Assembly: GCF_007859655.1 (NCBI RefSeq)
Contig: NZ_CP042304.1
Coordinates: 248,001-312,000 of the forward strand
Direction of reading: 5' to 3'
Source of the DNA: Devosia ginsengisoli
GTDB taxonomy: Bacteria > Pseudomonadota > Alphaproteobacteria > Rhizobiales > Devosiaceae
Length of the DNA: 64,000 nucleotides
Positions 1-64,000 of the stretch are shown piece after piece. A program made the translations under genes and the position numbers. Each line of letters starts with the position of its first letter. Position 1 is the first letter of the stretch. Under the pieces are notes generated by a model, which worked only from the letters and a program-made list of their open reading frames with translations, did not search any database and was not told where the DNA came from.

Positions 1-765
1 CTCATCCTGTCATTCTGGGGCTGGCAATCGACCTTCGTCTTCATGTTCCTGATGGGGACTGCGGTGCTTGTCGCCATGCTGGTCGGAATGCGGGAAACCG
101 CGCCGCCCGATCGGCCCAGCTTCCGGCTCGCGCCGCTCCTCACCAATTACGGCGTGCTGATCCGCAATCGTTCCTTCCTCGCCACCACCACCGTGGTGGC
201 CGGCGCGGTGGGCATCTTCTATGCGCAGTCCACGCTGCTGCCCTTCGTGCTCATGGGCCGGATCGGCATGTCGGCGGGTGAATTCGGCATCGGCATGCTG
301 CTGCAATGGGGCGGTTATTTTGCCGGGGCAATCGTGGTGCGGCGGCTGATGGATCGCGTCGGCGCCATGGCTTTGGTGCTGCCCGGTCTGCTGATCGTTT
401 CGCTGGCGAGCGTGCTGCTGCTCAATACGCTCATCTTCACGCCCTCCTATCTCACTGTCATGCTGCCGATCGCGCTGCTGACCTTCGGCAATGCCTTTGT
501 CGGCCCCGCCATGACCACGGCCACGCTGGCCCCCTTTCCCAGGATGGCCGGCACCGCCTCCTCGCTTATGGGGTTCCTGCAGATGGCGGCCGGCCTGCTG
601 GTCAGCACCTTTGCCAGCCTGGCATCCGATCCTGTGCTGGCTCTGGTCGCCGCCAGTGTCGGCATGTCGGCAATGTCATGCCTTGCCTTCACCTACTACC
701 GGTTGAAATTCCGTCGCGTTGAGGTCAATCCGCCATTGATCCTGCGGTCGCCCGCGGATGACTAG
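1..765 (+). CDS. Bcr/CflA-type MFS drug efflux transporter, C-terminal part
   Basis: The reading frame is open from the first base, so the 5' end lies outside the window; about 254 residues remain. Hydrophobic helices alternate with short loops through the whole segment, as in the C-terminal half of a 12-helix major facilitator. The stretch with GNAFVGPAMTTATLAPFP followed by AGTASSLMGFLQM matches the helix 10-11 signature of the Bcr/CflA multidrug efflux subfamily. It would be an inner-membrane proton antiporter; the substrate cannot be told from sequence. It ends with TAG and the next gene follows 91 bases later on the same strand. Confidence 0.85.
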   Translation, partial: LILSFWGWQSTFVFMFLMGTAVLVAMLVGMRETAPPDRPSFRLAPLLTNYGVLIRNRSFLATTTVVAGAVGIFYAQSTLLPFVLMGRIGMSAGEFGIGMLLQWGGYFAGAIVVRRLMDRVGAMALVLPGLLIVSLASVLLLNTLIFTPSYLTVMLPIALLTFGNAFVGPAMTTATLAPFPRMAGTASSLMGFLQMAAGLLVSTFASLASDPVLALVAASVGMSAMSCLAFTYYRLKFRRVEVNPPLILRSPADD

Positions 766-856
766 CTGCGATGGATTTGCCGGGTCGGTTGACGATTGCG
801 GACGAATGGCGTCTAGAACGTCCGTCTTTTCCAGCCTGTCTGCCTGATCATGCTCA

Positions 857-1873
857 ATGATGCTGCTCCCGCCCTCAATTCCCGTTGCCCCCTCGGGGCC
901 GGCCCGGGGCGAGGGGGAATATATCGCCATAGGCGAACATGTGCGGTGGTACCGCCTTGTTTCGCCCATGGCGCCGATGGGTGGCGTCAATATATGGGCG
1001 CTCAGGGACGGCGATGGCTGGGCTGTCGTCGATACCGGCTTTGCCGATCCGGACAGTACTGCACAATGGCAGGTGATCCTGGACGACCTCGCGCTGCCCG
1101 TGACGCGCATCATCTGCACCCACTTTCACCCCGACCATATCGGGCAGGTGGGCATGCTGCAGCAGCGCTTCGATGCCCCTCTGTTCATGACGGATGTGGA
1201 GTGGCATTTGGCCAGGCGGATCAACGCGGCCGAGAGCAGCCCCTTTACCGAGCTGCTGCGGCGTTGCGGCCTCGCCGAGGAAGCCCTGGCCGCCCTGGCC
1301 GCCGGCAGGTCGGGCCGTTTCAGTTCGGGACTTCCCGAGCACTGCGAGATATTGACGCCGGGCGAGACCATCGTCATCGGAGAATTGCGCTGGCGGATCG
1401 AAACCGGCGCCGGCCATTCACCGCGGCCCGCCATTCTCGTCAGCGACGAAGCCCGGCTGGCACTGGTGGGCGACCAGTTGCTGATGCGGATCACCCCGCA
1501 TGTCGGCGTGGACGCCGAGAACCCCGAGGGCGACCCTCTTGGCGCCTATCTCGAATACCTCCATGGCGCTGCCGTGATGCCAGGTGACCTGCTCGCGCTG
1601 CCCGGGCACGGCCCGGCCTTTCGGCAGGCCGGCTTGCGCGCAACCGAGATCGCGGACCACCATCACAAGGCGCTGGACTCGATCAGCCGCGCGCTTGGCA
1701 CACCAAGCCTGGCCTCCGACATCCTTGTGCCGCTGTTCGGCCGCATCCCATCGGGCATGGGCCTGGTCCTGGCCCTCACGGAAGCCCTTGCCCATCTCAA
1801 CCGCCTCGTGGCCGAAGGAAGAGCCCGGCGCTTTCTCGACGAGGCCGGCCACTACCGCTTCAGCCGCGACTGA
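857..1873 (+). CDS. MBL-fold metallo-hydrolase
   Basis: A 338-residue metallo-beta-lactamase-fold hydrolase. The metal signature THFHPDH is at residues 88-94, with the further ligands in GAGHSP, LVGDQLL and the C-terminal LPGHGP. The region after LPGHGP (HHHKALDSI) resembles the helical or winged tail of LACTB2- and glyoxalase-II-like members. Substrate unknown; a thioester or lactone hydrolase is typical for the family. There is no clear Shine-Dalgarno before the ATG at 857, and conservation begins only around residue 20, so a later start is possible. A terminator-like hairpin follows the stop. Confidence 0.85.
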   Translation: MMLLPPSIPVAPSGPARGEGEYIAIGEHVRWYRLVSPMAPMGGVNIWALRDGDGWAVVDTGFADPDSTAQWQVILDDLALPVTRIICTHFHPDHIGQVGMLQQRFDAPLFMTDVEWHLARRINAAESSPFTELLRRCGLAEEALAALAAGRSGRFSSGLPEHCEILTPGETIVIGELRWRIETGAGHSPRPAILVSDEARLALVGDQLLMRITPHVGVDAENPEGDPLGAYLEYLHGAAVMPGDLLALPGHGPAFRQAGLRATEIADHHHKALDSISRALGTPSLASDILVPLFGRIPSGMGLVLALTEALAHLNRLVAEGRARRFLDEAGHYRFSRD

Positions 1874-1897
1874 AGCGGCGGAACCCCTGTCGGTGCA

Positions 1898-1921
1898 AAA
1901 AGACCCCGCGAGAGGCCGGGG
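1898..1921 (-). terminator. Terminator-like hairpin, copy of the one beside tRNA-Pro
   Basis: Read on the minus strand, CCCCG pairs with CGGGG and is followed by TTTTT. The hairpin and its flanks (CCCTGTCGGTG on one side, GATTGGT on the other) closely match the tRNA-Pro terminator at 13245-13293 in the same orientation. No minus-strand gene lies immediately upstream of it, so it may be a displaced relic; it could also help end transcription of the hydrolase gene. Confidence 0.4.
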
Positions 1922-2195
1922 TGATTGGTTGCTAAAGTCACCCGATGATCTGTCGGTGGAATAGGGCCGCCACCTTTGGCATTCAGATGGATATGCGCCC
2001 ATCTCCGCCGCCCAAACAACCGCTGCCGCTTCCTAAAAGCGGACCTGGGCTACCCTTCTGGCGAAACCGGTCAGCATCGGTCGTAAGCATGCAGGCTGCG
2101 GCTCGAAGGGCTGCGCCTTGCATGTATCCGCCTCAGGGCAGCGTGTGATCCAGGAACCCCCTCATGCCGGCCAGCCAGAGCTGTCGCGGGGTGAC

Positions 2196-2228
2196 TTGCA
2201 ATTAATCACAACGATGATACAAATAACA
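2196..2228 (+). promoter_or_regulatory. Candidate SorC operator, copy 1
   Basis: A 33-bp stretch that matches 10416-10448 at 28 positions by hand alignment. It contains the dyad ATCA-N6-TGAT, flanked by ATTA on one side and ACAAATAACA on the other. It lies 68 bases before the ATG at 2297. Both downstream units belong to the same catabolic cluster as the SorC gene at 9302, which makes that protein the likely binder (inference). Confidence 0.6.
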
Positions 2229-2296
2229 TTACGGATCGCGGCTTGACCGCCGAACTGAACCGCAAGGCCTATTGAACGAAGAGCAAAGAAGTCACG

Positions 2297-4306
2297 ATGA
2301 CTGTTTCAACCTGGTCCGATGAAGAGGCAAATCGGCTTGTCGCCACCCTTCACGCGCAAGGCGTGAACCGCGACATAGCGCTCGAGATTTATGCGACCCG
2401 TCAGCTCGGCCTCGATCCTTCACTGGTGCTCCATGGCGGGGGCAATACCTCGGTCAAGACGGCCTGGACCGATATCGATGGCCGTGAGGTCGACGTGCTC
2501 TGTGTCAAAGGCAGCGGTGCCGATATGGGCACGATCGGGCTGGGCGGAATGCCGCTGATGCGGATCGCCGAGCTCGTCCGCTTGATCGATATCGCGCAAC
2601 TTTCCGATGACCATCTGGTCATGCTGCAGCGGCGCATGTTGCTGGACCCGGCGGCGCCTTCGCCTTCGATCGAAGCGCTGCTGCACGGCATCATCCCACA
2701 GAAATTTGTCAACCACACGCACGCTAACGCCATCGTGTCACTAACCAATCAGCCGCGTGGCGAGGACCTCGTCCGCGAACTGTTTCCAGACGCCTTGATC
2801 GTCCCCTATGTGATGCCGGGTTTTGATCTGGCCAAGGCTACGTATTCAGCACTGGCCGGCCAGCCCGACGCCGATGGTATCATCCTGCTGAAGCACGGCA
2901 TTTTCACTTTTTCGGACGACGCGCGGGACGCCTATGAGCGGATGATCGCCATGGTCGACAAGGCCGAGCGTCGGCTGTCGCAGGGGCGGTCCAAGCCGTT
3001 TGCCTCGATCACGCTGCCCCATGCACTGGCCGATGCCAGCCAGATTGCACCCATCTTGCGCGGTGCCATTGCTATTCCTGGCGAGATCGATGACGTGTCG
3101 CGTCGATTTGTCCTTGAGCATCGCGCCAGCCCGGAAATTCTCGAATTCTGCAATGCTCCGGGCTTGCAGAGCCTGGTCTCGCGCGGCAATGCGACGCCCG
3201 AACATGTTCTGCGCATAAAGCGCACGGGCGTTGCCCTGCCGGCGCCGCGTCAGGATGCACTGGATGCCTTCCGGCAGGCAGTAGAAGCGGCAGTTGCGGC
3301 CTATTCCGATGATTACCGCCAGTACTTCGGGCGCAACGCTGCGCGCGCCGCCGAACCCAAGACCATGCTCGACACCATGCCGCGGGTCTTCTACGTGCCG
3401 GGCATCGGCCTGTTTGCTGCCGGCCCGACCAAGAAGGCCGCCGCCGCAGCGGCTGATGTCGCCGAAGCGACGGTGGAAGTCATCACTCGCGCCGAGGGCA
3501 TCGACAGGTTCGAGTCGCTATCGGAGGCAGACCTGTTCGACATCGAATACTGGTCCCTCGAGCAGGCCAAGCTGGCCAAGGCGCAGGTCAAGCCGCTAAC
3601 CGGGCAAGTGGCCGTGATAACGGGCGGCGCCGGCAGCGTCGGTTCTGCAATTGCCACCGCTCTCAAGGCTGAAGGCGCCGAGATCGCCCTGTTCGATCTC
3701 GGCGGCCCGTCGCTTGAAAAGGAAGCCGCGCGGCTGGGCGCTCTGGGTGTCGCCTGTGACGTTACTGATGTCGGCTCCGTCGATGCCGCGGTTGCGCGCA
3801 CTGCGGCGCATTTTGGCGGTGTCGATATTCTCGTATCCAATGCCGGTATCGCCAGCCAGGGGCGCGTCGCGGAGGTGTCTGACGATGTGTTCCGTCGCGA
3901 CTTCGACGTGAATTTCTGGGGGCATCAGTCGGTCGCCCGTGCTGTCGTCAAGGTGATGGAACAGCAGGGCAATGGCGGGGCGCTGCTGTTTAACCTCGCC
4001 AAACAGGCCGTCCGTTCCGGCCCTTACGAGACTTCCATAGCCGCCTTGCTTGCGCTCGTGCAGCAATACGCGATCGAGCATGGCGCAAGTGGCATCACGG
4101 CCAATGCCGTCCATTCCGATGGAGTGCATGCGGGGTTGATGGCGCCGCCAATCACGGCCAACGGCCACGTGCGGAGCAACCTGATTGGCCGCGAAGTGAC
4201 CACGACCGATGTGGCTGATGCCTTTGTCTATCTAGCCAAGGCGCGTGTCTGCACCGGTGTTGTTCTGTCGATCGATGGCGGCAATGTCGGCGCGATGATG
4301 CGCTGA
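2297..4306 (+). CDS. Class II aldolase / short-chain dehydrogenase fusion protein
   Basis: A 669-residue protein with two domains. The N-terminal part (about 1-430) is a class II aldolase/adducin domain with GGGNTSVK and the zinc-ligand motif HTHANA at residues 140-145. The C-terminal part (from about 436) is a Rossmann short-chain dehydrogenase with TGGAGSVG. Family relatives are RhaD-like rhamnulose-1-phosphate aldolase/lactaldehyde dehydrogenases. In the dehydrogenase half, the Tyr at about 577 is followed by E-T-S-Ile, so the usual YxxxK lysine is Ile 581, and no Ser lies at the normal spacing before the Tyr. The aldolase half is probably the working part. First gene of an operon with transporter and regulator genes. 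Confidence 0.88.
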   Translation: MTVSTWSDEEANRLVATLHAQGVNRDIALEIYATRQLGLDPSLVLHGGGNTSVKTAWTDIDGREVDVLCVKGSGADMGTIGLGGMPLMRIAELVRLIDIAQLSDDHLVMLQRRMLLDPAAPSPSIEALLHGIIPQKFVNHTHANAIVSLTNQPRGEDLVRELFPDALIVPYVMPGFDLAKATYSALAGQPDADGIILLKHGIFTFSDDARDAYERMIAMVDKAERRLSQGRSKPFASITLPHALADASQIAPILRGAIAIPGEIDDVSRRFVLEHRASPEILEFCNAPGLQSLVSRGNATPEHVLRIKRTGVALPAPRQDALDAFRQAVEAAVAAYSDDYRQYFGRNAARAAEPKTMLDTMPRVFYVPGIGLFAAGPTKKAAAAAADVAEATVEVITRAEGIDRFESLSEADLFDIEYWSLEQAKLAKAQVKPLTGQVAVITGGAGSVGSAIATALKAEGAEIALFDLGGPSLEKEAARLGALGVACDVTDVGSVDAAVARTAAHFGGVDILVSNAGIASQGRVAEVSDDVFRRDFDVNFWGHQSVARAVVKVMEQQGNGGALLFNLAKQAVRSGPYETSIAALLALVQQYAIEHGASGITANAVHSDGVHAGLMAPPITANGHVRSNLIGREVTTTDVADAFVYLAKARVCTGVVLSIDGGNVGAMMR

Positions 4307-4318
4307 CCTGGATTTGGC

Positions 4319-4338
4319 AGGGCCGCATGTGCGGCCCT
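4319..4338 (+). terminator. Intercistronic hairpin after the aldolase fusion gene
   Basis: Perfect 8-bp stem AGGGCCGC/GCGGCCCT with loop ATGT, starting 13 bases after the stop. There is no T-run, so it is more likely an mRNA-stabilising or attenuating hairpin inside the operon than a full terminator. Confidence 0.45.
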
Positions 4339-4430
4339 CCTAAGTGACGCTCTGCGAGCCGCGATTAGCGCGGCCGTATGCAAGACGAATGACGCGTAAC
4401 CCGATCGGGGCGCGGTATCTGGAGGATAGA

Positions 4431-5441
4431 ATGGTCTACAATGTAGCAGTGATCGGTGCCGGCAACTGGAGCAAGAACCACTTGCTCGGCTGGCGGGCGC
4501 AAAAGGATGCCAAGATCACCTGGGTCGTGCGTTCCAACGAGGAACGGGCCAAGGCCCGGGCCGAGGAATGGGGCGTCGCCAATTACACTGCGGACTACAA
4601 GAAGGTGTTCGCCGACCCTGACGTCCACATCGTCGATCTGGTGCTGCCGCATGATCTGCACGCCAAACTGGCTATCGAGGCGCTGGAGGCCGGCAAGCAC
4701 GTCGTGCTGGAAAAGCCGCTGGCCGAGAATATCGAAGATGCCCAAAGGCTGGCCGATGCCGCTGCTGCCAGCAAGCTCAAGGTCATGGTTGCGGAAAACT
4801 GGAACTACGGCACCTTCGTTTCCAGGGCCAAAAAGCTGCTTGAGGCCGGAGCTATCGGTCGTCCCTACATGATCCGTGGCGCGCTCGATCTCGATATCCG
4901 CTACGCCTTCAAGGGTGTCGCCTGGCGCCACCAGAGCGAGCGCATGGGCGGCGGCGTGCTGATCGATGCCGGCACCCACGCCATTTCGGTAATGCGTCAT
5001 CTGATGGGTGAAATCACCGAAGTCTCGGCGCAGATCGACAATTACGATTTTCCCGATCTCGGCTCGATGGAAGATACGGCGCTTGTGCTGACCCGCTTTG
5101 CCAGCGGCGCCATGGGCCTGCTCAGCGCCACGGCTGTGGCCACCAAGGTGCGCAACAGCACCAGTTTCATGATCATGGGCGAAAAGGGGGCGATCGAGTT
5201 CGACACCCATGATCGCAGCTTCTTCACCACGATCGACAAGAAGCGGTCGGAGGAATTCACCCTTGAACCCTCCCGCGGACTTGTCGAGCAGATGACCCAT
5301 TTTCTTTCCGCCATCCGGGAAGACACCACGCCGCTTACTTCTCCCATGGAACAGATGGGCTCGATGCGCACGATTCTTGCCGCGTATGAGAGCGCACGCA
5401 CGGGGAGGACGGTCAAGACAGAGGAAATCAGGGCCAAGTAA
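4431..5441 (+). CDS. Gfo/Idh/MocA family oxidoreductase
   Basis: A 336-residue NAD(P)-dependent sugar or polyol dehydrogenase family protein. The N-terminal VAVIGAGNWSKNHL is the dinucleotide-binding loop, EKPLAENIEDA is the family's conserved catalytic-lysine motif, and the C-terminal GEKGAIEF strand belongs to the Gfo/Idh/MocA beta-sheet domain. The ATG at 4431 is chosen because GGAGG lies just upstream; an earlier in-frame ATG at 4344 adds unconserved residues. It sits between the aldolase fusion and TRAP transporter genes and probably oxidises a sugar-type substrate early in the pathway; substrate unknown. Confidence 0.9.
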   Translation: MVYNVAVIGAGNWSKNHLLGWRAQKDAKITWVVRSNEERAKARAEEWGVANYTADYKKVFADPDVHIVDLVLPHDLHAKLAIEALEAGKHVVLEKPLAENIEDAQRLADAAAASKLKVMVAENWNYGTFVSRAKKLLEAGAIGRPYMIRGALDLDIRYAFKGVAWRHQSERMGGGVLIDAGTHAISVMRHLMGEITEVSAQIDNYDFPDLGSMEDTALVLTRFASGAMGLLSATAVATKVRNSTSFMIMGEKGAIEFDTHDRSFFTTIDKKRSEEFTLEPSRGLVEQMTHFLSAIREDTTPLTSPMEQMGSMRTILAAYESARTGRTVKTEEIRAK

Positions 5442-5471
5442 CTGGACTGATATTTTTAAGGGAGGACTACA

Positions 5472-6473
5472 ATGACGTTTCTTGGACGAACCGCGCGGGC
5501 AATGGCCGCGACGGCCATTATTTCCGTACTGCCTATGCTGCCGGCACACGCCCAGCAGACTTTCGACGCCACGTTGGCATCGGTGAACTCGCCGGACTTC
5601 CTCACCGTGCAGGCGATGCAGATGTTCATCGACCTGGCCCGTGAAAAGACCGAGGGTGGCGTGAACTTCAACCTGGCCGCCAACGGCCAGATGGGGAGCC
5701 AGAAGGAAACCTACGAGCAGGTAATGGGCGGCATCATCGAAGCTGCCCATGTCAGCGGCTCGGTGTTCGGCGCTTCGCTGCCCGAACTGCAGCTCCTGCA
5801 ATTGCCGTTCCTCTATCGCGACAATGCCCACATGGTGCGTGTTGTGTCCGGTGAGATCGGGCAGGGCCTCTACGACAAGCTCGAGGAAGCAACCGGCGTC
5901 AAGGTGCTGATGCTGGCTCTCGCGGACGGCCCGCGTTCGGTCTGGAACAATGCCCGGCCGATCCGTACGCCGGCGGACATGAATGGTCTGACGATCCGCG
6001 TGCCGGAAAACCCCATCATGCTCGATACCTTCCAGGCGCTCGGCGCGTTGCCGACGCCGATGCCCTTTGGTGAAGTCTATATGGCGGCCAAGCAGGGCGT
6101 GATCGATGGCGGTGAATCGCCGCCTTACGCGCTGGGTGAATTCCGTGCTTGGGAAGTTGGCAAATACTTCAGCCTCGACATGCACACCTCGGGCCATGCG
6201 GTGCTCGCCATCAATGCCGACTGGTACAACTCGCTTCCCGAAAACTACCAGGCGGCCCTTGAGGAAGCGTCGGCGGAATCCGTCGCCTGGTTCAATGTCG
6301 AACTGGAGAAGGCCAACGAGCAGGCGATGACTGACGCGGCCTCCCATGGCATGGAAATCAACGAAGTGGACGACCTTGATGCCTTCCGCGAGGCCGTTGC
6401 TCCTGTCTACGCAAAGTACGCGCCAATTGTCGGCGGGGAAGCCGCTATCCAGGCTGTGATCGACACGCCCTGA
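5472..6473 (+). CDS. TRAP transporter solute-binding protein, DctP family
   Basis: A 333-residue periplasmic binding protein. The first 28 or so residues form a signal peptide ending in PAHA. The family signature is present: an arginine in TIRVPENP, the PTPMPFGEVYMAAKQGVIDG stretch and the following GGESPP. The arginine normally pairs with a carboxylate on the ligand, so an acid sugar or other carboxylate is favoured, though not proven. GGGAGG precedes the ATG. The two membrane subunits follow at 6538 and 7026, and a stable hairpin lies between this gene and them. Confidence 0.93.
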   Translation: MTFLGRTARAMAATAIISVLPMLPAHAQQTFDATLASVNSPDFLTVQAMQMFIDLAREKTEGGVNFNLAANGQMGSQKETYEQVMGGIIEAAHVSGSVFGASLPELQLLQLPFLYRDNAHMVRVVSGEIGQGLYDKLEEATGVKVLMLALADGPRSVWNNARPIRTPADMNGLTIRVPENPIMLDTFQALGALPTPMPFGEVYMAAKQGVIDGGESPPYALGEFRAWEVGKYFSLDMHTSGHAVLAINADWYNSLPENYQAALEEASAESVAWFNVELEKANEQAMTDAASHGMEINEVDDLDAFREAVAPVYAKYAPIVGGEAAIQAVIDTP

Positions 6474-6483
6474 TGGCCTTTTC

Positions 6484-6511
6484 GGGAGGGGCTGGTTCGC
6501 CGGCTCCTCCC
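6484..6511 (+). terminator. Intercistronic hairpin between TRAP binding-protein and permease genes
   Basis: A 12-bp stem (left arm GGGAGGGGCTGG, right arm CCGGCTCCTCCC, two G-U pairs) closed by a TTCG tetraloop, with a short C/T run behind it. Its place directly after the binding-protein gene fits a 3'-end stabiliser or partial terminator that keeps binding-protein mRNA above permease mRNA. Confidence 0.6.
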
Positions 6512-6537
6512 CCTTTCAAAATGGGAGGAGCCATTTC

Positions 6538-7029
6538 ATGCTCTCGCGTTTTCTCAAACGGCTGGATGCCGTTGTCATGGCCGTCAGCATGGTGGGACTT
6601 GTCACCTTGTTCGTGGTCACCTTGCTTCAGGTTTTCATGCGCTACGTCGCGCGGGTACCCTTCGTTTGGTCCTACGAGTTCCTGAGCCTGGTTTTTCTGT
6701 TCACCAGCGCTCTCGTCGGCGCCATCGTGCTCGGTCGCAAGGAACATTTCACGGTTCCCATGATCGCCGATGCGCTCGGTCCGCGTGGCAAGCTCTGGTT
6801 TGAACTGTTCTCGATCGGTGGCTGCGCGGTGTTCTCGCTGATCATTGCCATCGATGGGTTCCGTGTCGCCTGGCGCTTGCGCAACACAACGACACCCGTG
6901 CTCGGCATCAGCGAGGCAATCCCCAATCTCATTCTGCCTGTCATGGGCGTCTACATGCTGCTCCACACGATCAACCATCTCCACCAGTCGGTCTATGCCC
7001 TAACGCGCAAGGAGGGTCAGGCCCAATGA
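6538..7029 (+). CDS. TRAP transporter small permease, DctQ family
   Basis: A 163-residue membrane protein with four predicted hydrophobic helices, the layout of the DctQ subunit. The second half of helix 1 with FMRYVARVPFVWSYE is typical: aromatic and charged residues in the first loop before the second helix. GGGAGGAGCC precedes the ATG. Its stop overlaps the start of the large permease gene by 4 bases (ATGA), so the two are translationally coupled. It forms the inner-membrane complex with the proteins from 5472 and 7026. Confidence 0.92.
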   Translation: MLSRFLKRLDAVVMAVSMVGLVTLFVVTLLQVFMRYVARVPFVWSYEFLSLVFLFTSALVGAIVLGRKEHFTVPMIADALGPRGKLWFELFSIGGCAVFSLIIAIDGFRVAWRLRNTTTPVLGISEAIPNLILPVMGVYMLLHTINHLHQSVYALTRKEGQAQ

Positions 7030-8312
7030 TTGCAATCATCGTCTTCGTCGCGATGGCGGTCTATCTGCTGCTCAATATACCGGTGCCCGTTGCCGTTTCG
7101 CTGTCGGCCATGACCGCCATGACCCTCAATGGCGGCATGGATCTGCAGGTCGTCGTGCAGCGCATGTTCTATGGCCTGAATAACTACATCTATCTGGCCA
7201 TTCCGCTCTTCGTGCTGCTCGGTCAGATCATGATGACGGCCAAGATCACCGAGCGCCTTGTCGATTTCGCGCTTGTCCTGGTTGGTCATATGCGTGGCGG
7301 TTTGGCCCAGGTGGCCGTCGTCGCCTGTGCTGTCATGTCTTCAATCTCGGGGTCGTCCTCGGCGGACGCCGCGGCGACGGGCGCAGTGCTCGGACCGTCC
7401 ATGGTCAAGCAGGGTTATTCGCCCGGCTTCGCTTCGGCAGTGATTGGAGCAGCCTCGGCTGGCGCCGCCCTCATACCCCCCTCGATCACCATGATTGTCT
7501 ATGCCTCGCTGTCGAATGTCTCGATCGCGCGCCTCTTCGTGGCCGGCATCATTCCGGGCATTCTGGTCGGGGCTGCCCTGATGTTTGCGATCTGGCGCTC
7601 GGCAATCAAATACAACCTGCCGGTTGGGACGGAGCGGCCAACCGTAAAGGTCGTCGGCAAGGCTTCGGCCCGAGCCTTTCTGGTCCTGCTTGCCCCGATC
7701 ATTATCATTGGCGGCGTCGTTGGCGGCGTCTTCACGCCGACCGAATCGGCGGCCGTCGCGGTGCTCTACACACTGTTCCTTGCCTTCGTCGTCTACCGCT
7801 CGCTGCGGCTGCGCGACATGATCGGCGTGCTGGAGCGGTCTTTGGTCATCACGGCTCAACTGATGCTGACGCTGGCCGCTGCGTCGATTTTCTCATGGAT
7901 CATCGCACGCGCCGGCCTGCCCAATCAGGTGGCACAATTGCCGATCTTCCAGGGTGACAGCGGCTGGATCGTGCTGATGCTGGTGATCAATATCGTCGTA
8001 TTCCTGCTGGGCATCTTCCTCGAAGGCAGCCCGTTGCTGGTCATTGTCACGCCGATCTTCCTGGCACCGGCCCTTGCCGCCGGCATCGATCCGACGCATC
8101 TGGGGATCGTGCTTGCCATCAATCTTGCCATTGGCGGCATCTCTCCGCCTTTCGGCATGCTGATGTTTGTCGCCTGCGCAGTAACACCGGCGACGATGGT
8201 GCAGTTCTCCAAGGCGATCGTGCCGTTCATCGTGCTGATTTGCGCGGTTGTCCTCGTCATCTCCTATGTCCCGCAAATCACCCTTTGGTTGCCCGACATA
8301 CTTAACCTTTGA
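7026..8312 (+). CDS. TRAP transporter large permease, DctM family
   Basis: A 428-residue integral membrane protein of the expected length for DctM, with about 12 hydrophobic segments. Characteristic stretches are SSISGSSSADAAATG near residue 105, the GAASAGAALIPPSI motif, FTPTESAAVAVLY and the C-terminal GGISPPFG. It is the ion-coupled transport subunit driven by a sodium gradient in characterised relatives. It overlaps the DctQ gene by 4 bases and ends just before a 13-bp perfect hairpin that separates it from the lyase gene. Confidence 0.94.
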   Translation: MIAIIVFVAMAVYLLLNIPVPVAVSLSAMTAMTLNGGMDLQVVVQRMFYGLNNYIYLAIPLFVLLGQIMMTAKITERLVDFALVLVGHMRGGLAQVAVVACAVMSSISGSSSADAAATGAVLGPSMVKQGYSPGFASAVIGAASAGAALIPPSITMIVYASLSNVSIARLFVAGIIPGILVGAALMFAIWRSAIKYNLPVGTERPTVKVVGKASARAFLVLLAPIIIIGGVVGGVFTPTESAAVAVLYTLFLAFVVYRSLRLRDMIGVLERSLVITAQLMLTLAAASIFSWIIARAGLPNQVAQLPIFQGDSGWIVLMLVINIVVFLLGIFLEGSPLLVIVTPIFLAPALAAGIDPTHLGIVLAINLAIGGISPPFGMLMFVACAVTPATMVQFSKAIVPFIVLICAVVLVISYVPQITLWLPDILNL

Positions 8313-8316
8313 GACC

Positions 8317-8347
8317 GGGGTGGGCGTGCCGCCCGCACGCCCACCCC
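8317..8347 (+). terminator. Hairpin between TRAP permease and lyase genes
   Basis: Perfect 13-bp stem GGGGTGGGCGTGC/GCACGCCCACCCC with a 5-base loop. No T-run follows, so read-through to the next gene is likely. It begins 4 bases after the permease stop and ends 30 bases before the GTG start at 8378. Confidence 0.6.
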
Positions 8348-8377
8348 CTGCCTACCTTCACTTCAGGAGCGCGGATC

Positions 8378-9271
8378 GTGATCCCAAATCAAACCTATGT
8401 CAGTCCTACCGAACGTCGCCGCCGCTTCAGGGCACGCCTCAAGACCGGTCGCACCATCTGGGTTCCTGGTGTGTATGACGGATTGAGTGCGCGACTGGCG
8501 GAGCAGGCCGGCGCGGAAGCCATCATCCTGGCGGGATTTGCCGTTTCCGCGTCCCTGCTCGGCGAGGCGGACGCCGAAATCTACACAATGACCGAGGTTC
8601 GCTCTATCCTTCGGCACATGGTCAACGTCACCACCGTCCCCGTCATGGCCGATGGCGACAACGGCTTCGGTAACGCCCTCAGTGTGATCCGGACCGTGCA
8701 GGAATATGAGGCGGCCGGCGCGACGTCGATCACTATTGAGGATCAGGCTGCGCCCAAGCGCTGCCCGATGATCATTGCCAGGCCCGCCCTGGTGCCCTTC
8801 GCCGAGGCTGTGGGCAAGATCAAGGCGGCGGTCGACGCTCGCCGCGACCCGGAAACCGTTATCGTCGCACGCACGGATTCTCTGGACCTCAACGAAGCCA
8901 TCGACCGTGCCTGTGCCTATGTCGAAGCCGGTGCCGATGTCATCAAGCCGATCTGGGACGACATCGACTCGCTTGAAAAGTCCCGCAAGCTGCTCCAAGC
9001 GTGCCAGCGGCCGCTTTCGATTTCCATCGTGGAGTACATCGAGGAGAAATTTACCATCGAACAGATGGAAGAGGTTGCCGCGATCGCTACTGTCCCGGTT
9101 GGTCCGATAACCGCTGTGGCAAAGACGCTGCAGCAGACCTTCGATACGATCCTGCAAAAGAAATATTTATCCAGGTCGGACATTGCGCGAATGCCTGTGA
9201 AAGATTTCAAGAAGGTCATAGGTTTCGAGCAGATCGAGGCGTATGAACGCCAATATCTACCCCCTGAATAG
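8378..9271 (+). CDS. Isocitrate lyase/PEP mutase superfamily lyase (oxaloacetate decarboxylase-like)
   Basis: A 297-residue TIM-barrel enzyme. MADGDNGFGN and ITIEDQAAPKRC are the family's metal-binding and active-site motifs, with the catalytic-cysteine region at KRC. The EDQ form places it with methylisocitrate lyase or oxaloacetate decarboxylase types and away from true PEP phosphonomutase, which has EDK followed by NS. It probably cleaves a 2-oxo or 2-hydroxy acid produced by the upstream enzymes. The GTG at 8378 has AGGAG 8 bases before it; the open frame extends upstream to a TTG inside the hairpin region, which is unlikely to be used. Confidence 0.88.
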   Translation: MIPNQTYVSPTERRRRFRARLKTGRTIWVPGVYDGLSARLAEQAGAEAIILAGFAVSASLLGEADAEIYTMTEVRSILRHMVNVTTVPVMADGDNGFGNALSVIRTVQEYEAAGATSITIEDQAAPKRCPMIIARPALVPFAEAVGKIKAAVDARRDPETVIVARTDSLDLNEAIDRACAYVEAGADVIKPIWDDIDSLEKSRKLLQACQRPLSISIVEYIEEKFTIEQMEEVAAIATVPVGPITAVAKTLQQTFDTILQKKYLSRSDIARMPVKDFKKVIGFEQIEAYERQYLPPE

Positions 9272-9301
9272 GAACGGCACACGAGTTCTAGTGGCGGTAT
9301 C

Positions 9302-10255
9302 ATGAAGAAGACCGAAGCGACCGTTGCCGGCGCCGACGACATGGAAGTCGATGCAGCGTGGCTCCACTTCGTCGAAGGGTTGACGCAGGCAGAGATTGCC
9401 GAGCGCCGTGGATTATCACGGATGAAGGTCCATCGGCTGATCCAGCTTGCGCGCGATAAGGGGCTGGTGCGTTTCTTCGTGGAGCGTGTGCCCTCCGACT
9501 GCCTCGAACTCGAGGCACGGCTGATGGAGCGCTATGGCCTGACCAGTTGCACCGTCGTCCCGGCCACCGGCAAGGACATAGATAGCTCGCTCGATGTCGT
9601 GGCCGTCGCCGGCGCGCGCTTCCTGTTCGGGTTGCTGGAGCCGACCACGCCCAGGACAATCGGCATCGGTTCGGGGCGGACTATTGCGCGGGTTGTGCAT
9701 AGCCTGCCGGCGCTGGCCCGTCCTAACACCACGTTTACCTCGATCACCGGCGATTTCGCCGAGCTCAACGAGGCCAACCCGAAAGAGGTCGTCAACGCCC
9801 TGATCCGGAAAACCGGCGGGGCGGGTTATGCGTTGCCTGCGCCGCTCGTCGCCGACAGTCAGGCGGACCGCGACCTGTTCCTGCGCCAGAGGAGCGTTGC
9901 CGCGACGCTTAAGGCGGCCGCCAAGGCAGACTTCTTCCTGATCGGCATCGGCCACGTCGGCAAGAACTCGTTCTGGGACAAATGGAATCTGGTCAGCGGC
10001 GATGAACTGCTCGAATTCGAGAAACAGCGGATTGTCGCCGACATTGCGGGCCACCTCATCGACGCTGATGGCAATCTCGGCGCCGGCAATCTCGCGTCGC
10101 GGCTCGTTTCCATCGACTATGCCACCCTGTGTTCGCGGCCTGTCTATGCGGTTTGTGGCGGGGTGGAGAAGGCTCAGGCCTTGCGGGTCGTACTGAAGTC
10201 GGGCCTGCTTGCGGGCCTGGTGGTGACGTCGAACCTCGCCAAGCTGGTCCTCTGA
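9302..10255 (+). CDS. SorC/LsrR-family sugar-binding transcriptional regulator
   Basis: A 317-residue regulator. The N-terminal helix-turn-helix is visible around residues 25-50 (LTQAEIAERRGLSRMKVHRL), followed by the sugar-isomerase-like effector domain that binds phosphorylated sugars, with IGIGSGRTIARV as its phosphate-loop region. It lies 30 bases after the lyase gene and is the last gene of the operon from 2297. The 33-bp element found before 2297 and again at 10416 is its likely operator, which would make it autoregulatory and controller of the kinase unit too. E. coli LsrR belongs to this family, and the downstream kinase resembles LsrK. Confidence 0.92.
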   Translation: MKKTEATVAGADDMEVDAAWLHFVEGLTQAEIAERRGLSRMKVHRLIQLARDKGLVRFFVERVPSDCLELEARLMERYGLTSCTVVPATGKDIDSSLDVVAVAGARFLFGLLEPTTPRTIGIGSGRTIARVVHSLPALARPNTTFTSITGDFAELNEANPKEVVNALIRKTGGAGYALPAPLVADSQADRDLFLRQRSVAATLKAAAKADFFLIGIGHVGKNSFWDKWNLVSGDELLEFEKQRIVADIAGHLIDADGNLGAGNLASRLVSIDYATLCSRPVYAVCGGVEKAQALRVVLKSGLLAGLVVTSNLAKLVL

Positions 10256-10415
10256 TTTGAGCGGTGCAATGCCGCACGCCATTGCTGCGATGACCATTCG
10301 CCCGGCCGTCTCGGCCTAACGCCCTACATCCCCCACCGCATATGCCGTGGCCGTTGCCTTTGCGCAACCGACGCCGCGATCTGCATTGGAAATACGCATC
10401 CTCGGCTCATTCTGC

Positions 10416-10448
10416 TTGAAATTAATCACCTGAATGATACAAATAACA
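10416..10448 (+). promoter_or_regulatory. Candidate SorC operator, copy 2
   Basis: Second copy of the 33-bp element at 2196-2228, in the same orientation, with the dyad ATCA-N6-TGAT and the same ATTA and ACAAATAACA flanks. It ends 24 bases before the chosen TTG start at 10473. It covers an in-frame ATG at 10434, an argument against that codon being the start. Confidence 0.6.
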
Positions 10449-10472
10449 AATCAAACCGAGGGTCGTCAGACA

Positions 10473-11510
10473 TTGATAAAAGTAGCAATCATCGGCGACC
10501 GCTTCATGCGGGCGAGCGTGTTCGAGGCCGCGCTGCGCAAGCGTATTTCGGCAGACATAGAGGTCTCCAGCATTGAGACGGATTGGCCCGATACACCATT
10601 CTATGGTCGGAACGGCCCTGCTGGCCCGGCCATTTCCGAGTATCAGGGCGAAGAGGCCAGGGTCATAGAAATTGTCGCCGACGCGCAGGTGGCCATCACC
10701 CATCTCGCACCATTCAGCCGGAAAGTGGTGGAGAGTTGCAAGCAGTTGCGGCTGCTGGGCCTGTCGCGCGGCAGTTCGGTGAATGTCGATCTCGACGCGG
10801 CGCGCGAGCGCAACATCGTGGTGACCAACGTTCCCGGCCGGAACGCCTCGGCCGTTGCCGAATTCACCATCGCACAGATTCTCAGTCTCACTCGCAAGTT
10901 GTCCGAGGGCAATGCGTCACTGTCCGCCGGCCACTGGCAGGGCGAACTATATCGCTCCGACAGGACGGGCGAAGAGCTGTCGCAACTGGCGGTCGGCATT
11001 ATCGGCTATGGCGCCATCGGCCAGAGAGTTGTGCGCCTGCTCAAACCGTTTGGTTGCCGTATTCTGGTTTATGACAAATATGCCGAGCTCAATCTTTCCG
11101 ATCTTGTAGATGGTGTTGAAAAGGTCGATCTGGAATTCCTGCTCGCGAACAGTGACGTCATTAGCCTCCACGCCCGGGCAACTCCGGAAACTGAAGGTAT
11201 GCTGGGGGCGCGTGAATTTTCGCTGATGCGCCACGGCGCCTATCTCATCAACAATGCGCGCGCCTCCATGGTGGTCGCATCGAGTCTTCGTGCGGCGCTC
11301 AAGTCCGGGCAGCTGGCGGGAGCAGCACTCGATACGTTCGATCCTGAGCCGCCTCTGGCCAATGATGAGATATTGGCGATGCCGAATGTGACCGTGACGC
11401 CGCATATTGCCGGCGCGTCGCGTTTCGTTACGACGTTTGCGGCGGAGCGCCTTGCCGAAGAGGTTGCCCGTTTTCTGCAGGATGGGTCCGTAAAGACCCG
11501 CGTTGCCTGA
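10473..11510 (+). CDS. D-isomer-specific 2-hydroxyacid dehydrogenase (NAD-dependent)
   Basis: About 345 residues with the nucleotide-binding motif GIIGYGAIGQRV and the catalytic set typical of the family: Arg in NNARAS, Glu in DTFDPEPPL and His in TPHIAGAS. It would interconvert a 2-hydroxy acid and a 2-oxo acid in the cytosol. The TTG at 10473 is chosen because the core begins there (LIKVAIIGDRF) and GAGGG lies about 10 bases upstream; the ATG at 10434 falls inside the repeated operator-like element. The FGGY kinase gene follows 44 bases later, apparently in the same unit. Confidence 0.88.
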   Translation: MIKVAIIGDRFMRASVFEAALRKRISADIEVSSIETDWPDTPFYGRNGPAGPAISEYQGEEARVIEIVADAQVAITHLAPFSRKVVESCKQLRLLGLSRGSSVNVDLDAARERNIVVTNVPGRNASAVAEFTIAQILSLTRKLSEGNASLSAGHWQGELYRSDRTGEELSQLAVGIIGYGAIGQRVVRLLKPFGCRILVYDKYAELNLSDLVDGVEKVDLEFLLANSDVISLHARATPETEGMLGAREFSLMRHGAYLINNARASMVVASSLRAALKSGQLAGAALDTFDPEPPLANDEILAMPNVTVTPHIAGASRFVTTFAAERLAEEVARFLQDGSVKTRVA

Positions 11511-11554
11511 CGGAGATCTGGCACGGAGGAGAATGAACGGTTGAGGGAGGGGAC

Positions 11555-13144
11555 ATGCAGCCGGTAGTGATGGCTATTGACGCGGGAACGGGGAGTTGCC
11601 GCTGTCTGTTGTTCAATCTGAAGGGCGAAGAGGTCGCGTCCGCCAGCGCCGAATGGACGCATCCCGCAGCGCCCGGCGCGGCGGGCGGATTCGACTTCGA
11701 CACCAACGCCAATGGCCGCCTTCTCGACAGCGTCATAAAACGTTGCCTCGCTAGCTATGGCGGCACGCCTGGCGACATAAAGGCCATATCCTCAACGTCG
11801 ATGCGCGAAGGAGTCGTGCTCTACGACAAGGCGGGTGAAGTTCTCTGGGCATGTCCCAACATCGACGCCAGGGCTTCGGTCGAGGCCGAAGCGCTGGTGC
11901 AGGAGGGACTGGCCGATTTGATCTTCGATACTGCCGGAGACTGGGTGTCCATCACCACGCCCGCGCGGCTGAAATGGCTGGAAGCACATCGCCCCGATAT
12001 TCTGGAGCGGACCGTCAAATTCGGCATGATCAGCGATTGGGCTGCTACCCGGCTAACAGGCGAATATTTCACCGAACCCAGTGCGGGATCGTCCACTGCC
12101 CTTTTCGATCTGTCGTCGCGCACATGGTCCCATGACCTCTTTGGCCGCCTCGGCTTGGATATCGCTATCACCCCTACGGTTGTCGAGTCGGGCTCTCCTG
12201 TCGGCGCCGTAACCGCAGCAGCAGCGGAGCGCACCGGTCTGCTGGCCGGGACGCCGGTCATTGCCGGCGGCGGGGATACCCAACTTGGCCTTCTCGGGCT
12301 CAAGCGCGGGCGGTTTGATGCGACCTTGTTCGGCGGCAGCTTCTGGCAGATGACGACTTTGCTGGACCACCCCCTGGTCGATCCTGCGCGGGGCCCTCGT
12401 ACGCTTTGTCATGCCGCGCCTGGCCTGTGGATGGTTGAGGGTATCGGGTTCTTGAGCGGGCTGTCGTTGCGCTGGTTCCGCGATGCATTCTGGCAGGCGG
12501 AGGTCAGCGCTGCCGCGAAGAGCGGCATATCTCCGTTCTCCCTGATGGAAAAGAGCGCACAGAACATCCCTCCAGGGGCGAACGGGGTTACCGCGGTCAT
12601 GGCCAGCGTCATGCAATCGGATGGCTGGACTCAGGCGCCGCCGACGTTGCTCGGTTTCGACTTTAACCGTCCGGAACAGACCGGCCGGGCAGCGGCCACG
12701 CGAGCGATCATGGAGGCCGCCGCTTACGCGGCTGGTGAACACCTCAAAATGCTGGAAAGACTGAGCGGCAACATCTTCCCGCAGATCGTCTTCAGCGGAG
12801 GAGCGTCACAGGGCAGTCTGTGGCCGAAAATAGTGGCGGACGTGCTCGGTCGACCTGTGGTCATTCCCAACAATAGCGAGTCGACATCGGTGGGGTGCGC
12901 TATGCTGGCCGCTGTCGGAGCGGGGCTGTTCTCAAACCTGGATGACGCCGGCGCCATGGCAAGCGGGCCTAGGCAGCAAATTGAACCCGATCTCCGGCAC
13001 ACAGCGGCCTATGAGGATCTTTCGCAGAAGTGGCTCAGGCTAAATGACGCCATGATAGGGCTGGGGGAGTCGGGGTTGGCGACGCCCATGTGGCGCCCGG
13101 CAGGCGCGCGAAGGAAGAAGAGTTTGCTCGCAGCCGGACATTGA
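11555..13144 (+). CDS. FGGY-family carbohydrate kinase, autoinducer-2 kinase (LsrK)-like
   Basis: A 529-residue ATP-dependent sugar kinase with two FGGY actin-like domains. The N-terminal MAIDAGTGS phosphate loop, SMREGVVLYD, WACPNIDARAS, the GGGDTQLG loop and the C-terminal GLATPMWRP all resemble E. coli LsrK. LsrK phosphorylates the open form of autoinducer-2; no lsrACDB, lsrF or lsrG homologue is seen here, so the true substrate may be another branched or linear polyol or pentulose. A strong GGGAGGGG lies before the ATG. Pairing with a SorC/LsrR-like regulator supports a phospho-sugar inducer made by this kinase (inference). Confidence 0.87.
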   Translation: MQPVVMAIDAGTGSCRCLLFNLKGEEVASASAEWTHPAAPGAAGGFDFDTNANGRLLDSVIKRCLASYGGTPGDIKAISSTSMREGVVLYDKAGEVLWACPNIDARASVEAEALVQEGLADLIFDTAGDWVSITTPARLKWLEAHRPDILERTVKFGMISDWAATRLTGEYFTEPSAGSSTALFDLSSRTWSHDLFGRLGLDIAITPTVVESGSPVGAVTAAAAERTGLLAGTPVIAGGGDTQLGLLGLKRGRFDATLFGGSFWQMTTLLDHPLVDPARGPRTLCHAAPGLWMVEGIGFLSGLSLRWFRDAFWQAEVSAAAKSGISPFSLMEKSAQNIPPGANGVTAVMASVMQSDGWTQAPPTLLGFDFNRPEQTGRAAATRAIMEAAAYAAGEHLKMLERLSGNIFPQIVFSGGASQGSLWPKIVADVLGRPVVIPNNSESTSVGCAMLAAVGAGLFSNLDDAGAMASGPRQQIEPDLRHTAAYEDLSQKWLRLNDAMIGLGESGLATPMWRPAGARRKKSLLAAGH

Positions 13145-13257
13145 TTGTCGATGCTGATTCAGCAGGAAACCGGAGGGCCTGTTCAGTCGAGATCACTTCG
13201 GACACAGGGGCAAGCCTACTTAAGCCGCTTCCCAAGTCGGTAACCCTGTCGGTGTAA

Positions 13258-13287
13258 AAAGCCCGACCTCGCAAGAGGCCGGGCTTT
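13258..13287 (-). terminator. Rho-independent terminator of tRNA-Pro
   Basis: The stem AAAGCCCG...CGGGCTTT, with an internal CCTC/GAGG extension, ends 4 bases from the tRNA 3' end and is followed on the minus strand by a T-run. It is the expected terminator of the minus-strand tRNA and would also stop transcription from the kinase gene. Confidence 0.85.
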
Positions 13288-13290
13288 GAT

Positions 13291-13367
13291 TGGTCGGAGT
13301 AGCGTGATTCGAACACGCGACCCCCTGCTCCCGAAGCAGGTGCGCTACCAGGCTGCGCTATACTCCG
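13291..13367 (-). tRNA. tRNA-Pro (anticodon CGG)
   Basis: A 77-base cloverleaf on the minus strand with encoded 3' CCA. The acceptor stem CGGAGTA pairs with TACTCCG, the anticodon loop is TTCGGGA giving CGG, and the T-arm carries GTTCGAATC. A terminator follows immediately on the same strand. Several steps in region 2 make this 3' end worth comparing with the hairpin copy at 1898. Confidence 0.95.
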
Positions 13368-13541
13368 TCAAAGCGACTCGGGATGTGTTGGCGGCGGGCC
13401 GGTTCGGCGCGCGTTGCCTGTCGCGATGGGGCGGGTTATAGCTGCGCTTGCTTGCGCGTTCAAGCGTCTAGAGCAGGCTTTTTACAGCAGCTGCGGCCGT
13501 GTTGCGAAGCCCGGGCAAACCGTGTAGGAACCGCGCCAAGT

Positions 13542-13616
13542 TGGGGTGTCGCCAAGCGGTAAGGCACCGGTTTTTGGTACCGGCATTCCCAGGTTCGAAT
13601 CCTGGCACCCCAGCCA
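13542..13616 (+). tRNA. tRNA-Gln (anticodon TTG)
   Basis: A 75-base cloverleaf with encoded CCA. The acceptor stem TGGGGTG pairs with CACCCCA, the anticodon stem CCGGT/ACCGG encloses the loop TTTTGGT giving TTG, and the T-arm carries GGTTCGAATCC. Confidence 0.95.
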
Positions 13617-13762
13617 ACGTCCTCTCAAATCGCTGAAATCAACGGCATGCGGGCGCGGCCTTTGGTCGTTGTTTGCCGCATGCTTTCCCACAGCTTTCCC
13701 GCTCCTTGCCTGCTCCTTGCCTGCTCCTTGGCTGTTGGGGCTTGCTCTCGGTCATTCATCCG

Positions 13763-13789
13763 CTTATGACATATGACTTATGACATATG
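13763..13789 (+). promoter_or_regulatory. Tandem 14-bp repeat, candidate GntR/FadR-type operator
   Basis: CTTATGACATATG occurs twice, 14 bases apart. Each copy contains the odd-centred palindrome TATGACATA. It lies just ahead of the SDR start at 13802. The GntR gene is second in the same operon, so autoregulation through this element is a reasonable inference; it could also overlap the promoter. Confidence 0.4.
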
Positions 13790-13801
13790 TTGGAGCGGTT
13801 G

Positions 13802-14620
13802 ATGTCTGATCTGTTTAGCGTCGCGGGGAAGGTGATTGTCGTCACGGGTGGCCTGGGGCAACTGGGGCGCGAATTCGCGACCTCGCTGGCCAAGGCCGGC
13901 GCCAAGGTGGCGGTCTATAGCCGCCGGCCGGTGACGCAGGACAAGCTCGACGAGCTGTTCCCCGGTCTCGGCGACAGCATCAAGGTCTACGAGGCCAGCG
14001 TGACCGACAAGACGGCGCTGGAAGCCGCGACGGAAAAGCTGATCGCCGATTGGGGCGTGCCGCATGCGCTGGTCAACAATGCCGGCATCGATTCCAAGCC
14101 CGATGGCGGCGCCGAGCAGAATGCGCCCTTCGAAGTCTATCCGCAGAAATTCTGGGACGACATCATCGATGTGAACCTGACCGGCGTCATGCTGTGCAGC
14201 CAGGTGATCGGCGCCAAGATGGCCGAGCAGGGCCGCGGCAGCATCATCAATGTCGGCTCGATCTACGGCTTGGTCTCGCCCAACCAGGCGCTCTATGCCT
14301 ATCGCGAGAAGCGCGACGGCGTGCCCTTTATCAAGGCGGTGTCCTATGCGGCATCCAAGTCCGGCCTCGTCAACCTCACCCGCTATGTGGCGACCTACTG
14401 GGCCGAGAAGAATGTCCGCTGCAACCTGATCTCCTTCGGCGGGGTCAAGACCGGCAGCTTCGACAAGGAATTCGTCGACAATTTCCTCGAACGCGTGCCG
14501 ATGCGCCGCCAGGCCGAGAAGGGCGAATATAACGGCGTGGTCCAGTTCCTCGCCTCGGACGCTTCCTCCTACATGACCGGCTCCAATGTCGTGGTCGATG
14601 GCGGTTTCACCGCATGGTGA
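13802..14620 (+). CDS. SDR family oxidoreductase
   Basis: A 272-residue classical short-chain dehydrogenase. It has TGGLGQLG for cofactor binding, NNAGI after strand 4, Ser in NVGSIYG, and the catalytic YAASK in SYAASKSGLVNL. GGAG lies 6 bases before the ATG at 13802. The stop overlaps the GntR gene start, so the two are coupled. It likely oxidises a sugar acid or polyol; substrate not deducible. Confidence 0.9.
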   Translation: MSDLFSVAGKVIVVTGGLGQLGREFATSLAKAGAKVAVYSRRPVTQDKLDELFPGLGDSIKVYEASVTDKTALEAATEKLIADWGVPHALVNNAGIDSKPDGGAEQNAPFEVYPQKFWDDIIDVNLTGVMLCSQVIGAKMAEQGRGSIINVGSIYGLVSPNQALYAYREKRDGVPFIKAVSYAASKSGLVNLTRYVATYWAEKNVRCNLISFGGVKTGSFDKEFVDNFLERVPMRRQAEKGEYNGVVQFLASDASSYMTGSNVVVDGGFTAW

Positions 14621-15348
14621 CCCCAGCCGCGCCGGATCGCGGAAAGCTGCATGCCTCGGTGGTTTCGGCCATCGAGGCCGAAATCCTGTCCGGTGAGCTG
14701 AAGGTGGGCGAACGCCTGCCGTCGGAAGCCGACCTGGCGCGGCGCTTCGCCATCAGCACGCGCTCGGTGCGCGAGGGCCTGCAAATCCTCGAAACCAAGG
14801 GCCTGGTGCGGCGCAAGCATGGCGAGCGGGCCGAGGTGGTGCGCGATGACGTGGAGCAATTCCTCGGTTCGCTGGCCACCACGGTGCGGAGCCTCTTTGC
14901 CGAGGACCCGGCCTATCTGGTCCAGCTCATGGATGTGCGGCGCATGTTCGAGCTCGAAGTGGTGAGCCGGCTGGCGGCGGGGGAGGGGCAATTGTCTCCC
15001 GATGTTGCCGCGGCCCTCGACGAACTCTCCGGTGCCAAGGACTTTTCGCAATATGCCGAGGCCGATGCGCGGTTTCACCGGGCTTTGGTGCAGTCGCTGG
15101 GCAATGAAATCCTCTCCAGCGTCTACGGCAATCTCTATGCGCTGATCACCGACGTCATCCGCCTGACCAGCCGCGTGCCGAGCAAGACGCAGGCCGAGGG
15201 CGTGGCCGAGCATGAAGCCATTTTCGACGCTATCCGCACCGGCAAGGTCGAAGGCAGCCGCGCGCTGATGCGCGAGCATATCGACAATTCCACCGCCTAT
15301 CTGCAGCAGGCGATCGACGCCGCCAACCAACAAGGAAAACCCAGCTAA
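14614..15348 (+). CDS. GntR-family transcriptional regulator, FadR subfamily
   Basis: A 244-residue regulator with an N-terminal winged helix (GERLPSEADLARRFAISTRS at about 30-50) and an all-helical FCD effector domain with the metal-site histidine in DARFHRALV and another in EHEAIFDAI. The start at 14614 overlaps the SDR stop by 7 bases; a GTG at 14617 is an alternative. The RraA-family gene begins directly after its stop. It probably controls its own operon through the tandem repeat at 13763. Confidence 0.9.
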   Translation: MVTPAAPDRGKLHASVVSAIEAEILSGELKVGERLPSEADLARRFAISTRSVREGLQILETKGLVRRKHGERAEVVRDDVEQFLGSLATTVRSLFAEDPAYLVQLMDVRRMFELEVVSRLAAGEGQLSPDVAAALDELSGAKDFSQYAEADARFHRALVQSLGNEILSSVYGNLYALITDVIRLTSRVPSKTQAEGVAEHEAIFDAIRTGKVEGSRALMREHIDNSTAYLQQAIDAANQQGKPS

Positions 15349-16029
15349 ATGGCCGCTTACGACTATAACCAGACCGATTGGGCCGCCATCAAGCGCCTCG
15401 CCAAGTGGTATTCCGGCGATATCCACGACGTGCTCGACGGTCGCGGGCCCTATGGCTTCCTCAAGGGCATCAGCCAGTTCGGCGTGCTGGCGCCCGGCCA
15501 GGTGGTGTGCGGGCCGGTTTCGACCGTGCGCTACGAGCCCAGCACGCGCGTGGGCCAGCCGCAGGACGTCTATCACGGCGCCATCGACGCAGTGGTCAAG
15601 GGCGGCATCCTGATGGTGGATTCCTCCTGCGCCGAAGGTTCGGGCACGGGCGAACTGATGTCGAGCGGCGCCAAGACCAAGGGCGCGGCGGCGACGGTGG
15701 TCAACGGCACGGTGCGCGACCTCGCCGAGGTGCGCAAGCTCGATTACCCGCTTTTTGCCAAGGGCATGAGCCCGGTGGGCGTGTCGGGCCGCATGGAAGC
15801 GACGCACTATCAGGTCGATCTCGATATCGACGGCGTCCGTATTCGGCCGGGTGACGTGATCTTCGCTGACGTGACCGGGGTCGTTGTCATTCCGTCCGAA
15901 CTGGTCGGCGTCATCGCCGATGCGGCCGACGAGTTGGGCAAGAACGAAGTTGCTTGCCGCCAGCGCATCCTGGCCGGCGAAGACCTGCAGAAGATCTGGC
16001 CCGTCGGCAAGGCCGGCGGTCCCGTCTGA
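15349..16029 (+). CDS. RraA family protein (probable aldolase or decarboxylase)
   Basis: A 226-residue RraA-fold protein. Despite the name given to the E. coli RNase E inhibitor, catabolic members act as 4-hydroxy-4-methyl-2-oxoglutarate aldolase or oxaloacetate decarboxylase, and the VNGTVRDLAE motif holds the Arg-Asp pair that binds the metal-pyruvate enolate. Its position in a sugar-acid type operon supports the enzymatic role. It starts on the base after the GntR stop, so it is coupled to the regulator. A 9-bp perfect hairpin follows the stop. Confidence 0.85.
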   Translation: MAAYDYNQTDWAAIKRLAKWYSGDIHDVLDGRGPYGFLKGISQFGVLAPGQVVCGPVSTVRYEPSTRVGQPQDVYHGAIDAVVKGGILMVDSSCAEGSGTGELMSSGAKTKGAAATVVNGTVRDLAEVRKLDYPLFAKGMSPVGVSGRMEATHYQVDLDIDGVRIRPGDVIFADVTGVVVIPSELVGVIADAADELGKNEVACRQRILAGEDLQKIWPVGKAGGPV

Positions 16030-16038
16030 CAACGAAAC

Positions 16039-16059
16039 GGCCGGCCCAAGGGGCCGGCC
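16039..16059. terminator. Bidirectional terminator hairpin
   Basis: Perfect 9-bp stem GGCCGGCCC/GGGCCGGCC with loop AAG, located between the convergent RraA-family and IclR genes. Confidence 0.65.
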
Positions 16060-16099
16060 AATATCCGTCACGTCACCAGAGGAGGGGGCGTTGGTTCGA

Positions 16100-16897
16100 T
16101 TACCGCACGTAGCCCAGCCGCTGGGAAATCAGATTGGCGTGGTAGATGACGACCTTGTTGAGTTCGTCCACCTCGGCCACAGGCATCTGCCAGGCCGGGG
16201 CGCTGACGCTGATGCCGGCAAAGACGGCGCCGGCCTGGTTGCGGATCGGCGCGCCGATGCAGCGCAGGCCGGGCTGATGCTCGCCATTGTCGATGGCATA
16301 GCCGCGCTCGCGCGTCTGTTCGAGTTCGTCCGCCAGCGCCGCCGGATCGGTGATGGTGGTTTCGGTGAAGCGCTCGAGCCCGGCCGCGATGACGCGATCG
16401 ACGATCTCGGGCGGCTGATGCGCCAGGATGGCCTTGCCGACGCTGGTGCAATGCACCGGCGAATTCTCCACCATCGTATTGGTGAGCATCTGTTCGGCTT
16501 CGGTGCGTTGGATGACCACGGCGCGCAAGCCGTCGAACACCGCCAGATGCACGGCGCGACTGGTCAGGCGATGCAGGGCATCAACGATGACGCGGCCCTC
16601 ACGGTGCAGTTCCAGATTGGCGAGAACCGTATTGCCCAATTCGAACAGGCGCAGCCCCAATCGGTAGAAATCGCGCTCGCGATCCTGCTCGATAAAGCCG
16701 ACTTCGCGCATGGCGGCCAGCAGGCGATGGGTGGTGGAGCGCGGATAGCCGGTGCGGGCACAAATCTCGGCCAGGCTCAGCGCCCGGTGCGACGTGGTGA
16801 AACAGTCCAACACGCGCGAAACCTTGGTGAGAGACTTGAGGCTCTCGTCGCTGCGGGCCGGTTTGGCTGGCACGGATACTTCGACGGAATCGGTCAT
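16100..16897 (-). CDS. IclR-family transcriptional regulator
   Basis: A 265-residue IclR regulator: N-terminal helix-turn-helix with SLAEICARTGYPRSTTHRLL and a C-terminal GAF-like effector domain with GRVIVDAL and SVGKAILAHQP. It is the last gene of the minus-strand run dapA-like, dhaK, dhaL, iclR, 81 bases after dhaL. Two inverted 14-mers in the divergent promoter region at 19.7-19.8 kb are its likely targets. The effector is probably an intermediate of this cluster (inference). Confidence 0.92.
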   Translation of the reverse strand: MTDSVEVSVPAKPARSDESLKSLTKVSRVLDCFTTSHRALSLAEICARTGYPRSTTHRLLAAMREVGFIEQDRERDFYRLGLRLFELGNTVLANLELHREGRVIVDALHRLTSRAVHLAVFDGLRAVVIQRTEAEQMLTNTMVENSPVHCTSVGKAILAHQPPEIVDRVIAAGLERFTETTITDPAALADELEQTRERGYAIDNGEHQPGLRCIGAPIRNQAGAVFAGISVSAPAWQMPVAEVDELNKVVIYHANLISQRLGYVR

Positions 16898-16978
16898 TGT
16901 CTACGTTTCAGCGCCTTGATTGCTCAGTCATTTGTGACTGAAGGGGGTCGATCTCGATAGTCTAGTGCCCATACCACC

Positions 16979-17608
16979 TCAAGCAAGCGGGGTGGCGCCA
17001 TGATCTGCGGTGACCGCGTGGATGATTTCGGCCAGGCCAAGCATGCCGGGATCGTCGAGCCCGACGCTCTTTTCGGCAAACATGCGGGCGCGGCCCATGG
17101 CGGACGGGCGCTGCCGGAACTCGGCCAGCACCTGGTGCATGGCGTGACGCGAAGCGGCGGCAATGGAGGCGGGATTGTCCTTGCCGTCCATGGCCTTGGC
17201 CAGCGCGTCGAGCCCGTCGATAATGGTCTTGGCACCCAGCTCGGCCTTGCCGCGGGCCATGGCGGCGTCGCGGATGGCGGCGATGACGTCGCCCAGCCGG
17301 CTCCAGTCCATCGTTTGCTGTCCAGCATTCAGCTTTCCGGCCGTCATCATCGCGGTGATGATGAGCGTGCCCAGGCTCGATCCCGTCGAGGCCGCACCGG
17401 CCTTGGCCAGGGCCATGAAGCCGGCGCCCAGGTTGGGCGCGCTGCGGACATCGACAGCCGCAAAGGTGCCGATGAGACGAGCCAGCATGGTGCCGGTATC
17501 GCCGTCGCCCAGCTTGGCGTCGGCGGCGTTGAGCACATCGGTCAGACCGGTCATGGCCTGGTTGGCGCGGGCAATGGCATCGGCCAGCGTGTTGACGTCG
17601 ATGGCCAT
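16979..17608 (-). CDS. dhaL: Dihydroxyacetone kinase subunit L (DhaL/DAK2 domain)
   Basis: A 209-residue all-helical DAK2 domain protein. GDGDTGT near residue 33 provides the Mg-nucleotide-binding aspartates, and DWSRLGDVI is in the region that closes the site. It works with the DhaK subunit encoded 3 bases upstream. No PTS-type DhaM lies nearby, so phosphate probably comes from ATP. In relatives such DhaK/DhaL pairs phosphorylate dihydroxyacetone or tetruloses such as erythrulose. Confidence 0.9.
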   Translation of the reverse strand: MAIDVNTLADAIARANQAMTGLTDVLNAADAKLGDGDTGTMLARLIGTFAAVDVRSAPNLGAGFMALAKAGAASTGSSLGTLIITAMMTAGKLNAGQQTMDWSRLGDVIAAIRDAAMARGKAELGAKTIIDGLDALAKAMDGKDNPASIAAASRHAMHQVLAEFRQRPSAMGRARMFAEKSVGLDDPGMLGLAEIIHAVTADHGATPLA

Positions 17609-17611
17609 GGC

Positions 17612-18607
17612 TCAGCCCACCTTCCAGAACGGGCAATCGGCGGGGGCTGCCAGCAGGCTTTCGATCTCGTCATCGAGGAAGCAGAGGCTGATCGAGGCGC
17701 CGCCCATTTCCATCGACGTGACATAAGGGCCGATCAGCGGCCGCACGATCGTCAGCCCGGCAGCATCGAGCTGCTGCGCGGCGCGGCGATAGAGGATGAA
17801 CAATTCCTCGAAGGGCGTGGAGCCCAGGCTGTTGACCAGCACGGCCACCCGGCTGGCGCCTGCTGGACGTTCGGCCAGCAGCATGGAGATCATTTCGTCG
17901 ACCAGTGCGTCGGCCGGGCGGATATTGTGGCGCCAGATGCCCGGCTCGCCATGGATGCCCATGCCGAATTCGATCTCGTCATCGGCAATGGTGAAATTGG
18001 GTCCGGCCGCGCCGGGGATCTGGCACGAGGAAAGGGCGACGCCGATGGTGCGAGTGCGGTCCACGGTCTTCTGGGCAATGGCGGCGACGGCGTCGAGATT
18101 GCCGTCCGCCTCGGCCAGTGCGCCGGCGGCCTTGTAGGCGAAGATCAGGCCGGCCACGCCGCGGCGCTTATGGGCTTCCTCCGGCTTGGCGCTGGCAATG
18201 TCGTCGGTGCCCAGCACGGTGCGGGTCTCGATATTCTCCATGGCGGCGAATTCGCTGGCCATTTCGAAATTCATCCTGTCGCCGCCGTAATTGCCGAACA
18301 GGCACAGCACGCCCGCGCCGCCATTGGCCGCCGCGATGGCATCCTGGCAGGAATTGATGGTCGGGCCCTCGAAGACATTGCCGATGGCGCAGGCATCGAG
18401 CAGGCCGTGGCCAACATAGCCGGTGAACAGCGGCAGGTGGCCCGAGCCGCCGCCGGAGACGACGCCGACCTTGCCCTGCCGCATCGGCACGTCGCGGGCA
18501 ATGGCGCGGCGGTCGTCGCCGACGCGAACCAGGCCCGGATGGGCCAGGCACAGCCCGTCGAGCATCTCGTCGACATAGTTGGCGGGGTCGTTGATCAGCT
18601 TCTTCAA
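17612..18607 (-). CDS. dhaK: Dihydroxyacetone kinase subunit K (DhaK)
   Basis: A 331-residue substrate-binding subunit. GGGSGHLPLFTGYVG is the family phosphate/substrate loop, and the His in GMGIHGEPG is the one that binds the ketose covalently as a hemiaminal. TTG at 18607 is the likely start: GGGAGGA lies 5 bases upstream and the residues after it (KKLINDP) match the family N-terminus. The open frame continues upstream through an 11-bp hairpin, which argues against an earlier start. Coupled with dhaL downstream. Confidence 0.9.
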   Translation of the reverse strand: MKKLINDPANYVDEMLDGLCLAHPGLVRVGDDRRAIARDVPMRQGKVGVVSGGGSGHLPLFTGYVGHGLLDACAIGNVFEGPTINSCQDAIAAANGGAGVLCLFGNYGGDRMNFEMASEFAAMENIETRTVLGTDDIASAKPEEAHKRRGVAGLIFAYKAAGALAEADGNLDAVAAIAQKTVDRTRTIGVALSSCQIPGAAGPNFTIADDEIEFGMGIHGEPGIWRHNIRPADALVDEMISMLLAERPAGASRVAVLVNSLGSTPFEELFILYRRAAQQLDAAGLTIVRPLIGPYVTSMEMGGASISLCFLDDEIESLLAAPADCPFWKVG

Positions 18608-18633
18608 ATCGTCCTCCCGGGCGCTGTAGCGGA

Positions 18634-18662
18634 AGGCGGGCCGCTTATGCGGCGGCCCGCCT
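18634..18662 (-). terminator. Intercistronic hairpin between dapA-like gene and dhaK
   Basis: Perfect 11-bp stem AGGCGGGCCGC/GCGGCCCGCCT with a 7-base loop, without a T-run. It probably tunes expression of dhaKL relative to the dapA-like gene. Confidence 0.55.
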
Positions 18663-18670
18663 CTGTTCAA

Positions 18671-19606
18671 TCAGGCGGCGGACTTTGCTCGCACGTCAAC
18701 CAGTTCGAGAACCGGGCCGAGCGCGGCGTCGATGGCCTTCTTCTGTTCATCGGTCACGCGCTCCATCGGCGCGCGCGGGTGGAACATGGGCAGGCCCTGA
18801 CGATGCTGGATGTATTTGACGCAGGCCGGCAGGTTGTCGTGGCGGAGGGCATTCCACAGCGCGTTGAGGCGGAAGTGGATGTCCTTGGCGGTCTTGTGGT
18901 CGCCGGCCTCGACAGCGTTGAACAGCTTCACCGTGACACCCGGAACGGCGCACGTGAGGGCGCTGATGGCGCCATGTGCGCCCAGCGCGAAGCTGGGATA
19001 GAGCAGGGCGTCGATGCCGGTCAGCACGATATTTTCGGGCTTGGAGCGCAGCATCAGGTCGGAGACGGACTTCACGTCGCCCGAGGACTGCTTCATGCCG
19101 ACAACGCCCGGCACGGCGTCCATGATGGCCAGCATGTCGTCGATGGAGAGGTAGTTCCACGGAATGACGTTGTAGATCAGGATCGGCACCTGGGTGGCTT
19201 CCCAGATGGCGCGGAAATGCTCGATCGTGGCTTCGCGGCCGGGCTTGAACAGGTAGTGGACCGGCGTGACCTGCAGGGCGTCGATCTTGATGTCGCCCAG
19301 CGCCTTGACGCGGTCGATGGCCTCGCGGGTCGACTGCACGATGAGGCCGACGACGAAGGGCACGCGACCGGCATTGGCGTCGTGGGCTTCGATCATCGCT
19401 TCGGTGAATTCGGTGGACGACAGCGTGTGGCCCTCGCCGGTGGAGCCGCCAACCACGATGCCACGCACGCCCGATTCGACCATGAAATCGACCTGCGCCT
19501 TGAGCGCGCCCCGGACAAGATTGCCGTCTGCATCGAAGGGCATCGACAGGGGTGGCAGGATCCCCGTCAGCGTGTTGCGCAGCTTGAGCGCGATCTGGTT
19601 CGTCAT
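18671..19606 (-). CDS. Dihydrodipicolinate synthase/N-acetylneuraminate lyase family aldolase
   Basis: A 311-residue TIM-barrel class I aldolase. GGSTGEGHTL corresponds to the family GTTGE motif, the catalytic Tyr is in IYNVIPWN, and the Schiff-base Lys is in VGMKQSSGD. Its place beside dhaK, dhaL and a TTT transporter points to cleavage or dehydration of a 2-oxo sugar acid and not to lysine synthesis. GGAGG precedes the ATG at 19606. It is the first gene of the minus-strand operon and is divergent from the TTT binding-protein gene. Confidence 0.9.
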   Translation of the reverse strand: MTNQIALKLRNTLTGILPPLSMPFDADGNLVRGALKAQVDFMVESGVRGIVVGGSTGEGHTLSSTEFTEAMIEAHDANAGRVPFVVGLIVQSTREAIDRVKALGDIKIDALQVTPVHYLFKPGREATIEHFRAIWEATQVPILIYNVIPWNYLSIDDMLAIMDAVPGVVGMKQSSGDVKSVSDLMLRSKPENIVLTGIDALLYPSFALGAHGAISALTCAVPGVTVKLFNAVEAGDHKTAKDIHFRLNALWNALRHDNLPACVKYIQHRQGLPMFHPRAPMERVTDEQKKAIDAALGPVLELVDVRAKSAA

Positions 19607-19705
19607 CGAAGTCCTCCAAAGCCGGGACGGCCGCCACCGTGGCGAGCCCGGTCCGAAACGTTTTGCACCCCTGGAGCCCAATTGCGCCAGTGCGGTCATG
19701 AAATT

Positions 19706-19719
19706 CCACAATACGGAAC
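19706..19719 (+). promoter_or_regulatory. Candidate IclR operator, 14-mer copy 1
   Basis: CCACAATACGGAAC. It matches the complementary-strand 14-mer at 19822-19835 at 12 positions. It lies 100 bases before the dapA-like start, in a stretch dense with GGAAT/ATTCC half-sites. Confidence 0.4.
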
Positions 19720-19821
19720 ATCATTCCTGCATTTGATAGGAAGGAATGTGCGATGATGTCAATCAAATTGGTGCATATGGCTATATTCTATGCATCTTGC
19801 ACACGGTTCGATCACATGATA

Positions 19822-19835
19822 GTTCCGGAATGTGG
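19822..19835 (-). promoter_or_regulatory. Candidate IclR operator, 14-mer copy 2
   Basis: CCACATTCCGGAAC on the minus strand, an inverted copy of 19706-19719. It lies 74 bases before the TTT binding-protein start, so each divergent operon has one copy facing the same way relative to its gene. Confidence 0.4.
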
Positions 19836-19908
19836 TACAGAAGTTTGCGATACGGCAAGCGTCAACACCGATGTCGGCTAGCCCGACCCACCCTTGGGAG
19901 GACAAAGA

Positions 19909-20868
19909 ATGACCCTGATGAAGAAACTCGCCGGCGCCCTGGCGCTGTCCGTCCTGGCCGTCGCTCCGGCAATGGCCCAGTATCCTGATCACGCCATCAA
20001 CCTGATCGTGCCATGGGCCGCAGGCGGCGGCACCGACGCCACCGGCCGCATCGTCGCGACGCTGCTGGAAAAGGAACTCGGCCAGCCGGTCAACGTCATC
20101 AACCGCACCGGCGGTGGTGGTATCGTTGGGCACACGGAAATCTCGTACTCGCCGCCCGATGGCTACACGCTGGGCGTGATCACGACCGAGCTGTCCATGT
20201 ATCACTGGATCGGCACGTCGCCGCTGAACTACTCGAACTACGATGCCCTGGCTTTGTTCAACGCCGATCCGGAAGCGGTCTATGTCCGCACCGACGGCCC
20301 CGATATCGACGCCCTGCTGGAAGAGATTCGAGCCAATCCCGGCTCGGTCAAGGCCTCGGGTGCCAATCTGGGCGGCATGGCCCATCTCGGCTGGGCCGGC
20401 GTGCTGACCACCAATGGCATTGATCCTTCCGCCGCGCCATGGGTGCCGTCGGAAGGCGCTTCGGCCAGCCTGCAACTGCTGGCTTCGGGCGCCATCAGCG
20501 TGGTGACCACCACCATGCCTGATGCCCAGCCGATGGTCGATGCGGGCGAGGTCAAGCCGCTGCTCGTCGCCGCCGAGGCCCGCGTCGCTTCGGCCCCCGA
20601 CGTGCCCACCGCCGAGGAAGCCCTGGGCAACAAGTGGGCCGCCTATGCCTGGCGCGGTATCGGTGCGCCCAAGGGCCTGCCGGATGATGTGAAGGCTCGC
20701 CTGGTCGAAGCGCTGGACAATGTGATCAACAGCGATGAGTTCAAGGAATTCATGGCCCAGCGCAAGTTCGGCATCGACTATCGCGATGCCGCCGGCTTCG
20801 AGGCTTTCATGAAGGATGCCGACGAATCCATCGGCCAGGCGCTCCAGGCCGTCGGCCTGGCGCAGTAA
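19909..20868 (+). CDS. TTT transporter solute-binding protein (TctC/Bug family), copy 1
   Basis: A 319-residue periplasmic protein with a signal peptide ending AMAQ. The motifs YPDHAINLIVPWAAGGGTDATG and PDGYTLGVITT are typical of TctC/Bug receptors, which bind small carboxylates through two water-bridged loops. GGGAGGA precedes the ATG at 19909. It begins the operon TctC-TctB-TctA, divergent from the dapA-like operon. A 10-bp hairpin separates it from the small permease gene. Confidence 0.92.
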   Translation: MTLMKKLAGALALSVLAVAPAMAQYPDHAINLIVPWAAGGGTDATGRIVATLLEKELGQPVNVINRTGGGGIVGHTEISYSPPDGYTLGVITTELSMYHWIGTSPLNYSNYDALALFNADPEAVYVRTDGPDIDALLEEIRANPGSVKASGANLGGMAHLGWAGVLTTNGIDPSAAPWVPSEGASASLQLLASGAISVVTTTMPDAQPMVDAGEVKPLLVAAEARVASAPDVPTAEEALGNKWAAYAWRGIGAPKGLPDDVKARLVEALDNVINSDEFKEFMAQRKFGIDYRDAAGFEAFMKDADESIGQALQAVGLAQ

Positions 20869-20890
20869 GCCGGTCCTGTTAATGCCACTG

Positions 20891-20914
20891 ACGGCCGGGG
20901 TTCGCCCCGGCCGT
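20891..20914 (+). terminator. Intercistronic hairpin after TTT binding-protein gene 1
   Basis: Perfect 10-bp stem ACGGCCGGGG/CCCCGGCCGT closed by a TTCG tetraloop, between the binding-protein stop and the small permease start. Probable attenuator or mRNA-end stabiliser. Confidence 0.65.
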
Positions 20915-20936
20915 TCAACCAACAAAGGGGGAGCGC

Positions 20937-21389
20937 ATGAAGCGGTCAATTCCTATGGATAGTGTGCTCGGACTGCTGTTCGCCCTGGCGGGCGCTGCAA
21001 TCCTGCAGCAGGCGCTCAACATGCATCCGCTGCCGGGGATGAATGTCGGGCCGGGCCTGTTTCCTTCCATTGTCGGCGGCGCCATGGCGCTGATGGGCGT
21101 AGCGCTGACCATCCAGGGCTGGGTGGTTCGCGATGTGCCCGAAGAGGACGCACCGCCGCTGGTGACCTGGTTCGCCATCGGCATCGTGGCTGCCATCGCG
21201 GCGGTCATCTTTGTCATGCCCTATCTGGGGTTCCTCGTGGCCGGCACGATCTTCTCGGTCGTCATCGTGCTGCTCAGCCGGGGCGGGTGGCTGCCGGCGC
21301 TGATCTTCAGCCCCATCGCTACCGCCACGATCTATTATCTTTTCACCATGGCCTTGCGGGTTCCGCTGCCACGTGGGCTGCTGGGGTAG
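20937..21389 (+). CDS. TTT transporter small membrane subunit (TctB family), copy 1
   Basis: A 150-residue protein with four hydrophobic segments; the first carries the PGMNVGPGLFPSIVGGAM motif typical of TctB. GGGGGAGC precedes the ATG. It pairs with the large subunit that starts 7 bases after its stop. Confidence 0.9.
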   Translation: MKRSIPMDSVLGLLFALAGAAILQQALNMHPLPGMNVGPGLFPSIVGGAMALMGVALTIQGWVVRDVPEEDAPPLVTWFAIGIVAAIAAVIFVMPYLGFLVAGTIFSVVIVLLSRGGWLPALIFSPIATATIYYLFTMALRVPLPRGLLG

Positions 21390-21395
21390 ACATAA

Positions 21396-22901
21396 ATGGA
21401 AGCATTTGCTCTCGCCGCCGGCCTCGTCTTCAATTTCGAAACGCTGCTGACCATTTTCCTCGCCGCCGTGTTCGGCCTCTTCGTCGGCGCCATTCCGGGT
21501 CTCACCGCCACCATGGCGACGGCTTTGCTGGTGCCGATCACCTTCTACATGGCGCCCATTCCTGCTATCGCGGCGATCATCTCCTGCACCGCCATGGCCA
21601 TCACGGCCGGTGACCTGCCCGGCACGCTGCTGCGCATTCCCGGCACGCCGGCCTCGGCCGCCTATGTCGAGGATTCCTATCGTCTGGCCCAGAAAGGGCA
21701 AGCGGGCCTAGCCATCGGTATCGGCGTGGTGGGTTCCGTGCTGGGGGGCCTGTTCGGCTTCCTGTTCCTGCTTTTCACCGCGCCCATGCTGGCCAAGGCC
21801 GCCTTGGGTTTTTCCAGCTTTGAATATTTCTGGCTGGCCGTGCTGGGCCTGAGCTGCGCGGCACTGATCTCGTCCGGCGGCATGGTCAAGGGCGCACTGG
21901 CGCTGCTGCTGGGCCTATTCATCGCACAGGTCGGCATGGACCCGCTGACGGCGACGCCGCGCTATACGTTCGGCAATCTCGAACTCATGGGCGGCATCAG
22001 CTTCATTCCGGTCATGATCGGCATGTTCGCCGTGTCCGAAATCATGCGCTCGGGCCGCCGCGCCATGGCCGAAGTGCCGCAGATGAACCTCAAGAACCCC
22101 TTCGAGGGCACGCTCGGCGCGCTATGGAAGTATCGCAAGAACCAGGTGCGCGGCTCGATCATCGGTTCGTTGCTGGGCGCATTGCCCGGCGTGGGCGGGG
22201 ACCTGGCCGCCTGGATCACCTATTCGCTGGCCAAGCGCACCTCCAAGGAACCGGAAAAGTTCGGCAAGGGCCACCCCGAGGGCCTGGTCGAGGCCGGCGC
22301 CACCAATAATGCAGCGCTGAGCGCGTCGTGGATCCCGGCCATGGTGTTCGGTATTCCCGGCGATGCGGTGACGGCGATTGCCGTGGGCGTGCTGGTCATG
22401 AAGGGGCTCGACCCTGGGCCGACCCTGATGAGCCTGCATCCGGAAAATTTCTATGCGGTGATGATCGTCTTCGCCATCGCCAATATCCTGATGCTGCCGC
22501 TGGGCTGGGTCGCCGCCAAATCGGCCCGCTGGATTTTCGAAGTGCCGCGCGCATTGCTCAATGCCGCTATCCTGCTGTTCTGCATCGTCGGCTCCTATTC
22601 GATGAACAATTCGATGTTCGGGGTTACCCTGATGCTGATTGCCGGCGTCGTCGCCTATATCCTGGAGGCGCGGATGATCGCCATCGCCCCCATCATTCTG
22701 GGCATTGTGCTGGGGCCGCTGGTGGAGACCAACTTCACCACCTCGATGATGATTTCGGACGGCAGCCTGCTCGGCTTCTTCAGCCGCCCCGTCGCCGCCG
22801 TACTGGGCATTGCCACGCTGATCATCTGGGGCTTCGCCATATTCGGCACGATCCGGCGCCTCGTGCGGGGCAGTGGCGAAGTGGGGCAGGTCCCCGGATA
22901 G
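21396..22901 (+). CDS. TTT transporter large membrane subunit (TctA family), copy 1
   Basis: A 501-residue membrane protein of normal TctA length. VGAIPGLTATMATALLVP and GALPGVGGDLAAW are the two repeated glycine/proline signatures of the family, and GIPGDAVTAIAVG follows in the second half. About a dozen transmembrane segments. It imports, by ion gradient, the carboxylate bound by the protein from 19909. The next gene belongs to the neighbouring IclR regulon. Confidence 0.93.
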   Translation: MEAFALAAGLVFNFETLLTIFLAAVFGLFVGAIPGLTATMATALLVPITFYMAPIPAIAAIISCTAMAITAGDLPGTLLRIPGTPASAAYVEDSYRLAQKGQAGLAIGIGVVGSVLGGLFGFLFLLFTAPMLAKAALGFSSFEYFWLAVLGLSCAALISSGGMVKGALALLLGLFIAQVGMDPLTATPRYTFGNLELMGGISFIPVMIGMFAVSEIMRSGRRAMAEVPQMNLKNPFEGTLGALWKYRKNQVRGSIIGSLLGALPGVGGDLAAWITYSLAKRTSKEPEKFGKGHPEGLVEAGATNNAALSASWIPAMVFGIPGDAVTAIAVGVLVMKGLDPGPTLMSLHPENFYAVMIVFAIANILMLPLGWVAAKSARWIFEVPRALLNAAILLFCIVGSYSMNNSMFGVTLMLIAGVVAYILEARMIAIAPIILGIVLGPLVETNFTTSMMISDGSLLGFFSRPVAAVLGIATLIIWGFAIFGTIRRLVRGSGEVGQVPG

Positions 22902-22935
22902 CCGGGCACTGAAAACGACGCGCCGCCGGTTCGAT

Positions 22936-22950
22936 TTTCGCGCGTCGAAA
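22936..22950. promoter_or_regulatory. IclR-type operator site 1 (TTTCR-N5-YGAAA)
   Basis: TTTCGCGCGTCGAAA, a 15-bp palindrome 65 bases before the aldolase ATG at 23016. The same pattern occurs at 25293, 25323, 27403, 27464 and 28365. Confidence 0.6.
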
Positions 22951-22961
22951 CAAGGCAGAAC

Positions 22962-22985
22962 AGGTGACGCCATCAGGCGTCACCT
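22962..22985 (+). terminator. Perfect hairpin before the HpcH/HpaI aldolase gene
   Basis: 10-bp stem AGGTGACGCC/GGCGTCACCT with loop ATCA. It could end transcription from the TctA gene. It lies downstream of operator site 1, so it may also be transcribed in the leader of the aldolase mRNA. Confidence 0.55.
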
Positions 22986-22989
22986 TGAT

Positions 22990-23013
22990 ATCGACTCCGC
23001 ACAAGGAGTCGAT
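22990..23013 (+). promoter_or_regulatory. Hairpin enclosing the aldolase ribosome-binding site
   Basis: Perfect 9-bp stem ATCGACTCC/GGAGTCGAT with loop GCACAA. The 3' arm contains the GGAG ribosome-binding site of the gene that starts at 23016, so folding would hide it from the ribosome. A regulatory role is inferred. Confidence 0.5.
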
Positions 23014-23015
23014 CC

Positions 23016-23816
23016 ATGCCGCCCACTACAGCTTCCTTTCGCCAGTTCGCCGCGCGGCTGAGAGCCGGCGCACACCTGGCCGGCACTTTCGTCAAGACAC
23101 CGACCAGCCACGCCATCGAAATCCTCGGCCAGACCGGGTTCGATTTTGTCGTCATCGATATGGAGCATGCCGCGATCGGCCTGGCGGCACTGGACCAGAT
23201 GCTGCTGGCCGCGCGTGGCGCCGATATCGCAGGGGTGGTTCGCGTTGCCGAAGCGGCGCCGTCGGCGATCCAGACGGCACTGGATACCGGCGCTTCTGGC
23301 GTGCTGGTGCCTCATATCTGTTCGCGGGAACGCGCCGAGGCCATCGTGGCGGCGGCCCGCTACAAGGGCGGCAGGCGCGGCTTTGCCAATACGACGCGGG
23401 CTGGGGCCTATGGCGCGGTGGGGTATGAGGCCCATAAGGCCGCACAGGATCAAGAAACCGCCTGCATCGCCATGATCGAGGATGTGGAAGCCCTCGATGT
23501 CCTCGATGACATTCTGTCCGTTGCCGGGCTCGATGCCATCTTCATCGGGCGCGGCGACCTGACGGCCGCGCTGGGCGGCGAAACAATCAACGATCCCCGG
23601 ACGACGGCGGTGGTGCGCTCGATCATGGTCGCCGCCATCAGGCACGGGGTGCCGGCCATCACCATCTGCAGTGACGGCGAAGATGCCCGGACCATGGCCG
23701 CGCTGGGCGCGACGGCATTCATGATGGGTTCGGACCAGGGTTTCATGGCCAAGTCGGCGCGGGCGGCATTGGCCACTCTCGCCGAACTCGAAGGGAGAGA
23801 CAAAGATGCGCATTGA
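23016..23816 (+). CDS. HpcH/HpaI family aldolase/citrate lyase
   Basis: A 266-residue TIM-barrel class II (metal-dependent) aldolase. The catalytic and ligand motifs VVIDMEHA, NTTRAGAYG, MIEDVEAL and IGRGDL are all present. Enzymes of this family retro-aldol cleave 2-keto-3-deoxy acids to pyruvate and an aldehyde. Its ribosome-binding site lies in a 9-bp stem. It overlaps the next gene by 11 bases, so the two are translationally coupled. Operator site 1 places it in the IclR regulon of 24277. Confidence 0.9.
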   Translation: MPPTTASFRQFAARLRAGAHLAGTFVKTPTSHAIEILGQTGFDFVVIDMEHAAIGLAALDQMLLAARGADIAGVVRVAEAAPSAIQTALDTGASGVLVPHICSRERAEAIVAAARYKGGRRGFANTTRAGAYGAVGYEAHKAAQDQETACIAMIEDVEALDVLDDILSVAGLDAIFIGRGDLTAALGGETINDPRTTAVVRSIMVAAIRHGVPAITICSDGEDARTMAALGATAFMMGSDQGFMAKSARAALATLAELEGRDKDAH

Positions 23817-24267
23817 CGAAAACAGGTTCGAACTGACGCGCGTGCTGCACACGCTGCTGATCGACTACTGGCACGATGTCGATACGAACTGGGGCCGCAA
23901 TGCCCCCGATTACTATACGCCTGACGGGCTGTTCGAAGGCCCCGCGGCCTCCTATGCGGGGCGCGAGAAAATCCGCGCCTTCTACAAATGGCGTGAGGAT
24001 CGCGGCGCCCGCACCGTGGTGCATTCGGTGCAGAATTTTCAGGCGCAGTTCGATGGCGGTCCCGACAAGGCAGTCTGCCACTGGTTCATGATGCTCTATG
24101 CCGCGGACGGCAAACCCGTCCTGCCCACGCATCCCCCCATCCAGATCGCCTATATGACCGACCGCCTTGTCAACACGGAGGATGGCTGGAAGGTCACCTT
24201 CCGCAAGTTCGACATCTGGTTCGAAGGCGGCACGCCGGCCACCAATCCGATCCTGGATGATAACTGA
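23806..24267 (+). CDS. SnoaL-like/nuclear transport factor 2 fold protein
   Basis: A 153-residue small alpha+beta-barrel protein. The N-terminal helix followed by YYTPDGLFEG and the later DGWKVTFRKFDIW strand match the SnoaL-like/NTF2 fold, which is used by isomerases, cyclases and dehydratases. Coupled by an 11-base overlap to the aldolase gene, it could isomerise or dehydrate the aldolase substrate, but no catalytic assignment is possible from sequence alone. Confidence 0.75.
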   Translation: MRIDENRFELTRVLHTLLIDYWHDVDTNWGRNAPDYYTPDGLFEGPAASYAGREKIRAFYKWREDRGARTVVHSVQNFQAQFDGGPDKAVCHWFMMLYAADGKPVLPTHPPIQIAYMTDRLVNTEDGWKVTFRKFDIWFEGGTPATNPILDDN

Positions 24268-24276
24268 CCGGCGGAA

Positions 24277-25206
24277 CTAGAGGTCTACCTCGTAATCCCG
24301 CTCGGCGGCTGGATCGAGATGCGGGCGGTCGCTGATGAAGGCGAGGGCGTGTTCGATATTGATCCGCGTCTCGATCAATGGCTCCAGCACCATCTGCCGC
24401 ACATCCTTGCGGGGTACCGAGGCGGTGAAGAAGCTCACCGACATGACCGCCGCGACCCGCTGCTTTTCGAGTATGGGCACGCTGAACGTGGTCATGCGGG
24501 TCGGCCCGGTGCCTGGCACCCGCATGGCCAGGCCCGACTGGCGGATACGATCCAGCAGGTCGCGGAACGTGGCCTCCTCGTCGGCGCCGAATTCGGCCGG
24601 CAGCCGCTTGCGCAGGGCGCGAATATGCCGGTCGCGCTCGTCCTCGCCACAGAAGGCCATATAGGCCCTGCCCATTGCCGAGCTGAGCAGGTCGGGGCGT
24701 TTGCCCAATACGGTATTGGTGTGGACAACGGGGCTGATCGTGCCGGTCCAGTATCGGATCTCGATGGCGTCGCCATCGATCTCGCCCAGCCCGATCGGCC
24801 ACTTGATCTGCCGGGTCAGCCCGATGGCGAGCGGGCGGGCGATCTCGATCACCCGCGATATGCCGCTATAGCCCGCCGAGAGCTCCGCCACCTTGCCCGT
24901 GACGCGGTAGCCGCCGCACATATTGTCGCGAACGACATAGCCCTCATGCATCAGCGTTTCGAGCATGCGCACGATCGTCGGTCGCGGAATGCCGGTCTCG
25001 GCATGCAGCGAATTCACCGTCGCGATGGATTTCTGGTTGGCAACCTTGAGGATTTGCAGGGCGCGACGCACCGAGTTGACGGGCGGGTAGGAGCGATCCT
25101 GCGGGTCGGTCGAGCCCCGCCGGGAATTGGTTCGGCGATGCACGCTGGTCTGCGCGGGGGCGGCAACGCCCTCCTCGCGGTCCTGGTCGTGAACAGCTAT
25201 TTCCAT
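24277..25206 (-). CDS. IclR-family transcriptional regulator
   Basis: A 309-residue IclR regulator. An unusual basic and acidic N-terminal extension (about 50 residues) precedes the helix-turn-helix with ETGIPRPTIVRMLETL, followed by the effector domain with SAMGRAYMAF. The ATG at 25206 has GGGGGGAAG right before it. It faces the SnoaL-like gene and is divergent from the cupin-like gene. Six copies of TTTCR-N5-YGAAA in all neighbouring promoter regions, including its own, make it the probable master regulator of 22.9-28.4 kb or further to 34.6 kb. Confidence 0.92.
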   Translation of the reverse strand: MEIAVHDQDREEGVAAPAQTSVHRRTNSRRGSTDPQDRSYPPVNSVRRALQILKVANQKSIATVNSLHAETGIPRPTIVRMLETLMHEGYVVRDNMCGGYRVTGKVAELSAGYSGISRVIEIARPLAIGLTRQIKWPIGLGEIDGDAIEIRYWTGTISPVVHTNTVLGKRPDLLSSAMGRAYMAFCGEDERDRHIRALRKRLPAEFGADEEATFRDLLDRIRQSGLAMRVPGTGPTRMTTFSVPILEKQRVAAVMSVSFFTASVPRKDVRQMVLEPLIETRINIEHALAFISDRPHLDPAAERDYEVDL

Positions 25207-25292
25207 CTTCCCCCCGATCTGCCGCACAGGCGGCACTAGAGCTGCCAACTCTAGGGGTTGCGGTGTTCTCAACGAAATCACAGCGACTTCGA

Positions 25293-25307
25293 TTTCACAA
25301 GGTGAAA
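25293..25307. promoter_or_regulatory. IclR-type operator site 2
   Basis: TTTCACAAGGTGAAA, with an extended TTTCAC/GTGAAA dyad. It is 86 bases ahead of the IclR start at 25206 and its centre is 30 bases from site 3. Confidence 0.6.
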
Positions 25308-25322
25308 CCCGGAAGCCGGAAT

Positions 25323-25337
25323 TTTCATCGCTCGAAA
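25323..25337. promoter_or_regulatory. IclR-type operator site 3
   Basis: TTTCATCGCTCGAAA, 101 bases ahead of the cupin-like start at 25439. It differs at only one position from site 6 before the TTT operon. Confidence 0.6.
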
Positions 25338-25438
25338 TCCTGCAGGCGCGGCCCGTCCCTCGCCGGGCCTTGCCACATACTGGCCCGATCTAGATCGGCG
25401 CCCGGATTGGTTTGGCCGCCGCGCAAGGAGAATGAACA

Positions 25439-26368
25439 ATGAGCGAACTCTCACGCCGGCAGGCGTCCCGGTCGGTCTTTTCCGAACAGGAACCCCAGCA
25501 GATCGGCAAAGACGGCCTGTCGCGGACCTGGATCACGCGGGGCGGCAATATGGCCGTCTGCGTCTCGGAGGTCGAAGCCGGTGCGGTGCTGACCTGGCAG
25601 GACAATCCCGAGGAGCACATGCTCATCATTCCGCCGCGCGGCGCGGCAATGGAAGTGGAAACCGGCGGCGAATCCATGCTGGCCGAACCTGACTCGCTCA
25701 CCATCCTGCCACCCGGCTCGGGCCGGCTCATTGCCCGCGATACCGGCAGGATTGCGCGGATATTCTCAAAGGCGGCGACCGACGTCATGGCGCTTGCCAT
25801 CAACAGCGATGCCTATGCCGATGGTGCGCCGGAACTGGCGCCGGTCGATCTCTGGCCCGAGCCGATCGGTGGCTTCAGGATCCGCCACTATCCGCTGGCG
25901 CAATATATCGACCCCCAGGGCGACCGCATCCAGCCGCGCTGCTTCCGGTCCACCAATATGATGGTGAACCTTTTCGGCCATTTCTTCACCCGTCGCGGCA
26001 CGACGGAGCTAAGCCCGCACTGGCATGACGATTTCGAGCAGGCCTCGCTATGCCTGGACGGCGCCTGGATCCACCACATCCGCTACAACTGGGGCGCCGA
26101 CCTGAACACCTGGCTTCCCGACGACCATTCGGTGACACCGACGCCATCGGTCATGGTCATTCCCGCCCGCGCCATTCATACCAGCCGGGATGTCGGCGCG
26201 GACGGACCGGAGAGTTCGCTCTACGACATCTTCTGCCCGCCACGCATGGACTTCGCCTCCAAGCCCGGATTTGTCCGCAACGAGGATGAGTATCCCCTGC
26301 CGGCAAGAGGCAATGACGGGGAGCCGAAGACCGGCGGCACGCTGCTCAGTTGGCAGAAGTCCGGCTGA
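25439..26368 (+). CDS. Cupin-like protein of unknown function
   Basis: A 309-residue protein that appears to hold two cupin-type beta-barrels. The first half has EEHMLIIPPRG and a proline/glycine-rich ILPPGSGRLIAR turn; the second has SPHWHDDFEQASLC, a histidine/glutamate pattern like cupin motif 1, and ARAIHTSRDVG as a possible motif 2. A metal-dependent isomerase, dioxygenase or decarboxylase is possible. AGGAG lies 8 bases before the ATG. It has its own promoter with operator site 3, so it belongs to the IclR regulon. Confidence 0.7.
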   Translation: MSELSRRQASRSVFSEQEPQQIGKDGLSRTWITRGGNMAVCVSEVEAGAVLTWQDNPEEHMLIIPPRGAAMEVETGGESMLAEPDSLTILPPGSGRLIARDTGRIARIFSKAATDVMALAINSDAYADGAPELAPVDLWPEPIGGFRIRHYPLAQYIDPQGDRIQPRCFRSTNMMVNLFGHFFTRRGTTELSPHWHDDFEQASLCLDGAWIHHIRYNWGADLNTWLPDDHSVTPTPSVMVIPARAIHTSRDVGADGPESSLYDIFCPPRMDFASKPGFVRNEDEYPLPARGNDGEPKTGGTLLSWQKSG

Positions 26369-26400
26369 TGAGGACTGGCCGGAGCCGCCCTGGCTCCGGC

Positions 26401-27333
26401 CTAGAAATTCACGCGATCGCCGCCCTTCAATGCCAGCATGTCGCGGGCTTCGTTGGGCGTCGCTACGGCAAAGCCGAGCGCCTCGACCATCTGGCGCGCC
26501 AGCCGGACCTGCTCGGCATTGGATTCCGCCAGTCGGCCCGGCCCGGCCCATAGCGAGTCCTCGAGCCCGACTCGCAGATGGCCGCCCATAAGCATGGATT
26601 GCATGGCGATGGCCATCTGGCTGCGGCCGGCGCCCAGCACCGACCAGCGATAGTCGTCGCCGAACAACCGGTCGGCCGTGCGCTTCATATGCATCACGTC
26701 TTCATTATGCGTGCCGATACCGCCCAGAATGCCGAAGACGCTCTGGATGAAGACCGGCGCCTTGAGCAGTCCGCGCTCGAAGAAATGGGCGCAGGTATAG
26801 AGATGGCCGATATCGTAGCACTCGATCTCGAACCGCGTGCCGTTCTCGGCGCAGGTCGTCAGGATTTTCTCGATATCGGCAAAGGTGTTGCGGAACACCC
26901 GATCGCGCGAGCCTTCGAGATAGGGACGCTCCCATTCATGCTTGAAGTTGCCGTAGCGCGACAGCATGGGATAGAGGCCGAAATTCATCGATCCCATGTT
27001 GAGCGAGGCCACTTCGGGCTTGAATTCCGCCACCGGCCGCAGGCGTTCGTCGATGCTCATGGTCGGGGAACCGCCCGTGGTGATGTTGAGCACGCAATCG
27101 GTGCGCTGCTTTATCGCCGGAAGAAGGGCGCCAAACTGCTCGATCGACTGATCGGGCTGCCCGGTCACCGGGTTGCGCGCATGCAGGTGAATGATGGCGG
27201 CTCCGGCCTCGGCGGCTCCTATGGCTGCATCGATGATCTCGGCGGGCGTGACGGGCAGGTGCGGCGACATCGATGGCGTATGGATAGCGCCGGTGACGGC
27301 GCAGGTTATGATGATCTTGCGTTGTTTGGTCAT
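26401..27333 (-). CDS. BKACE family beta-keto acid cleavage enzyme (DUF849)
   Basis: A 310-residue TIM-barrel zinc enzyme. IIHLHARNPVTGQPDQ contains the zinc-binding histidines, and TTGGSPTMSIDERL and GHLRVGLEDSLWAGPG are core family motifs. Characterised members condense a beta-keto acid with acetyl-CoA to give a CoA thioester and acetoacetate. The chosen start (MTKQRKIIITCAVTGA) gives the normal family N-terminus; 50 extra codons upstream lack similarity and include operator site 4. It stands on the minus strand between the cupin-like and SDR genes. Confidence 0.9.
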   Translation of the reverse strand: MTKQRKIIITCAVTGAIHTPSMSPHLPVTPAEIIDAAIGAAEAGAAIIHLHARNPVTGQPDQSIEQFGALLPAIKQRTDCVLNITTGGSPTMSIDERLRPVAEFKPEVASLNMGSMNFGLYPMLSRYGNFKHEWERPYLEGSRDRVFRNTFADIEKILTTCAENGTRFEIECYDIGHLYTCAHFFERGLLKAPVFIQSVFGILGGIGTHNEDVMHMKRTADRLFGDDYRWSVLGAGRSQMAIAMQSMLMGGHLRVGLEDSLWAGPGRLAESNAEQVRLARQMVEALGFAVATPNEARDMLALKGGDRVNF

Positions 27334-27402
27334 GTTGGCGCTCCACTTCTGGCCGGCATCAGTAGCGAAACAACCGCCGCATACCCCGGCCAAAACCGCA
27401 GA

Positions 27403-27417
27403 TTTCGAGGGCTGAAA
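27403..27417. promoter_or_regulatory. IclR-type operator site 4
   Basis: TTTCGAGGGCTGAAA, 69 bases before the BKACE start at 27333. Confidence 0.6.
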
Positions 27418-27463
27418 GAAACGCGGCTCGGCGCTTCGATGGCGGCCGGCGGTCCGCGAATGC

Positions 27464-27478
27464 TTTCGGCAAATGAAA
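27464..27478. promoter_or_regulatory. IclR-type operator site 5
   Basis: TTTCGGCAAATGAAA, 108 bases before the SDR start at 27587, in the same divergent region as site 4. Confidence 0.55.
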
Positions 27479-27586
27479 ATCACGCAGAAAAGGATTCTCG
27501 GGGCAGGGGGTGTCGCCTAACCTTGGCACTCGTTCACGGGCGGCAGGTTCCCCGTGTCTATCGTCATATGCAGATGCGGAGGTCTC

Positions 27587-28339
27587 ATGGGAGACGTTGT
27601 TATTGTAACGGGTGCCAGCAGCGGCATCGGCGCGGCCACGGCCCGCCTGCTCGGGGCCGCCGGCGCCAGCGTGGTGGTGAACTACAAGAGTTCGCGCGAC
27701 CTGGCCGAAGGCGTCGTCGCCGAGGTCGAGAAGGCCGGCGGCAAGGCGATCGCCATCCGCGCCGATATGGGCAAGGAAGCCGATATCCTGGACCTGTTCG
27801 CCCAGACCGACAAAGCCTTCGGTCCGCTGACCGGCCTCGTCAACAATGCCGGCGTCAACGGCCCGCAGCACCGCTCAGCCGATAATTACGACTTCCAGGA
27901 GGCCATGGACATTTTCGCGGTCAATACGGTCGGCGTGCTCATCGCCTGCCGCGAAGCCATCAAGCGGATGTCGACCAAGCATGGTGGGGCCGGTGGCAGC
28001 ATCGTCAATATTTCCTCGATCGGCGCCCTGACAGGCTCGCCCGGCCGGTTCATCCATTATGCCGGCTCCAAGGCGGCCGTCGATATCATCACCAAGGGCC
28101 TGGCGGTCGAAGTCGCGCGCGATGGCGTGCGCCTCAATGCCATCCGCCCCGGCATGATCGATACCCCGATCCATGCCAAGGCCGGCCAGGCGGATCGGGT
28201 GAAGGAATTCGCTGCCAAGAACCCGCTGGGCCGGGCCGGCCAGCCCGAGGAAGTGGCGGAGGCCATTGCCTGGCTGCTGTCGAGCAAGGCCTCGCTGGTC
28301 ACCGGCGCCGTGCTCGATGTGATGGGGGCGCAGCGCTAG
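27587..28339 (+). CDS. SDR family oxidoreductase (glucose 1-dehydrogenase-like)
   Basis: A 250-residue classical short-chain dehydrogenase with TGASSGIG for cofactor binding, NNAGV, the catalytic Ser in NISSIG and YAGSK in HYAGSKAAVDI. The length and motifs are those of NAD(P)-dependent sugar or 3-oxoacyl reductases. GGAGG lies close before the ATG at 27587. It is preceded by operator site 5 and followed by operator site 6 and the second TTT transporter. Confidence 0.9.
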   Translation: MGDVVIVTGASSGIGAATARLLGAAGASVVVNYKSSRDLAEGVVAEVEKAGGKAIAIRADMGKEADILDLFAQTDKAFGPLTGLVNNAGVNGPQHRSADNYDFQEAMDIFAVNTVGVLIACREAIKRMSTKHGGAGGSIVNISSIGALTGSPGRFIHYAGSKAAVDIITKGLAVEVARDGVRLNAIRPGMIDTPIHAKAGQADRVKEFAAKNPLGRAGQPEEVAEAIAWLLSSKASLVTGAVLDVMGAQR

Positions 28340-28364
28340 GAGCGCGCGCGACAAAGCGGGCGGT

Positions 28365-28379
28365 TTTCATTGCTCGAAA
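28365..28379. promoter_or_regulatory. IclR-type operator site 6
   Basis: TTTCATTGCTCGAAA, 145 bases before the TTT binding-protein start at 28525 and 26 bases after the SDR stop. Confidence 0.6.
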
Positions 28380-28524
28380 CAATATGCGCGCGATCTGGCC
28401 CGGTTCGAAATCTGCCATAGCATCCCGATGCTGGCGCCGCGCGGCGTCTTGCGGCGGACCGCGCCGACTACGTTTGCGACCATGTACAGATGGCGTTACC
28501 ACGCCACACCAGGGAGGAATATCG

Positions 28525-29535
28525 ATGAATAGGTTTGTTTCAGGGCCCCGGAATACGGGCCGGACAATGCGGCACCGGCTGGCAATGACGGCCCTTGTCG
28601 TGGCCACGGTCCTCGGCCTCGCGCCCGCAGGCGTCATGGCCCAGGATTATCCCAACCAGCCCATCACCGCGATCGTGCCATTCGGCGCCGGCGGCGGGGC
28701 TGATACCCAGACCCGTATCTGGGGCGAGGCGATCGCGCCGCTGATCAAGCAGCGCATCATCGTGGAAAATGTGGCCGGTTCGGCCGGCGTGGCCGGCACC
28801 AAGCAGGGCATCGGCGCCGAACCGGATGGCTACAGCGTGATCCTGGGCGCCGCTTCGACCATCGCCATCAACCCCGTCACCAATACCGCTGCCGACTATG
28901 ATCCGCTCACCGACATGCGCCCTGTCGCCCTGATCGGCTACACGCCCTACGTCATGGTCGTGGCCAACAATCTCGACGTGAAGACGCTGGGCGAGTTGAT
29001 CGAATACGGTAAAGCCCATGAAGGGGAACTGACCTATGCGGGATGGACCGCGGTCGGCGAGTTCGCCCGCAAGGGCCTTGAAAACCGGACGGGCCTGGCA
29101 ATGACCCCGGTGCCCTATAAGGGCGTGACGGAAGCCATGACCGATGTCATCGCGGGGCGCGTCTCGGCGAGCATCCTCGATATCTCGACCGCCCTGCCAT
29201 TCATCCGCTCGGGCAGCGTCACCCCGATCGTGATGACCGGCCCCGACAAGTCGCCGGCTTTGCCCGACGTGCAGACCATCGATGAGGCGGGCGTCAGCGA
29301 CTATCTCATCGATTCCTGGATCGGCCTGTTCGTTCCCAAGGATACCCCGGACGAGATCGTCGAATTCCTCAACGCCAAGACGCTCGAAGCGCTGCAGGGC
29401 CAGATGGCCACCGACCGCTATGCCGACCTCGAGATCGAGCGGCGCGACTACAATGTCGCTGAAACCTATGACTTCATGGAGCGGCAGGTCAGCGGCTGGA
29501 AAGCCCTGATCGAGGAAGTCGGCCCGGCCGAGTGA
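28525..29535 (+). CDS. TTT transporter solute-binding protein (TctC/Bug family), copy 2
   Basis: A 336-residue periplasmic receptor with a long signal peptide: charged n-region to about residue 17, then a hydrophobic core ending in GVMAQD. Mature motifs YPNQPITAIVPFGAGGGADT and EPDGYSVILG are typical of TctC/Bug proteins, and LIGYTPYVMVVANNLDVKTL continues the ligand domain. GGGAGG precedes the ATG. First gene of an operon running through the permeases to the two dehydrogenases at 31865 and 33119. Confidence 0.92.
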   Translation: MNRFVSGPRNTGRTMRHRLAMTALVVATVLGLAPAGVMAQDYPNQPITAIVPFGAGGGADTQTRIWGEAIAPLIKQRIIVENVAGSAGVAGTKQGIGAEPDGYSVILGAASTIAINPVTNTAADYDPLTDMRPVALIGYTPYVMVVANNLDVKTLGELIEYGKAHEGELTYAGWTAVGEFARKGLENRTGLAMTPVPYKGVTEAMTDVIAGRVSASILDISTALPFIRSGSVTPIVMTGPDKSPALPDVQTIDEAGVSDYLIDSWIGLFVPKDTPDEIVEFLNAKTLEALQGQMATDRYADLEIERRDYNVAETYDFMERQVSGWKALIEEVGPAE

Positions 29536-29542
29536 CGAAATG

Positions 29543-29582
29543 GGCAATTGGCGGCCGGGCAAGGGTCCGGTCGCCGATTGCC
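29543..29582 (+). terminator. Intercistronic hairpin after TTT binding-protein gene 2
   Basis: Long imperfect stem: GGCAAT, GGCG and CCGG on the left pair with CCGG, CGCC and ATTGCC on the right, interrupted by single mismatches. It is in the same relative place as the hairpin at 20891. Confidence 0.6.
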
Positions 29583-29625
29583 GGGCTGCGCTGCGCCATG
29601 GCGAGCCGACAGGAGGACTTCGAAC

Positions 29626-30273
29626 ATGACATCTGAACCCGTGGCCATGACGCCGCCATCGCCGGTCCCCTATCACAGTCGTATCGACGTGATCGGCGGC
29701 GCGACGATCATCTTCATCGCCGGTCTCATCTGGTATGGAGCGATCGAACTCACCGTTGGCCAGATGGCCAATTTCGCCTCCGGCGCCCTGCCCAAGGCCA
29801 TATCCATCATCCTGTTCGCCGCCGGCGGCTGGGTGTTCCTGCATGGGCTGATGCAGCGCGGTGAGGAGGCCGAGCGCTTCGAATTTGCCTTCCGGCCCAC
29901 GGCCACCGTCGTCCTGGCCATCGTGCTGTTCGGCCTGTTCATCCGGGGTGGCGACTTCGGGCTGATATCCACCCCGCAACTGGGGCTCATGGTGGTCGGG
30001 CCGCTGACCGTCTTCATCGCCGGCAGTGCCACGCCGCAAATGCAGGTCAGGCAGTTGCTGATCCTGTCATTCGGGCTGACCGCGGCGATGTTGCTGCTGT
30101 TTCCCGACCTGCTGCGGGCGCCGATCCCGGTCTTTCCGAAATTCATCCAGGGCGCCATCCCGCCCTCATTCGGGATCGATGCCGCGGTGAGAGTGCTCTA
30201 CGCGGCCTACGCCGCCCTGGCAGCGGCGCTCTATGTCGTCTTCTACAGAATGGCGGAGACGCAGCGTGACTGA
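29626..30273 (+). CDS. TTT transporter small membrane subunit (TctB family), copy 2
   Basis: A 215-residue membrane protein, longer than copy 1 (150 residues), with at least four and probably five hydrophobic segments. RIDVIGGATIIFIAGLIWYG is the first helix and FASGALPKAISIIL follows at the usual place. AGGAGGA precedes the ATG. It overlaps the large subunit gene by 8 bases. Confidence 0.85.
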   Translation: MTSEPVAMTPPSPVPYHSRIDVIGGATIIFIAGLIWYGAIELTVGQMANFASGALPKAISIILFAAGGWVFLHGLMQRGEEAERFEFAFRPTATVVLAIVLFGLFIRGGDFGLISTPQLGLMVVGPLTVFIAGSATPQMQVRQLLILSFGLTAAMLLLFPDLLRAPIPVFPKFIQGAIPPSFGIDAAVRVLYAAYAALAAALYVVFYRMAETQRD

Positions 30274-31771
30274 TCTCGCCCACCACCTGCTGCTCGGCTT
30301 CTCCGTCGTCCTGTCGGTGGAAAACCTCATGCTCTGCCTCATCGGCTGCCTGGTCGGCACGCTGATCGGCGTCCTGCCCGGCATCGGGCCGCTGGCGACC
30401 ATCGCCATCCTGATGCCTCTGACTTACAATTCCGAGCCGGCCGGGGCGATCATCATGCTCGCCGGCATCTATTACGGCTCCCAATATGGCGGCTCGACCA
30501 CAGCCATCCTGGTGAACATGCCCGGAGAATCCTCGTCCGTGGTGACGGCGCTGGATGGCCATGCCATGGCCCGGCAGGGCAAAGCCGGCAAGGCACTCGG
30601 CATAGCCGCAATCGGCTCGTTCATCGCCGGCACCTTCGCCACGCTGGTGCTGGCGGGTATCGCCATTCCGCTGTCCAAGCTGGCCCTCAGCCTGACCGCC
30701 GGCAATTACTTTGCCCTGATGGTGCTTGGCCTGACCCTGGCCATTGTCGTTGGCGGCGGCTCGCTGCTCAAGGCATTCTGCGCGCTGCTCATCGGCGTCG
30801 TCATGGCGCTGGTCGGTGCCGACCAGATTACCGGGGAACCGCGGCTCACCTTCGGGACGCAGGTGCTCTATGACGGCTTCGACATTGCCGTGGTCGCGAT
30901 GGGGCTGTTCGGCATTGCCGAAATCCTGCGAAACCTCGAAACACCGGAAAGCCGGCCATTCGTGGGCGATGTGGTCGGCGGATTGCTTCCCAACAAGCAG
31001 GACATGAAAGCCTCGGCCGGGGCCATTGCGCGCGGCTCGATCCTCGGCAGCCTTGTCGGCATCGTGCCCGGAAACGGGGCCACGCTCTCCTCCTTCGCTT
31101 CCTATGCGCTGGAAAAGCGGGTGGCGCGCCACCCCGAAGAATTCGGCAAGGGCGCCATCCAGGGCGTTGCCGGTCCGGAATCGGCCAACAATGCCGCGGC
31201 CCAGACGACATTCGTTCCGCTGCTCACGCTGGGCCTGCCCTCAACCGCCACCATGGCGCTGATCGGCGGGGCGATGACGCTGCATGGTGTCGTGCCGGGG
31301 CCGCAACTGATCCAGATGCATCCCGACCTGTTCTGGGGTGTCGTTACCTCGATGTGGCTGGGCAATCTGATGCTTGTCGTCATCAACCTGCCGCTGATCG
31401 GCATCTGGGTGCGGCTGCTGAAAGTGCCCTATCACCTGCTGTTCCCCGCCATCGTGCTGATCTGCTGCATCGGCATCTATTCGGTGAATTCCCGCCCCAC
31501 CGATATTCTCATGGTCGCCGCCTTCGGGGCCATCGGCTACCTGTTCTACAAGCTGAAATTCGAGCCGGCGCCCCTGCTGCTCGGCCTCGTCCTGGGGGGA
31601 ATGCTCGAGGATTCGCTGCATCGCGGCCTGATCCTGAGCCGGGGCAACCTCTGGGGCTTCCTGGCCGACCCGATGACCCTCGTGCTGCTGCTGATTTCGG
31701 TGATCGTCGTCGTCTCGGCGCTTTCGCCATCGATCAGCCGACGCCGGCATGTCCTGGCCGAGGAGGGGTAG
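30266..31771 (+). CDS. TTT transporter large membrane subunit (TctA family), copy 2
   Basis: A 501-residue TctA protein, the same length as copy 1. IGVLPGIGPLATIAILMPLT and GIVPGNGATLSSFASYA are the paired signatures, and GLPSTATMALIGGAM is present in the second half. The GTG at 30266, which overlaps the TctB stop, has GGAG upstream and gives the normal N-terminus; an ATG at 30233 deep inside TctB is less likely. It is different enough from copy 1 to suggest a different ligand. Confidence 0.92.
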   Translation: MTDLAHHLLLGFSVVLSVENLMLCLIGCLVGTLIGVLPGIGPLATIAILMPLTYNSEPAGAIIMLAGIYYGSQYGGSTTAILVNMPGESSSVVTALDGHAMARQGKAGKALGIAAIGSFIAGTFATLVLAGIAIPLSKLALSLTAGNYFALMVLGLTLAIVVGGGSLLKAFCALLIGVVMALVGADQITGEPRLTFGTQVLYDGFDIAVVAMGLFGIAEILRNLETPESRPFVGDVVGGLLPNKQDMKASAGAIARGSILGSLVGIVPGNGATLSSFASYALEKRVARHPEEFGKGAIQGVAGPESANNAAAQTTFVPLLTLGLPSTATMALIGGAMTLHGVVPGPQLIQMHPDLFWGVVTSMWLGNLMLVVINLPLIGIWVRLLKVPYHLLFPAIVLICCIGIYSVNSRPTDILMVAAFGAIGYLFYKLKFEPAPLLLGLVLGGMLEDSLHRGLILSRGNLWGFLADPMTLVLLLISVIVVVSALSPSISRRRHVLAEEG

Positions 31772-31864
31772 ACACCCCAGGCCGCCACCAACCAACCACG
31801 ACCGACGCGAGCCGGGAACACCCGTGTCCGCGCCCCCTGAGTCATGCCTTCAAGGAGAAGAGCC

Positions 31865-33115
31865 TTGTCATTGTTCGGAAGCCTGCGCATGCCGCGCAAC
31901 CTGATCTTCGGCGCCGGCCAGCGGCGCTCGCTTGCCGGCTACGCCGCCGCATTGGGCCATCGCGCCCTCATCGTCACCGACGAACGGCTCGGCGCCGATC
32001 GCGCGCTTGCCGGTCTGGTGGATAGTCTGCGCCAGGCCGGGGTTGACGCGCATATCTTCGATGGCGTGATTGCTGAGCTCCCGACCAGTTGCATCGCCAG
32101 GGCGGTGGAAATGGGCAAGGCCGCTGCTGTCGATCTCGTCATCGGCATTGGCGGCGGCAGTTGCCTCGACGCGGCAAAGGTCACCGCTTTGTTGCTGACC
32201 CATGGCGGCAAGGCTTCGGACTATTACGGGGAATTCAAGGTGCCGGGCCCCGTGCTCCCCCTGATCTCGATCCCTACCACTTCGGGTACCGGATCTGAGG
32301 TCACGCCGGTCGCGGTGGTGACCGATCCCGACCGGGAATTGAAGGTGGGTATAGCCAGCCCTCACCTGATCAGCCATACCGCGATCTGCGACCCCGAGCT
32401 GACCTATTCCTGCCCGCCAGGGCTGACCGCCGTCTCCGGCGCCGATGCCCTGACCCATGCGATCGAAGCCTTCACCACGATGCGGCGCGAGGCTACTCCG
32501 ACGATCACACACGAACACGTGTTTCTTGGAAAGAATGCGCTCACCGATCATTATGCCCTGATGGCCATTTCGCACATCGCCTCGGGTCTCAAGCGCGCTT
32601 ATGACGACGGTGCCGACAGCGAAGCCCGCGCCCGGCTGATGCTGGGTGCGACGGCGGCGGGGCTGGCTTTCGGCACGGCCGGCACCGCGGCCGCCCATGC
32701 CGTGCAATATCCGGTCGGCGCCATGACCCATACGCCACACGGGGCCGGCGTCGCGGTGATGATGCCCTATGTCATGGAATTCAACCGCAAGTGGTGCGAG
32801 CCCGAACTGGCCGAGATCGGCCAGGCAATGGGGCTCGAACTGTCCGGGCGGCCGATATCAGAACAGGCGGGCGCCACCATCGATGCCGTCGCGCAGCTTT
32901 TCGCATCGATCGGCATCCCCCGCACGATTGCCGATCTGGGCGTCAGCGGCGCACAATTGCCGCGTGTCGCCGAGCAGGCAATGGGGATCACCCGCCTCAT
33001 CAAGAACAATCCGCGTCCCATAGACCATAGCTCCATGGCCAGTCTGGTCGATGCCGCCTTCAGCGGCGATCGGGCCCGGCTGCGTGGAGCCAATAGCGAA
33101 CCAAAGGCCAGTTGA
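31865..33115 (+). CDS. Iron-containing alcohol dehydrogenase family protein
   Basis: About 416 residues. IGGGSCLDAAK binds the nucleotide and TTSGTGSEVTP the phosphate; the metal ligands are in GADALTHAIEA, HAVQYP and HTPHGAG. Relatives include maleylacetate reductase and 4-hydroxybutyrate or lactaldehyde dehydrogenases. AAGGAG lies 7 bases before the TTG at 31865; an ATG at 31844 is an alternative start. It overlaps no neighbour but lies 3 bases before the aldehyde dehydrogenase gene, so an alcohol-to-aldehyde-to-acid sequence is likely. Confidence 0.88.
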   Translation: MSLFGSLRMPRNLIFGAGQRRSLAGYAAALGHRALIVTDERLGADRALAGLVDSLRQAGVDAHIFDGVIAELPTSCIARAVEMGKAAAVDLVIGIGGGSCLDAAKVTALLLTHGGKASDYYGEFKVPGPVLPLISIPTTSGTGSEVTPVAVVTDPDRELKVGIASPHLISHTAICDPELTYSCPPGLTAVSGADALTHAIEAFTTMRREATPTITHEHVFLGKNALTDHYALMAISHIASGLKRAYDDGADSEARARLMLGATAAGLAFGTAGTAAAHAVQYPVGAMTHTPHGAGVAVMMPYVMEFNRKWCEPELAEIGQAMGLELSGRPISEQAGATIDAVAQLFASIGIPRTIADLGVSGAQLPRVAEQAMGITRLIKNNPRPIDHSSMASLVDAAFSGDRARLRGANSEPKAS

Positions 33116-33118
33116 GCT

Positions 33119-34600
33119 ATGACCACAATGCACAAGACTACCCCGCAGACCGGCTTCGATCTGGCCGCCGTGCCGACCGGCCTGTTCATCGGTGGGACAT
33201 GGCGGCCGGGCTCGACCGGCCAGCGGATCGACGTCATCGATCCCTCCACCGGCGCCGCCATCGCGGCGGTTGCCGATGCCAGCGTCGAGGACGCCATGGT
33301 GGCCGTGCAGGCGGCAACCGATGCCGGCACTGGCTGGGCCGCGACAGCACCGCGCAAGCGTTCGGAAATCCTGCGGCGCTGCTTCGAGCTGATGGTGGAG
33401 CGCAAGGACATGCTGGCCCAGCTCATCAGCCTGGAAAACGGCAAGGCCCTGAGCGATGCGCAGGGCGAAGTCGCCTATGCCGCCGAATTCTTCCGCTGGT
33501 TCGCCGAGGAAGCGGTGCGGCTCAATGGCGAAATCTCCACTGCGCCTTCGGGCGCCAACAAGATCATCGTCCAGCACCAGCCGATCGGCGTGGCCGTGCT
33601 GGTGACGCCGTGGAACTTCCCCGCCGCCATGGCGACACGCAAGATCGCGCCGGCACTGGCCGCCGGGTGTACCTGCGTGCTCAAGCCGGCGACCGAAACG
33701 CCGCTCACCGCCTATGCCCTGGCGGCATTGTTCGCCGAGGCGGGCGTGCCCGACGGCGTCGTCAACGTGATCACGACAGGCCGATCCGGCCCGGTGGTCA
33801 GCGCCATGCTGCACGATCCCCGCGTGCGCAAGCTGTCCTTCACCGGCTCGACGGAAGTGGGCCGGCGCTTGCTGCATGAAGCCGCCGACACGGTGATTTC
33901 ATGCTCCATGGAACTCGGCGGCAATGCGCCGTTTATCGTCTTCGACGATGCCGACCTGGATGCCGCTATCGAAGGCGCCATGATCGCCAAGATGCGCAAT
34001 GGCGGCGAGGCCTGCACGGCGGCCAACCGCTTCTATGTGCAGGGCGGCATTGCCGAGGCATTTTCGCAGCGTCTGGCCGAGCGCATGGGGGCGATGCAGG
34101 TCGGCCCCGGATATGAGGCGGCAACGCAATGCGGCCCGCTGATCAATCAGGGCGCGGTCGATCGCATTGCCGGCCTGATCGACGATGCGTCGAGCCGCGG
34201 CGCCAAAGTGCTTACCGGCGGCCGGCCGCTCGACCGGCAGGGCTTCTATTTCCCGCCCACAGTGATTGCCGGCGTTGCTGGCGATGCCACGATCATGCAG
34301 GAGGAGATTTTCGGGCCGGTCGCCGCAATCGCCACCTTCGCGAGCGAGGATGAGGTCATCGCTGCCGCCAACGCTACGGAATATGGCCTTATCGCCTATG
34401 TCTATACGCGCGACCTCGCCCGCGGGCTGCGCGTGTCCGAGCGGCTGGAAAGCGGCATGGTCGGCCTCAATCGCGGCATCGTCTCCGATCCGGCGGCGCC
34501 GTTTGGCGGCGTCAAGCAGAGTGGCCTCGGCCGCGAAGGAGCGCATCACGGCATTCTCGAATTCTGCGAGACCAAGTATATCGCCGTTTCCTGGGGCTGA
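33119..34600 (+). CDS. NAD(P)-dependent aldehyde dehydrogenase (succinate-semialdehyde dehydrogenase-like)
   Basis: A 493-residue aldehyde dehydrogenase. [20 protein letters not shown] binds the cofactor, the general-base Glu is in [12 protein letters not shown], and the nucleophilic Cys is in [11 protein letters not shown]. The family position is near succinate- and other semialdehyde dehydrogenases. It is the last gene of the operon from 28525 and probably oxidises the aldehyde released by the alcohol dehydrogenase or by the HpcH/HpaI aldolase. An ATG 9 bases downstream is an alternative start. Confidence 0.92.
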
Positions 34601-34628
34601 CGGCTCGCCGCCAGCCGGGCTTGCATAT

Positions 34629-34644
34629 TAACATGATTATGTTA
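34629..34644. promoter_or_regulatory. Palindrome TAACAT-N4-ATGTTA before the small unknown gene
   Basis: Perfect 6-bp arms separated by GATT. It overlaps by 4 bases the 5' arm of the hairpin at 34641. It looks like a repressor or metal-regulator operator; no regulator is coded next to it, so the binder is unknown. Confidence 0.4.
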
Positions 34645-34684
34645 CTCCACTTAAGGTCCGCCGAACGGCCCTGAGTGGAGTAAC
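34641..34684 (+). promoter_or_regulatory. Hairpin hiding the ribosome-binding site of the gene at 34688
   Basis: Perfect 11-bp stem GTTACTCCACT/AGTGGAGTAAC. Inside it, GGTCCG and CGGCCC can pair with one mismatch around the loop CCGAA. The 3' arm carries the GGAG ribosome-binding site, and the ATG is only 3 bases beyond the stem. Such a structure would block initiation until opened by temperature, a ligand, a protein or a small RNA (inference). Confidence 0.6.
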
Positions 34685-34687
34685 GCC

Positions 34688-34996
34688 ATGTCCTACGACC
34701 GCACCGCTACCTTTACCGCCGTGCGCGCCGCATTGATGGCGTCTTATTCCGGCGCACTGGCCACGACCCGCTTGTCGCCGCTCGAGGCGCTCGAATGCAT
34801 GGCCGCGGCGCTGGGGTCGCTCTATCGCGAAGTTGCCGATGCTCATATCGATCCGCAGGGCTGTCATTGCGGCTGGCAGCCGCATGCCGTGCTCGACATG
34901 GTTGCGCTGGAGCAGGCAATGGCGGCAAATGGCGCGCGTGACGAAGACGAGGACATGTTCGACCTGCGCTCGATAGCGCCGGCCGGTCATGGCTGA
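34688..34996 (+). CDS. Small protein of unknown function
   Basis: A 102-residue protein with no family that I recognise. The N-terminal two thirds look helical (ATFTAVRAALMASYS, SPLEALECMAAALGSLY); the C-terminal part contains DPQGCHCGWQPH, a Cys-His-Cys group that could bind a metal, and an acidic stretch DEDEDMFD. GGAG is correctly spaced before the ATG but buried in an 11-bp stem. Codon use looks like its neighbours. The ABC exporter gene follows 28 bases later, and may be in the same transcript. Confidence 0.7.
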   Translation: MSYDRTATFTAVRAALMASYSGALATTRLSPLEALECMAAALGSLYREVADAHIDPQGCHCGWQPHAVLDMVALEQAMAANGARDEDEDMFDLRSIAPAGHG

Positions 34997-35024
34997 CCAC
35001 CAAAACCCCTGTTAGACCCATTTC

Positions 35025-36752
35025 ATGATCAAGCGTTTCTTTTCCTATTATGCCCCTTACAAGGGCCTGTTCGCTCTCGACTTCGGCAGCGCCGTGGTTG
35101 CTGGCCTGCTCGAACTCGCCTTCCCGCTGGCCGTGGCCTATTTCATCGATACGCTGCTGCCGCAGAATGATTTCGGCCTCATTCTCATCACCAGCATTGT
35201 CCTGCTGCTCATCTATTGCCTCACCGCGGTTCTGCGCGGCGTGGTCAACTATTTCGGCCATATGCTCGGCATCCATATCGAGACCGACATGCGCCGCCAG
35301 GTCTTTTCCCATTTGCAGAAGCTCAGCTTCCGCTTCTTCGACAATCATAAGACCGGCCAGCTCATCACCCATGTCACCAAGGGCCTGGAGGATATCGGCG
35401 AAGTCGCCCACCATGGCCCCGAGGACCTGTTCCTCGCGGTCATGACCTTCCTGGGCGCCTTCGCGCTGATGTTCATGACCAATTGGCAACTGGCTGCCAT
35501 CACCGTCGTCCTGGTGCCGGTTATGACCTGGCTCGTCAGCACCTATGGCGCGCGCATGAACAGCAACTGGCGCGAGCTTTACGGCCGGGTCGGGGACTTC
35601 AATACGCGCGTCGAGGATTCCATCGGCGGCGTGCGCGTCGTGAAGGCCTTTGCCAATGAAGGGCATGAGGAAAAGCTCTTTGCCGGCAACAACGAGGCCT
35701 ACCGCACGACCAAGCTGCAGGCCTATGCGCTGATGACCGCCAGCAATGTCGTCACCTTCCTCAGCACCCGCCTCATCCAGCTCGCCGTCATGATCTTCGG
35801 CGCCTGGATGGTGACGCGCGGCGAGCTTTCCTATGGCGGTTTCGTCAGCTTCTTGCTGCTGGTCAATGTCTTCATGCGCCCGATCGACCAGATCACGCAG
35901 GTGCTCGAAATGTACCCCAAGGGCATTGCGGGTTTCACCCGCTTCACCCAGTTGATCGATACCGAACCCGACATTGCCGACCGCCCCGGCGCCAAGGTCG
36001 TCAACCACCTGCGCGGCGACATCTCGTTCCGCAATGTCAGCTTTTCCTACGAGCATTCCGGCCGCAGGATCATCGACAATCTCAGCCTTGATGTCTCGGC
36101 CGGCGAAACCCTCGCCATTGTCGGCCCGTCCGGCGCCGGAAAGACCACGCTCTGCGCCCTGCTGCCGCGCTTCTACGAAATCGAGGAAGGCGCGATCACC
36201 GTCGACGGAACCGATATCCGCGACATGACGCAGGCCAGCCTGCGCAGCCAGATCGGCATCGTGCAGCAGGATGTCTTCCTGTTCGGCGGCACTTTGCGCG
36301 AAAACATCGCCTATGGCCGGCTCGATGCCAGCGATGGGGATATCATCAAGGCCGTGCACAGCGCCCGTCTGGAATCGGTCATCAAGCGCCTGCCTGATGG
36401 TCTCGACACGCTCGTCGGCGAGCGCGGGGTGAAGCTGTCGGGTGGGCAGAAGCAGCGCGTGGCCATTGCCCGCATCTTCCTCAAGAACCCGCCGATCCTG
36501 ATTCTCGACGAGGCGACCTCCGCGCTCGATACGGCAACGGAAGTGGCCATCCAGCGCTCGCTGGCCGAGCTGTCCGAGGGGCGGACGACGCTGGTCATTG
36601 CCCATCGGCTGGCCACTATCCAGCATGCCGACCGCATCGTGGTGATCGATGAGACCGGAATTGTCGAGGAGGGGAGTCACGAGGTGCTGTTGGCCAGGGA
36701 TGGCGCCTATGCAGTGCTGCACAAGGCGCAGTTCGGGTATCTCGCGGGATAG
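35025..36752 (+). CDS. ABC transporter, fused permease and ATP-binding protein (exporter type)
   Basis: A 575-residue half-transporter: six transmembrane helices in residues 1-320, then the ATPase domain with Walker A GPSGAGKTT, signature LSGGQKQRVAIAR and Walker B ILILDEATSALD. The coupling-helix region HLQKLSFRFFDNHKTGQL is typical of MsbA/lipid or multidrug exporters. It should work as a homodimer in the inner membrane. Substrate unknown. A family-C repeat half follows the stop. Confidence 0.9.
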   Translation: MIKRFFSYYAPYKGLFALDFGSAVVAGLLELAFPLAVAYFIDTLLPQNDFGLILITSIVLLLIYCLTAVLRGVVNYFGHMLGIHIETDMRRQVFSHLQKLSFRFFDNHKTGQLITHVTKGLEDIGEVAHHGPEDLFLAVMTFLGAFALMFMTNWQLAAITVVLVPVMTWLVSTYGARMNSNWRELYGRVGDFNTRVEDSIGGVRVVKAFANEGHEEKLFAGNNEAYRTTKLQAYALMTASNVVTFLSTRLIQLAVMIFGAWMVTRGELSYGGFVSFLLLVNVFMRPIDQITQVLEMYPKGIAGFTRFTQLIDTEPDIADRPGAKVVNHLRGDISFRNVSFSYEHSGRRIIDNLSLDVSAGETLAIVGPSGAGKTTLCALLPRFYEIEEGAITVDGTDIRDMTQASLRSQIGIVQQDVFLFGGTLRENIAYGRLDASDGDIIKAVHSARLESVIKRLPDGLDTLVGERGVKLSGGQKQRVAIARIFLKNPPILILDEATSALDTATEVAIQRSLAELSEGRTTLVIAHRLATIQHADRIVVIDETGIVEEGSHEVLLARDGAYAVLHKAQFGYLAG

Positions 36753-36768
36753 GGAGTTTTTGTTGAGT

Positions 36769-36831
36769 ACCCCTCCTAACCTCCCCCTGATAGGGGGGAG
36801 GAATCCGGCTGGTGGGTTTGGCTGGATCACG
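36769..36831. repeat. Intergenic palindromic repeat, family C, single arm
   Basis: CCTCCCCCTGATAGGGGGGAGG hairpin half followed by AATCCGGCTGGTGGGTTTGG. The same unit, with its inverted partner, is at 62647-62772. It fills the gap after the exporter gene and may act as a terminator. Confidence 0.7.
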
Positions 36832-36852
36832 CCAAAACCCTATGTCGGGGGA

Positions 36853-36892
36853 CTGTCACCCCAGTGACTTGGAACCGTCACCCAACTGTCAA
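36853..36892 (+). promoter_or_regulatory. Pho-box array before ugpB
   Basis: Four 7-mers start exactly 11 bases apart: CTGTCAC (36853), GTGACTT (36864, poor), CCGTCAC (36875) and CTGTCAA (36886). The known PhoB box is two CTGTCAT-like 7-mers with a 4-base spacer, so this is a tandem PhoB site about 90 bases before the ugpB start. Confidence 0.7.
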
Positions 36893-36978
36893 TCGCCATT
36901 GTTAGGCACGCCGGGCTCGCGATCAGACGGGCCGGCAGGAGCCCTCCTGCTGATATTCCGACAGCCAGGAGAGACCCG

Positions 36979-38307
36979 ATGGTTCGCCATTCATTCGCAG
37001 CCGGCCTTGCCGCCCTGACCGTAGCCCTATCCTCCAGCATCGCGCTGGCCCAGACCGAAGTCACCTGGTGGCATGCCATGGGTGGCGAGCTGGGCACCAA
37101 GCTCGAAGAAATCGCCGCCGGCTTCAATGCCAGCCAGTCCGACTATGTCGTGACCCCGGTGTTCAAGGGCTCCTATGCCGAGACCCTGACCGCCGCCATC
37201 GCCGCCTTCCGCGCCAATGAACAGCCTGCCATCGTGCAGGTCTTCGAAGTGGGCACCGGCACCATGATGGCCGCCAAGGGCGCCGTCTACCCGGTCTACC
37301 AGCTCATGGCCGACAACAACCAGCCCTGGGACCCGGCGGGCTTCCTCGCCCCAGTGACCGGTTATTATTCGGACACCGATGGCAACATCCTGTCGATGCC
37401 GTTCAATTCCTCGACCCCGATCATGTACTACAACAAGGACGTGTTCGAAGCCGCTGGTCTTGACCGCGAAGTCGCGCCCAAGACCTGGGCCGAAGTCGAG
37501 GAATTCTCCAAGAAGATCGTCGAGTCCGGCGCTGCCTCCTGCGGCTTCACCAGCGGCTGGGTGAGCTGGATCCAGACCGAAAACCTCTCGGCCATTCATG
37601 ACCTGCCCTATGGCACGCTGCAGAACGGCTTCGGCGGCCTTGCCACCGAATTCACCTTCAACGGCGAAACCCAGGCCCGTCACTGGGACAACCTGGCCAA
37701 GTGGAGCAAGGAAGGCCTGTTCCGCTATGGTGGCCCGGCCGGTGGCGCCGATGCTCCGCCGCTGTTCTACACCGGCGACTGCGCCATCTACATGAACTCG
37801 TCGGCCTCGCGCGCCGGCGTCATCGCCAACGCCGCCGGCTTCGAAGTCGGTTTTGCTCCGCTGCCCTATTATGACGACGTGATCGCCGAGCCGAAGAACT
37901 CGATCATCGGTGGCGCGACCCTGTGGGTGCTGAACGGCAAGTCGGCTGAAGAATATGCCGGTGCCGCGGCCTTCTTCACCTATCTCAGCCAGCCCCAGGT
38001 CCAGGCCGACTGGCACCAGTTCACCGGCTACCTGCCGATCACCAATGCGGCTTTCGAACTGGGCCAGAGCCAGGGCTATTACGAGGCCAATCCGGGTTCG
38101 GACATTGCCATCGAGCAGATTACCCGCGGCACGCCTTCGGACAATTCCAAGGGCATCCGCTTCGGCAACTTGACCCAGGCGCGTGACGTCATCGACCAGG
38201 AATTCGAAGCCGTGCTGGCTGGCAGCAAGACCGGCCAGGAAGGCGTGGACGCCGCCGTTGCCCGTGGCAACGAAATCCTGCGCGAATTCGAAGCTGCCAA
38301 CCAGTAA
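36979..38307 (+). CDS. ugpB: sn-glycerol-3-phosphate ABC transporter, substrate-binding protein
   Basis: A 442-residue periplasmic protein with a signal peptide ending [44 protein letters not shown] and [17 protein letters not shown] are characteristic of UgpB. It binds glycerol-3-phosphate or glycerophosphodiesters and hands them to UgpA/UgpE. A phased Pho-box array lies upstream, so it is probably induced by phosphate starvation. AGGAGAG precedes the ATG. It is followed by a strong hairpin and then ugpA. Confidence 0.94.
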
Positions 38308-38319
38308 GCGCGACTAGCT

Positions 38320-38343
38320 GGGCCCGGACACCAGTCCGGGCCC
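38320..38343 (+). terminator. Intercistronic hairpin between ugpB and ugpA
   Basis: Perfect 10-bp stem GGGCCCGGAC/GTCCGGGCCC with loop ACCA, 12 bases after the ugpB stop. It is the same kind of structure as those after the TRAP and TTT binding-protein genes. Confidence 0.65.
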
Positions 38344-38363
38344 CATTCCATCTGCGAGGCTCC

Positions 38364-39248
38364 ATGCAGACCAAGCGCACGATCTTTCCGAACATGTGGC
38401 TGCCCTATGGGTTGCTGGCGCCGCAACTGGCCATCACGCTGGTGTTTTTCATCTGGCCGGCTCTGCAGGCCGTCAAATCCTCGTTCGAACGCGAGGACCC
38501 GTTCGGTTTCAAGACGACCTTCATCTGGTTTGCCAACTATTCCAAGCTGCTGGCCGACCCGATGTATCTCAATGCGCTGTGGCGCACGCTGATCTTCGCG
38601 GTTCTGGTGACCGTGATCGCCATGGGCGTGTCGCTGGTCCTTGCCGTCGCGGTCAACCGCCTGCTGCGCTCGGGCCGGGTCTATACGACGCTGCTGGTGT
38701 GGCCCTATGCCGTGGCACCTGTCGTGGCCGGCATTCTCTGGTGGTTCATGTTCAATCCCTCCATCGGCATTCTCAGCTATGTGCTGGGGCAGATGGGCGT
38801 GACCTGGAACCACCGCGTCAATGCCGACCAGGCCATGATCCTGATCGTGCTGGCCGCAAGCTGGAAGCAGATTTCCTACAATTTCCTGTTCTTCGTCGCC
38901 GGGCTGCAATCGGTGCCCGCCTCGCTGTCGGAAGCGGCGGCGATCGACGGGGCAGGACCCTTCAAGCGGTTCTGGACCATCGTCGTGCCGCTGCTGTCGC
39001 CGACGACCTTCTTCCTGCTGATCGTCAATATCAACTACGCCATGTTCGACACATTCGGCGTCGTTGATGCCACCACGTCGGGCGGCCCGGCGCAGTCGAC
39101 CAATATCCTGGTCTACAAGGTTTATGCCGACGGCTTCCTCGGCCTCAACATCGGCTCATCGGCAGCCCAATCGGTGCTGCTCATGCTCATCGTCATCGTC
39201 CTGACCGTGGTCCAGTTCCGCTTCGTCGAGCGGCGCGTGCAGTATTAG
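38364..39248 (+). CDS. ugpA: sn-glycerol-3-phosphate ABC transporter permease UgpA
   Basis: A 294-residue MalF-type permease with six transmembrane helices. The cytoplasmic EAA loop, [20 protein letters not shown], contacts the ATPase. It is followed after 9 bases by ugpE, with which it forms the membrane channel. Confidence 0.94.
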
Positions 39249-39257
39249 GAGCGCCCC

Positions 39258-40106
39258 ATGGTCGAAAACCGCCCCTGGCTGAACGTCCTCACCCATCTGG
39301 TGCTGGTCGTCGGCGTCATCATCATTGCCTTCCCGGTCTATCTGGCCGTCATCGCCTCGACCCATGGTCCCGGCGCATTCCTGAGCAATGTCGTGCCGCT
39401 GCTGCCCGGTCCCTACCTGCTCGACAATTACGGGCAGATGCTGAGCCAGGGCATGTCCACCTCAGGCGCGCCACCTCTGACGCTGATGCTGGCCAATTCG
39501 CTGGTCATGGCTATCATCATCGCCGTGGCCAAGATCGCCATCTCGATCATCTCGGCCTATGCCATCGTCTATTTCCGCTTTCCGCTGCGGACGCTGGCCT
39601 TCTGGATCATCTTCATCACGCTGATGCTTCCGGTCGAAGTGCGCATCATCCCGACCTTCAAGGTCGTGTCCGACCTGGGGCTGCTCAATTCCTATGCCGG
39701 CCTGACCATCCCGCTGATCGCCTCGGCTACGGCGACTTTCCTGTTCCGGCAATTCTTCCTCACCGTGCCGGATGAATTGATGGAGGCGGCGCGGGTCGAT
39801 GGGGCGGGGCCGATGAAATTCTTCCGCGATATCCTGCTGCCGCTGAGCCGTACCAATATGGCCGCGCTCTTCGTGATCCTCTTCATCTACGGCTGGATGC
39901 AGTATCTGTGGCCGCTGCTGGTGACCACCGACCCCAAATTCTATACCGTCGTCATGGGCATCAAGCGCATGGCCGCTGTTGCCGACGCCGATCCGCAATG
40001 GAACCTGGTCATGGCTGCCGTGGTGCTGGCCATGCTGCCGCCGGTTCTTATCGTCATCTTCATGCAGCGCCTGTTCGTCAAAGGCCTGGTGGAAACGGAG
40101 AAATAA
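39258..40106 (+). CDS. ugpE: sn-glycerol-3-phosphate ABC transporter permease UgpE
   Basis: A 282-residue MalG-type permease, six helices, with EAA loop [20 protein letters not shown]. The C-terminal [14 protein letters not shown] is typical of MalG-like partners. The ugpC ATG comes 1 base after its stop. Confidence 0.94.
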
Positions 40107-40107
40107 C

Positions 40108-41157
40108 ATGGCCGCCATCGAACTCGCAGGCGTCAAGAAGACCTATCCCGGCGGCGCCCAGGTGATCCACGGCATCGACCTGGCTATCGGCGATGGCGAA
40201 CTGGTGGTGCTGGTCGGTCCCTCTGGCTGCGGCAAGTCCACCCTGCTGCGCATGATCGCCGGGCTCGAAACCATCAGCGATGGCACGATTTCCATCGGCG
40301 GCGCGGTGGTCAATACCAAGGAGCCGGCCGAGCGCGACATCGCCATGGTGTTCCAGAATTACGCGCTCTATCCGCATATGACCGTACGGGGAAACCTCGA
40401 ATATGGCCTTAGGAATCGCGGCACGCCGCGGGCCGAGATCGATGCCCGTGTCGAAGCGGCGGCGCGGACGCTGGAGATCGAGCCTTTCCTCGACCGCAAG
40501 CCGCGCCAGTTGTCCGGCGGGCAGCGCCAGCGCGTCGCCATGGGCCGGGCCATCGTGCGCCAGCCCAAAGCCTTCCTGTTCGATGAGCCGCTGAGCAATC
40601 TCGACGCCAAGCTGCGCGGGCAGATGCGTATCGAAATCCGCCGCCTGCAGCGCAGCCTGCGCACCACCAGCGTCTATGTGACCCACGACCAGCTCGAGGC
40701 CATGACCCTGGCCGACCGGCTGGTGGTGATGAATGGCGGCCATATCGAACAGGTGGGCAAGCCCACCGAACTCTACGACCGGCCCGCTTCGCTGTTCGTC
40801 GCCGGCTTTATCGGCTCGCCACCGATGAACCTGCTCGATGTCGCAGCCCTTGAGGCGCTGCCCGGCGTGACAATGCCCGCGGCGCTGCCGGATGGAACCG
40901 ACATTGTCGGCATCCGTCCCGACGCCATTATACTGGGGGCTGCGGCATCGGGGGATATCTTGTTGTCGGGGACGGTCGAGCTGATCGAACCGGTGGGCGG
41001 GGAGAGCCATCTCTATGTGCGCGTGGTCGGGCTGGAACAGGCCATGATCATCGTCGCGCAGGGCCGTTCGGAGCTGGCGGAAGCGGCCAGTCTGGACTTC
41101 GTTCTGCCGGCCGAGGCGCTGCATCCGTTCAACCGCGCCACGGGAAAACGGCTGTAA
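40108..41157 (+). CDS. ugpC: sn-glycerol-3-phosphate ABC transporter ATP-binding protein UgpC
   Basis: A 349-residue MalK-type ATPase: Walker [10 protein letters not shown], signature [15 protein letters not shown], Walker [12 protein letters not shown] and the switch His in TSVYVTHDQ. The C-terminal TOBE/OB regulatory domain (from about residue 235) is present. GGAG lies 8 bases before the ATG at 40108. Completes the ugpBAEC operon; phnM follows after 79 bases. Confidence 0.94.
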
Positions 41158-41168
41158 CAGGCACCGCC

Positions 41169-41186
41169 ATGTCGTTGAACCGTCAT
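41169..41186 (+). promoter_or_regulatory. Pho-box-like element before phnM
   Basis: ATGTCGT and CCGTCAT with a 4-base spacer, giving the 11-bp phase of a PhoB site, about 50 bases before the phnM start. The first 7-mer is a weaker match than those before ugpB and phnC. Confidence 0.45.
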
Positions 41187-41236
41187 AATATTCGGCTAGC
41201 GCAGCCAGTGTTACGCCACTGCAGGATCGGTCAGTC

Positions 41237-42385
41237 ATGAACTCTGTCACCCTTGGAGAACTGGTTCTCACCAATGCAAGGATCGTGCTGGCCAACGAAG
41301 TGCTGGAAGGCTCGCTGCGGGTCGATGGCGGGGTCATCACCGATATCGGCGCGCCGAGCCGGACCGGGCTCGATCTCGACGGGGATTACTTGATCCCGGG
41401 CCTGGTGGAACTGCATACCGACCACCTCGAAACGCACTATGCGCCGCGCCCGCGCGTGCGCTGGAATCCGGTGGCCGCGGTGCAGGCGCATGATGCGCAG
41501 ATCGCCGCCTCGGGCATCACCACCGTGCTCGACGCTATCCGCATCGGGCTCGATGAGGATACCGATGTCAGCGCCGAGGAAATGCGTATTCTGGCCGGGG
41601 CGATCCGTGCCGGGATGGATGCCGGGCGGCTGCGGGCCGAGCACTATATCCACCTGCGCTGCGAGGTTTCGGCGCCCGATTGCCTCGATAGTTTCCTCGC
41701 CATCAAGGACGATCCGCTGGTGCGGCTGGCCTCGCTGATGGACCATGCGCCGGGCCAGCGCCAGTTCGCCAGCCTCGACGCCTACAAGGTGTATTACCAG
41801 GGCAAGACCAAGATGAGCGATGCCGAGCTCGATGCCTTCACGGCCCGGCGTAACGCTCAGTCGCTGGCCCATTCCGGCAAGCATCGCCGCATGATTTCCC
41901 AGATGTGCCACGACCAGGGCATCGTGCTGGCCAGCCATGACGACGCCACCCGCGCCCATGTGGAAGAGGCGGTGGATCTGGGCCTGCATATCGCCGAGTT
42001 CCCCACCACGCTGGAGGCCGCACGCGCCTCGCGCCAGGCGGGGCTGTCCATTCTCATGGGCGGGCCGAACGTGGTGCGCGGCGGCTCGCATTCCGGCAAT
42101 GTATCGGCGCGGGCGCTGGCCGAGGCCGACCTGCTCGATATCCTGTCCTCGGATTATATCCCCTTTTCCATGCTGCAATCGGCCTTCTCGCTTGCCGACG
42201 GCGTGGAGGGAATCAGCCTGTCCAAGGCGATCCAGCTGGTGACCAAACGGCCGGCGGAAGCGGCCGGATTCCACGATCGCGGCGAGATCGCCGTGGGCAA
42301 GCGGGCCGACTTCGTGCATCTGCGCATTGAGGACGGCATTCCCATCGTGCTGACGGTGTGGCGGCAGGGCCAGCGGGTGATATGA
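41237..42385 (+). CDS. phnM: Alpha-D-ribose 1-methylphosphonate 5-triphosphate diphosphatase
   Basis: A 382-residue amidohydrolase. LVELHTDHLETH holds the first metal ligands and LASHDDATRAH a later one. In the C-P lyase pathway PhnM removes pyrophosphate from ribose-1-methylphosphonate-5-triphosphate, giving the PhnJ substrate. It is coupled to phnN by an ATGA overlap. It is separated from phnG-L by phnN and the divergent phnF. Confidence 0.94.
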   Translation: MNSVTLGELVLTNARIVLANEVLEGSLRVDGGVITDIGAPSRTGLDLDGDYLIPGLVELHTDHLETHYAPRPRVRWNPVAAVQAHDAQIAASGITTVLDAIRIGLDEDTDVSAEEMRILAGAIRAGMDAGRLRAEHYIHLRCEVSAPDCLDSFLAIKDDPLVRLASLMDHAPGQRQFASLDAYKVYYQGKTKMSDAELDAFTARRNAQSLAHSGKHRRMISQMCHDQGIVLASHDDATRAHVEEAVDLGLHIAEFPTTLEAARASRQAGLSILMGGPNVVRGGSHSGNVSARALAEADLLDILSSDYIPFSMLQSAFSLADGVEGISLSKAIQLVTKRPAEAAGFHDRGEIAVGKRADFVHLRIEDGIPIVLTVWRQGQRVI

Positions 42386-42942
42386 GCGGAACCTTCGTCG
42401 CGGTCGTCGGCCCCAGCGGCGTGGGCAAGGACAGCCTGATCGGCTTTGCCCGCGAACGGCTGGAAGCCGGTGGCCGCGTGCGCTTCGTGCGCCGCGTGGT
42501 GACGCGCCCCGCCGATGGCGGCAGCGAAGACCATGACAGCATGGATGAAACCGCCTTTGCCGCGGCTGAGGCGGCCGGAGAATTTGCCCTGAGCTGGGGC
42601 GCGCATGGCCTGTGCTACGGGCTGCCGGTGGCGCTGGAAGACGATCTGGCTGCCGGGCGCGTGGTGGTGGCCAACCTGTCGCGCGGGATGATTCCAGCAT
42701 TGGTGGCGCGTTATCCCGATGCGCTGGTGGTGGCGGTGACGGCCGACCGGGCGGTGCTTGCGGAACGGCTGGCGAGCCGGGGGCGGGAGACCGCGGAATC
42801 CATAAGGCAGCGGCTGGATCGCAATGCGGGCGATGGCCTGCCGGCGAGCACGGTGCGGATCGATAATTCCGGGGCGCTTGAGGTGGCGGGGATGCAGTTT
42901 ACCCGGCTGTTGCAGGATGTGGCTGGGGTTGTGCGGGCTTGA
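42382..42942 (+). CDS. phnN: Ribose 1,5-bisphosphate phosphokinase
   Basis: A 186-residue P-loop kinase of the guanylate-kinase fold: GPSGVGKDSLIGF is the Walker A loop and VRFVRRVVTRP the acceptor-binding region. It turns ribose 1,5-bisphosphate into PRPP, feeding the end product of phosphonate breakdown into nucleotide synthesis. The ATG at 42382 overlaps the phnM stop. A composite palindromic repeat follows it. Confidence 0.93.
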   Translation: MSGTFVAVVGPSGVGKDSLIGFARERLEAGGRVRFVRRVVTRPADGGSEDHDSMDETAFAAAEAAGEFALSWGAHGLCYGLPVALEDDLAAGRVVVANLSRGMIPALVARYPDALVVAVTADRAVLAERLASRGRETAESIRQRLDRNAGDGLPASTVRIDNSGALEVAGMQFTRLLQDVAGVVRA

Positions 42943-42975
42943 AGGCTGCTGTGGCACTATCGTTGCCTACCTACC

Positions 42976-43062
42976 GGCGCCTCCCGCGGACTTGATCCGC
43001 GGGTCATTCTCACCACGGCACAAGCGGCGGAAGACCCCCGGATCAAGTCCGGGGGAGGCGCC
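42976..43062. repeat. Composite palindromic repeat, GGCGCCTCC type
   Basis: Outer arms GGCGCCTCC and GGAGGCGCC enclose two inner hairpins, CCGCGGACTTGATCCGCGG and CCCCGGATCAAGTCCGGGG. It lies between the convergent phnN and phnF genes. Only one copy was noticed in this window. Confidence 0.8.
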
Positions 43063-43092
43063 AGTGGGTGGGAGAGATCAGCGCCAATACCA

Positions 43093-43818
43093 TCAAACCA
43101 CCAATTCCATCCGCTCTGCCGGAAACCGGCTTAGCGCGTAGGATATTGGAATTGCTGCCGAATCCACGTCGACCGCCTCGGACACCAGCAGGATGGCGCC
43201 CGGTGCCAGGCCCAGCAGCTTGGTCTCTTCGACATCGGCATGGCGGGCGGAGATGCGGGTCGAAGCGCGGGCATAATCGTCTATGCCGTAGCTGGCAAAG
43301 ACCGCTGTGGTCGATTGCAACTGGGCGATGCGCTCGGCGAAATCGGGGAATAGCCGATAGGGCAGCCAGGTGGTGGAGCGCGAGATCGGCCGTCCATCGG
43401 CGATGGACAGGCCTTCCGTGCGCACCACCTTGGCGCCCGGCTTGAGGCCCAGAGCGGCGGCTACGGCGGCTGTGGCATTCTCGATGCGGTGGCTGAGGCT
43501 TTGCGAGACGAGGCTGGCGGCCTGGCCCCTGAGACCTTCGCGAAATCGCGTGCGCCGGCCGATGGGGTAGGAGAGGCGGCGGGCGCTGCGGACGAAGGTG
43601 CCGCGGCCCTGTTCGGCGCCCACCACGCCCTCCTCGGCGAGCACGGCGAGGGCACGGCGCACCGTATGCCGATTGGCGGAAAAGCGTTCGGCCAGAAGGG
43701 CTTCGGTGGGCAGGCGATCGCCGCTGGCGAGCTTGCCACCGACAATGTCGAGGCGGATGGCATCGGCAATGCGCCGCCACAGAGCCACCCCACCGGAAAC
43801 GTCTTTGGAAACTGTCAT
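43093..43818 (-). CDS. phnF: GntR-family (HutC subfamily) regulator of phosphonate metabolism
   Basis: A 241-residue regulator. The N-terminal winged helix contains SGDRLPTEALLAERFSANRH and is followed by a UTRA ligand domain (from about residue 95). Divergent from phnG and spaced 76 bases from it. The palindrome TTGTCTA-N6-TAGACAA lies just before phnG and fits a HutC-type operator, so PhnF probably represses phnG onward and perhaps its own gene. Confidence 0.92.
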   Translation of the reverse strand: MTVSKDVSGGVALWRRIADAIRLDIVGGKLASGDRLPTEALLAERFSANRHTVRRALAVLAEEGVVGAEQGRGTFVRSARRLSYPIGRRTRFREGLRGQAASLVSQSLSHRIENATAAVAAALGLKPGAKVVRTEGLSIADGRPISRSTTWLPYRLFPDFAERIAQLQSTTAVFASYGIDDYARASTRISARHADVEETKLLGLAPGAILLVSEAVDVDSAAIPISYALSRFPAERMELVV

Positions 43819-43829
43819 TGCATTTTCAC
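43812..43829 (+). promoter_or_regulatory. Weak Pho-box-like element before phnG
   Basis: CTGTCAT, 4 bases, TTTTCAC. The first 7-mer is a perfect PhoB half-site but the second is poor, and the first overlaps the phnF start codon on the opposite strand. Confidence 0.3.
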
Positions 43830-43862
43830 ACGAGAAGCGTAGGACCGGATTCAGGACATTAG

Positions 43863-43882
43863 TTGTCTAGTGTATTAGACAA
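43863..43882. promoter_or_regulatory. Candidate PhnF operator
   Basis: Perfect inverted repeat TTGTCTA-N6-TAGACAA, ending 12 bases before the phnG ATG. Its GTCTA/TAGAC core fits GntR/HutC-type operators. Confidence 0.6.
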
Positions 43883-43894
43883 ATCGAGGCAAGC

Positions 43895-44350
43895 ATGCAG
43901 ACGCAACCCTCCATCGATAATAGCGCGCGCAAGGCGGCGCTGGATGTACTGGCCGCCGCCCCGGCGCGGGCTTTGGCCGCGCTGTGGGAAAGCTGGCCCG
44001 ACAAGCCCGTGCATAAGTTCGTGCGCGGACCCGAAGTCGGGCTGGTCATGGTGCGCGGCCGCGCCGGGGGCGGGGGAGCGCCGTTCAACCTGGGCGAGGC
44101 CAGCGTGAGCCGCGCCAGCGTGCGCATTGTAAGCGGGGAAGTGGGGCACGGGTATTGCCTGGGCCGCGACCTCGCCAAGGCCGAGGCTATCGCCGTGATC
44201 GACGCGCTGTGGCAGCGCGATGCTGGGGCGGTGGAAGCGGAAATTATCGAGCCGCTGCGGGTACTTGCGGCGGAAGCCGACGGCAAACGTCGCGACGAGG
44301 CCGCGGCGACGCGGGTCGACTTTTTCACCATGGTGCGCGGGGATAACTGA
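43895..44350 (+). CDS. phnG: C-P lyase core complex subunit PhnG
   Basis: A 151-residue subunit of the PhnGHIJ core. VRGRAGGGGAPFNLGEAS and GHGYCLGRDLAKAEAIAVID are family motifs. With PhnI, PhnH and PhnL it transfers the phosphonate onto ribose of ATP. The phnH ATG lies 1 base after its stop. Confidence 0.93.
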   Translation: MQTQPSIDNSARKAALDVLAAAPARALAALWESWPDKPVHKFVRGPEVGLVMVRGRAGGGGAPFNLGEASVSRASVRIVSGEVGHGYCLGRDLAKAEAIAVIDALWQRDAGAVEAEIIEPLRVLAAEADGKRRDEAAATRVDFFTMVRGDN

Positions 44351-44351
44351 A

Positions 44352-44951
44352 ATGGATATCGGTCTCGACGGCGGATTTTCCGAGCCGGTGCGGCAGGCGC
44401 AGAGCAGTTTTCGGGCCATTATGGACGCTTTGGCCAATCCCGGAACGGTGCAAAAATTCGCGGATCCGGCGCCCGCACACGGTCCCCTCAGCGGCGAATT
44501 GGTTAGCACACTGTTAACGTTGAGCGACCAGGACACGTCAATCTGGGTGAGCGAAACCTTGCGGCAGACGGCCGGCGTGGAAGGCTTTGTGGCGTTTCAT
44601 ACCGGCGCGCCGATCGTGAACGAAACCGGGCATGCGGTATTCGCTTTTGCCGGGGCGGCGCGCGAATTGCCCAGCCTCGATGCGTTCAATCTCGGCACGC
44701 AGGAATACCCCGACCGGTCGACCACCATCGTGCTCGGCGTGACTGCTTTTGCGGGTGGCGACGAGATGGTTATTCGCGGGCCGGGGATCAAGGACCAGCG
44801 CAAGATTAGTCCCGTTGGGCTGCCCACGGATTTCGTCGCGCAATGGGCGGCCAATCGCGAGCTGTTCCCGCGCGGCGTGGACCTGCTGCTGGTGGGCGAT
44901 GGCGCGGTGATGGGCCTGCCGCGCTCGACGCGGATTGCGGAAGGACATTGA
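44352..44951 (+). CDS. phnH: C-P lyase core complex subunit PhnH
   Basis: A 199-residue subunit; the N-terminal GFSEPVRQAQSSFRAIMDAL and the C-terminal GVDLLLVGDGAVMGLPRST are the usual PhnH ends. It dimerises within the PhnGHIJ core. The ATG at 44352 follows the phnG stop directly; an upstream frame inside phnG is a shadow. Confidence 0.93.
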   Translation: MDIGLDGGFSEPVRQAQSSFRAIMDALANPGTVQKFADPAPAHGPLSGELVSTLLTLSDQDTSIWVSETLRQTAGVEGFVAFHTGAPIVNETGHAVFAFAGAARELPSLDAFNLGTQEYPDRSTTIVLGVTAFAGGDEMVIRGPGIKDQRKISPVGLPTDFVAQWAANRELFPRGVDLLLVGDGAVMGLPRSTRIAEGH

Positions 44952-44952
44952 A

Positions 44953-46041
44953 ATGTATGTAGCCGTCAAGGGCGGGGAAGCCGCCATTGCCAATGCCCAT
45001 GCCTTGCTGGCCGATCGCCGGCGCGGCGACCGCGCGGTGCCGGCCCTGCGGCTGGACCAGATCATGGAGCAGTTGGGGCTCGCGGTGGATAGGGCCATGG
45101 GCGAGGGCTCGCTCTATGACCGGGAACTGGCGGCTCTGGCGCTGGTGCAGGCGCGGGGCGACCTGATCGAGGCGATATTCCTGGTGAGGGCCTATCGTAC
45201 GACGTTGCCGCGGTTTGGCTATTCGCAGCCGGTCGCTACCGGGGCGATGTTGATCGAAAGACGCATTTCGGCAACCTTCAAGGACCTGCCCGGCGGGCAG
45301 ATGCTGGGGCCGACGTTTGACTATACCCACCGCCTGCTGGACCCGGCGATTGTTACCGGCGACGTGCCGGCCCCGGTGACGCGCGAGGCCGAGGCGGCGC
45401 AGGCGCCGCGGGTGACCGACCTACTGGGGCGGCAGGGGCTGATGGAGCCCGATGGCGAGACCGACCCCGAAGGCGATGTCGGCGACCTGACGCGCGAGCC
45501 GCTGGATTTTCCGCTCGACCGCGATCTGCGGCTGCAGGCCCTGGCGCGGGGCGACGAGGGTTTTCTGCTGGCGCTCGGCTATTCGACGCAGCGCGGCTAT
45601 GGCCGCACCCATCCTTTCGTCGGCGAAATCCGCATCGGCGAGGTCGATGTGGAATTCGACGTGCCCGAATTGGGCTTTGCCGTGAATCTGGGACGCATAA
45701 GGGTGACCGAGTGCCAGATGGTCAACCAGTTCAAGGGCTCGGCGAAAGTGCCGCCGCAATTCACCCGCGGCTATGGGCTGGTGTTCGGGCAGGCCGAGCG
45801 CAAGGCCATGGCCATGTCGCTGGTGGATCGTGCCTTGCGCGCGAAGGAGTTCGGCGAGGACGTGGTGGCGCCGGCGCAGGACGAGGAATTCGTGATTTCC
45901 CACTCGGACAATGTGCAGGCGACGGGCTTCGTCGAGCATCTGAAACTGCCGCATTACGTGGATTTCCAGGCCGAGCTGGACCTGATCCGGCGCATGCGGG
46001 CCGAGCATGAAGCGGCCGAACTGAAGGAGGCCGCGGAATGA
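44953..46041 (+). CDS. phnI: C-P lyase core complex subunit PhnI
   Basis: A 362-residue subunit that in E. coli carries the nucleosidase/phosphonate transfer activity. MYVAVKGGEAAIANAHALL is the characteristic start; YTHRLLDPAIVTGD and LGYSTQRGYGRTHPFVGEIR are conserved. GGAAGGA precedes the ATG at 44953. Overlaps phnJ by 4 bases. Confidence 0.94.
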   Translation: MYVAVKGGEAAIANAHALLADRRRGDRAVPALRLDQIMEQLGLAVDRAMGEGSLYDRELAALALVQARGDLIEAIFLVRAYRTTLPRFGYSQPVATGAMLIERRISATFKDLPGGQMLGPTFDYTHRLLDPAIVTGDVPAPVTREAEAAQAPRVTDLLGRQGLMEPDGETDPEGDVGDLTREPLDFPLDRDLRLQALARGDEGFLLALGYSTQRGYGRTHPFVGEIRIGEVDVEFDVPELGFAVNLGRIRVTECQMVNQFKGSAKVPPQFTRGYGLVFGQAERKAMAMSLVDRALRAKEFGEDVVAPAQDEEFVISHSDNVQATGFVEHLKLPHYVDFQAELDLIRRMRAEHEAAELKEAAE

Positions 46042-46910
46042 ACGCCGTCGCCCAATACAACTTTGCCTATCTCGACGAGCAGACCAAAAGGATGATCCGG
46101 CGGGCCATTCTTAAGGCCATCGCCATTCCCGGCTATCAGGTGCCGTTCTCCAGCCGCGAAATGCCCATGCCCTATGGCTGGGGCACGGGCGGGGTGCAGG
46201 TGACGGCGTCGATTATCGGGCCGGATGACGTGCTCAAGGTCATCGATCAGGGGGCGGACGATACGACCAATGCGGTCTCGATCCGCGCCTTCTTTGCCAA
46301 GGTGGCGCAGGTGGCGACGACGACGCATACAGGCGAGGCGACCATCATCCAGACGCGGCATCGTATTCCCGAGCGGACGCTGGGGCAGGGGCAGATCCTG
46401 GTCTATCAGGTGCCGATCCCCGAGCCCTTGCGGTTCCTGGAACCGCGCGAGACCGAGACGCGCAAGATGCATGCGCTGGAAGAATACGGGCTGATGCATG
46501 TGAAGCTCTACGAGGATATCGCCCGGCATGGGCGGATCGCCACGACCTACGCCTATCCGGTCAAGGTCGAGGGGCGCTACGTGATGGACCCGTCGCCGAC
46601 GCCGAAATTCGACAATCCCAAGATGCATATGAGCGAAGCGCTGCAACTGTTCGGAGCCGGGCGCGAGCACCGGATTTATGCGGTGCCGCCGCATACCGAG
46701 GTGGTGAGCCTCGATTTCGAGGATCATCCCTTTGCCATCCAGCATTTCGAGGAACCCTGCGCGCTGTGTGGCGCGGAACAGGTCTATCTGGACGAGGTGA
46801 TCCTCGATGACCGGGGCGGGCATATGTATGTCTGCTCGGACACCGATAATTGCGAGGAACGGCGCGCGGCAGGGCATGTCGGGGCGCTGGGTGTGGAGGC
46901 GGCGGAATGA
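46038..46910 (+). CDS. phnJ: C-P lyase catalytic subunit PhnJ (radical SAM, 4Fe-4S)
   Basis: A 290-residue enzyme that breaks the carbon-phosphorus bond by radical chemistry. The cluster cysteines appear at residues 241, 244 (CALC), 266 (VCSDTDNC) and 272, the same numbering as E. coli PhnJ. AYLDEQTKR and GWGTGGVQVTASI are family motifs. Overlaps phnI by 4 bases. A palindromic repeat lies between it and phnK. Confidence 0.95.
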   Translation: MNAVAQYNFAYLDEQTKRMIRRAILKAIAIPGYQVPFSSREMPMPYGWGTGGVQVTASIIGPDDVLKVIDQGADDTTNAVSIRAFFAKVAQVATTTHTGEATIIQTRHRIPERTLGQGQILVYQVPIPEPLRFLEPRETETRKMHALEEYGLMHVKLYEDIARHGRIATTYAYPVKVEGRYVMDPSPTPKFDNPKMHMSEALQLFGAGREHRIYAVPPHTEVVSLDFEDHPFAIQHFEEPCALCGAEQVYLDEVILDDRGGHMYVCSDTDNCEERRAAGHVGALGVEAAE

Positions 46911-46932
46911 GCAAAGAGACTTTCCCAGTAGA

Positions 46933-47014
46933 CCTCATCCTGAGCTTGTCGAAGGACGAGGTCGTGGCAGGATTGGCGTGCCCGCCCTCGTGGTTCGACA
47001 AGCTCACCATGAGG
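46933..47014. repeat. Composite palindromic repeat, CTTGTCGAA type
   Basis: Outer arms CCTCAT and ATGAGG; left unit with GAGCTTGTCGAA and ACGAGG, right unit with CCTCGT and TTCGACAAGCTC. It sits between phnJ and phnK, inside the operon, so transcripts must pass it. Translated, it gives the known SLSKDE pseudo-peptide. Confidence 0.8.
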
Positions 47015-47070
47015 GCTTTGAGGACGCAGGAGTATTGCCATGAGGGGTTTGGAAATTTCGGAGAACCCCA

Positions 47071-47847
47071 ATGACTGACCAACCCCTTCTCCGCGTCGAG
47101 AACCTGACCAAGTTTTACGGCTCCCGCCTGGGCTGCGCCGATGTGAGTTTCGAGTTGTGGCCGGGCGAAGTGCTGGCCATTGTGGGGGAATCGGGATCGG
47201 GCAAGACGACTTTGCTCAATTCGCTGTCGGCCACGCTGGAGCCGAGCGCGGGCCGCACGCTCTATCGCATGCGCGACGGGGAATGGCGCAATATCTATGA
47301 ATTGAGCGAGGCCGAGCGGCGGTTCCTGGTGCGGACGGACTGGGGCTTCGTGCATCAGAACCCGGCGGACGGGCTGCGCATGACGGTGTCGGCGGGCGCC
47401 AATGTCGGCGAGCGGCTGATGGCGGTGGGCGACCGGCATTATGGGCATATTCGCGAGACGGCGCTTGATTGGCTCGGGCGGGTGGAGATTGCGGCGGACC
47501 GGATCGATGACCAGCCGCGCAGCTTTTCCGGCGGCATGCGGCAGCGGCTGCAGATTGCGCGGAATTTGGTGACTGGGCCGCGGCTGGTGTTCATGGACGA
47601 GCCGACGGGTGGGCTCGACGTGTCTGTGCAGGCGCGGCTGCTCGACCTGTTGCGCGGGCTGGTGGGGGAATTGGGGCTGGCGGCTGTCGTCGTGACCCAT
47701 GATCTCGCCGTGGCGCGGCTGCTGAGCCATCGCATGATGGTGATGAAGGATGGGCATGTGATCGAGGCGGGACTGACGGATCGGGTGCTGGATGATCCGC
47801 GCGAGCCTTATACGCAGTTGCTGGTCAGCTCGATTTTGCAGGTGTGA
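47071..47847 (+). CDS. phnK: C-P lyase ATP-binding subunit PhnK
   Basis: A 258-residue ABC-type ATPase: Walker A GESGSGKTT, signature FSGGMRQRLQIARNL, Walker B LVFMDEPTGGLD and HDLAVARLL. In the E. coli enzyme PhnK docks on the PhnGHIJ core. It is separated from phnL by a family-A repeat. Confidence 0.93.
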   Translation: MTDQPLLRVENLTKFYGSRLGCADVSFELWPGEVLAIVGESGSGKTTLLNSLSATLEPSAGRTLYRMRDGEWRNIYELSEAERRFLVRTDWGFVHQNPADGLRMTVSAGANVGERLMAVGDRHYGHIRETALDWLGRVEIAADRIDDQPRSFSGGMRQRLQIARNLVTGPRLVFMDEPTGGLDVSVQARLLDLLRGLVGELGLAAVVVTHDLAVARLLSHRMMVMKDGHVIEAGLTDRVLDDPREPYTQLLVSSILQV

Positions 47848-47864
47848 GGATGATGGCCAATCAT

Positions 47865-47990
47865 ACCCCCACCCTCATTCCCTCCCCACAAGGGGGAGGG
47901 AAGCCCCGCCGGTGCGATGACGAGATTGTGCCACTTAACGTAGCTCCATCGTCTCCCTCCCCCTTGTGGGGAGGGATCAAGGGTGGGGGT
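47865..47990. repeat. Intergenic palindromic repeat, family A (CCCTCCCCACAAGGGGGAGGG)
   Basis: Two hairpin units facing each other: CCCTCCCCACAAGGG on the left, CCCTTGTGGGGAGGG with a GGTGGGGG end on the right. It lies between phnK and phnL. Related copies are at 51465-51563 and 57140-57243. Confidence 0.8.
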
Positions 47991-48016
47991 TACTTCCGCA
48001 TACATGGAGCCATCCA

Positions 48017-48718
48017 ATGACCGCCCTGTCCGTCCGCAGCCTCGCCAAGACCTTCACCATGCATCTGCGCGATGGGGTGGTTCTGCCGGTGGTGGAGAAT
48101 GTGAATTTCGAAGTCCAGCCGGGCGAATGCGTGGTGCTGGGCGGGCCGTCGGGGGCGGGGAAGTCTTCGATCCTCAAGATGGTCTATGGCAATTACGGCG
48201 TCGATGCCGGGGCGATTGTCATCCGGCATCATGGCGAGGCGGTGAACCTGGCGACGGCCGATCCGCGGACGGTGCTGACGCTGCGGCGGGATAGTATCGG
48301 CTATGTCAGCCAGTTCCTGCGCACGGTGCCGCGCGTCTCGGCGCTGGATGTGGTGGCGGAGCCGCTGGTGATCCGCGGCGTGGAGCGAGAGGAGGCGCAG
48401 GCGCGGGCCAGGGCGTTGCTGGCGCGGCTCAACCTACCGGAGCGGCTGTGGAGCTTGCCGCCGGCGACGTTTTCGGGCGGCGAGCAGCAGCGGGTGAATA
48501 TCGCGCGCGGTTTCATCACCGATCATCCCGTGCTGCTGCTGGACGAGCCGACGGCGTCGCTCGATGCGACCAATCGGGCCGTGGTGGTGGCGATGATCGC
48601 CGAGAAGAAGGCCGCCGGCGTGGCCTTGCTGGGCATTTTCCATGACGAGGATGTGCGGGTGCAGGTGGCCGACCGCGTGGTCGATGTGACGGCGTTTGCG
48701 CCAAAGGTGGCGGCATGA
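48017..48718 (+). CDS. phnL: C-P lyase ATP-binding subunit PhnL
   Basis: A 233-residue ABC-type ATPase: Walker A GPSGAGKSS, signature FSGGEQQRVNIARGF and Walker B LLLDEPTASLD. The ATG at 48017 (MTALSVRSLAKTF) matches the family N-terminus. It overlaps the next gene by 4 bases. Confidence 0.93.
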   Translation: MTALSVRSLAKTFTMHLRDGVVLPVVENVNFEVQPGECVVLGGPSGAGKSSILKMVYGNYGVDAGAIVIRHHGEAVNLATADPRTVLTLRRDSIGYVSQFLRTVPRVSALDVVAEPLVIRGVEREEAQARARALLARLNLPERLWSLPPATFSGGEQQRVNIARGFITDHPVLLLDEPTASLDATNRAVVVAMIAEKKAAGVALLGIFHDEDVRVQVADRVVDVTAFAPKVAA

Positions 48719-49329
48719 CCTGGTTGAGCGAGACGCCCTCTATCCATCCTACGGCGCAGGTCAGCGGCTCGACGCTGGGGCGCTATACCGAGGTTGGGGC
48801 GGGCAGCCATGTGTCGCGCTCGACGCTCGGGGACTATTCCTATTGCGTCGAGAATACGCAGATCGCCTATGCCGAGATCGGCAAGTTTGCCAATATCGCC
48901 AGCCATGTGCGGATTTATGCCTCGATGCACCCGATGGAGCGGGCCTCGTTGCACCATTTCACCTATCGCTCGAGCTGGTATTTCGAGGGCGAGGCGGACG
49001 ATCAGGATTTCTTCGACTGGCGGGCGGGGCAGGGGATCACCATCGGGCACGATACCTGGATCGGGCATGGCGCGGTGGTGATGCCGGGCGTGCGGATCGG
49101 CAATGGGGCGATCATCGGGTCGAACGCTGTGGTGACGAAGGATGTGGCGGATTTCGCCATTGCCGTGGGTGTGCCGGCGCGGGTGATCCGGCAGCGGTTC
49201 AGCGATGATGTGGCGGGGCGGCTGGATGCGATGAAGTGGTGGGACTGGAGCCACGAGAAGCTGCATGCGGCGCTACCGGATTTTCGCAAGCTCGGGGTGG
49301 AGGGGTTTCTGGAGAAGTATGAGGGGTAG
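48715..49329 (+). CDS. Phosphonate-cluster hexapeptide-repeat acyltransferase
   Basis: A 204-residue left-handed beta-helix protein with [LIV]GxxxxV-type repeats (SGSTLGRYTEVGAGSHVSRS, then TIGHDTWIGHGAVVMPGVRI). Proteins of this type commonly accompany phn operons and resemble chloramphenicol/xenobiotic acetyltransferases. It is translationally coupled to phnL. It may acetylate aminoalkylphosphonates before or after import, as E. coli PhnO does with a different fold; that role is inferred. Confidence 0.88.
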   Translation: MTWLSETPSIHPTAQVSGSTLGRYTEVGAGSHVSRSTLGDYSYCVENTQIAYAEIGKFANIASHVRIYASMHPMERASLHHFTYRSSWYFEGEADDQDFFDWRAGQGITIGHDTWIGHGAVVMPGVRIGNGAIIGSNAVVTKDVADFAIAVGVPARVIRQRFSDDVAGRLDAMKWWDWSHEKLHAALPDFRKLGVEGFLEKYEG

Positions 49330-49343
49330 GGGCAGCGTCTCTA

Positions 49344-49494
49344 CCCTCTCCCCTTGAGGGAGAGGGATGTTCTTCCGCGTTCAGCGGAAGAACCGGGTGA
49401 GGGGTTCTGCGCCATCCCATGCTTCAATGTTCTTGGATAGCGCAGGACCCTCATCCGCCCTTCGGGCACCTTCTCCCTCAAGGGGAGAAGGGGA
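49344..49494. repeat. Intergenic palindromic repeat, family B (TTCTCCC...GGGAGAA)
   Basis: Left unit CCCTCTCCCCTTGAGGGAGAGGG, right unit with the mirrored CCTTCTCCCTCAAGGGGAGAAGG and the CATCCGCCCTTCGGGCACC tail; between them GTTCTTCCGCGTTCAGCGGAAGAAC forms a hairpin. Related copies are at 55747 and 60811. Confidence 0.8.
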
Positions 49495-49534
49495 GAAGTG
49501 CCCCCGCGACACCCCGCCACAGCGGCCTTGTGCA

Positions 49535-49563
49535 TAGTCACGCAACCGTCATTCAACCGTTAT
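49535..49563 (+). promoter_or_regulatory. Pho-box array before phnC
   Basis: Three 7-mers at 11-base steps: TAGTCAC (49535), CCGTCAT (49546), CCGTTAT (49557), with 4-base spacers. It lies about 57 bases before the phnC start at 49620. Confidence 0.6.
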
Positions 49564-49619
49564 CCCAGCTTCACGTCTCCGCCCTAGGTCTGCCGCAGTT
49601 CAACGGCGGGGCGACCCTG

Positions 49620-50453
49620 ATGCTGAAGATTTCCAACGTATCGCGTCGGTTCGGTGACAAGGTCGCCGTCAGCGGCGTGAACCTCGAAATCCCGCAAGGG
49701 CAGATGGTCGGCGTGATCGGCCGCTCGGGCGCGGGCAAATCGACTTTGCTGCGCATGATCAACCGCCTGGCCGACGTGTCGTCGGGCTCCATCGACTATG
49801 GCGACCTGCGCGTCTCGGAGCTGCGCGGGCAGGCGTTGCGGAACTGGCAGCGCGACTGCGCCATGATTTTCCAGCAATTCAACCTGGTGCCGCGGCTCGA
49901 CGTGATCACCAATGTCATGCTGGGGCGGCTCAATGGCCGCAATCCGGTGCTGAACCTGCTGCAGGTGTTTTCGCCGGGCGAACAGCTCGAGGCGCTCAAG
50001 GCGCTGGAGCGGCTCGATATCGCGGCGACGGCGATGCAATGGGCGCAGACGCTGTCTGGTGGCCAGCAGCAGCGCGTGGCGATTGCCCGGGCGCTGATGC
50101 AGGGGCCGAAAATGATCCTGGCGGACGAGCCGATTGCCTCGCTCGATCCGCGCAATGCGCAGATCGTCATGGACAGCCTGCGCGACATCAATGCCGAGGG
50201 CATCACCGTCATCACCAACCTGCATACGCTCGATACGGCGCGCGCCTATTGCGAGCGCATTATCGGCATGGCCGCGGGCAAGGTGGTGTTCGACGGCACG
50301 CCGGACGAGCTGACCACCGATGTGGCCCGCACCATCTATGGCGCCGACGGGCTCAAGGAAGCCTTTTCGGAGGCGATGACCTCGACGTCGATTGCGCCTG
50401 TCGCGCCCCTTCGCCTGCCGCGCACGCCGACCAACGCGCAGCAGGCTCCCTGA
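49620..50453 (+). CDS. phnC: Phosphonate ABC transporter ATP-binding protein
   Basis: A 277-residue ABC ATPase: Walker [10 protein letters not shown], signature [15 protein letters not shown], Walker [33 protein letters not shown] is the usual N-terminus, so the ATG at 49620 is chosen; the open frame upstream runs into the repeat. Starts the uptake operon phnCDE1E2 under a Pho-box array. Confidence 0.94.
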
Positions 50454-50522
50454 TTTTACCGAAGTTCCGCGGCCCGAATTTCGGGCCTGCCGACAAACCC
50501 GCGTCACCAAAGGAAGATATCC

Positions 50523-51431
50523 ATGACCGCGATCCGCACGATCCTGCTGGCCTCCGTGGCCCTGACCATGTCCACCGTTGCCTTCGCCCAGGACGTCAAT
50601 GTCCTGCGCATCGGCCTCGATGGCGGCGAGAACGAGAGCGACCAGCTCCGCCGTTCCGAATGCGTCGTCGACAGCCTCAAGGCCGCCACCGGCGTTGCCG
50701 AAGTGCAGTTCTTCCCCTCGCCGGACTATAACGGCGTCATCCAGGGCCTGCTCGGCGGCACGATCGACATCGCCATCATGGGCGCCTCGTCCTATGCCTC
50801 GATCTACCTGAGCGACCCCGAAGCGGTTGACCCGATCCTGACCACCAAGCAGCAGGACGGCTCGACCGGTTATGTGTCGATCATGGTCGCCCGTGCCGAT
50901 AGCGGCATCACCGACCTGGCCTCGACCAAGGGCAAGAAGCTCGGCTTTGCCGACCCGGATTCGACCTCGGGCTACCTGGTGCCGAACGTGTCGCTGCCGG
51001 CCGATCTCGGCATGCCGATCGCTGAATTCTACAGCGAAACCGGCTTTGGCGGCGGCCATGAAAACCTGGTTCTCGGCGTGCTCGACGGCACCTGGGACGT
51101 GGGCACCACTTTCGGTTCGGGCCAGGGCGCCTGGAGCGAAGGTTACACCACCGGCAACCTGCGCATCATGGTCGACAAAGGCCTGCTCGACATGGACGAC
51201 CTGGTGGAAGTCTGGCAGTCGCCGATCATCCCGAACGGCCCGCTGATGGTGTCGAACAACCTTTCCGACGAGATGAAGGAAAAGGTGAAGGCCTATTTCG
51301 TGGGCCTGCCGGCAGCCGATTTCGACTGCTTCGACAGCTTCACCGGCGGCGGCTATGTCGATTTCGCCCCGGCCGACCAGCAGTTCTACCAGACCATCAT
51401 CGACGCCCGTAAGTCGGTGATCGGGGGCTAA
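50523..51431 (+). CDS. phnD: Phosphonate ABC transporter substrate-binding protein
   Basis: A 302-residue periplasmic protein with a signal peptide ending AFAQD. IMGASSYASIYL and GKKLGFADPDSTSGYLVPNV form the phosphonate-binding loops of PhnD. A short GGCCCG/CGGGCC hairpin lies 40 bases before its ATG and a family-A repeat after its stop. Confidence 0.94.
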   Translation: MTAIRTILLASVALTMSTVAFAQDVNVLRIGLDGGENESDQLRRSECVVDSLKAATGVAEVQFFPSPDYNGVIQGLLGGTIDIAIMGASSYASIYLSDPEAVDPILTTKQQDGSTGYVSIMVARADSGITDLASTKGKKLGFADPDSTSGYLVPNVSLPADLGMPIAEFYSETGFGGGHENLVLGVLDGTWDVGTTFGSGQGAWSEGYTTGNLRIMVDKGLLDMDDLVEVWQSPIIPNGPLMVSNNLSDEMKEKVKAYFVGLPAADFDCFDSFTGGGYVDFAPADQQFYQTIIDARKSVIGG

Positions 51432-51464
51432 CCCGCTCTCTCCCCACATTCGCCGAACGAGCTT

Positions 51465-51563
51465 CCCTCCCCCTTGTGGGGAGGGAATGAGGGTGGGGGA
51501 GTCACACGCTCCGAACGTGGGGAAAGAACCCCCACCCTTGATCCCTCCCCACAAGGGGGAGGG
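51465..51563. repeat. Intergenic palindromic repeat, family A
   Basis: CCCTCCCCCTTGTGGGGAGGG unit, then its inverted partner with CCCCCACCCTTGATCCCTCC and CACAAGGGGGAGGG. It sits between phnD and phnE1; it is in reverse unit order to 47865. Confidence 0.8.
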
Positions 51564-51596
51564 AGACGACTGAACCTTCAGCGGAAGCAGTTGCCC

Positions 51597-52556
51597 ATGA
51601 CCGATGTCCCGCTTTCCCCCGCCAACGAAACCCTGCTGCGGCATTATCGCGGCCAGGTTCTCACCCGGCGGGTCTATTCGGTGATCGGGGTGGCGCTGGT
51701 GGTGGTCGCGCTGTTGGCGGCGATGAACTATGCCAATGCGGCGAACTCGGGAAAGTTCTTCGACCGGCTGCCGTATCTGTTTGATTTCCTGAAGAATTTC
51801 GTGCCGAACGACCCGCTCGAAATCTTCCGGGCCATGTTCGATATCGAGTCGCCCTATTACGATGGCTCGCTGAAATTCGACTATACCTCGGACCGGCACT
51901 ACCTGACCGAGAGCCTCTACATTCCCAACTTCGTCTACCAGCTGATCATCACGGTCAATATCGCCATTGTCTCGACCATTATCGGCGGCTCGATTGCCTT
52001 CTGCCTGTGCTTCTTCGCAGCCACCAACCTGGTCGGCGCGGGCGCGGTGCGTTGGGTGGTGCGGCGCATCATGGAAGTTTTGCGCGCCTTTCCCGAAATC
52101 GTCATTGCGGGGCTGCTGACGGCGGTGCTGTCCATCGGGCCGATCGCGGCCATCGCGGCGGTGTCGCTGCATACGATCGGTGCGCTGGGCAAGCTGTTCT
52201 TCGAAGTGGTCGAAAATGCCGACATGAAGCCCGAGGAAGGGCTGCGCTCGGTGGGGGCGACCTGGCTGGAGCGGGTGCGCTTCGCCATCCTGCCGCAGGT
52301 TTTGCCCAATTTCGTCAGCTACACCTTGCTGCGTACCGAAATCAATGTGCGCGCCTCGACCATTATCGGCGCGGTGGGCGGCGGCGGCATCGGCGAGGTG
52401 TTTCGCCTGTCGATTGGCCGCGACCATGCGGCCAAGACCTATGCCATCGTGATCCTGTTGCTGGTGACGATTGTCTGCATCGACCAGTTTTCGGGCTGGC
52501 TGCGGCGCCGGCTGGTCGGCAACCAATCCTTCGCTATGGGCCGGGGAGCGGCATGA
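51597..52556 (+). CDS. phnE: Phosphonate ABC transporter permease PhnE1
   Basis: A 319-residue permease with the N-terminal helix VYSVIGVALVVVALLAAM, a periplasmic loop and the EAA loop EGLRSVGATWLERVRFAI. The C-terminal RLVGNQSF is typical. Coupled to the second permease by a 4-base overlap. The open frame extends upstream through the repeat, which is not coding. Confidence 0.92.
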   Translation: MTDVPLSPANETLLRHYRGQVLTRRVYSVIGVALVVVALLAAMNYANAANSGKFFDRLPYLFDFLKNFVPNDPLEIFRAMFDIESPYYDGSLKFDYTSDRHYLTESLYIPNFVYQLIITVNIAIVSTIIGGSIAFCLCFFAATNLVGAGAVRWVVRRIMEVLRAFPEIVIAGLLTAVLSIGPIAAIAAVSLHTIGALGKLFFEVVENADMKPEEGLRSVGATWLERVRFAILPQVLPNFVSYTLLRTEINVRASTIIGAVGGGGIGEVFRLSIGRDHAAKTYAIVILLLVTIVCIDQFSGWLRRRLVGNQSFAMGRGAA

Positions 52557-53872
52557 TGAGCACGATCAGCATCGCCGAGCGCAGCCGGCTCGAAAAGAAA
52601 TATCCTGAAGTCTTCCGCCAGAGTTTCATGCGCCGCTGGGGGCTGTTGGTCGGCATCGGGCTGACGCTGCTCTATCTGGTGTTCTGCTGGTTCTTCTTCA
52701 GCGTCGGGCCGGCGCTGCAGAACGGCAAATGGGACCGGGCGGGTATCTATATCCAGGACTGGTATAGCTGGCGGGCGCAACCGCGCCTGCGCTTCGAGGA
52801 TGGCGCGGTGGTGCCGCAATGGTCGAGCCGCGGGCAATATGCCGAGGGCGCCGAGATCGACTGGCTGACCCCGCATGACGACGGCAGCATGACCGCCACG
52901 TTCGGCGGTGCGGATGACCGGCTGGAGATTTCCACCAGCCAGGTGGACGTCTATGTCGATGGCGTGGCGTGGCCGGTGACCATTACCGCTGATGGTGCCA
53001 TTGCGCCGGCGGATGCGCCTGCTGCCATCGAGCAGGATGGCAAGAAGGTGCTGGTGCATTACGGCTTTGCCGGGCAGGCGGAAATCCGCGACAACCAGGT
53101 GGCGGTGCAGCGCCGGTTCCTGGGCTGGGCCAATTTCCTCTACGATCCGCGCTCGCCGCTGTGGGGCAATGACCTGTTCGATACGGTGGGGCTGGTGTTC
53201 ACCGGCCACGGTCAGCAGGTGCTGAGCGAATGGCTGGGCAACCGGGCCTGGCAGCATGCCGATATTCTTGCCAAACTGATGCAGACGCTGGTCATGGCCT
53301 TTGTCGGCACGCTGTTTGCGACGCTAGTGGCTTTCCCGCTGGCCTTCGTGGCGGCGCGGACCATTACGCCGAACCGGGCGGCCAACTGGCTGATGAAGCG
53401 CGGCTTCGATTTCCTGCGCTCCATCGACATGCTGATCTGGGCCCTGTTCTTCACCCGGGGCTTCGGACCGGGACCCATCCCCGGCATCGCGGCGATTTTC
53501 TTCACCGATACCGGGGCGCTGGGCAAGGTCTATGCCGAGGCGCTGGAAAATGTCGACGACAAGCAGCGCGAGGGCGTGAAATCGGTCGGGGCCAGCCCGG
53601 CCTCGGTCAACCGCTTCGGCGTGGTGCCGCAGGTGCTGCCGGTGTTCATTTCCCAGTCGCTGTATTTCTGGGAGAGCAATACGCGCTCGGCCACCATTAT
53701 CGGCGCGGTGGGGGCGGGGGGTATCGGGCTCAAGCTGCTCGAGGCCATGGGCACCAATTCGGACTGGGACAAGGTGGCCTATATGGTACTGCTGATCCTG
53801 GGCGTGGTGTTCCTGTTCGACAATGTGTCCAATGCCATCCGCTCGCGGCTGATCGGGCCGGCGGCGCATTAG
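52553..53872 (+). CDS. phnE: Phosphonate ABC transporter permease PhnE2, with large periplasmic insert
   Basis: A 439-residue permease, well over the roughly 260-300 residues of the family. After the first helix (LLVGIGLTLLYLVFCWFFF, about 25-43) there is a hydrophilic stretch to about residue 215 that looks like a periplasmic beta-rich domain, before the usual helices and EAA loop EGVKSVGASPASVNRFGV. Such long PhnE2 proteins occur in Rhizobiales. ATG at 52553 overlaps the PhnE1 stop; 52556 is an alternative. Confidence 0.9.
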   Translation: MMSTISIAERSRLEKKYPEVFRQSFMRRWGLLVGIGLTLLYLVFCWFFFSVGPALQNGKWDRAGIYIQDWYSWRAQPRLRFEDGAVVPQWSSRGQYAEGAEIDWLTPHDDGSMTATFGGADDRLEISTSQVDVYVDGVAWPVTITADGAIAPADAPAAIEQDGKKVLVHYGFAGQAEIRDNQVAVQRRFLGWANFLYDPRSPLWGNDLFDTVGLVFTGHGQQVLSEWLGNRAWQHADILAKLMQTLVMAFVGTLFATLVAFPLAFVAARTITPNRAANWLMKRGFDFLRSIDMLIWALFFTRGFGPGPIPGIAAIFFTDTGALGKVYAEALENVDDKQREGVKSVGASPASVNRFGVVPQVLPVFISQSLYFWESNTRSATIIGAVGAGGIGLKLLEAMGTNSDWDKVAYMVLLILGVVFLFDNVSNAIRSRLIGPAAH

Positions 53873-53885
53873 GGCGCGCCCGGGC

Positions 53886-53910
53886 TTCGGCTTGGTAATG
53901 GCAAACCGAA
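53886..53910. promoter_or_regulatory. Candidate LacI-family operator
   Basis: Inverted repeat TTCGGCTTG-N7-CAAACCGAA with one mismatch. It lies 39 bases before the LacI-family start at 53950, so autoregulation is likely. Confidence 0.5.
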
Positions 53911-53949
53911 ATGCTAGGGAGGCTGTTCGCGCTCATACAAGGGACGAGC

Positions 53950-54975
53950 ATGGGCAGACCGATCGTTCGCCTGAAGGATATCGCCGACCAGACCGGATTT
54001 TCGGTGAATACCGTGTCGCTGGCTTTGCGCGACAGTCCGCGCATTCCCCAGGAGACGCGGGCGACGATCCGCCAGGCGGCCGAGGCGCTGAACTACCTGC
54101 CCAACCACATCGCCAAATCGCTGGTGAGCCGCGAGACGCGGACCATCGGGCTGGTGCTGACCTCGATCACCAATCCCATCCTGACGCTGGTGGCGCAGGA
54201 AATCGAATTGCGGCTGGCTGAGCGGGGCTATTCGACCCTGTTCGCCACCTCCAATGGCGATCACCACGAGGAAAAGAAGGTGATCGAGATGTTCCGTTCG
54301 CGACAGGTGGACGGCATGCTGATCTATCCGCGCGCCCATCGCGACCTCGATCATATCCGCCGCCTGCGCCAGGCGGGGCAACCGCTGGTGCTGCTGGTGG
54401 GCGACATGGATGCGGGCGTTGATGTGGTGGCCATGGACACGCGGCGGGGCAGCCACAAGGCGATGCGCCACCTGCTGGAGCAGGGACACAGGCAGATCGG
54501 GCTGATCGATGGCGGCGGCGAGCGGGGCAATTTCGAAAAGCTCGATGGCTATCGGCAGGCACTGGACGAGGCGGGCATTGCGGTGGACGAGGGGCTGCTG
54601 GTGGTGCCGCAGACCCATTCGGTGGCGGGCGGTTATGCGGCCATGGCGGAACTGGCGGCGCGGGGTGGCGGCATGACGGCTGTGCTGGCGGCGACCGACC
54701 TGCTGGCGCTGGGCGCGCTGCGCTGGACGCAGGAAAACGGGCGTCGCGTGCCCGACGACATGGCGATTGTCGGCTTCGACAATATCGAATTCGCTCAATA
54801 TGCCGCGACGCCGATCAGCAGCGTGGACTATGCCGTGGGGCAGGTGACCGAACTGGCGGTGGAGCGGCTGCTCGGGCTGATCCAGGCAGAGGCCTTGCCG
54901 GAGCCGGAGATGACGTTGATCGAGCCGGACCTGGTGGTGCGGGCGAGCAGTGGAGCGCCTATTTCCGGTCCTTGA
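53950..54975 (+). CDS. LacI-family transcriptional regulator
   Basis: A 341-residue LacI/GalR regulator. The N-terminal helix-turn-helix is [20 protein letters not shown], followed by the hinge [16 protein letters not shown] and a periplasmic-binding-protein-like effector domain with [20 protein letters not shown]. No sugar operon is adjacent: phnE2 lies upstream and the cob genes converge from the other side. Target genes are unknown. Its 3' end overlaps the cobM 3' end by 17 bases. Confidence 0.9.
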
Positions 54976-55717
54976 ACCGCCGCTGATAGTCCGGGTCGTA
55001 GAGCGAACTTTCGCGGAAATCGGCTTCGTCCAGGCCGCGGCCGACGAAGATGATGGCGGTGCGCTCCACCGGATCGGCGGCAAAGCGCGCTTCGATATCG
55101 GCAAGCGTGCCGCTTATGATCTTTTCGTCGGGCCAGGAGGCGTGGAAGACCACGGCGACGGGGCAATCAGCGCCATAGAGCGGGGTGAGCTCGGCCACGA
55201 CGCGGTCGAGGGCGTGGATGGCGAGGTGAATCGCCAGGGTTGCGCCGGTCGCGCCGAAGGCGGCCAGGGTTTCTCCTGATGGCATGGGCGAGGCGCGGCC
55301 GGAAACGCGGGTGAGGACCAGGCTCTGCGCGGCGGCGGGGATGGTGAGTTCGCGGCCGAGCGCGGCGGCGGCGGCGGCGAAGGCGGGAACGCCGGGGGTG
55401 AGCGTATAGGCAATGCCGAGGCGGTCGAGCCGGCGCATCTGTTCGGCCACGGCGCTCCAGACGGAGAGATCGCCGGAATGGAGGCGGGCAACATCCTGCC
55501 CGGCTGCGTGGGCGCGGATATATTCGGCCTCGATCTCGTCGAGGGACAGGGGCGCGGTGTCGACGAGGCGGGTATCGGGTCCGCACCAGGCCAGCATGTC
55601 TGGCGGCACGATGGAGCCGGCATAGAGGCAGACCGGGCAGGTGCGCAGGAGATTCATGCCGCGCACGGTGATGAGATCGGCCGCGCCGGGGCCGGCGCCG
55701 ATGAAGTGGATGGTCAT
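54959..55717 (-). CDS. cobM: Precorrin-4 C11-methyltransferase
   Basis: A 252-residue tetrapyrrole methylase: [22 protein letters not shown] start ([17 protein letters not shown]), [15 protein letters not shown] and [15 protein letters not shown] are CobM motifs. It methylates C-11 in the aerobic cobalamin pathway using S-adenosylmethionine. Last gene of the minus-strand cob run; a family-B repeat separates it from cobL. Confidence 0.94.
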
Positions 55718-55746
55718 GGGGTGGGCCTCGGCGCAAGCGGAGGCAA

Positions 55747-55889
55747 CCCCTCACCCGATTTTTCCGGCTGAACGCCGCAAAAATCACCCTCTCCCGCAAG
55801 GGGCGAGGGGTGGCTCCACTCGTTTGGCTGGCTGCGGTGCCCCCCCTTCTCCCCTTGCGGGAGAAGGTGCCCGAAGGGCGGATGAGGGG
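55747..55889. repeat. Intergenic palindromic repeat, family B
   Basis: CCCTCTCCCGCAAGGGGCGAGGG-like left unit with CCCCTCACCCG lead and right unit CTTCTCCCCTTGCGGGAGAAG plus GCCCGAAGGGCGGATGAGGGG tail. It fills the gap between cobL and cobM. Confidence 0.75.
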
Positions 55890-55902
55890 TTTCTTGCGAT
55901 GG

Positions 55903-57108
55903 TCATGGCTTCGCCCACACCCATTGCACGATCGGCCGTGCCGGTTTCCAGCCGGTCATGCTGCCGATGGCTTCGGCGCGTTCAATTGAGAACCGGGTGA
56001 GAGTGCCGCCCAGTTCGGCGTGCCGGGCGAGGAGCAGGGCCTCCATTTCCAGCGTCACGGCATTGGCGACGAGGCGCCCGCCGGGGCGGAGGGCTGTGAT
56101 GGCGGTGTCGAGCACGCCGGGATCGGAGCCGCCACCGCCTATAAAAACTGCATGAGGTTCTTCAAGTCCTGCAAGAGCTTCGGGGGCATGGCCTTGAATC
56201 AATTTGAGAGAGGGGACGCCCAGCCCATTGGCATTGCGCGATATTCTTGTCGCACGCACCGGATCGGCTTCCACCGCGATGGCGGATAGGCTCGGATCGG
56301 CCAGCATCCATTCGATGGCTACGGAGCCTGAGCCGGCGCCGATATCCCAGAGGAGTTCGCCGCGCCTTGGGGCGAGGGCAGAAAGGGTGAGGGCGCGGAT
56401 TTCGCGTTTGGTGATCTGGCCGTCATGCTCGAAGAGGGCATCGTCGAGGCCGGGTGTCAGCGGCAGGATGCGGGCCCCGGGCAGGGCGACGACGCTGATG
56501 GCGCAGATATTGAGCGGGTTGATATCGGTGAGGGCGAAATTCATGGCGACATTGGTGCGCACGGTTTCATCGGGGCCGCCCAGGGCTTCCAGCACGGTGA
56601 CGATGGAAATGCCGAAGCCGGATTCGGTGAGCAGTTTCGCCAGCGCGGCGGGGCCGTTTTCGTCCGAGGTGAGGGCGAGGATGCGCGCGCCGGGATGGAG
56701 ATGGGGGCGGATGAGATCGAGCGGGCGACCGTGGAGGGAGAGGGTCAGCACATCCTGCAGCGGCCAGCCGAGGCGGGCGGCGGCGAGGCTGAAGGATGAG
56801 GGATGCGGGAAAACCTGCATCTGGCTGGCATCGATATGGCGGGCGAGGGTGGCGCCGACGCCGTGATGGAACGGATCGCCCGAGGCGAGGACGCAGACCT
56901 TGCGGTTGCGCAGGGCGATGATGGGGTCGATGGAAAAGGGCGTGGGCCAGGGATGCGCCTCGCCAGATATGGCTGACGCGGCCAGCTCGAGATGGCGGGT
57001 GCCGCCGAAGACCACTTCGGCATCGGCAATGGCGGCTTTTGCGGCGGTGCCGAGGCCGGAAAGGCCGTCTTCGCCTATGCCGACGATGGAGAGCCAGGGG
57101 GTGGTCAT
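55903..57108 (-). CDS. cobL: Precorrin-6Y C5,15-methyltransferase (decarboxylating)
   Basis: A 401-residue fusion of a CbiE-like methylase (residues 1-190, VGIGEDGLSGLG and LASGDPFHHGVGATL) and a CbiT-like methylase/decarboxylase (about 210-400, with the SAM loop WDIGAGSGSVAIEW and FIGGGGSDPG). The ATG at 57108 (MTTPWLSIVGIG) is chosen; further upstream is repeat sequence. It is separated from cobJ by a family-A repeat where cobK would normally be. Confidence 0.94.
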   Translation of the reverse strand: MTTPWLSIVGIGEDGLSGLGTAAKAAIADAEVVFGGTRHLELAASAISGEAHPWPTPFSIDPIIALRNRKVCVLASGDPFHHGVGATLARHIDASQMQVFPHPSSFSLAAARLGWPLQDVLTLSLHGRPLDLIRPHLHPGARILALTSDENGPAALAKLLTESGFGISIVTVLEALGGPDETVRTNVAMNFALTDINPLNICAISVVALPGARILPLTPGLDDALFEHDGQITKREIRALTLSALAPRRGELLWDIGAGSGSVAIEWMLADPSLSAIAVEADPVRATRISRNANGLGVPSLKLIQGHAPEALAGLEEPHAVFIGGGGSDPGVLDTAITALRPGGRLVANAVTLEMEALLLARHAELGGTLTRFSIERAEAIGSMTGWKPARPIVQWVWAKP

Positions 57109-57139
57109 GGGGCACGCCCAGCGTGGTGGATGGCGCAGC

Positions 57140-57243
57140 ACCCCCACCCTTGATCCCTCCCCACAAGGGGGAGGGAGACGATGAACACTGACCTCAGAGC
57201 TAGCGCCTCCCTCCCCTTGATGGGGAGGGATTGAGGGTGGGGT
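57140..57243. repeat. Intergenic palindromic repeat, family A, in the cobJ-cobL gap
   Basis: CACCCTTGATCCCTCC with CACAAGGGGGAGGG, then the inverted CCTCCCTCCCCTTGATGGGG unit and GAGGGTGGGG end. It occupies nearly all of the 160-base gap between cobL and cobJ. Confidence 0.8.
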
Positions 57244-57268
57244 GGGGCCGCGCAAGCAGGATTATCCG

Positions 57269-58024
57269 TCATGCTTTGACCCCGCGCGGGGAATAGATCA
57301 GCGGGGGCAGGCCTTCGCGCTCTATGATGCGGGTTTCGGGGGAGCCGATGATGACGCAGGTGGCCATGTCGGCCTTGGTCGCGTCGGCCTCGGCTAGCGT
57401 CACAATGGTCATGGCTTCGTCGGGGCGGCCGGCGGCGCGGCCGAAGATGACCGGCGTGGTCCAGGGCAGGACTTCGCGCAGGATGGCGAAGGCGGTGCCG
57501 AGCTGCCAGGGGCGGGCCTTGGAAATGGGATTGTAGAGCGCAATGACCAGCCCGGCAGAGGCCACGGCGCGCAGGCGGGCTTCGATGACGGTCCACGGCT
57601 TGAGATTGTCGGATAGCGATATGGCGCAGAAATCGTGGCCCAGGGGCGCGCCGGCCCGGGCGGCGACGGCTAGCATGGCAGTGACGCCGGGGACGATGGC
57701 CAGATCGACGGCGCGCCAGGCGGGCGGGCCGGCTTCGATGGCTTCGCAAATGGCGGCTGCCATGGCGAAGACGCCCGGATCGCCGCCCGAGACGACGCAG
57801 ACCTGTTCGCCCGAGGCGGCAGTGTGGAGAGCATCCTTGGCGCGGGCCAGTTCCTCTCTGTTATCGGAGGCGACGCGGCGCTGGTCGGGGCGGAGCGTGA
57901 GGCGGTCAAGATAGGGACCGTAGCCGAAGAAGACATGGGCGGCGGCAATGGCGGCCGTGGCTTCGGGCGTGGTTTGATCGGGGTTGCCGGGGCCGGTGCC
58001 GACGACTGTCAGTTTGCCACTCAT
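57269..58024 (-). CDS. cobJ: Precorrin-3B C17-methyltransferase
   Basis: A 251-residue tetrapyrrole methylase with VVGTGPGNPDQTTPEA, FFGYGPYLDRL, VVSGGDPGVFAMA and the C-terminal IIGSPETRI. It catalyses the ring-contraction step methylation at C-17. It overlaps cobI by 4 bases. Confidence 0.95.
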   Translation of the reverse strand: MSGKLTVVGTGPGNPDQTTPEATAAIAAAHVFFGYGPYLDRLTLRPDQRRVASDNREELARAKDALHTAASGEQVCVVSGGDPGVFAMAAAICEAIEAGPPAWRAVDLAIVPGVTAMLAVAARAGAPLGHDFCAISLSDNLKPWTVIEARLRAVASAGLVIALYNPISKARPWQLGTAFAILREVLPWTTPVIFGRAAGRPDEAMTIVTLAEADATKADMATCVIIGSPETRIIEREGLPPLIYSPRGVKA

Positions 58025-58743
58025 GGGCGCGTGCTCCAGCCGGGGACCAGCACGATGGCGAAATAGGGGGCGACATCGTCGGTCTTGTCGGCGAGGCGGA
58101 TGGCGTGGCCATTGGCCATGGTGCCGCGCTCGACATAAACGGCGGTATCGAGCCGGCCGGCGGCTTCGATGGCGCGGCGGATCTTGGGCAGGTTGCGGCC
58201 AACCTTCATGATGACGGCGCCATCACTATTGTTGAGGCGGGTGCTGAGATCGACTTCGTCCAGCGTGCCGGGAAGGACGGAGAGGATATCGTCGCCCTGC
58301 ACCAGCGGTAGCCCGGCCTGCGACCAGCAGCCGGACATGGCGGTAATGCCGGGGATGACCTCGGTGTCGTAAATGTGGGCGAGGCGCACATGGAGATGCA
58401 TGTAGCTGCCGTAGAAGAGCGGGTCGCCTTCGCTGAGCACGGCGACAGAACGGCCGGCATCGAGATGGGCGGCGACGCGGGCGGCGGCTTCCGCGTAGAA
58501 GGCCGAGGTGGCGGCCTTGTATGCGTCGTGGCGGCGATCGATTTCGGTGGTGACCGGATAACCCAGATGCTCCTCGATCTGGGTGGTGATGCGGTCAGCC
58601 ACGATGGCGCGGGCATTGCTGGCATTGCCCTGCTTGGCGAACCAGGCGATCACGTCGGCGCTTTCGATGGCGCGCACGGCCTTCAGGGTGAGCAGGTCCG
58701 GGTCGCCCGGACCCGTGCCGACGCCAATAAGCTTGCCCCTCAT
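58021..58743 (-). CDS. cobI: Precorrin-2 C20-methyltransferase
   Basis: A 240-residue methylase: GVGTGPGDPDLLTLKAVRAI start, VLSEGDPLFYGSYMHL and IPGITAMSGCWS. It commits precorrin-2 to cobalamin. It overlaps both cobH (4 bases) and cobJ (4 bases), so these genes are coupled. Confidence 0.95.
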   Translation of the reverse strand: MRGKLIGVGTGPGDPDLLTLKAVRAIESADVIAWFAKQGNASNARAIVADRITTQIEEHLGYPVTTEIDRRHDAYKAATSAFYAEAAARVAAHLDAGRSVAVLSEGDPLFYGSYMHLHVRLAHIYDTEVIPGITAMSGCWSQAGLPLVQGDDILSVLPGTLDEVDLSTRLNNSDGAVIMKVGRNLPKIRRAIEAAGRLDTAVYVERGTMANGHAIRLADKTDDVAPYFAIVLVPGWSTRP

Positions 58744-59378
58744 ATGCCCGGCCTCGCCACGGCATTGAGCGCGGCGGCCGTCATGGCCGAGCCACCGAGG
58801 CGGCCGCGGACGATGGCATAGGGGACGCCGTAGGAGTCTTCGGCGAGGGCGGCCTTGGATTCGGCGGCGCCGACAAAACCGACCGGCATGCCGAGGATGG
58901 CGGCGGGTTTTGGGGCGCCGTCGCGGAGCAGTTCGAGCAGGAAGAACAAAGCGGTGGGCGCATTGCCGATGGCGACGACGGAGCCGGCGAGGCGTGGCAG
59001 CCAGAGACGGAGCGCGGCGGCGGAGCGGGTATTGCCGATCTCGGCAGCGATGGTTGGCGTGGCCGGATCGCGCAGGGTGCAGATGACTTCGTTATGGGCC
59101 GGCAGGCGGGCGGCGGTGACGCCGCGGGCGACCATTTCGGCATCGCAGAAAATGGGCGCGCCGGAGGCCAAGGCGGCGCGGGCGGCGGTAACGAAGCCCG
59201 GGCCGAACTCGAAATGCTGCGCCGCCTCGACCGAGCCGGCGGCGTGGATCATGCGGATGGCGAGTTCGGCTTCATCCGCCGAAAAGGCCGAAAGATCGGC
59301 CTCGGCGCGGATGATGGCGAAGGACTGGCGATAAATCGCGTCGCCATCCCTGATGTAGTCATAGTGGTGCATCGTCAT
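58740..59378 (-). CDS. cobH: Precorrin-8X methylmutase
   Basis: A 212-residue CobH/CbiC enzyme. YDYIRDGDAIYRQSFAIIRA, RMIHAAGSVEAAQ with the catalytic His, and GNAPTALFFLLELL are family motifs. It moves the C-11 methyl group to C-12. It overlaps cobG and cobI by 4 bases each. A second ATG two codons in is an alternative start. Confidence 0.95.
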   Translation of the reverse strand: MTMHHYDYIRDGDAIYRQSFAIIRAEADLSAFSADEAELAIRMIHAAGSVEAAQHFEFGPGFVTAARAALASGAPIFCDAEMVARGVTAARLPAHNEVICTLRDPATPTIAAEIGNTRSAAALRLWLPRLAGSVVAIGNAPTALFFLLELLRDGAPKPAAILGMPVGFVGAAESKAALAEDSYGVPYAIVRGRLGGSAMTAAALNAVARPGI

Positions 59379-60529
59379 CCCTGGCGGTGCGCAAGGGCGG
59401 ACTCGAGCTGGTCCGCATGCAATAGCGCCTGTGGCGTATCGCCCGCCATGCCCGCGATGACAAGGCCATAGCCGTCCGCACTGCCCACCAGCGTCACATC
59501 GGCGCGGCGCGGATGGGCGCAGCCCTTGACGCAGCCGGAGACGTGGAGGGTCGTATCGGGGGCGAGATGGGGCGCCAATTGCGCGGCCACGGCGCGGGCG
59601 GGAATGTGGCCGGAGGCGCAGCCATCCGAGCCGATGCAGGCGCTGATGCGGGTGCGGTTATCGTCGGGGGCAGTGACGAAGCCGAGGGCGGCGGCTTCTG
59701 CTACGAAAGCCGGCGGCGCGCCTATGGCGAGCAAAGCGTGATGCGGGGCGAGGCGGAATTCGGTGATGCCGTGGCGCGTGGCGGCTTCGGCCAGGGCGGC
59801 GAGCGCAGCATGGTCGCTGCTGCCGAAGGGCAGGGCGATGCCGGTCGCGGTCTGGTCGCGGAGAGCGAGGGTGCCGATGGGCGAGATGGATTGGGCGCGG
59901 TGGGGCTTGGCGGCGGCGCCGGGCAGGTCGGTGGCGCGGGCGGCGAGGCCCAGATCGGCAATCTGGCGCAGGTGGCGCAGCGTGATCATCAGCGCGTCAT
60001 TGCGCAGGATCACGTCGCTCCGCCCGCCGACCGAACAGGCCCATTGGCCCGAGCCGATGGCGGCGAGGCGAATATCGGCCTTGAGCGGGGAGAGGTTCAG
60101 CTTGCCATTGCCATCGACGATGACAGTGACCTTGGGGCCGAGCCGGGCCGAGAGCAGCGTGGCCGCAGCGCGGATGGAGGCGGCGAGGGGACGCGGGTCG
60201 TCGATCTCGGTGGGGTCGTCGCCGGCCAAAGGCGGGGTTTCGACGACGAGGCCGCGTTCGATGGTGACGACAGCCTCGATGGCGCGGGCAAAGGGGGCGG
60301 CGGAGGCGGGGGTGAGGCCGCGGACCTGGAGATTGCCGCGGGCGGTGATTTCGACCAGGCCATTGCCGTGTTCGGCAGCGAGGGCGGCGATGCGGGTGAG
60401 TTGGGCGGGGGTGAGGCGACCGCCTCTGATGCGCAGGCGGGCGAGCAGGCCATCGCCGGTCTGCATCGGCGCGTCGAGCGACGGACAGGCGCCGCGGCGG
60501 CTTGCTGCGATGGGGAGGATGAGGGCCAT
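59375..60529 (-). CDS. cobG: Precorrin-3B synthase (aerobic)
   Basis: A 384-residue protein of the nitrite/sulfite reductase half-domain type. The 4Fe-4S cysteines are in ACIGSDGC and SGCVKGC near residues 300-345. CobG uses O2 to make the C-20 hydroxy gamma-lactone, so the pathway here is the aerobic one. GRNRRGA at the start and RGGRLTPAQLTRIAALA agree with the family. Upstream is a 439-base repeat region. Confidence 0.93.
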   Translation of the reverse strand: MALILPIAASRRGACPSLDAPMQTGDGLLARLRIRGGRLTPAQLTRIAALAAEHGNGLVEITARGNLQVRGLTPASAAPFARAIEAVVTIERGLVVETPPLAGDDPTEIDDPRPLAASIRAAATLLSARLGPKVTVIVDGNGKLNLSPLKADIRLAAIGSGQWACSVGGRSDVILRNDALMITLRHLRQIADLGLAARATDLPGAAAKPHRAQSISPIGTLALRDQTATGIALPFGSSDHAALAALAEAATRHGITEFRLAPHHALLAIGAPPAFVAEAAALGFVTAPDDNRTRISACIGSDGCASGHIPARAVAAQLAPHLAPDTTLHVSGCVKGCAHPRRADVTLVGSADGYGLVIAGMAGDTPQALLHADQLESALAHRQG

Positions 60530-60581
60530 TGGGTGGTTCTAGCGGATTGGGACGAGTGGGGAAATGGGGAGTCACAGATCT

Positions 60582-60772
60582 CACCCTCCCCCTTGAGGGG
60601 AGGGTAGCGACGCCTGGCCCGCAGGGCCTTGGCAGAGCTAGGGAGGGGGTGTCGGCGGGTGGCGCCGGCATTGAGTTCGTGGAGGGTTCGGCACCCCCTT
60701 CCTGCTCGATTCAACGGACTTAGCTGAAGCTAAGTCCTATCTCGCTTCCCTCCCCTCAAGGGGGAGGGTGGG
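60582..60772. repeat. Intergenic palindromic repeat with CCCTCCCCCTTGAGGGGAGGG
   Basis: Left unit CACCCTCCCCCTTGAGGGG, right unit with the mirrored CCTCAAGGGGGAGGGTG, and inner CACCCCCTTCC and GGGAGGGGGTG stretches that also mirror each other. It combines features of families A and C. Confidence 0.7.
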
Positions 60773-60810
60773 GCCGGTGTGTAGGGCGATATGGTGCCCA
60801 CCCAACAAAT

Positions 60811-60960
60811 CACCCTTCTCCCCTTGCGGGAGAAGGTGCCCGAAGGGCGGATGAGGGGTTGGTTCCACAAGCCGTGAAGCATGGGATGGCGCAGGACCCC
60901 TCACCCGCAATTTCTTCTGGACGAAGAAATTGCACCCTCTCCCGCAAGGGGCGAGGGGGG
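60811..60960. repeat. Intergenic palindromic repeat, family B
   Basis: CTTCTCCCCTTGCGGGAGAAG with GCCCGAAGGGCGGATGAGG, a middle hairpin CAATTTCTTC...GAAGAAATTG, then CCCTCTCCCGCAAGGGGCGAGGG. It has the reverse unit order of 55747. Confidence 0.8.
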
Positions 60961-60968
60961 CTCCACTC

Positions 60969-61697
60969 CTAGTCTCGTTTGCGCAGCAGGTAGGTGTCCA
61001 TGATCCAGCCGTGCTGTTCCCGTGCGGCTTTGCGGGTGGCGACGATCTTGTCGCGCACATCGCCCAGGCGGCCGGCGACGGTGATTTCGTCGGGGGTGCC
61101 GAGATAGGCGCCCCAGAAGATGTCGAGGTTGGGATCGGCATTGAGGAAGGCGGTCTGGCCGTCGAGCATGACGATTGTGTCGTCGGTCACGGCGCCCAGC
61201 TTGCGGCCGGTGGTGATGTGGACGGGTTCGCCAATGCGGTTCAGCGCGATGCCGTGGGCCGCGGTGAGGGCCTGGATGGCCGATATGCCGGGGATGATTT
61301 CGACGGCGTGGTCGGCGCGCAGGCGCTCGACGATGCGGATGGTGGAATCGTAAAGGCCTGGATCGCCCCAGACCAGGAAAGCGCCGGCGCCATTGTCGGG
61401 GACTTCGGCGAGCAGGCTACGGAAAATCTCGGCGAGCGCGGCGTGCCAGGCATCGACGCCGGCGCCGTAATCGGGATTGGCGGCGTCGCGGCGGGGCACG
61501 CTGTAGGGCACCATGCGGCTCGCCCGATTGGTGACGTAGCGGGCAACGATATCGCGGCGCAGCGCGGCCAGGTCGGCTTTATCAGCGCCCTTGTCGGGGA
61601 TGAACAGCACATCGGCGCGGTTGAGCGCGTTGATGGCCTGCATGGTCAGATGCTCGGGATTGCCGCTGCCGATGCCCACGATGAGGATGGTTTTCAT
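60969..61697 (-). CDS. cobF: Precorrin-6A synthase (deacetylating)
   Basis: A 242-residue tetrapyrrole methylase: IVGIGSGNPEHLTMQAINAL at the start, FLVWGDPGLYDSTIRI and IIPGISAIQALTA. CobF adds the C-1 methyl group and removes the acetyl fragment; it is specific to the aerobic pathway. The ATG at 61697 has AAGGAAG upstream and gives the family N-terminus. It precedes the other cob genes, in the same direction, after a repeat-filled gap. Confidence 0.94.
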   Translation of the reverse strand: MKTILIVGIGSGNPEHLTMQAINALNRADVLFIPDKGADKADLAALRRDIVARYVTNRASRMVPYSVPRRDAANPDYGAGVDAWHAALAEIFRSLLAEVPDNGAGAFLVWGDPGLYDSTIRIVERLRADHAVEIIPGISAIQALTAAHGIALNRIGEPVHITTGRKLGAVTDDTIVMLDGQTAFLNADPNLDIFWGAYLGTPDEITVAGRLGDVRDKIVATRKAAREQHGWIMDTYLLRKRD

Positions 61698-61699
61698 AT

Positions 61700-61738
61700 C
61701 CGCTTCCTTGCCCTGAGGCAGGGGGTGTTGACAAGCGG
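61700..61738 (-). promoter_or_regulatory. Two-stem leader hairpin before cobF
   Basis: Outer CCGCTT/AAGCGG and inner CCCTG/CAGGG stems. On the mRNA the 3' arm touches the AAGGAAG ribosome-binding site of cobF. The outer stem is short, so a regulatory effect is only a possibility. Confidence 0.3.
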
Positions 61739-61751
61739 AGTGATCGGCAGT

Positions 61752-61786
61752 ATTCAACCAATTAGTATTATACAAAACGGTTGAAT
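61752..61786. promoter_or_regulatory. Candidate ArsR operator
   Basis: ATTCAACC and GGTTGAAT, perfect 8-bp arms, 19 bases apart, ending at the ArsR start. The AT-rich centre (TTAGTATTATAC) may hold a promoter -10 element, so binding would block transcription. Confidence 0.5.
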
Positions 61787-61789
61787 GAA

Positions 61790-62131
61790 ATGACCGACCC
61801 ACTGAGCACCACGCTCGCTGCCCTTGCCGACCCGACCCGACGCGCCATTCTGGCCCGGCTGGCGCTGGGAGAGGCAAGCGTCAACGAACTGGCCGAACCC
61901 TTCGACATGACGCTGGCCGCCGTTTCCAAGCATATCAAGGTGCTGGAAGGGGCGGGGCTCGTCAGCCGTGGCAGGCAGGCGCAATGGCGCCCCTGCAAAC
62001 TGGAGGCGGCACCGATGCGCGATGTCGCCGGCCTGGTCGAGTTCTATCGCAAGTTCTGGGAACAGAACCTCGATCAGCTCGATGCCTATCTCAAGAAACT
62101 GCAAACCCCTGAAACCGACAGCAAGAACTGA
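61790..62131 (+). CDS. ArsR-family transcriptional regulator
   Basis: A 113-residue winged-helix protein. ALADPTRRAILARLALGEAS and ELAEPFDMTLAAVSKHIKVL are typical of the ArsR group paired with AHSA1/SRPBCC proteins. It lacks the CxC metal site, so it probably does not sense metals. The SRPBCC gene begins 12 bases after the stop. Confidence 0.9.
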   Translation: MTDPLSTTLAALADPTRRAILARLALGEASVNELAEPFDMTLAAVSKHIKVLEGAGLVSRGRQAQWRPCKLEAAPMRDVAGLVEFYRKFWEQNLDQLDAYLKKLQTPETDSKN

Positions 62132-62142
62132 GGAGATTTCCC

Positions 62143-62646
62143 ATGAACGCCCAGACTTTCCCCAACCCGTTCAAGACCGAACTGCCTGCCACCGAACCTC
62201 TCATCATCATGTCGCGCACGTTCGACGCGCCGCTGGCGCTGGTCTGGAAGGTGTGGACCGAAAAGGAGCATGTGGCCTATTGGTTCGGGCCGCGTGAGGA
62301 CAATGCGGTCGTCGAATATGACGTGCGGACCGGCGGCAAGTGGCGGGTGATCTCGACCATGAGCGACGGCTCGGAAATCGTGTTTTTCGGCACCTATCTG
62401 GCGGTCGAGCCGAAGACGCTGATCCGCAACACTTTCGTGGTGGAAGGCCAGTTCGAGGAAGATCAGCAATTCTACGAGGAGCACCGCTTCGAGGAGCGCG
62501 ACGGCAAGACCTATTACCGCTCGGTCAGCAATGTGGACTCTATCGAGTCGCGTGATGCCATCGTGGCGACCGGGATGGAATGGGGCGCCAATGCGAGCAT
62601 GGTGAAGTTTGATGAGATATTGGCGCGGCTGAAGGCTGTAAAGTAA
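62143..62646 (+). CDS. SRPBCC/AHSA1-domain protein
   Basis: A 167-residue START-like fold protein; MSRTFDAPLALVWKVWTEKE and YWFGPREDN near the start and the C-terminal GANASMVKFDEILA are typical of the AHSA1 (activator of Hsp90 ATPase homologue 1-like) family. Paired with the ArsR gene. Function unknown; a ligand-binding role is usual. Confidence 0.88.
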   Translation: MNAQTFPNPFKTELPATEPLIIMSRTFDAPLALVWKVWTEKEHVAYWFGPREDNAVVEYDVRTGGKWRVISTMSDGSEIVFFGTYLAVEPKTLIRNTFVVEGQFEEDQQFYEEHRFEERDGKTYYRSVSNVDSIESRDAIVATGMEWGANASMVKFDEILARLKAVK

Positions 62647-62772
62647 GGGGATACCCCCTCCTAGCCTCCCCCTGATAGGGGGAGGAATCCGACCGGTGGG
62701 TTTGGCTAGATAGTGCCACAAGCTCGATCTGTTCCTCCCCCTATCAGGGGGAGATTGGGAGGGGGTATCCCC
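62647..62772. repeat. Intergenic palindromic repeat, family C, complete
   Basis: Perfect 15-bp outer arms GGGGATACCCCCTCC and GGAGGGGGTATCCCC enclose two facing units, CCTCCCCCTGATAGGGGGAGG and CCTCCCCCTATCAGGGGGAG. It fills the gap between two convergent genes exactly, from one stop codon to the other, so it likely works as a two-way terminator. Confidence 0.85.
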
Positions 62773-63246
62773 TCAATTCGCGCCTTCGCGGTCCAGAAAC
62801 CGGCCCAGATTGTCGAGCAAGATGGCGGTGCCTTCCTTGCGGATGGCGTTGCCGTCTTCGAAGCCGTCGAGATAGGCGCCCATTTCGGTCAGCTTGAGCA
62901 GCGTGTGGTCGCCATCGGGGACCAGCTCGAACGTGGCGAGCGACACCGAGATGCGCGTATCGTCCAGGTGCATGTCATAGGTGTAGACGATGCGTTCATC
63001 GGGCACGATGTCCTGATAGATCGCCTTGAAACTGTGCACCGCACCGCCGACCGGACCGCCGACGCTGGTCTCGATGCCGCCGATGCGGAAATCCATGGCG
63101 TGAACATCCTTGTTCCAGGCCTCGGGCGGGGTGAACCATTTCTGCTTGGTGGCCGGATCGGACAATGCCCGGTAGACGCGGGCCGGCGTGGCCTTGTAGC
63201 GGCGCTCCAGGGTGAAGCTGGCGTGAGTGACGGTGCGCTGGGTCAT
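62773..63246 (-). CDS. SRPBCC/AHSA1-domain protein
   Basis: A 157-residue START-like fold protein with ERRYKATPARVYRALSDPAT and KQKWFTPPEAW near the start. Its gene overlaps the ArsR gene at 63243 by 4 bases. It is a second, divergent copy of the module at 61790-62646, in opposite orientation. Confidence 0.88.
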   Translation of the reverse strand: MTQRTVTHASFTLERRYKATPARVYRALSDPATKQKWFTPPEAWNKDVHAMDFRIGGIETSVGGPVGGAVHSFKAIYQDIVPDERIVYTYDMHLDDTRISVSLATFELVPDGDHTLLKLTEMGAYLDGFEDGNAIRKEGTAILLDNLGRFLDREGAN

Positions 63247-63590
63247 GAACGGGGCTCGGGCTCATCTGCGGTTTCGGCGAGGAAGTCGCCAAGGCGGTCG
63301 AGCCGCCGCGACCAGGCGGTGCGGCGGTCGTTGATCCATTGTTCGGCCAGGCTGAGGGTATCGGGCTGGATCTGCACGGTGCGGACGCGGCCGACCTTCT
63401 GCGAGGTGACCAGGCCCGAATTTTCCAGCGCCTGCAAATGCTGCACCACTGCGGGCAGCGACATGGCGAAGGGCTTGGCCAGTTCGCTGACCGAAGCCGG
63501 GCCGCGGCTGAGGCGATCGATCATGGCGCGGCGCGTCGGATCGGCCAGCGCCTGGAACATGAGATCAAGATTGGGCTGTTGGTTAAGCAT
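63243..63590 (-). CDS. ArsR-family transcriptional regulator
   Basis: A 115-residue winged-helix protein with ALADPTRRAMIDRLSRGPAS and ELAKPFAMSLPAVVQHLQAL. Same subtype as the protein at 61790, also without a metal-binding CxC. The ATG at 63590 (MLNQQPNLDLM) is chosen as the start; further upstream the frame has no similarity. Coupled to the SRPBCC gene. Confidence 0.9.
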   Translation of the reverse strand: MLNQQPNLDLMFQALADPTRRAMIDRLSRGPASVSELAKPFAMSLPAVVQHLQALENSGLVTSQKVGRVRTVQIQPDTLSLAEQWINDRRTAWSRRLDRLGDFLAETADEPEPRS

Positions 63591-63688
63591 GATATTAAGT
63601 AACAACTGTGGGGCTTTGGTGTCAATGCGCTTGACCTTCCCATTGGGCAATCCGGCAGGGAGGGGCATCGAACCAGAGGAGACGAGTG

Positions 63689-64000
63689 ATGAAAGTTCTG
63701 ATGATTGCCGCGGTCGTGATTGCCGGCCTGGCGACGCCTGCCCTGGCGCAGGACCATTCCGGCCACGGCGCCATGGCGGCAGCGGCCGACAGCGCCGCGA
63801 CCACGGCCTATAAGGAAGCCAATAGCCGCATGCATGCCGACATGGACATTGCCTATACCGGCGACGCGGATGTGGATTTCATCCTCGGCATGATCCCGCA
63901 CCACCAGGGCGCCGTGGACATGGCGCGCGTGGTGCTGGAGCACGGTACCGATCCGGAAGTGAAGGCGCTGGCCGAGGGGGTTATTGCTGCGCAGGAAGAA
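63689..64000 (+). CDS. DUF305 domain protein, N-terminal part
   Basis: The frame is open to the end of the window (104 codons). A signal peptide ([20 protein letters not shown]) is followed by an Ala-rich linker and the DUF305 core with [20 protein letters not shown]; His 71-72 are the conserved pair of this ferritin-like family, which often accompanies copper or heavy-metal genes. GAGGAGA precedes the ATG. Confidence 0.9.

Follow-up and report, generated by a model that had tools for sequence, protein, structure and literature searches.

The question raised by this locus is whether a short palindrome that recurs between the genes around one iclR gene marks a single regulon and, if so, how the regulator would act. 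The initial annotation had reported six copies of the 15-bp palindrome TTTCRN5YGAAA in the window (the whole 64-kb stretch of Devosia ginsengisoli DNA analyzed here), and all six are found at the positions of operators 1 to 6 in Table 1, each with 0 mismatches. They are the sole exact matches in the window; 100 shuffles of the window gave a mean of 0.15 and a maximum of 1 exact match, with none reaching six. With one mismatch allowed, the cluster gains no site and the rest of the window gains three (36094, 49969, and 59270). The genome is a single contig of 4,480,314 bp and contains 20 sites, 6 of them within the 5.4 kb of the cluster, compared with 8 matches to the reversed pattern. Nor did the motif prove equally common in unrelated promoters, since the 14 other genome sites contain no second group of six. 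Nine of these 14 lie inside open reading frames (ORFs) and 5 outside, as called by a crude ORF picker, which over-extends genes because it chooses the earliest start; 2 of the 14 form a pair adjoining a regulator that we read by eye as ROK-like.

TABLE 1 Predicted operators and genes of the cluster, in window coordinates (+1, inferred transcription start)
Feature	Position	Strand	Basis or associated elements
Operator 1, HpcH/HpaI-SnoaL promoter	22936..22950	+	-10-like TATCGA at 22989, inferred +1 ~23001
HpcH/HpaI aldolase gene	23016..23816	+	Pfam PF03328
SnoaL-like gene, overlapping aldolase gene	23806..24267	+	Pfam PF13577
IclR-family regulator, proposed operator-binding protein	24277..25206	-	Pfam HTH_IclR and IclR_C, recognition helix
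Operator 2, iclR promoter	25293..25307	-	-10-like TAGAGT at 25253, inferred +1 ~25241
Operator 3, cupin promoter	25323..25337	+	-10-like CATACT/TACTGG at 25376-25383, inferred +1 ~25390
Cupin-fold protein gene	25439..26368	+	Predicted structure; no Pfam/NCBIfam family matched
BKACE gene, 3,5-dioxohexanoate type by model	26401..27333	-	Pfam PF05853, NCBIfam NF053538
Operator 4, BKACE promoter	27403..27417	-	-10-like TACTGA at 27364, inferred +1 ~27352
Operator 5, SDR promoter	27464..27478	+	-10-like TAACCT at 27518, inferred +1 ~27530
SDR oxidoreductase gene	27587..28339	+	Pfam PF13561 (scanned from 27554); start shifted to the ATG following GGAGG
Operator 6, second TTT operon promoter	28365..28379	+	-10-like TAGCAT at 28418, inferred +1 ~28430
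tctC-tctB-tctA, second TTT transporter	28525..31771	+	TctC: Pfam; tctB, tctA: ORF order and synteny
Fe-ADH and SSADH-like ALDH genes	31844..34600	+	NCBIfam best matches, below cut-offs

We consider it likely that these sites define an MhpR-like local activator regulon, in which IclR dimers would occupy six operators, one per promoter, including that of iclR itself. The palindrome would be the operator for a dimer of the IclR protein encoded at 24277-25206, each operator would serve one promoter from a position just upstream of its -35 region, and the ligand-bound regulator would recruit RNA polymerase to weak sigma-70-type promoters, as is thought for MhpR at mhpA; ligand control of the protein is presumed. 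Such a local regulon would take in the second TTT transporter, for import, together with the HpcH/HpaI-SnoaL pair, the cupin, BKACE, SDR, ADH, and ALDH genes, and iclR. The second TTT operon probably also includes the Fe-ADH and ALDH genes, which follow after gaps of 72 and 3 bp and would extend it to 34600. No site belongs to the first TTT operon (19894-22901); the one at 22936 is that of the HpcH/HpaI-SnoaL pair.

The candidate regulator matches HTH_IclR with 39.3 bits (cut-off 22) and IclR_C with 41.8 bits (cut-off 24), placing it in the IclR family, and scores below the cut-offs of the PRK09834 models for the MhpR equivalog (208 versus 251, 137 versus 269, and 119 versus 299 bits). Residues T77 and R80 of its recognition helix are invariant among 27 sequences, and its structure model has a pLDDT of 78.5. 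From synteny and the recognition helix, we infer that this protein binds the six operators.

A possible start of a -10 element (TA) lies 38 to 40 bp downstream of the operator at all six window promoters, the individual distances to the -10-like elements, as read from the sequence, being 38, 39, 40, 38, 39, and 38 bp. These elements are weak, with -10s such as TATCGA and TACTGG and poor -35 matches. A consensus sigma-70 scan of 22900-28600 gave one match, at none of the six sites; the promoter elements were taken from comparative alignment instead. At operator 1, TGnTATCGA is kept in the window and in loci L059, L060, and L067; a counterpart of operator 4 was not found in L060.

For the spacing count, we located 69 sites in the window and the locus sets (14 control sites not counted), of which 45 could be used as oriented sites after leaving out 6 in L059 (a near-duplicate of the window), 17 with an ambiguous target, and one duplicate entry (L065:278 = L108:16492); the 45 do not include L113 and L115, which were retrieved afterwards. 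A TA was present at 38 to 40 bp in 28 of the 45, compared with a mean of 3.5 and a maximum of 12 in 5000 rotations. Because the rule was first spotted by eye in Devosia alignments, only counts from outside Devosia are an independent test. Among 16 sites of non-Devosia near orthologues, 7 have a TA at 38 to 40 bp and 9 at 37 to 41 bp, with 1 on the opposite side, and among 12 sites of distant loci the rule holds for 6 on the gene side and for 5 on the opposite side; the 14 other genome sites have 28 flanks, and 4 of these satisfy the rule as well. Binomial values for these counts take no account of relatedness among the loci. In a set of 35 sites where TA was not preselected, offset 39 was the most informative of 80 positions, and the best match to TTGACA fell at offset 16, i.e., 17 bp ahead of the -10 at 39. 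Given a spacing of 38 to 40 bp, the operator centre would lie at about -58 to -60 from the inferred transcription start, provided that the -10-like elements are the actual promoters of the cluster genes.

This operator-promoter geometry favors activation. The same operator offset is seen at mhpA, the target of the annotated activator MhpR, which is why the regulator is read as an MhpR-like activator. On the other side, IclR proteins are able to repress from upstream sites, and positive autoregulation, which the same geometry at iclR would imply, is less common for such regulators. The regulon could also be the same with an IclR protein that acts as a ligand-relieved repressor, or as a dual-acting protein that represses without ligand and activates with it; regulators with an operator at their own promoter are often auto-repressors. 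A pure repressor, however, would be expected to sit over the -35 or -10 element, whereas the predicted operators stand at a near-constant distance outside the core promoter, a distance equal to that of an annotated activator. We regard repression or dual action as unlikely.

The initial annotation had further proposed one site per promoter. This is borne out in the window, where every site has a near-fixed distance to a -10-like element on the side of its own gene (6/6), and by the 11 callable divergent gaps in six loci, 9 of which hold two sites and 2 only one. The two sites in a divergent gap could instead be a cooperative tandem pair: tandem IclR sites 18 to 22 nt apart are described as common, and distances of three or four turns as over-represented, by Suvorova and Gelfand (2021, PMC8222616), and 30 nt, a distance found here, is about three helical turns. 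The centre distances of the nine gaps (30, 30, 36, 36, 41, 47, 59, 61, and 61 nt) do not keep a helical phase, however; gaps with a single site exist, and every window site is paired with a separate -10-like element 38 to 40 bp away toward its own gene. Tandem pairing is therefore improbable, and independent operators remain the preferred reading.

Conservation supports a link between the sites and this regulator. The motif is present beside the orthologous clusters in all nine loci whose IclR protein is 50-95% identical to that of the window, with 34 sites in 164 kb and 0 matches to the reversed pattern. Twenty-seven of the 34 lie outside picked ORFs, and the remaining 7 are no more than 104 bases from where an over-extended ORF begins, so none is deep inside a gene. 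Sites remain with their promoters through operon rearrangement and accompany the IclR gene in several genera; some loci with an IclR protein of 36-44% identity also carry them. No exact site was found within 400 bp upstream of iclR in 18 of the 30 relatives examined, three close relatives (L065, L066, and L091) among them; in L065 and L066, iclR follows a BKACE gene that carries a separate site. The cluster distribution is scattered, not core: the IclR protein was found in only the window's genome among 385 class genomes at an E value of 1e-50 or better, in 4 of 136 genomes family-wide, and in 13 of 397 order-wide at 1e-40 or better, the window's genome being included in both of the latter counts.

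That this IclR protein is the sole regulator, as had been noted, holds for the cluster; the window has a second IclR gene at 16100-16897. A different regulator with the same half-site, either of the ROK type or an unlinked IclR protein, could bind the sites, and the TTTCR-YGAAA pair beside the ROK-like regulator elsewhere in the genome, a pair also present in the L059 and L060 genomes, speaks for this, as does the second IclR gene. Neither exact nor one-mismatch scans of the window found a site near that gene, however; its best NCBIfam models (BhcR and KdgR) are both below cut-off, its alignment with MhpR spans at most 46 aa, and the sites follow the proposed regulator across rearranged clusters in several genera, making another binding protein very unlikely.

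Across 75 genomes of the genus, we counted 1235 matches to the motif and 571 to the reversed pattern. This roughly twofold excess suggests that other regulators probably also use the motif, which weakens the equation of the motif with this regulon and leaves the case for the cluster untouched. Totals of 3 to 39 per genome in the 75 genomes, and of 11 to 20 in four IclR-bearing genomes, do not separate genomes with and without the IclR protein and are thus uninformative, so that clustering and conservation carry the case. Despite such background matches, it is extremely improbable that the six sites are chance or compositional palindromes without function, given the shuffles, the conservation of the sites, and the promoter spacing.

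Among the cluster enzymes, the BKACE protein matches the NF053538 model (3,5-dioxohexanoate BKACE) with 543 bits, above the cut-off of 430. The cupin had no PDB sequence match at an E value of 1 or better. Its model (pLDDT 87) matches bicupins in the PDB, including dioxygenases and decarboxylases, with TM-scores of about 0.4-0.5 by query length, and H194, H196, E200, and H247 are invariant in 26 sequences. We did not adopt a reaction from these modest fold matches.

The phloroglucinol degradation cluster of Clostridium scatologenes (PMC10470551) also includes an enzyme of the BKACE family, whose substrate is 3,5-dioxohexanoate (triacetate). There, a "cyclase"-type dihydrophloroglucinol hydrolase and a "major family transporter" are described, whereas the window has a cupin, an HpcH/HpaI aldolase, and a TTT transporter. 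Among the cluster proteins covered by the Pfam and NCBIfam scans, no such hydrolase was found, and the SDR was not assigned to phloroglucinol reductase. With the BKACE step as the only match, phloroglucinol degradation was not adopted as the pathway.

Taken more broadly, it is about as likely as not that a scattered alphaproteobacterial group of MhpR-related IclR activators would control an undescribed catabolic route through one promoter design reused across the cluster. The design would be one TTTCRN5YGAAA with a -10 at 38 to 40 bp, at the regulator's own promoter as well, kept through rearrangement; the route would involve TTT import, the HpcH/HpaI aldolase, the cupin-fold enzyme, and the 3,5-dioxohexanoate BKACE. 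The analysis turns a motif sighting into a testable rule that specifies the operator class, the regulator, precisely which promoters are involved, and how the regulator is predicted to act. The regulon also joins a cupin family lacking a Pfam or NCBIfam match to a BKACE and a TTT transporter, narrowing the substrate search.

The motif appears to fit an already published IclR motif subgroup, WTT-11-AAW of group 1 (consensus WTTYCRYW3RYGRAAW; Suvorova and Gelfand, 2021, PMC8222616); TTTCR-N5-YGAAA agrees with its core by the pattern's construction. Unlike that consensus, the spacer shows no YW3R preference, and the outer W occurs in 64% of half-sites. Most IclR site centres in that study fall between -20 and -80 relative to the start codon, whereas four of the six here lie beyond -80 (range, -73 to -153), and the common tandem spacing is absent. 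New here is the 38- to 40-bp rule for the operator-to--10 spacing, and no publication title found in our literature search names this regulon.

A close parallel in promoter design is Escherichia coli MhpR, which is 30% identical to the IclR protein over 205 aa. The mhpR-mhpA region has a 15-bp palindromic operator with TATACT at offset 39, like the -10s of the window, and TTGTAG at 17; the MhpR operator at mhpA we take to be at -58, and the 39-bp distance itself was obtained directly from E. coli DNA sequence. The two systems differ in their half-sites (GTGCAC in MhpR, TTTCR/YGAAA here), and the window has several promoters and other target genes. The equal distance at mhpA suggests that IclR activators of the MhpR type may share a sequence-readable promoter geometry, which, if true, would help to tell activators from repressors in the large IclR family.

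All six copies of the 15-bp palindrome TTTCRN5YGAAA described in the initial annotation lie in the window exactly where they had been placed (see the table), against an average of 0.15 in shuffled window sequence, and no one-mismatch site was found in the cluster. The genome-wide scan suggested there yielded 20 sites in 4.48 Mb, 6 of them inside the 5.4-kb cluster, versus 8 matches to the reversed pattern in the same genome. According to a crude ORF picker, which over-extends gene starts, 9 of the remaining 14 sites fall inside ORFs and 5 outside. The first TTT operon is devoid of sites.

Features of the cluster, its operators and the paralogous cluster of the same genome
Feature	Position	Strand	Family evidence
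TctC, TctB, TctA (first TTT operon)	19894-22901		Pfam
Operator upstream of HpcH/HpaI	22936		
HpcH/HpaI	start 23016		Pfam
SnoaL-like	start 23806		Pfam
IclR	24277-25206	minus	Pfam
Two operators, iclR-cupin gap	25293, 25323		
Cupin gene (309-aa protein)	25439-26368		no Pfam family
BKACE	26401-27333	minus	Pfam
Two operators, BKACE-SDR gap	27403, 27464		
SDR			Pfam
Operator upstream of second tctC	28365		
Second TctC	start 28525		Pfam
Paralogous cluster (L114)	G000:C1:4130000-4149000		

Two of the 14 other genomic sites adjoin a regulator judged by eye to be ROK-like: a pair 54 bp apart (G000:C1:1486950-1487018; L019:8951-9019) lies near such a regulator and divergent transporter genes, and the identical two sequences, also 54 bp apart, are present in the genomes of loci L059 and L060. 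One half-site may be common to the IclR and this ROK-like family. A second IclR in the window (16100-19711 region) is BhcR/KdgR-like by its best NCBIfam hit, which scores below cut-off; its neighbors look by eye like a split dihydroxyacetone kinase and a DHDPS-family protein, and no motif sites occur around it.

The cluster likely serves the catabolism of an imported acid. BKACE scores 543 bits with the 3,5-dioxohexanoate model, above the cut-off of 430, and Fe-ADH and ALDH genes appear to end the second TTT operon. The cupin-fold protein has neither a Pfam nor an NCBIfam match; its structure model (pLDDT 87) resembles bicupin dioxygenases and oxalate decarboxylases, and three His residues and one Glu are invariant. 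It has 601 homologues (E of 1e-20 or better) and is recurrently encoded near HpcH/HpaI aldolase and IclR genes.

Searching named genomes for the IclR protein gave 12 loci, in 9 of which IclR is 50 to 95% identical (Devosia, Azospirillum, a Mesorhizobium MAG, Tagaea and two Proteobacteria MAGs). The cluster's closest named relative is in a Devosia ginsengisoli MAG. The motif is present in all nine, bearing out the conservation next to orthologous clusters on which the proposed regulon depended. These loci hold 34 sites in 163,777 bp, and the reversed pattern is absent. Since 27 sites lie outside picked ORFs and the other 7 at most 104 bases from the earliest possible ORF start, outside the stretch matching the window's protein, none is deep in a gene. 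Gene order is rearranged in Azospirillum and Tagaea, and sites there precede the new operon heads. Aligned across Devosia, four operators (HpcH, SDR, cupin and second tctC) are identity blocks within diverged gaps. The iclR-side operator does not align between the window and L060 or L067, although all three possess one, and L060 lacks the BKACE-side operator. Neither L060 nor L067 has a TctA1 or TctB1 match beside IclR; L060 has a TctC-like gene (27%).

The three remaining loci (IclR 29 to 34%) lack an exact site, though in L068 iclR is preceded by two sites with one mismatch. Two Neorhizobium plasmids (IclR 43 to 44%) and one Pseudorhodobacter plasmid (37%) carry 11 sites, and fifteen loci with IclR at 35 to 43% gave 10 in 248 kb, several having none. 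An exact site lies within 400 bp upstream of iclR in 12 of 30 relatives. Among the 10 with IclR at 50 to 95%, 7 have it and L065, L066 and L091 do not; among the 20 that are more distant, 5 have it (L103, L106, L109, L110 and L111).

We oriented 45 sites by target gene, ignoring shared ancestry in the statistics, and 28 have a TA starting 38 to 40 bp after the operator (rotated-flank null: mean 3.5, maximum 12, 5,000 trials), versus 8 on the opposite side and 4 of 28 control flanks from the 14 other genomic sites. This holds for all six window promoters and 15 of 17 Devosia sites (17 of 17 at 37 to 41), and for 7 of 16 in other near orthologues (9 at 37 to 41; opposite side 1). In distant loci, the spacing is not clear (6 of 12 versus 5 of 12 on the opposite side). 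When TA is not preselected, information content over 80 downstream positions in 35 sites (mean 0.11 bit) peaks at offset 39 with 0.61 bit, closely followed by the base adjoining the operator (0.60 bit). The best TTGACA match is at offset 16, thus leaving a 17-bp spacer.

In two other Devosia genomes, paralogous clusters (L113 and L115; IclR 36%) have three sites each; one of the three precedes tctC, and another lies in the gap between iclR and a divergent gene. The window genome's own paralogous cluster has none. All three clusters encode an IclR (33 to 36%), cupin, BKACE, HpcH/HpaI, SDR, ALDH and TctA. A TA lies 39 to 40 bp downstream towards tctC (L113:19025, L115:15439) and towards the gene divergent from iclR (L113:10008, L115:6440); the site at L113:3344 has no TA at this spacing.

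Two sites occupy 9 of 11 callable divergent gaps and one occupies 2 (six loci, window included). Such pairs could be read as phased tandem sites, which is unlikely because their center distances vary from 30 to 61 bp. One site per promoter, as originally proposed, agrees with both these counts and the spacing in the window.

Given the inferred -10 elements, each of the six window promoters would have its operator center between -58 and -60 and a leader of 15 to 95 nt. The operators would hence lie upstream of the -35 region, the usual place for activators. In E. coli K-12 mhpR-mhpA, TTGTAG lies at offset 17 and TATACT at offset 39 downstream of a 15-bp operator palindrome, the latter offset being like that of the window promoters, and MhpR is annotated as an activator. 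The window IclR is 30% identical to MhpR over 205 aa but does not reach the curated cut-off of any PRK09834 model and so is not filed as MhpR. On present evidence, this operator geometry and the MhpR comparison suggest that it would work like MhpR, as an activator. Its recognition-helix residues T77 and R80 are invariant in 27 sequences; aligned by us with Table 5 of PMC8222616, they are the putative counterparts of TtgV Thr49 and Arg52, which contact DNA. IclR motif group 1, as defined in that paper, includes a subgroup WTTYCRYW3RYGRAAW; the window motif fits the core of this subgroup, and the proposed regulon would therefore belong to a known IclR kind.
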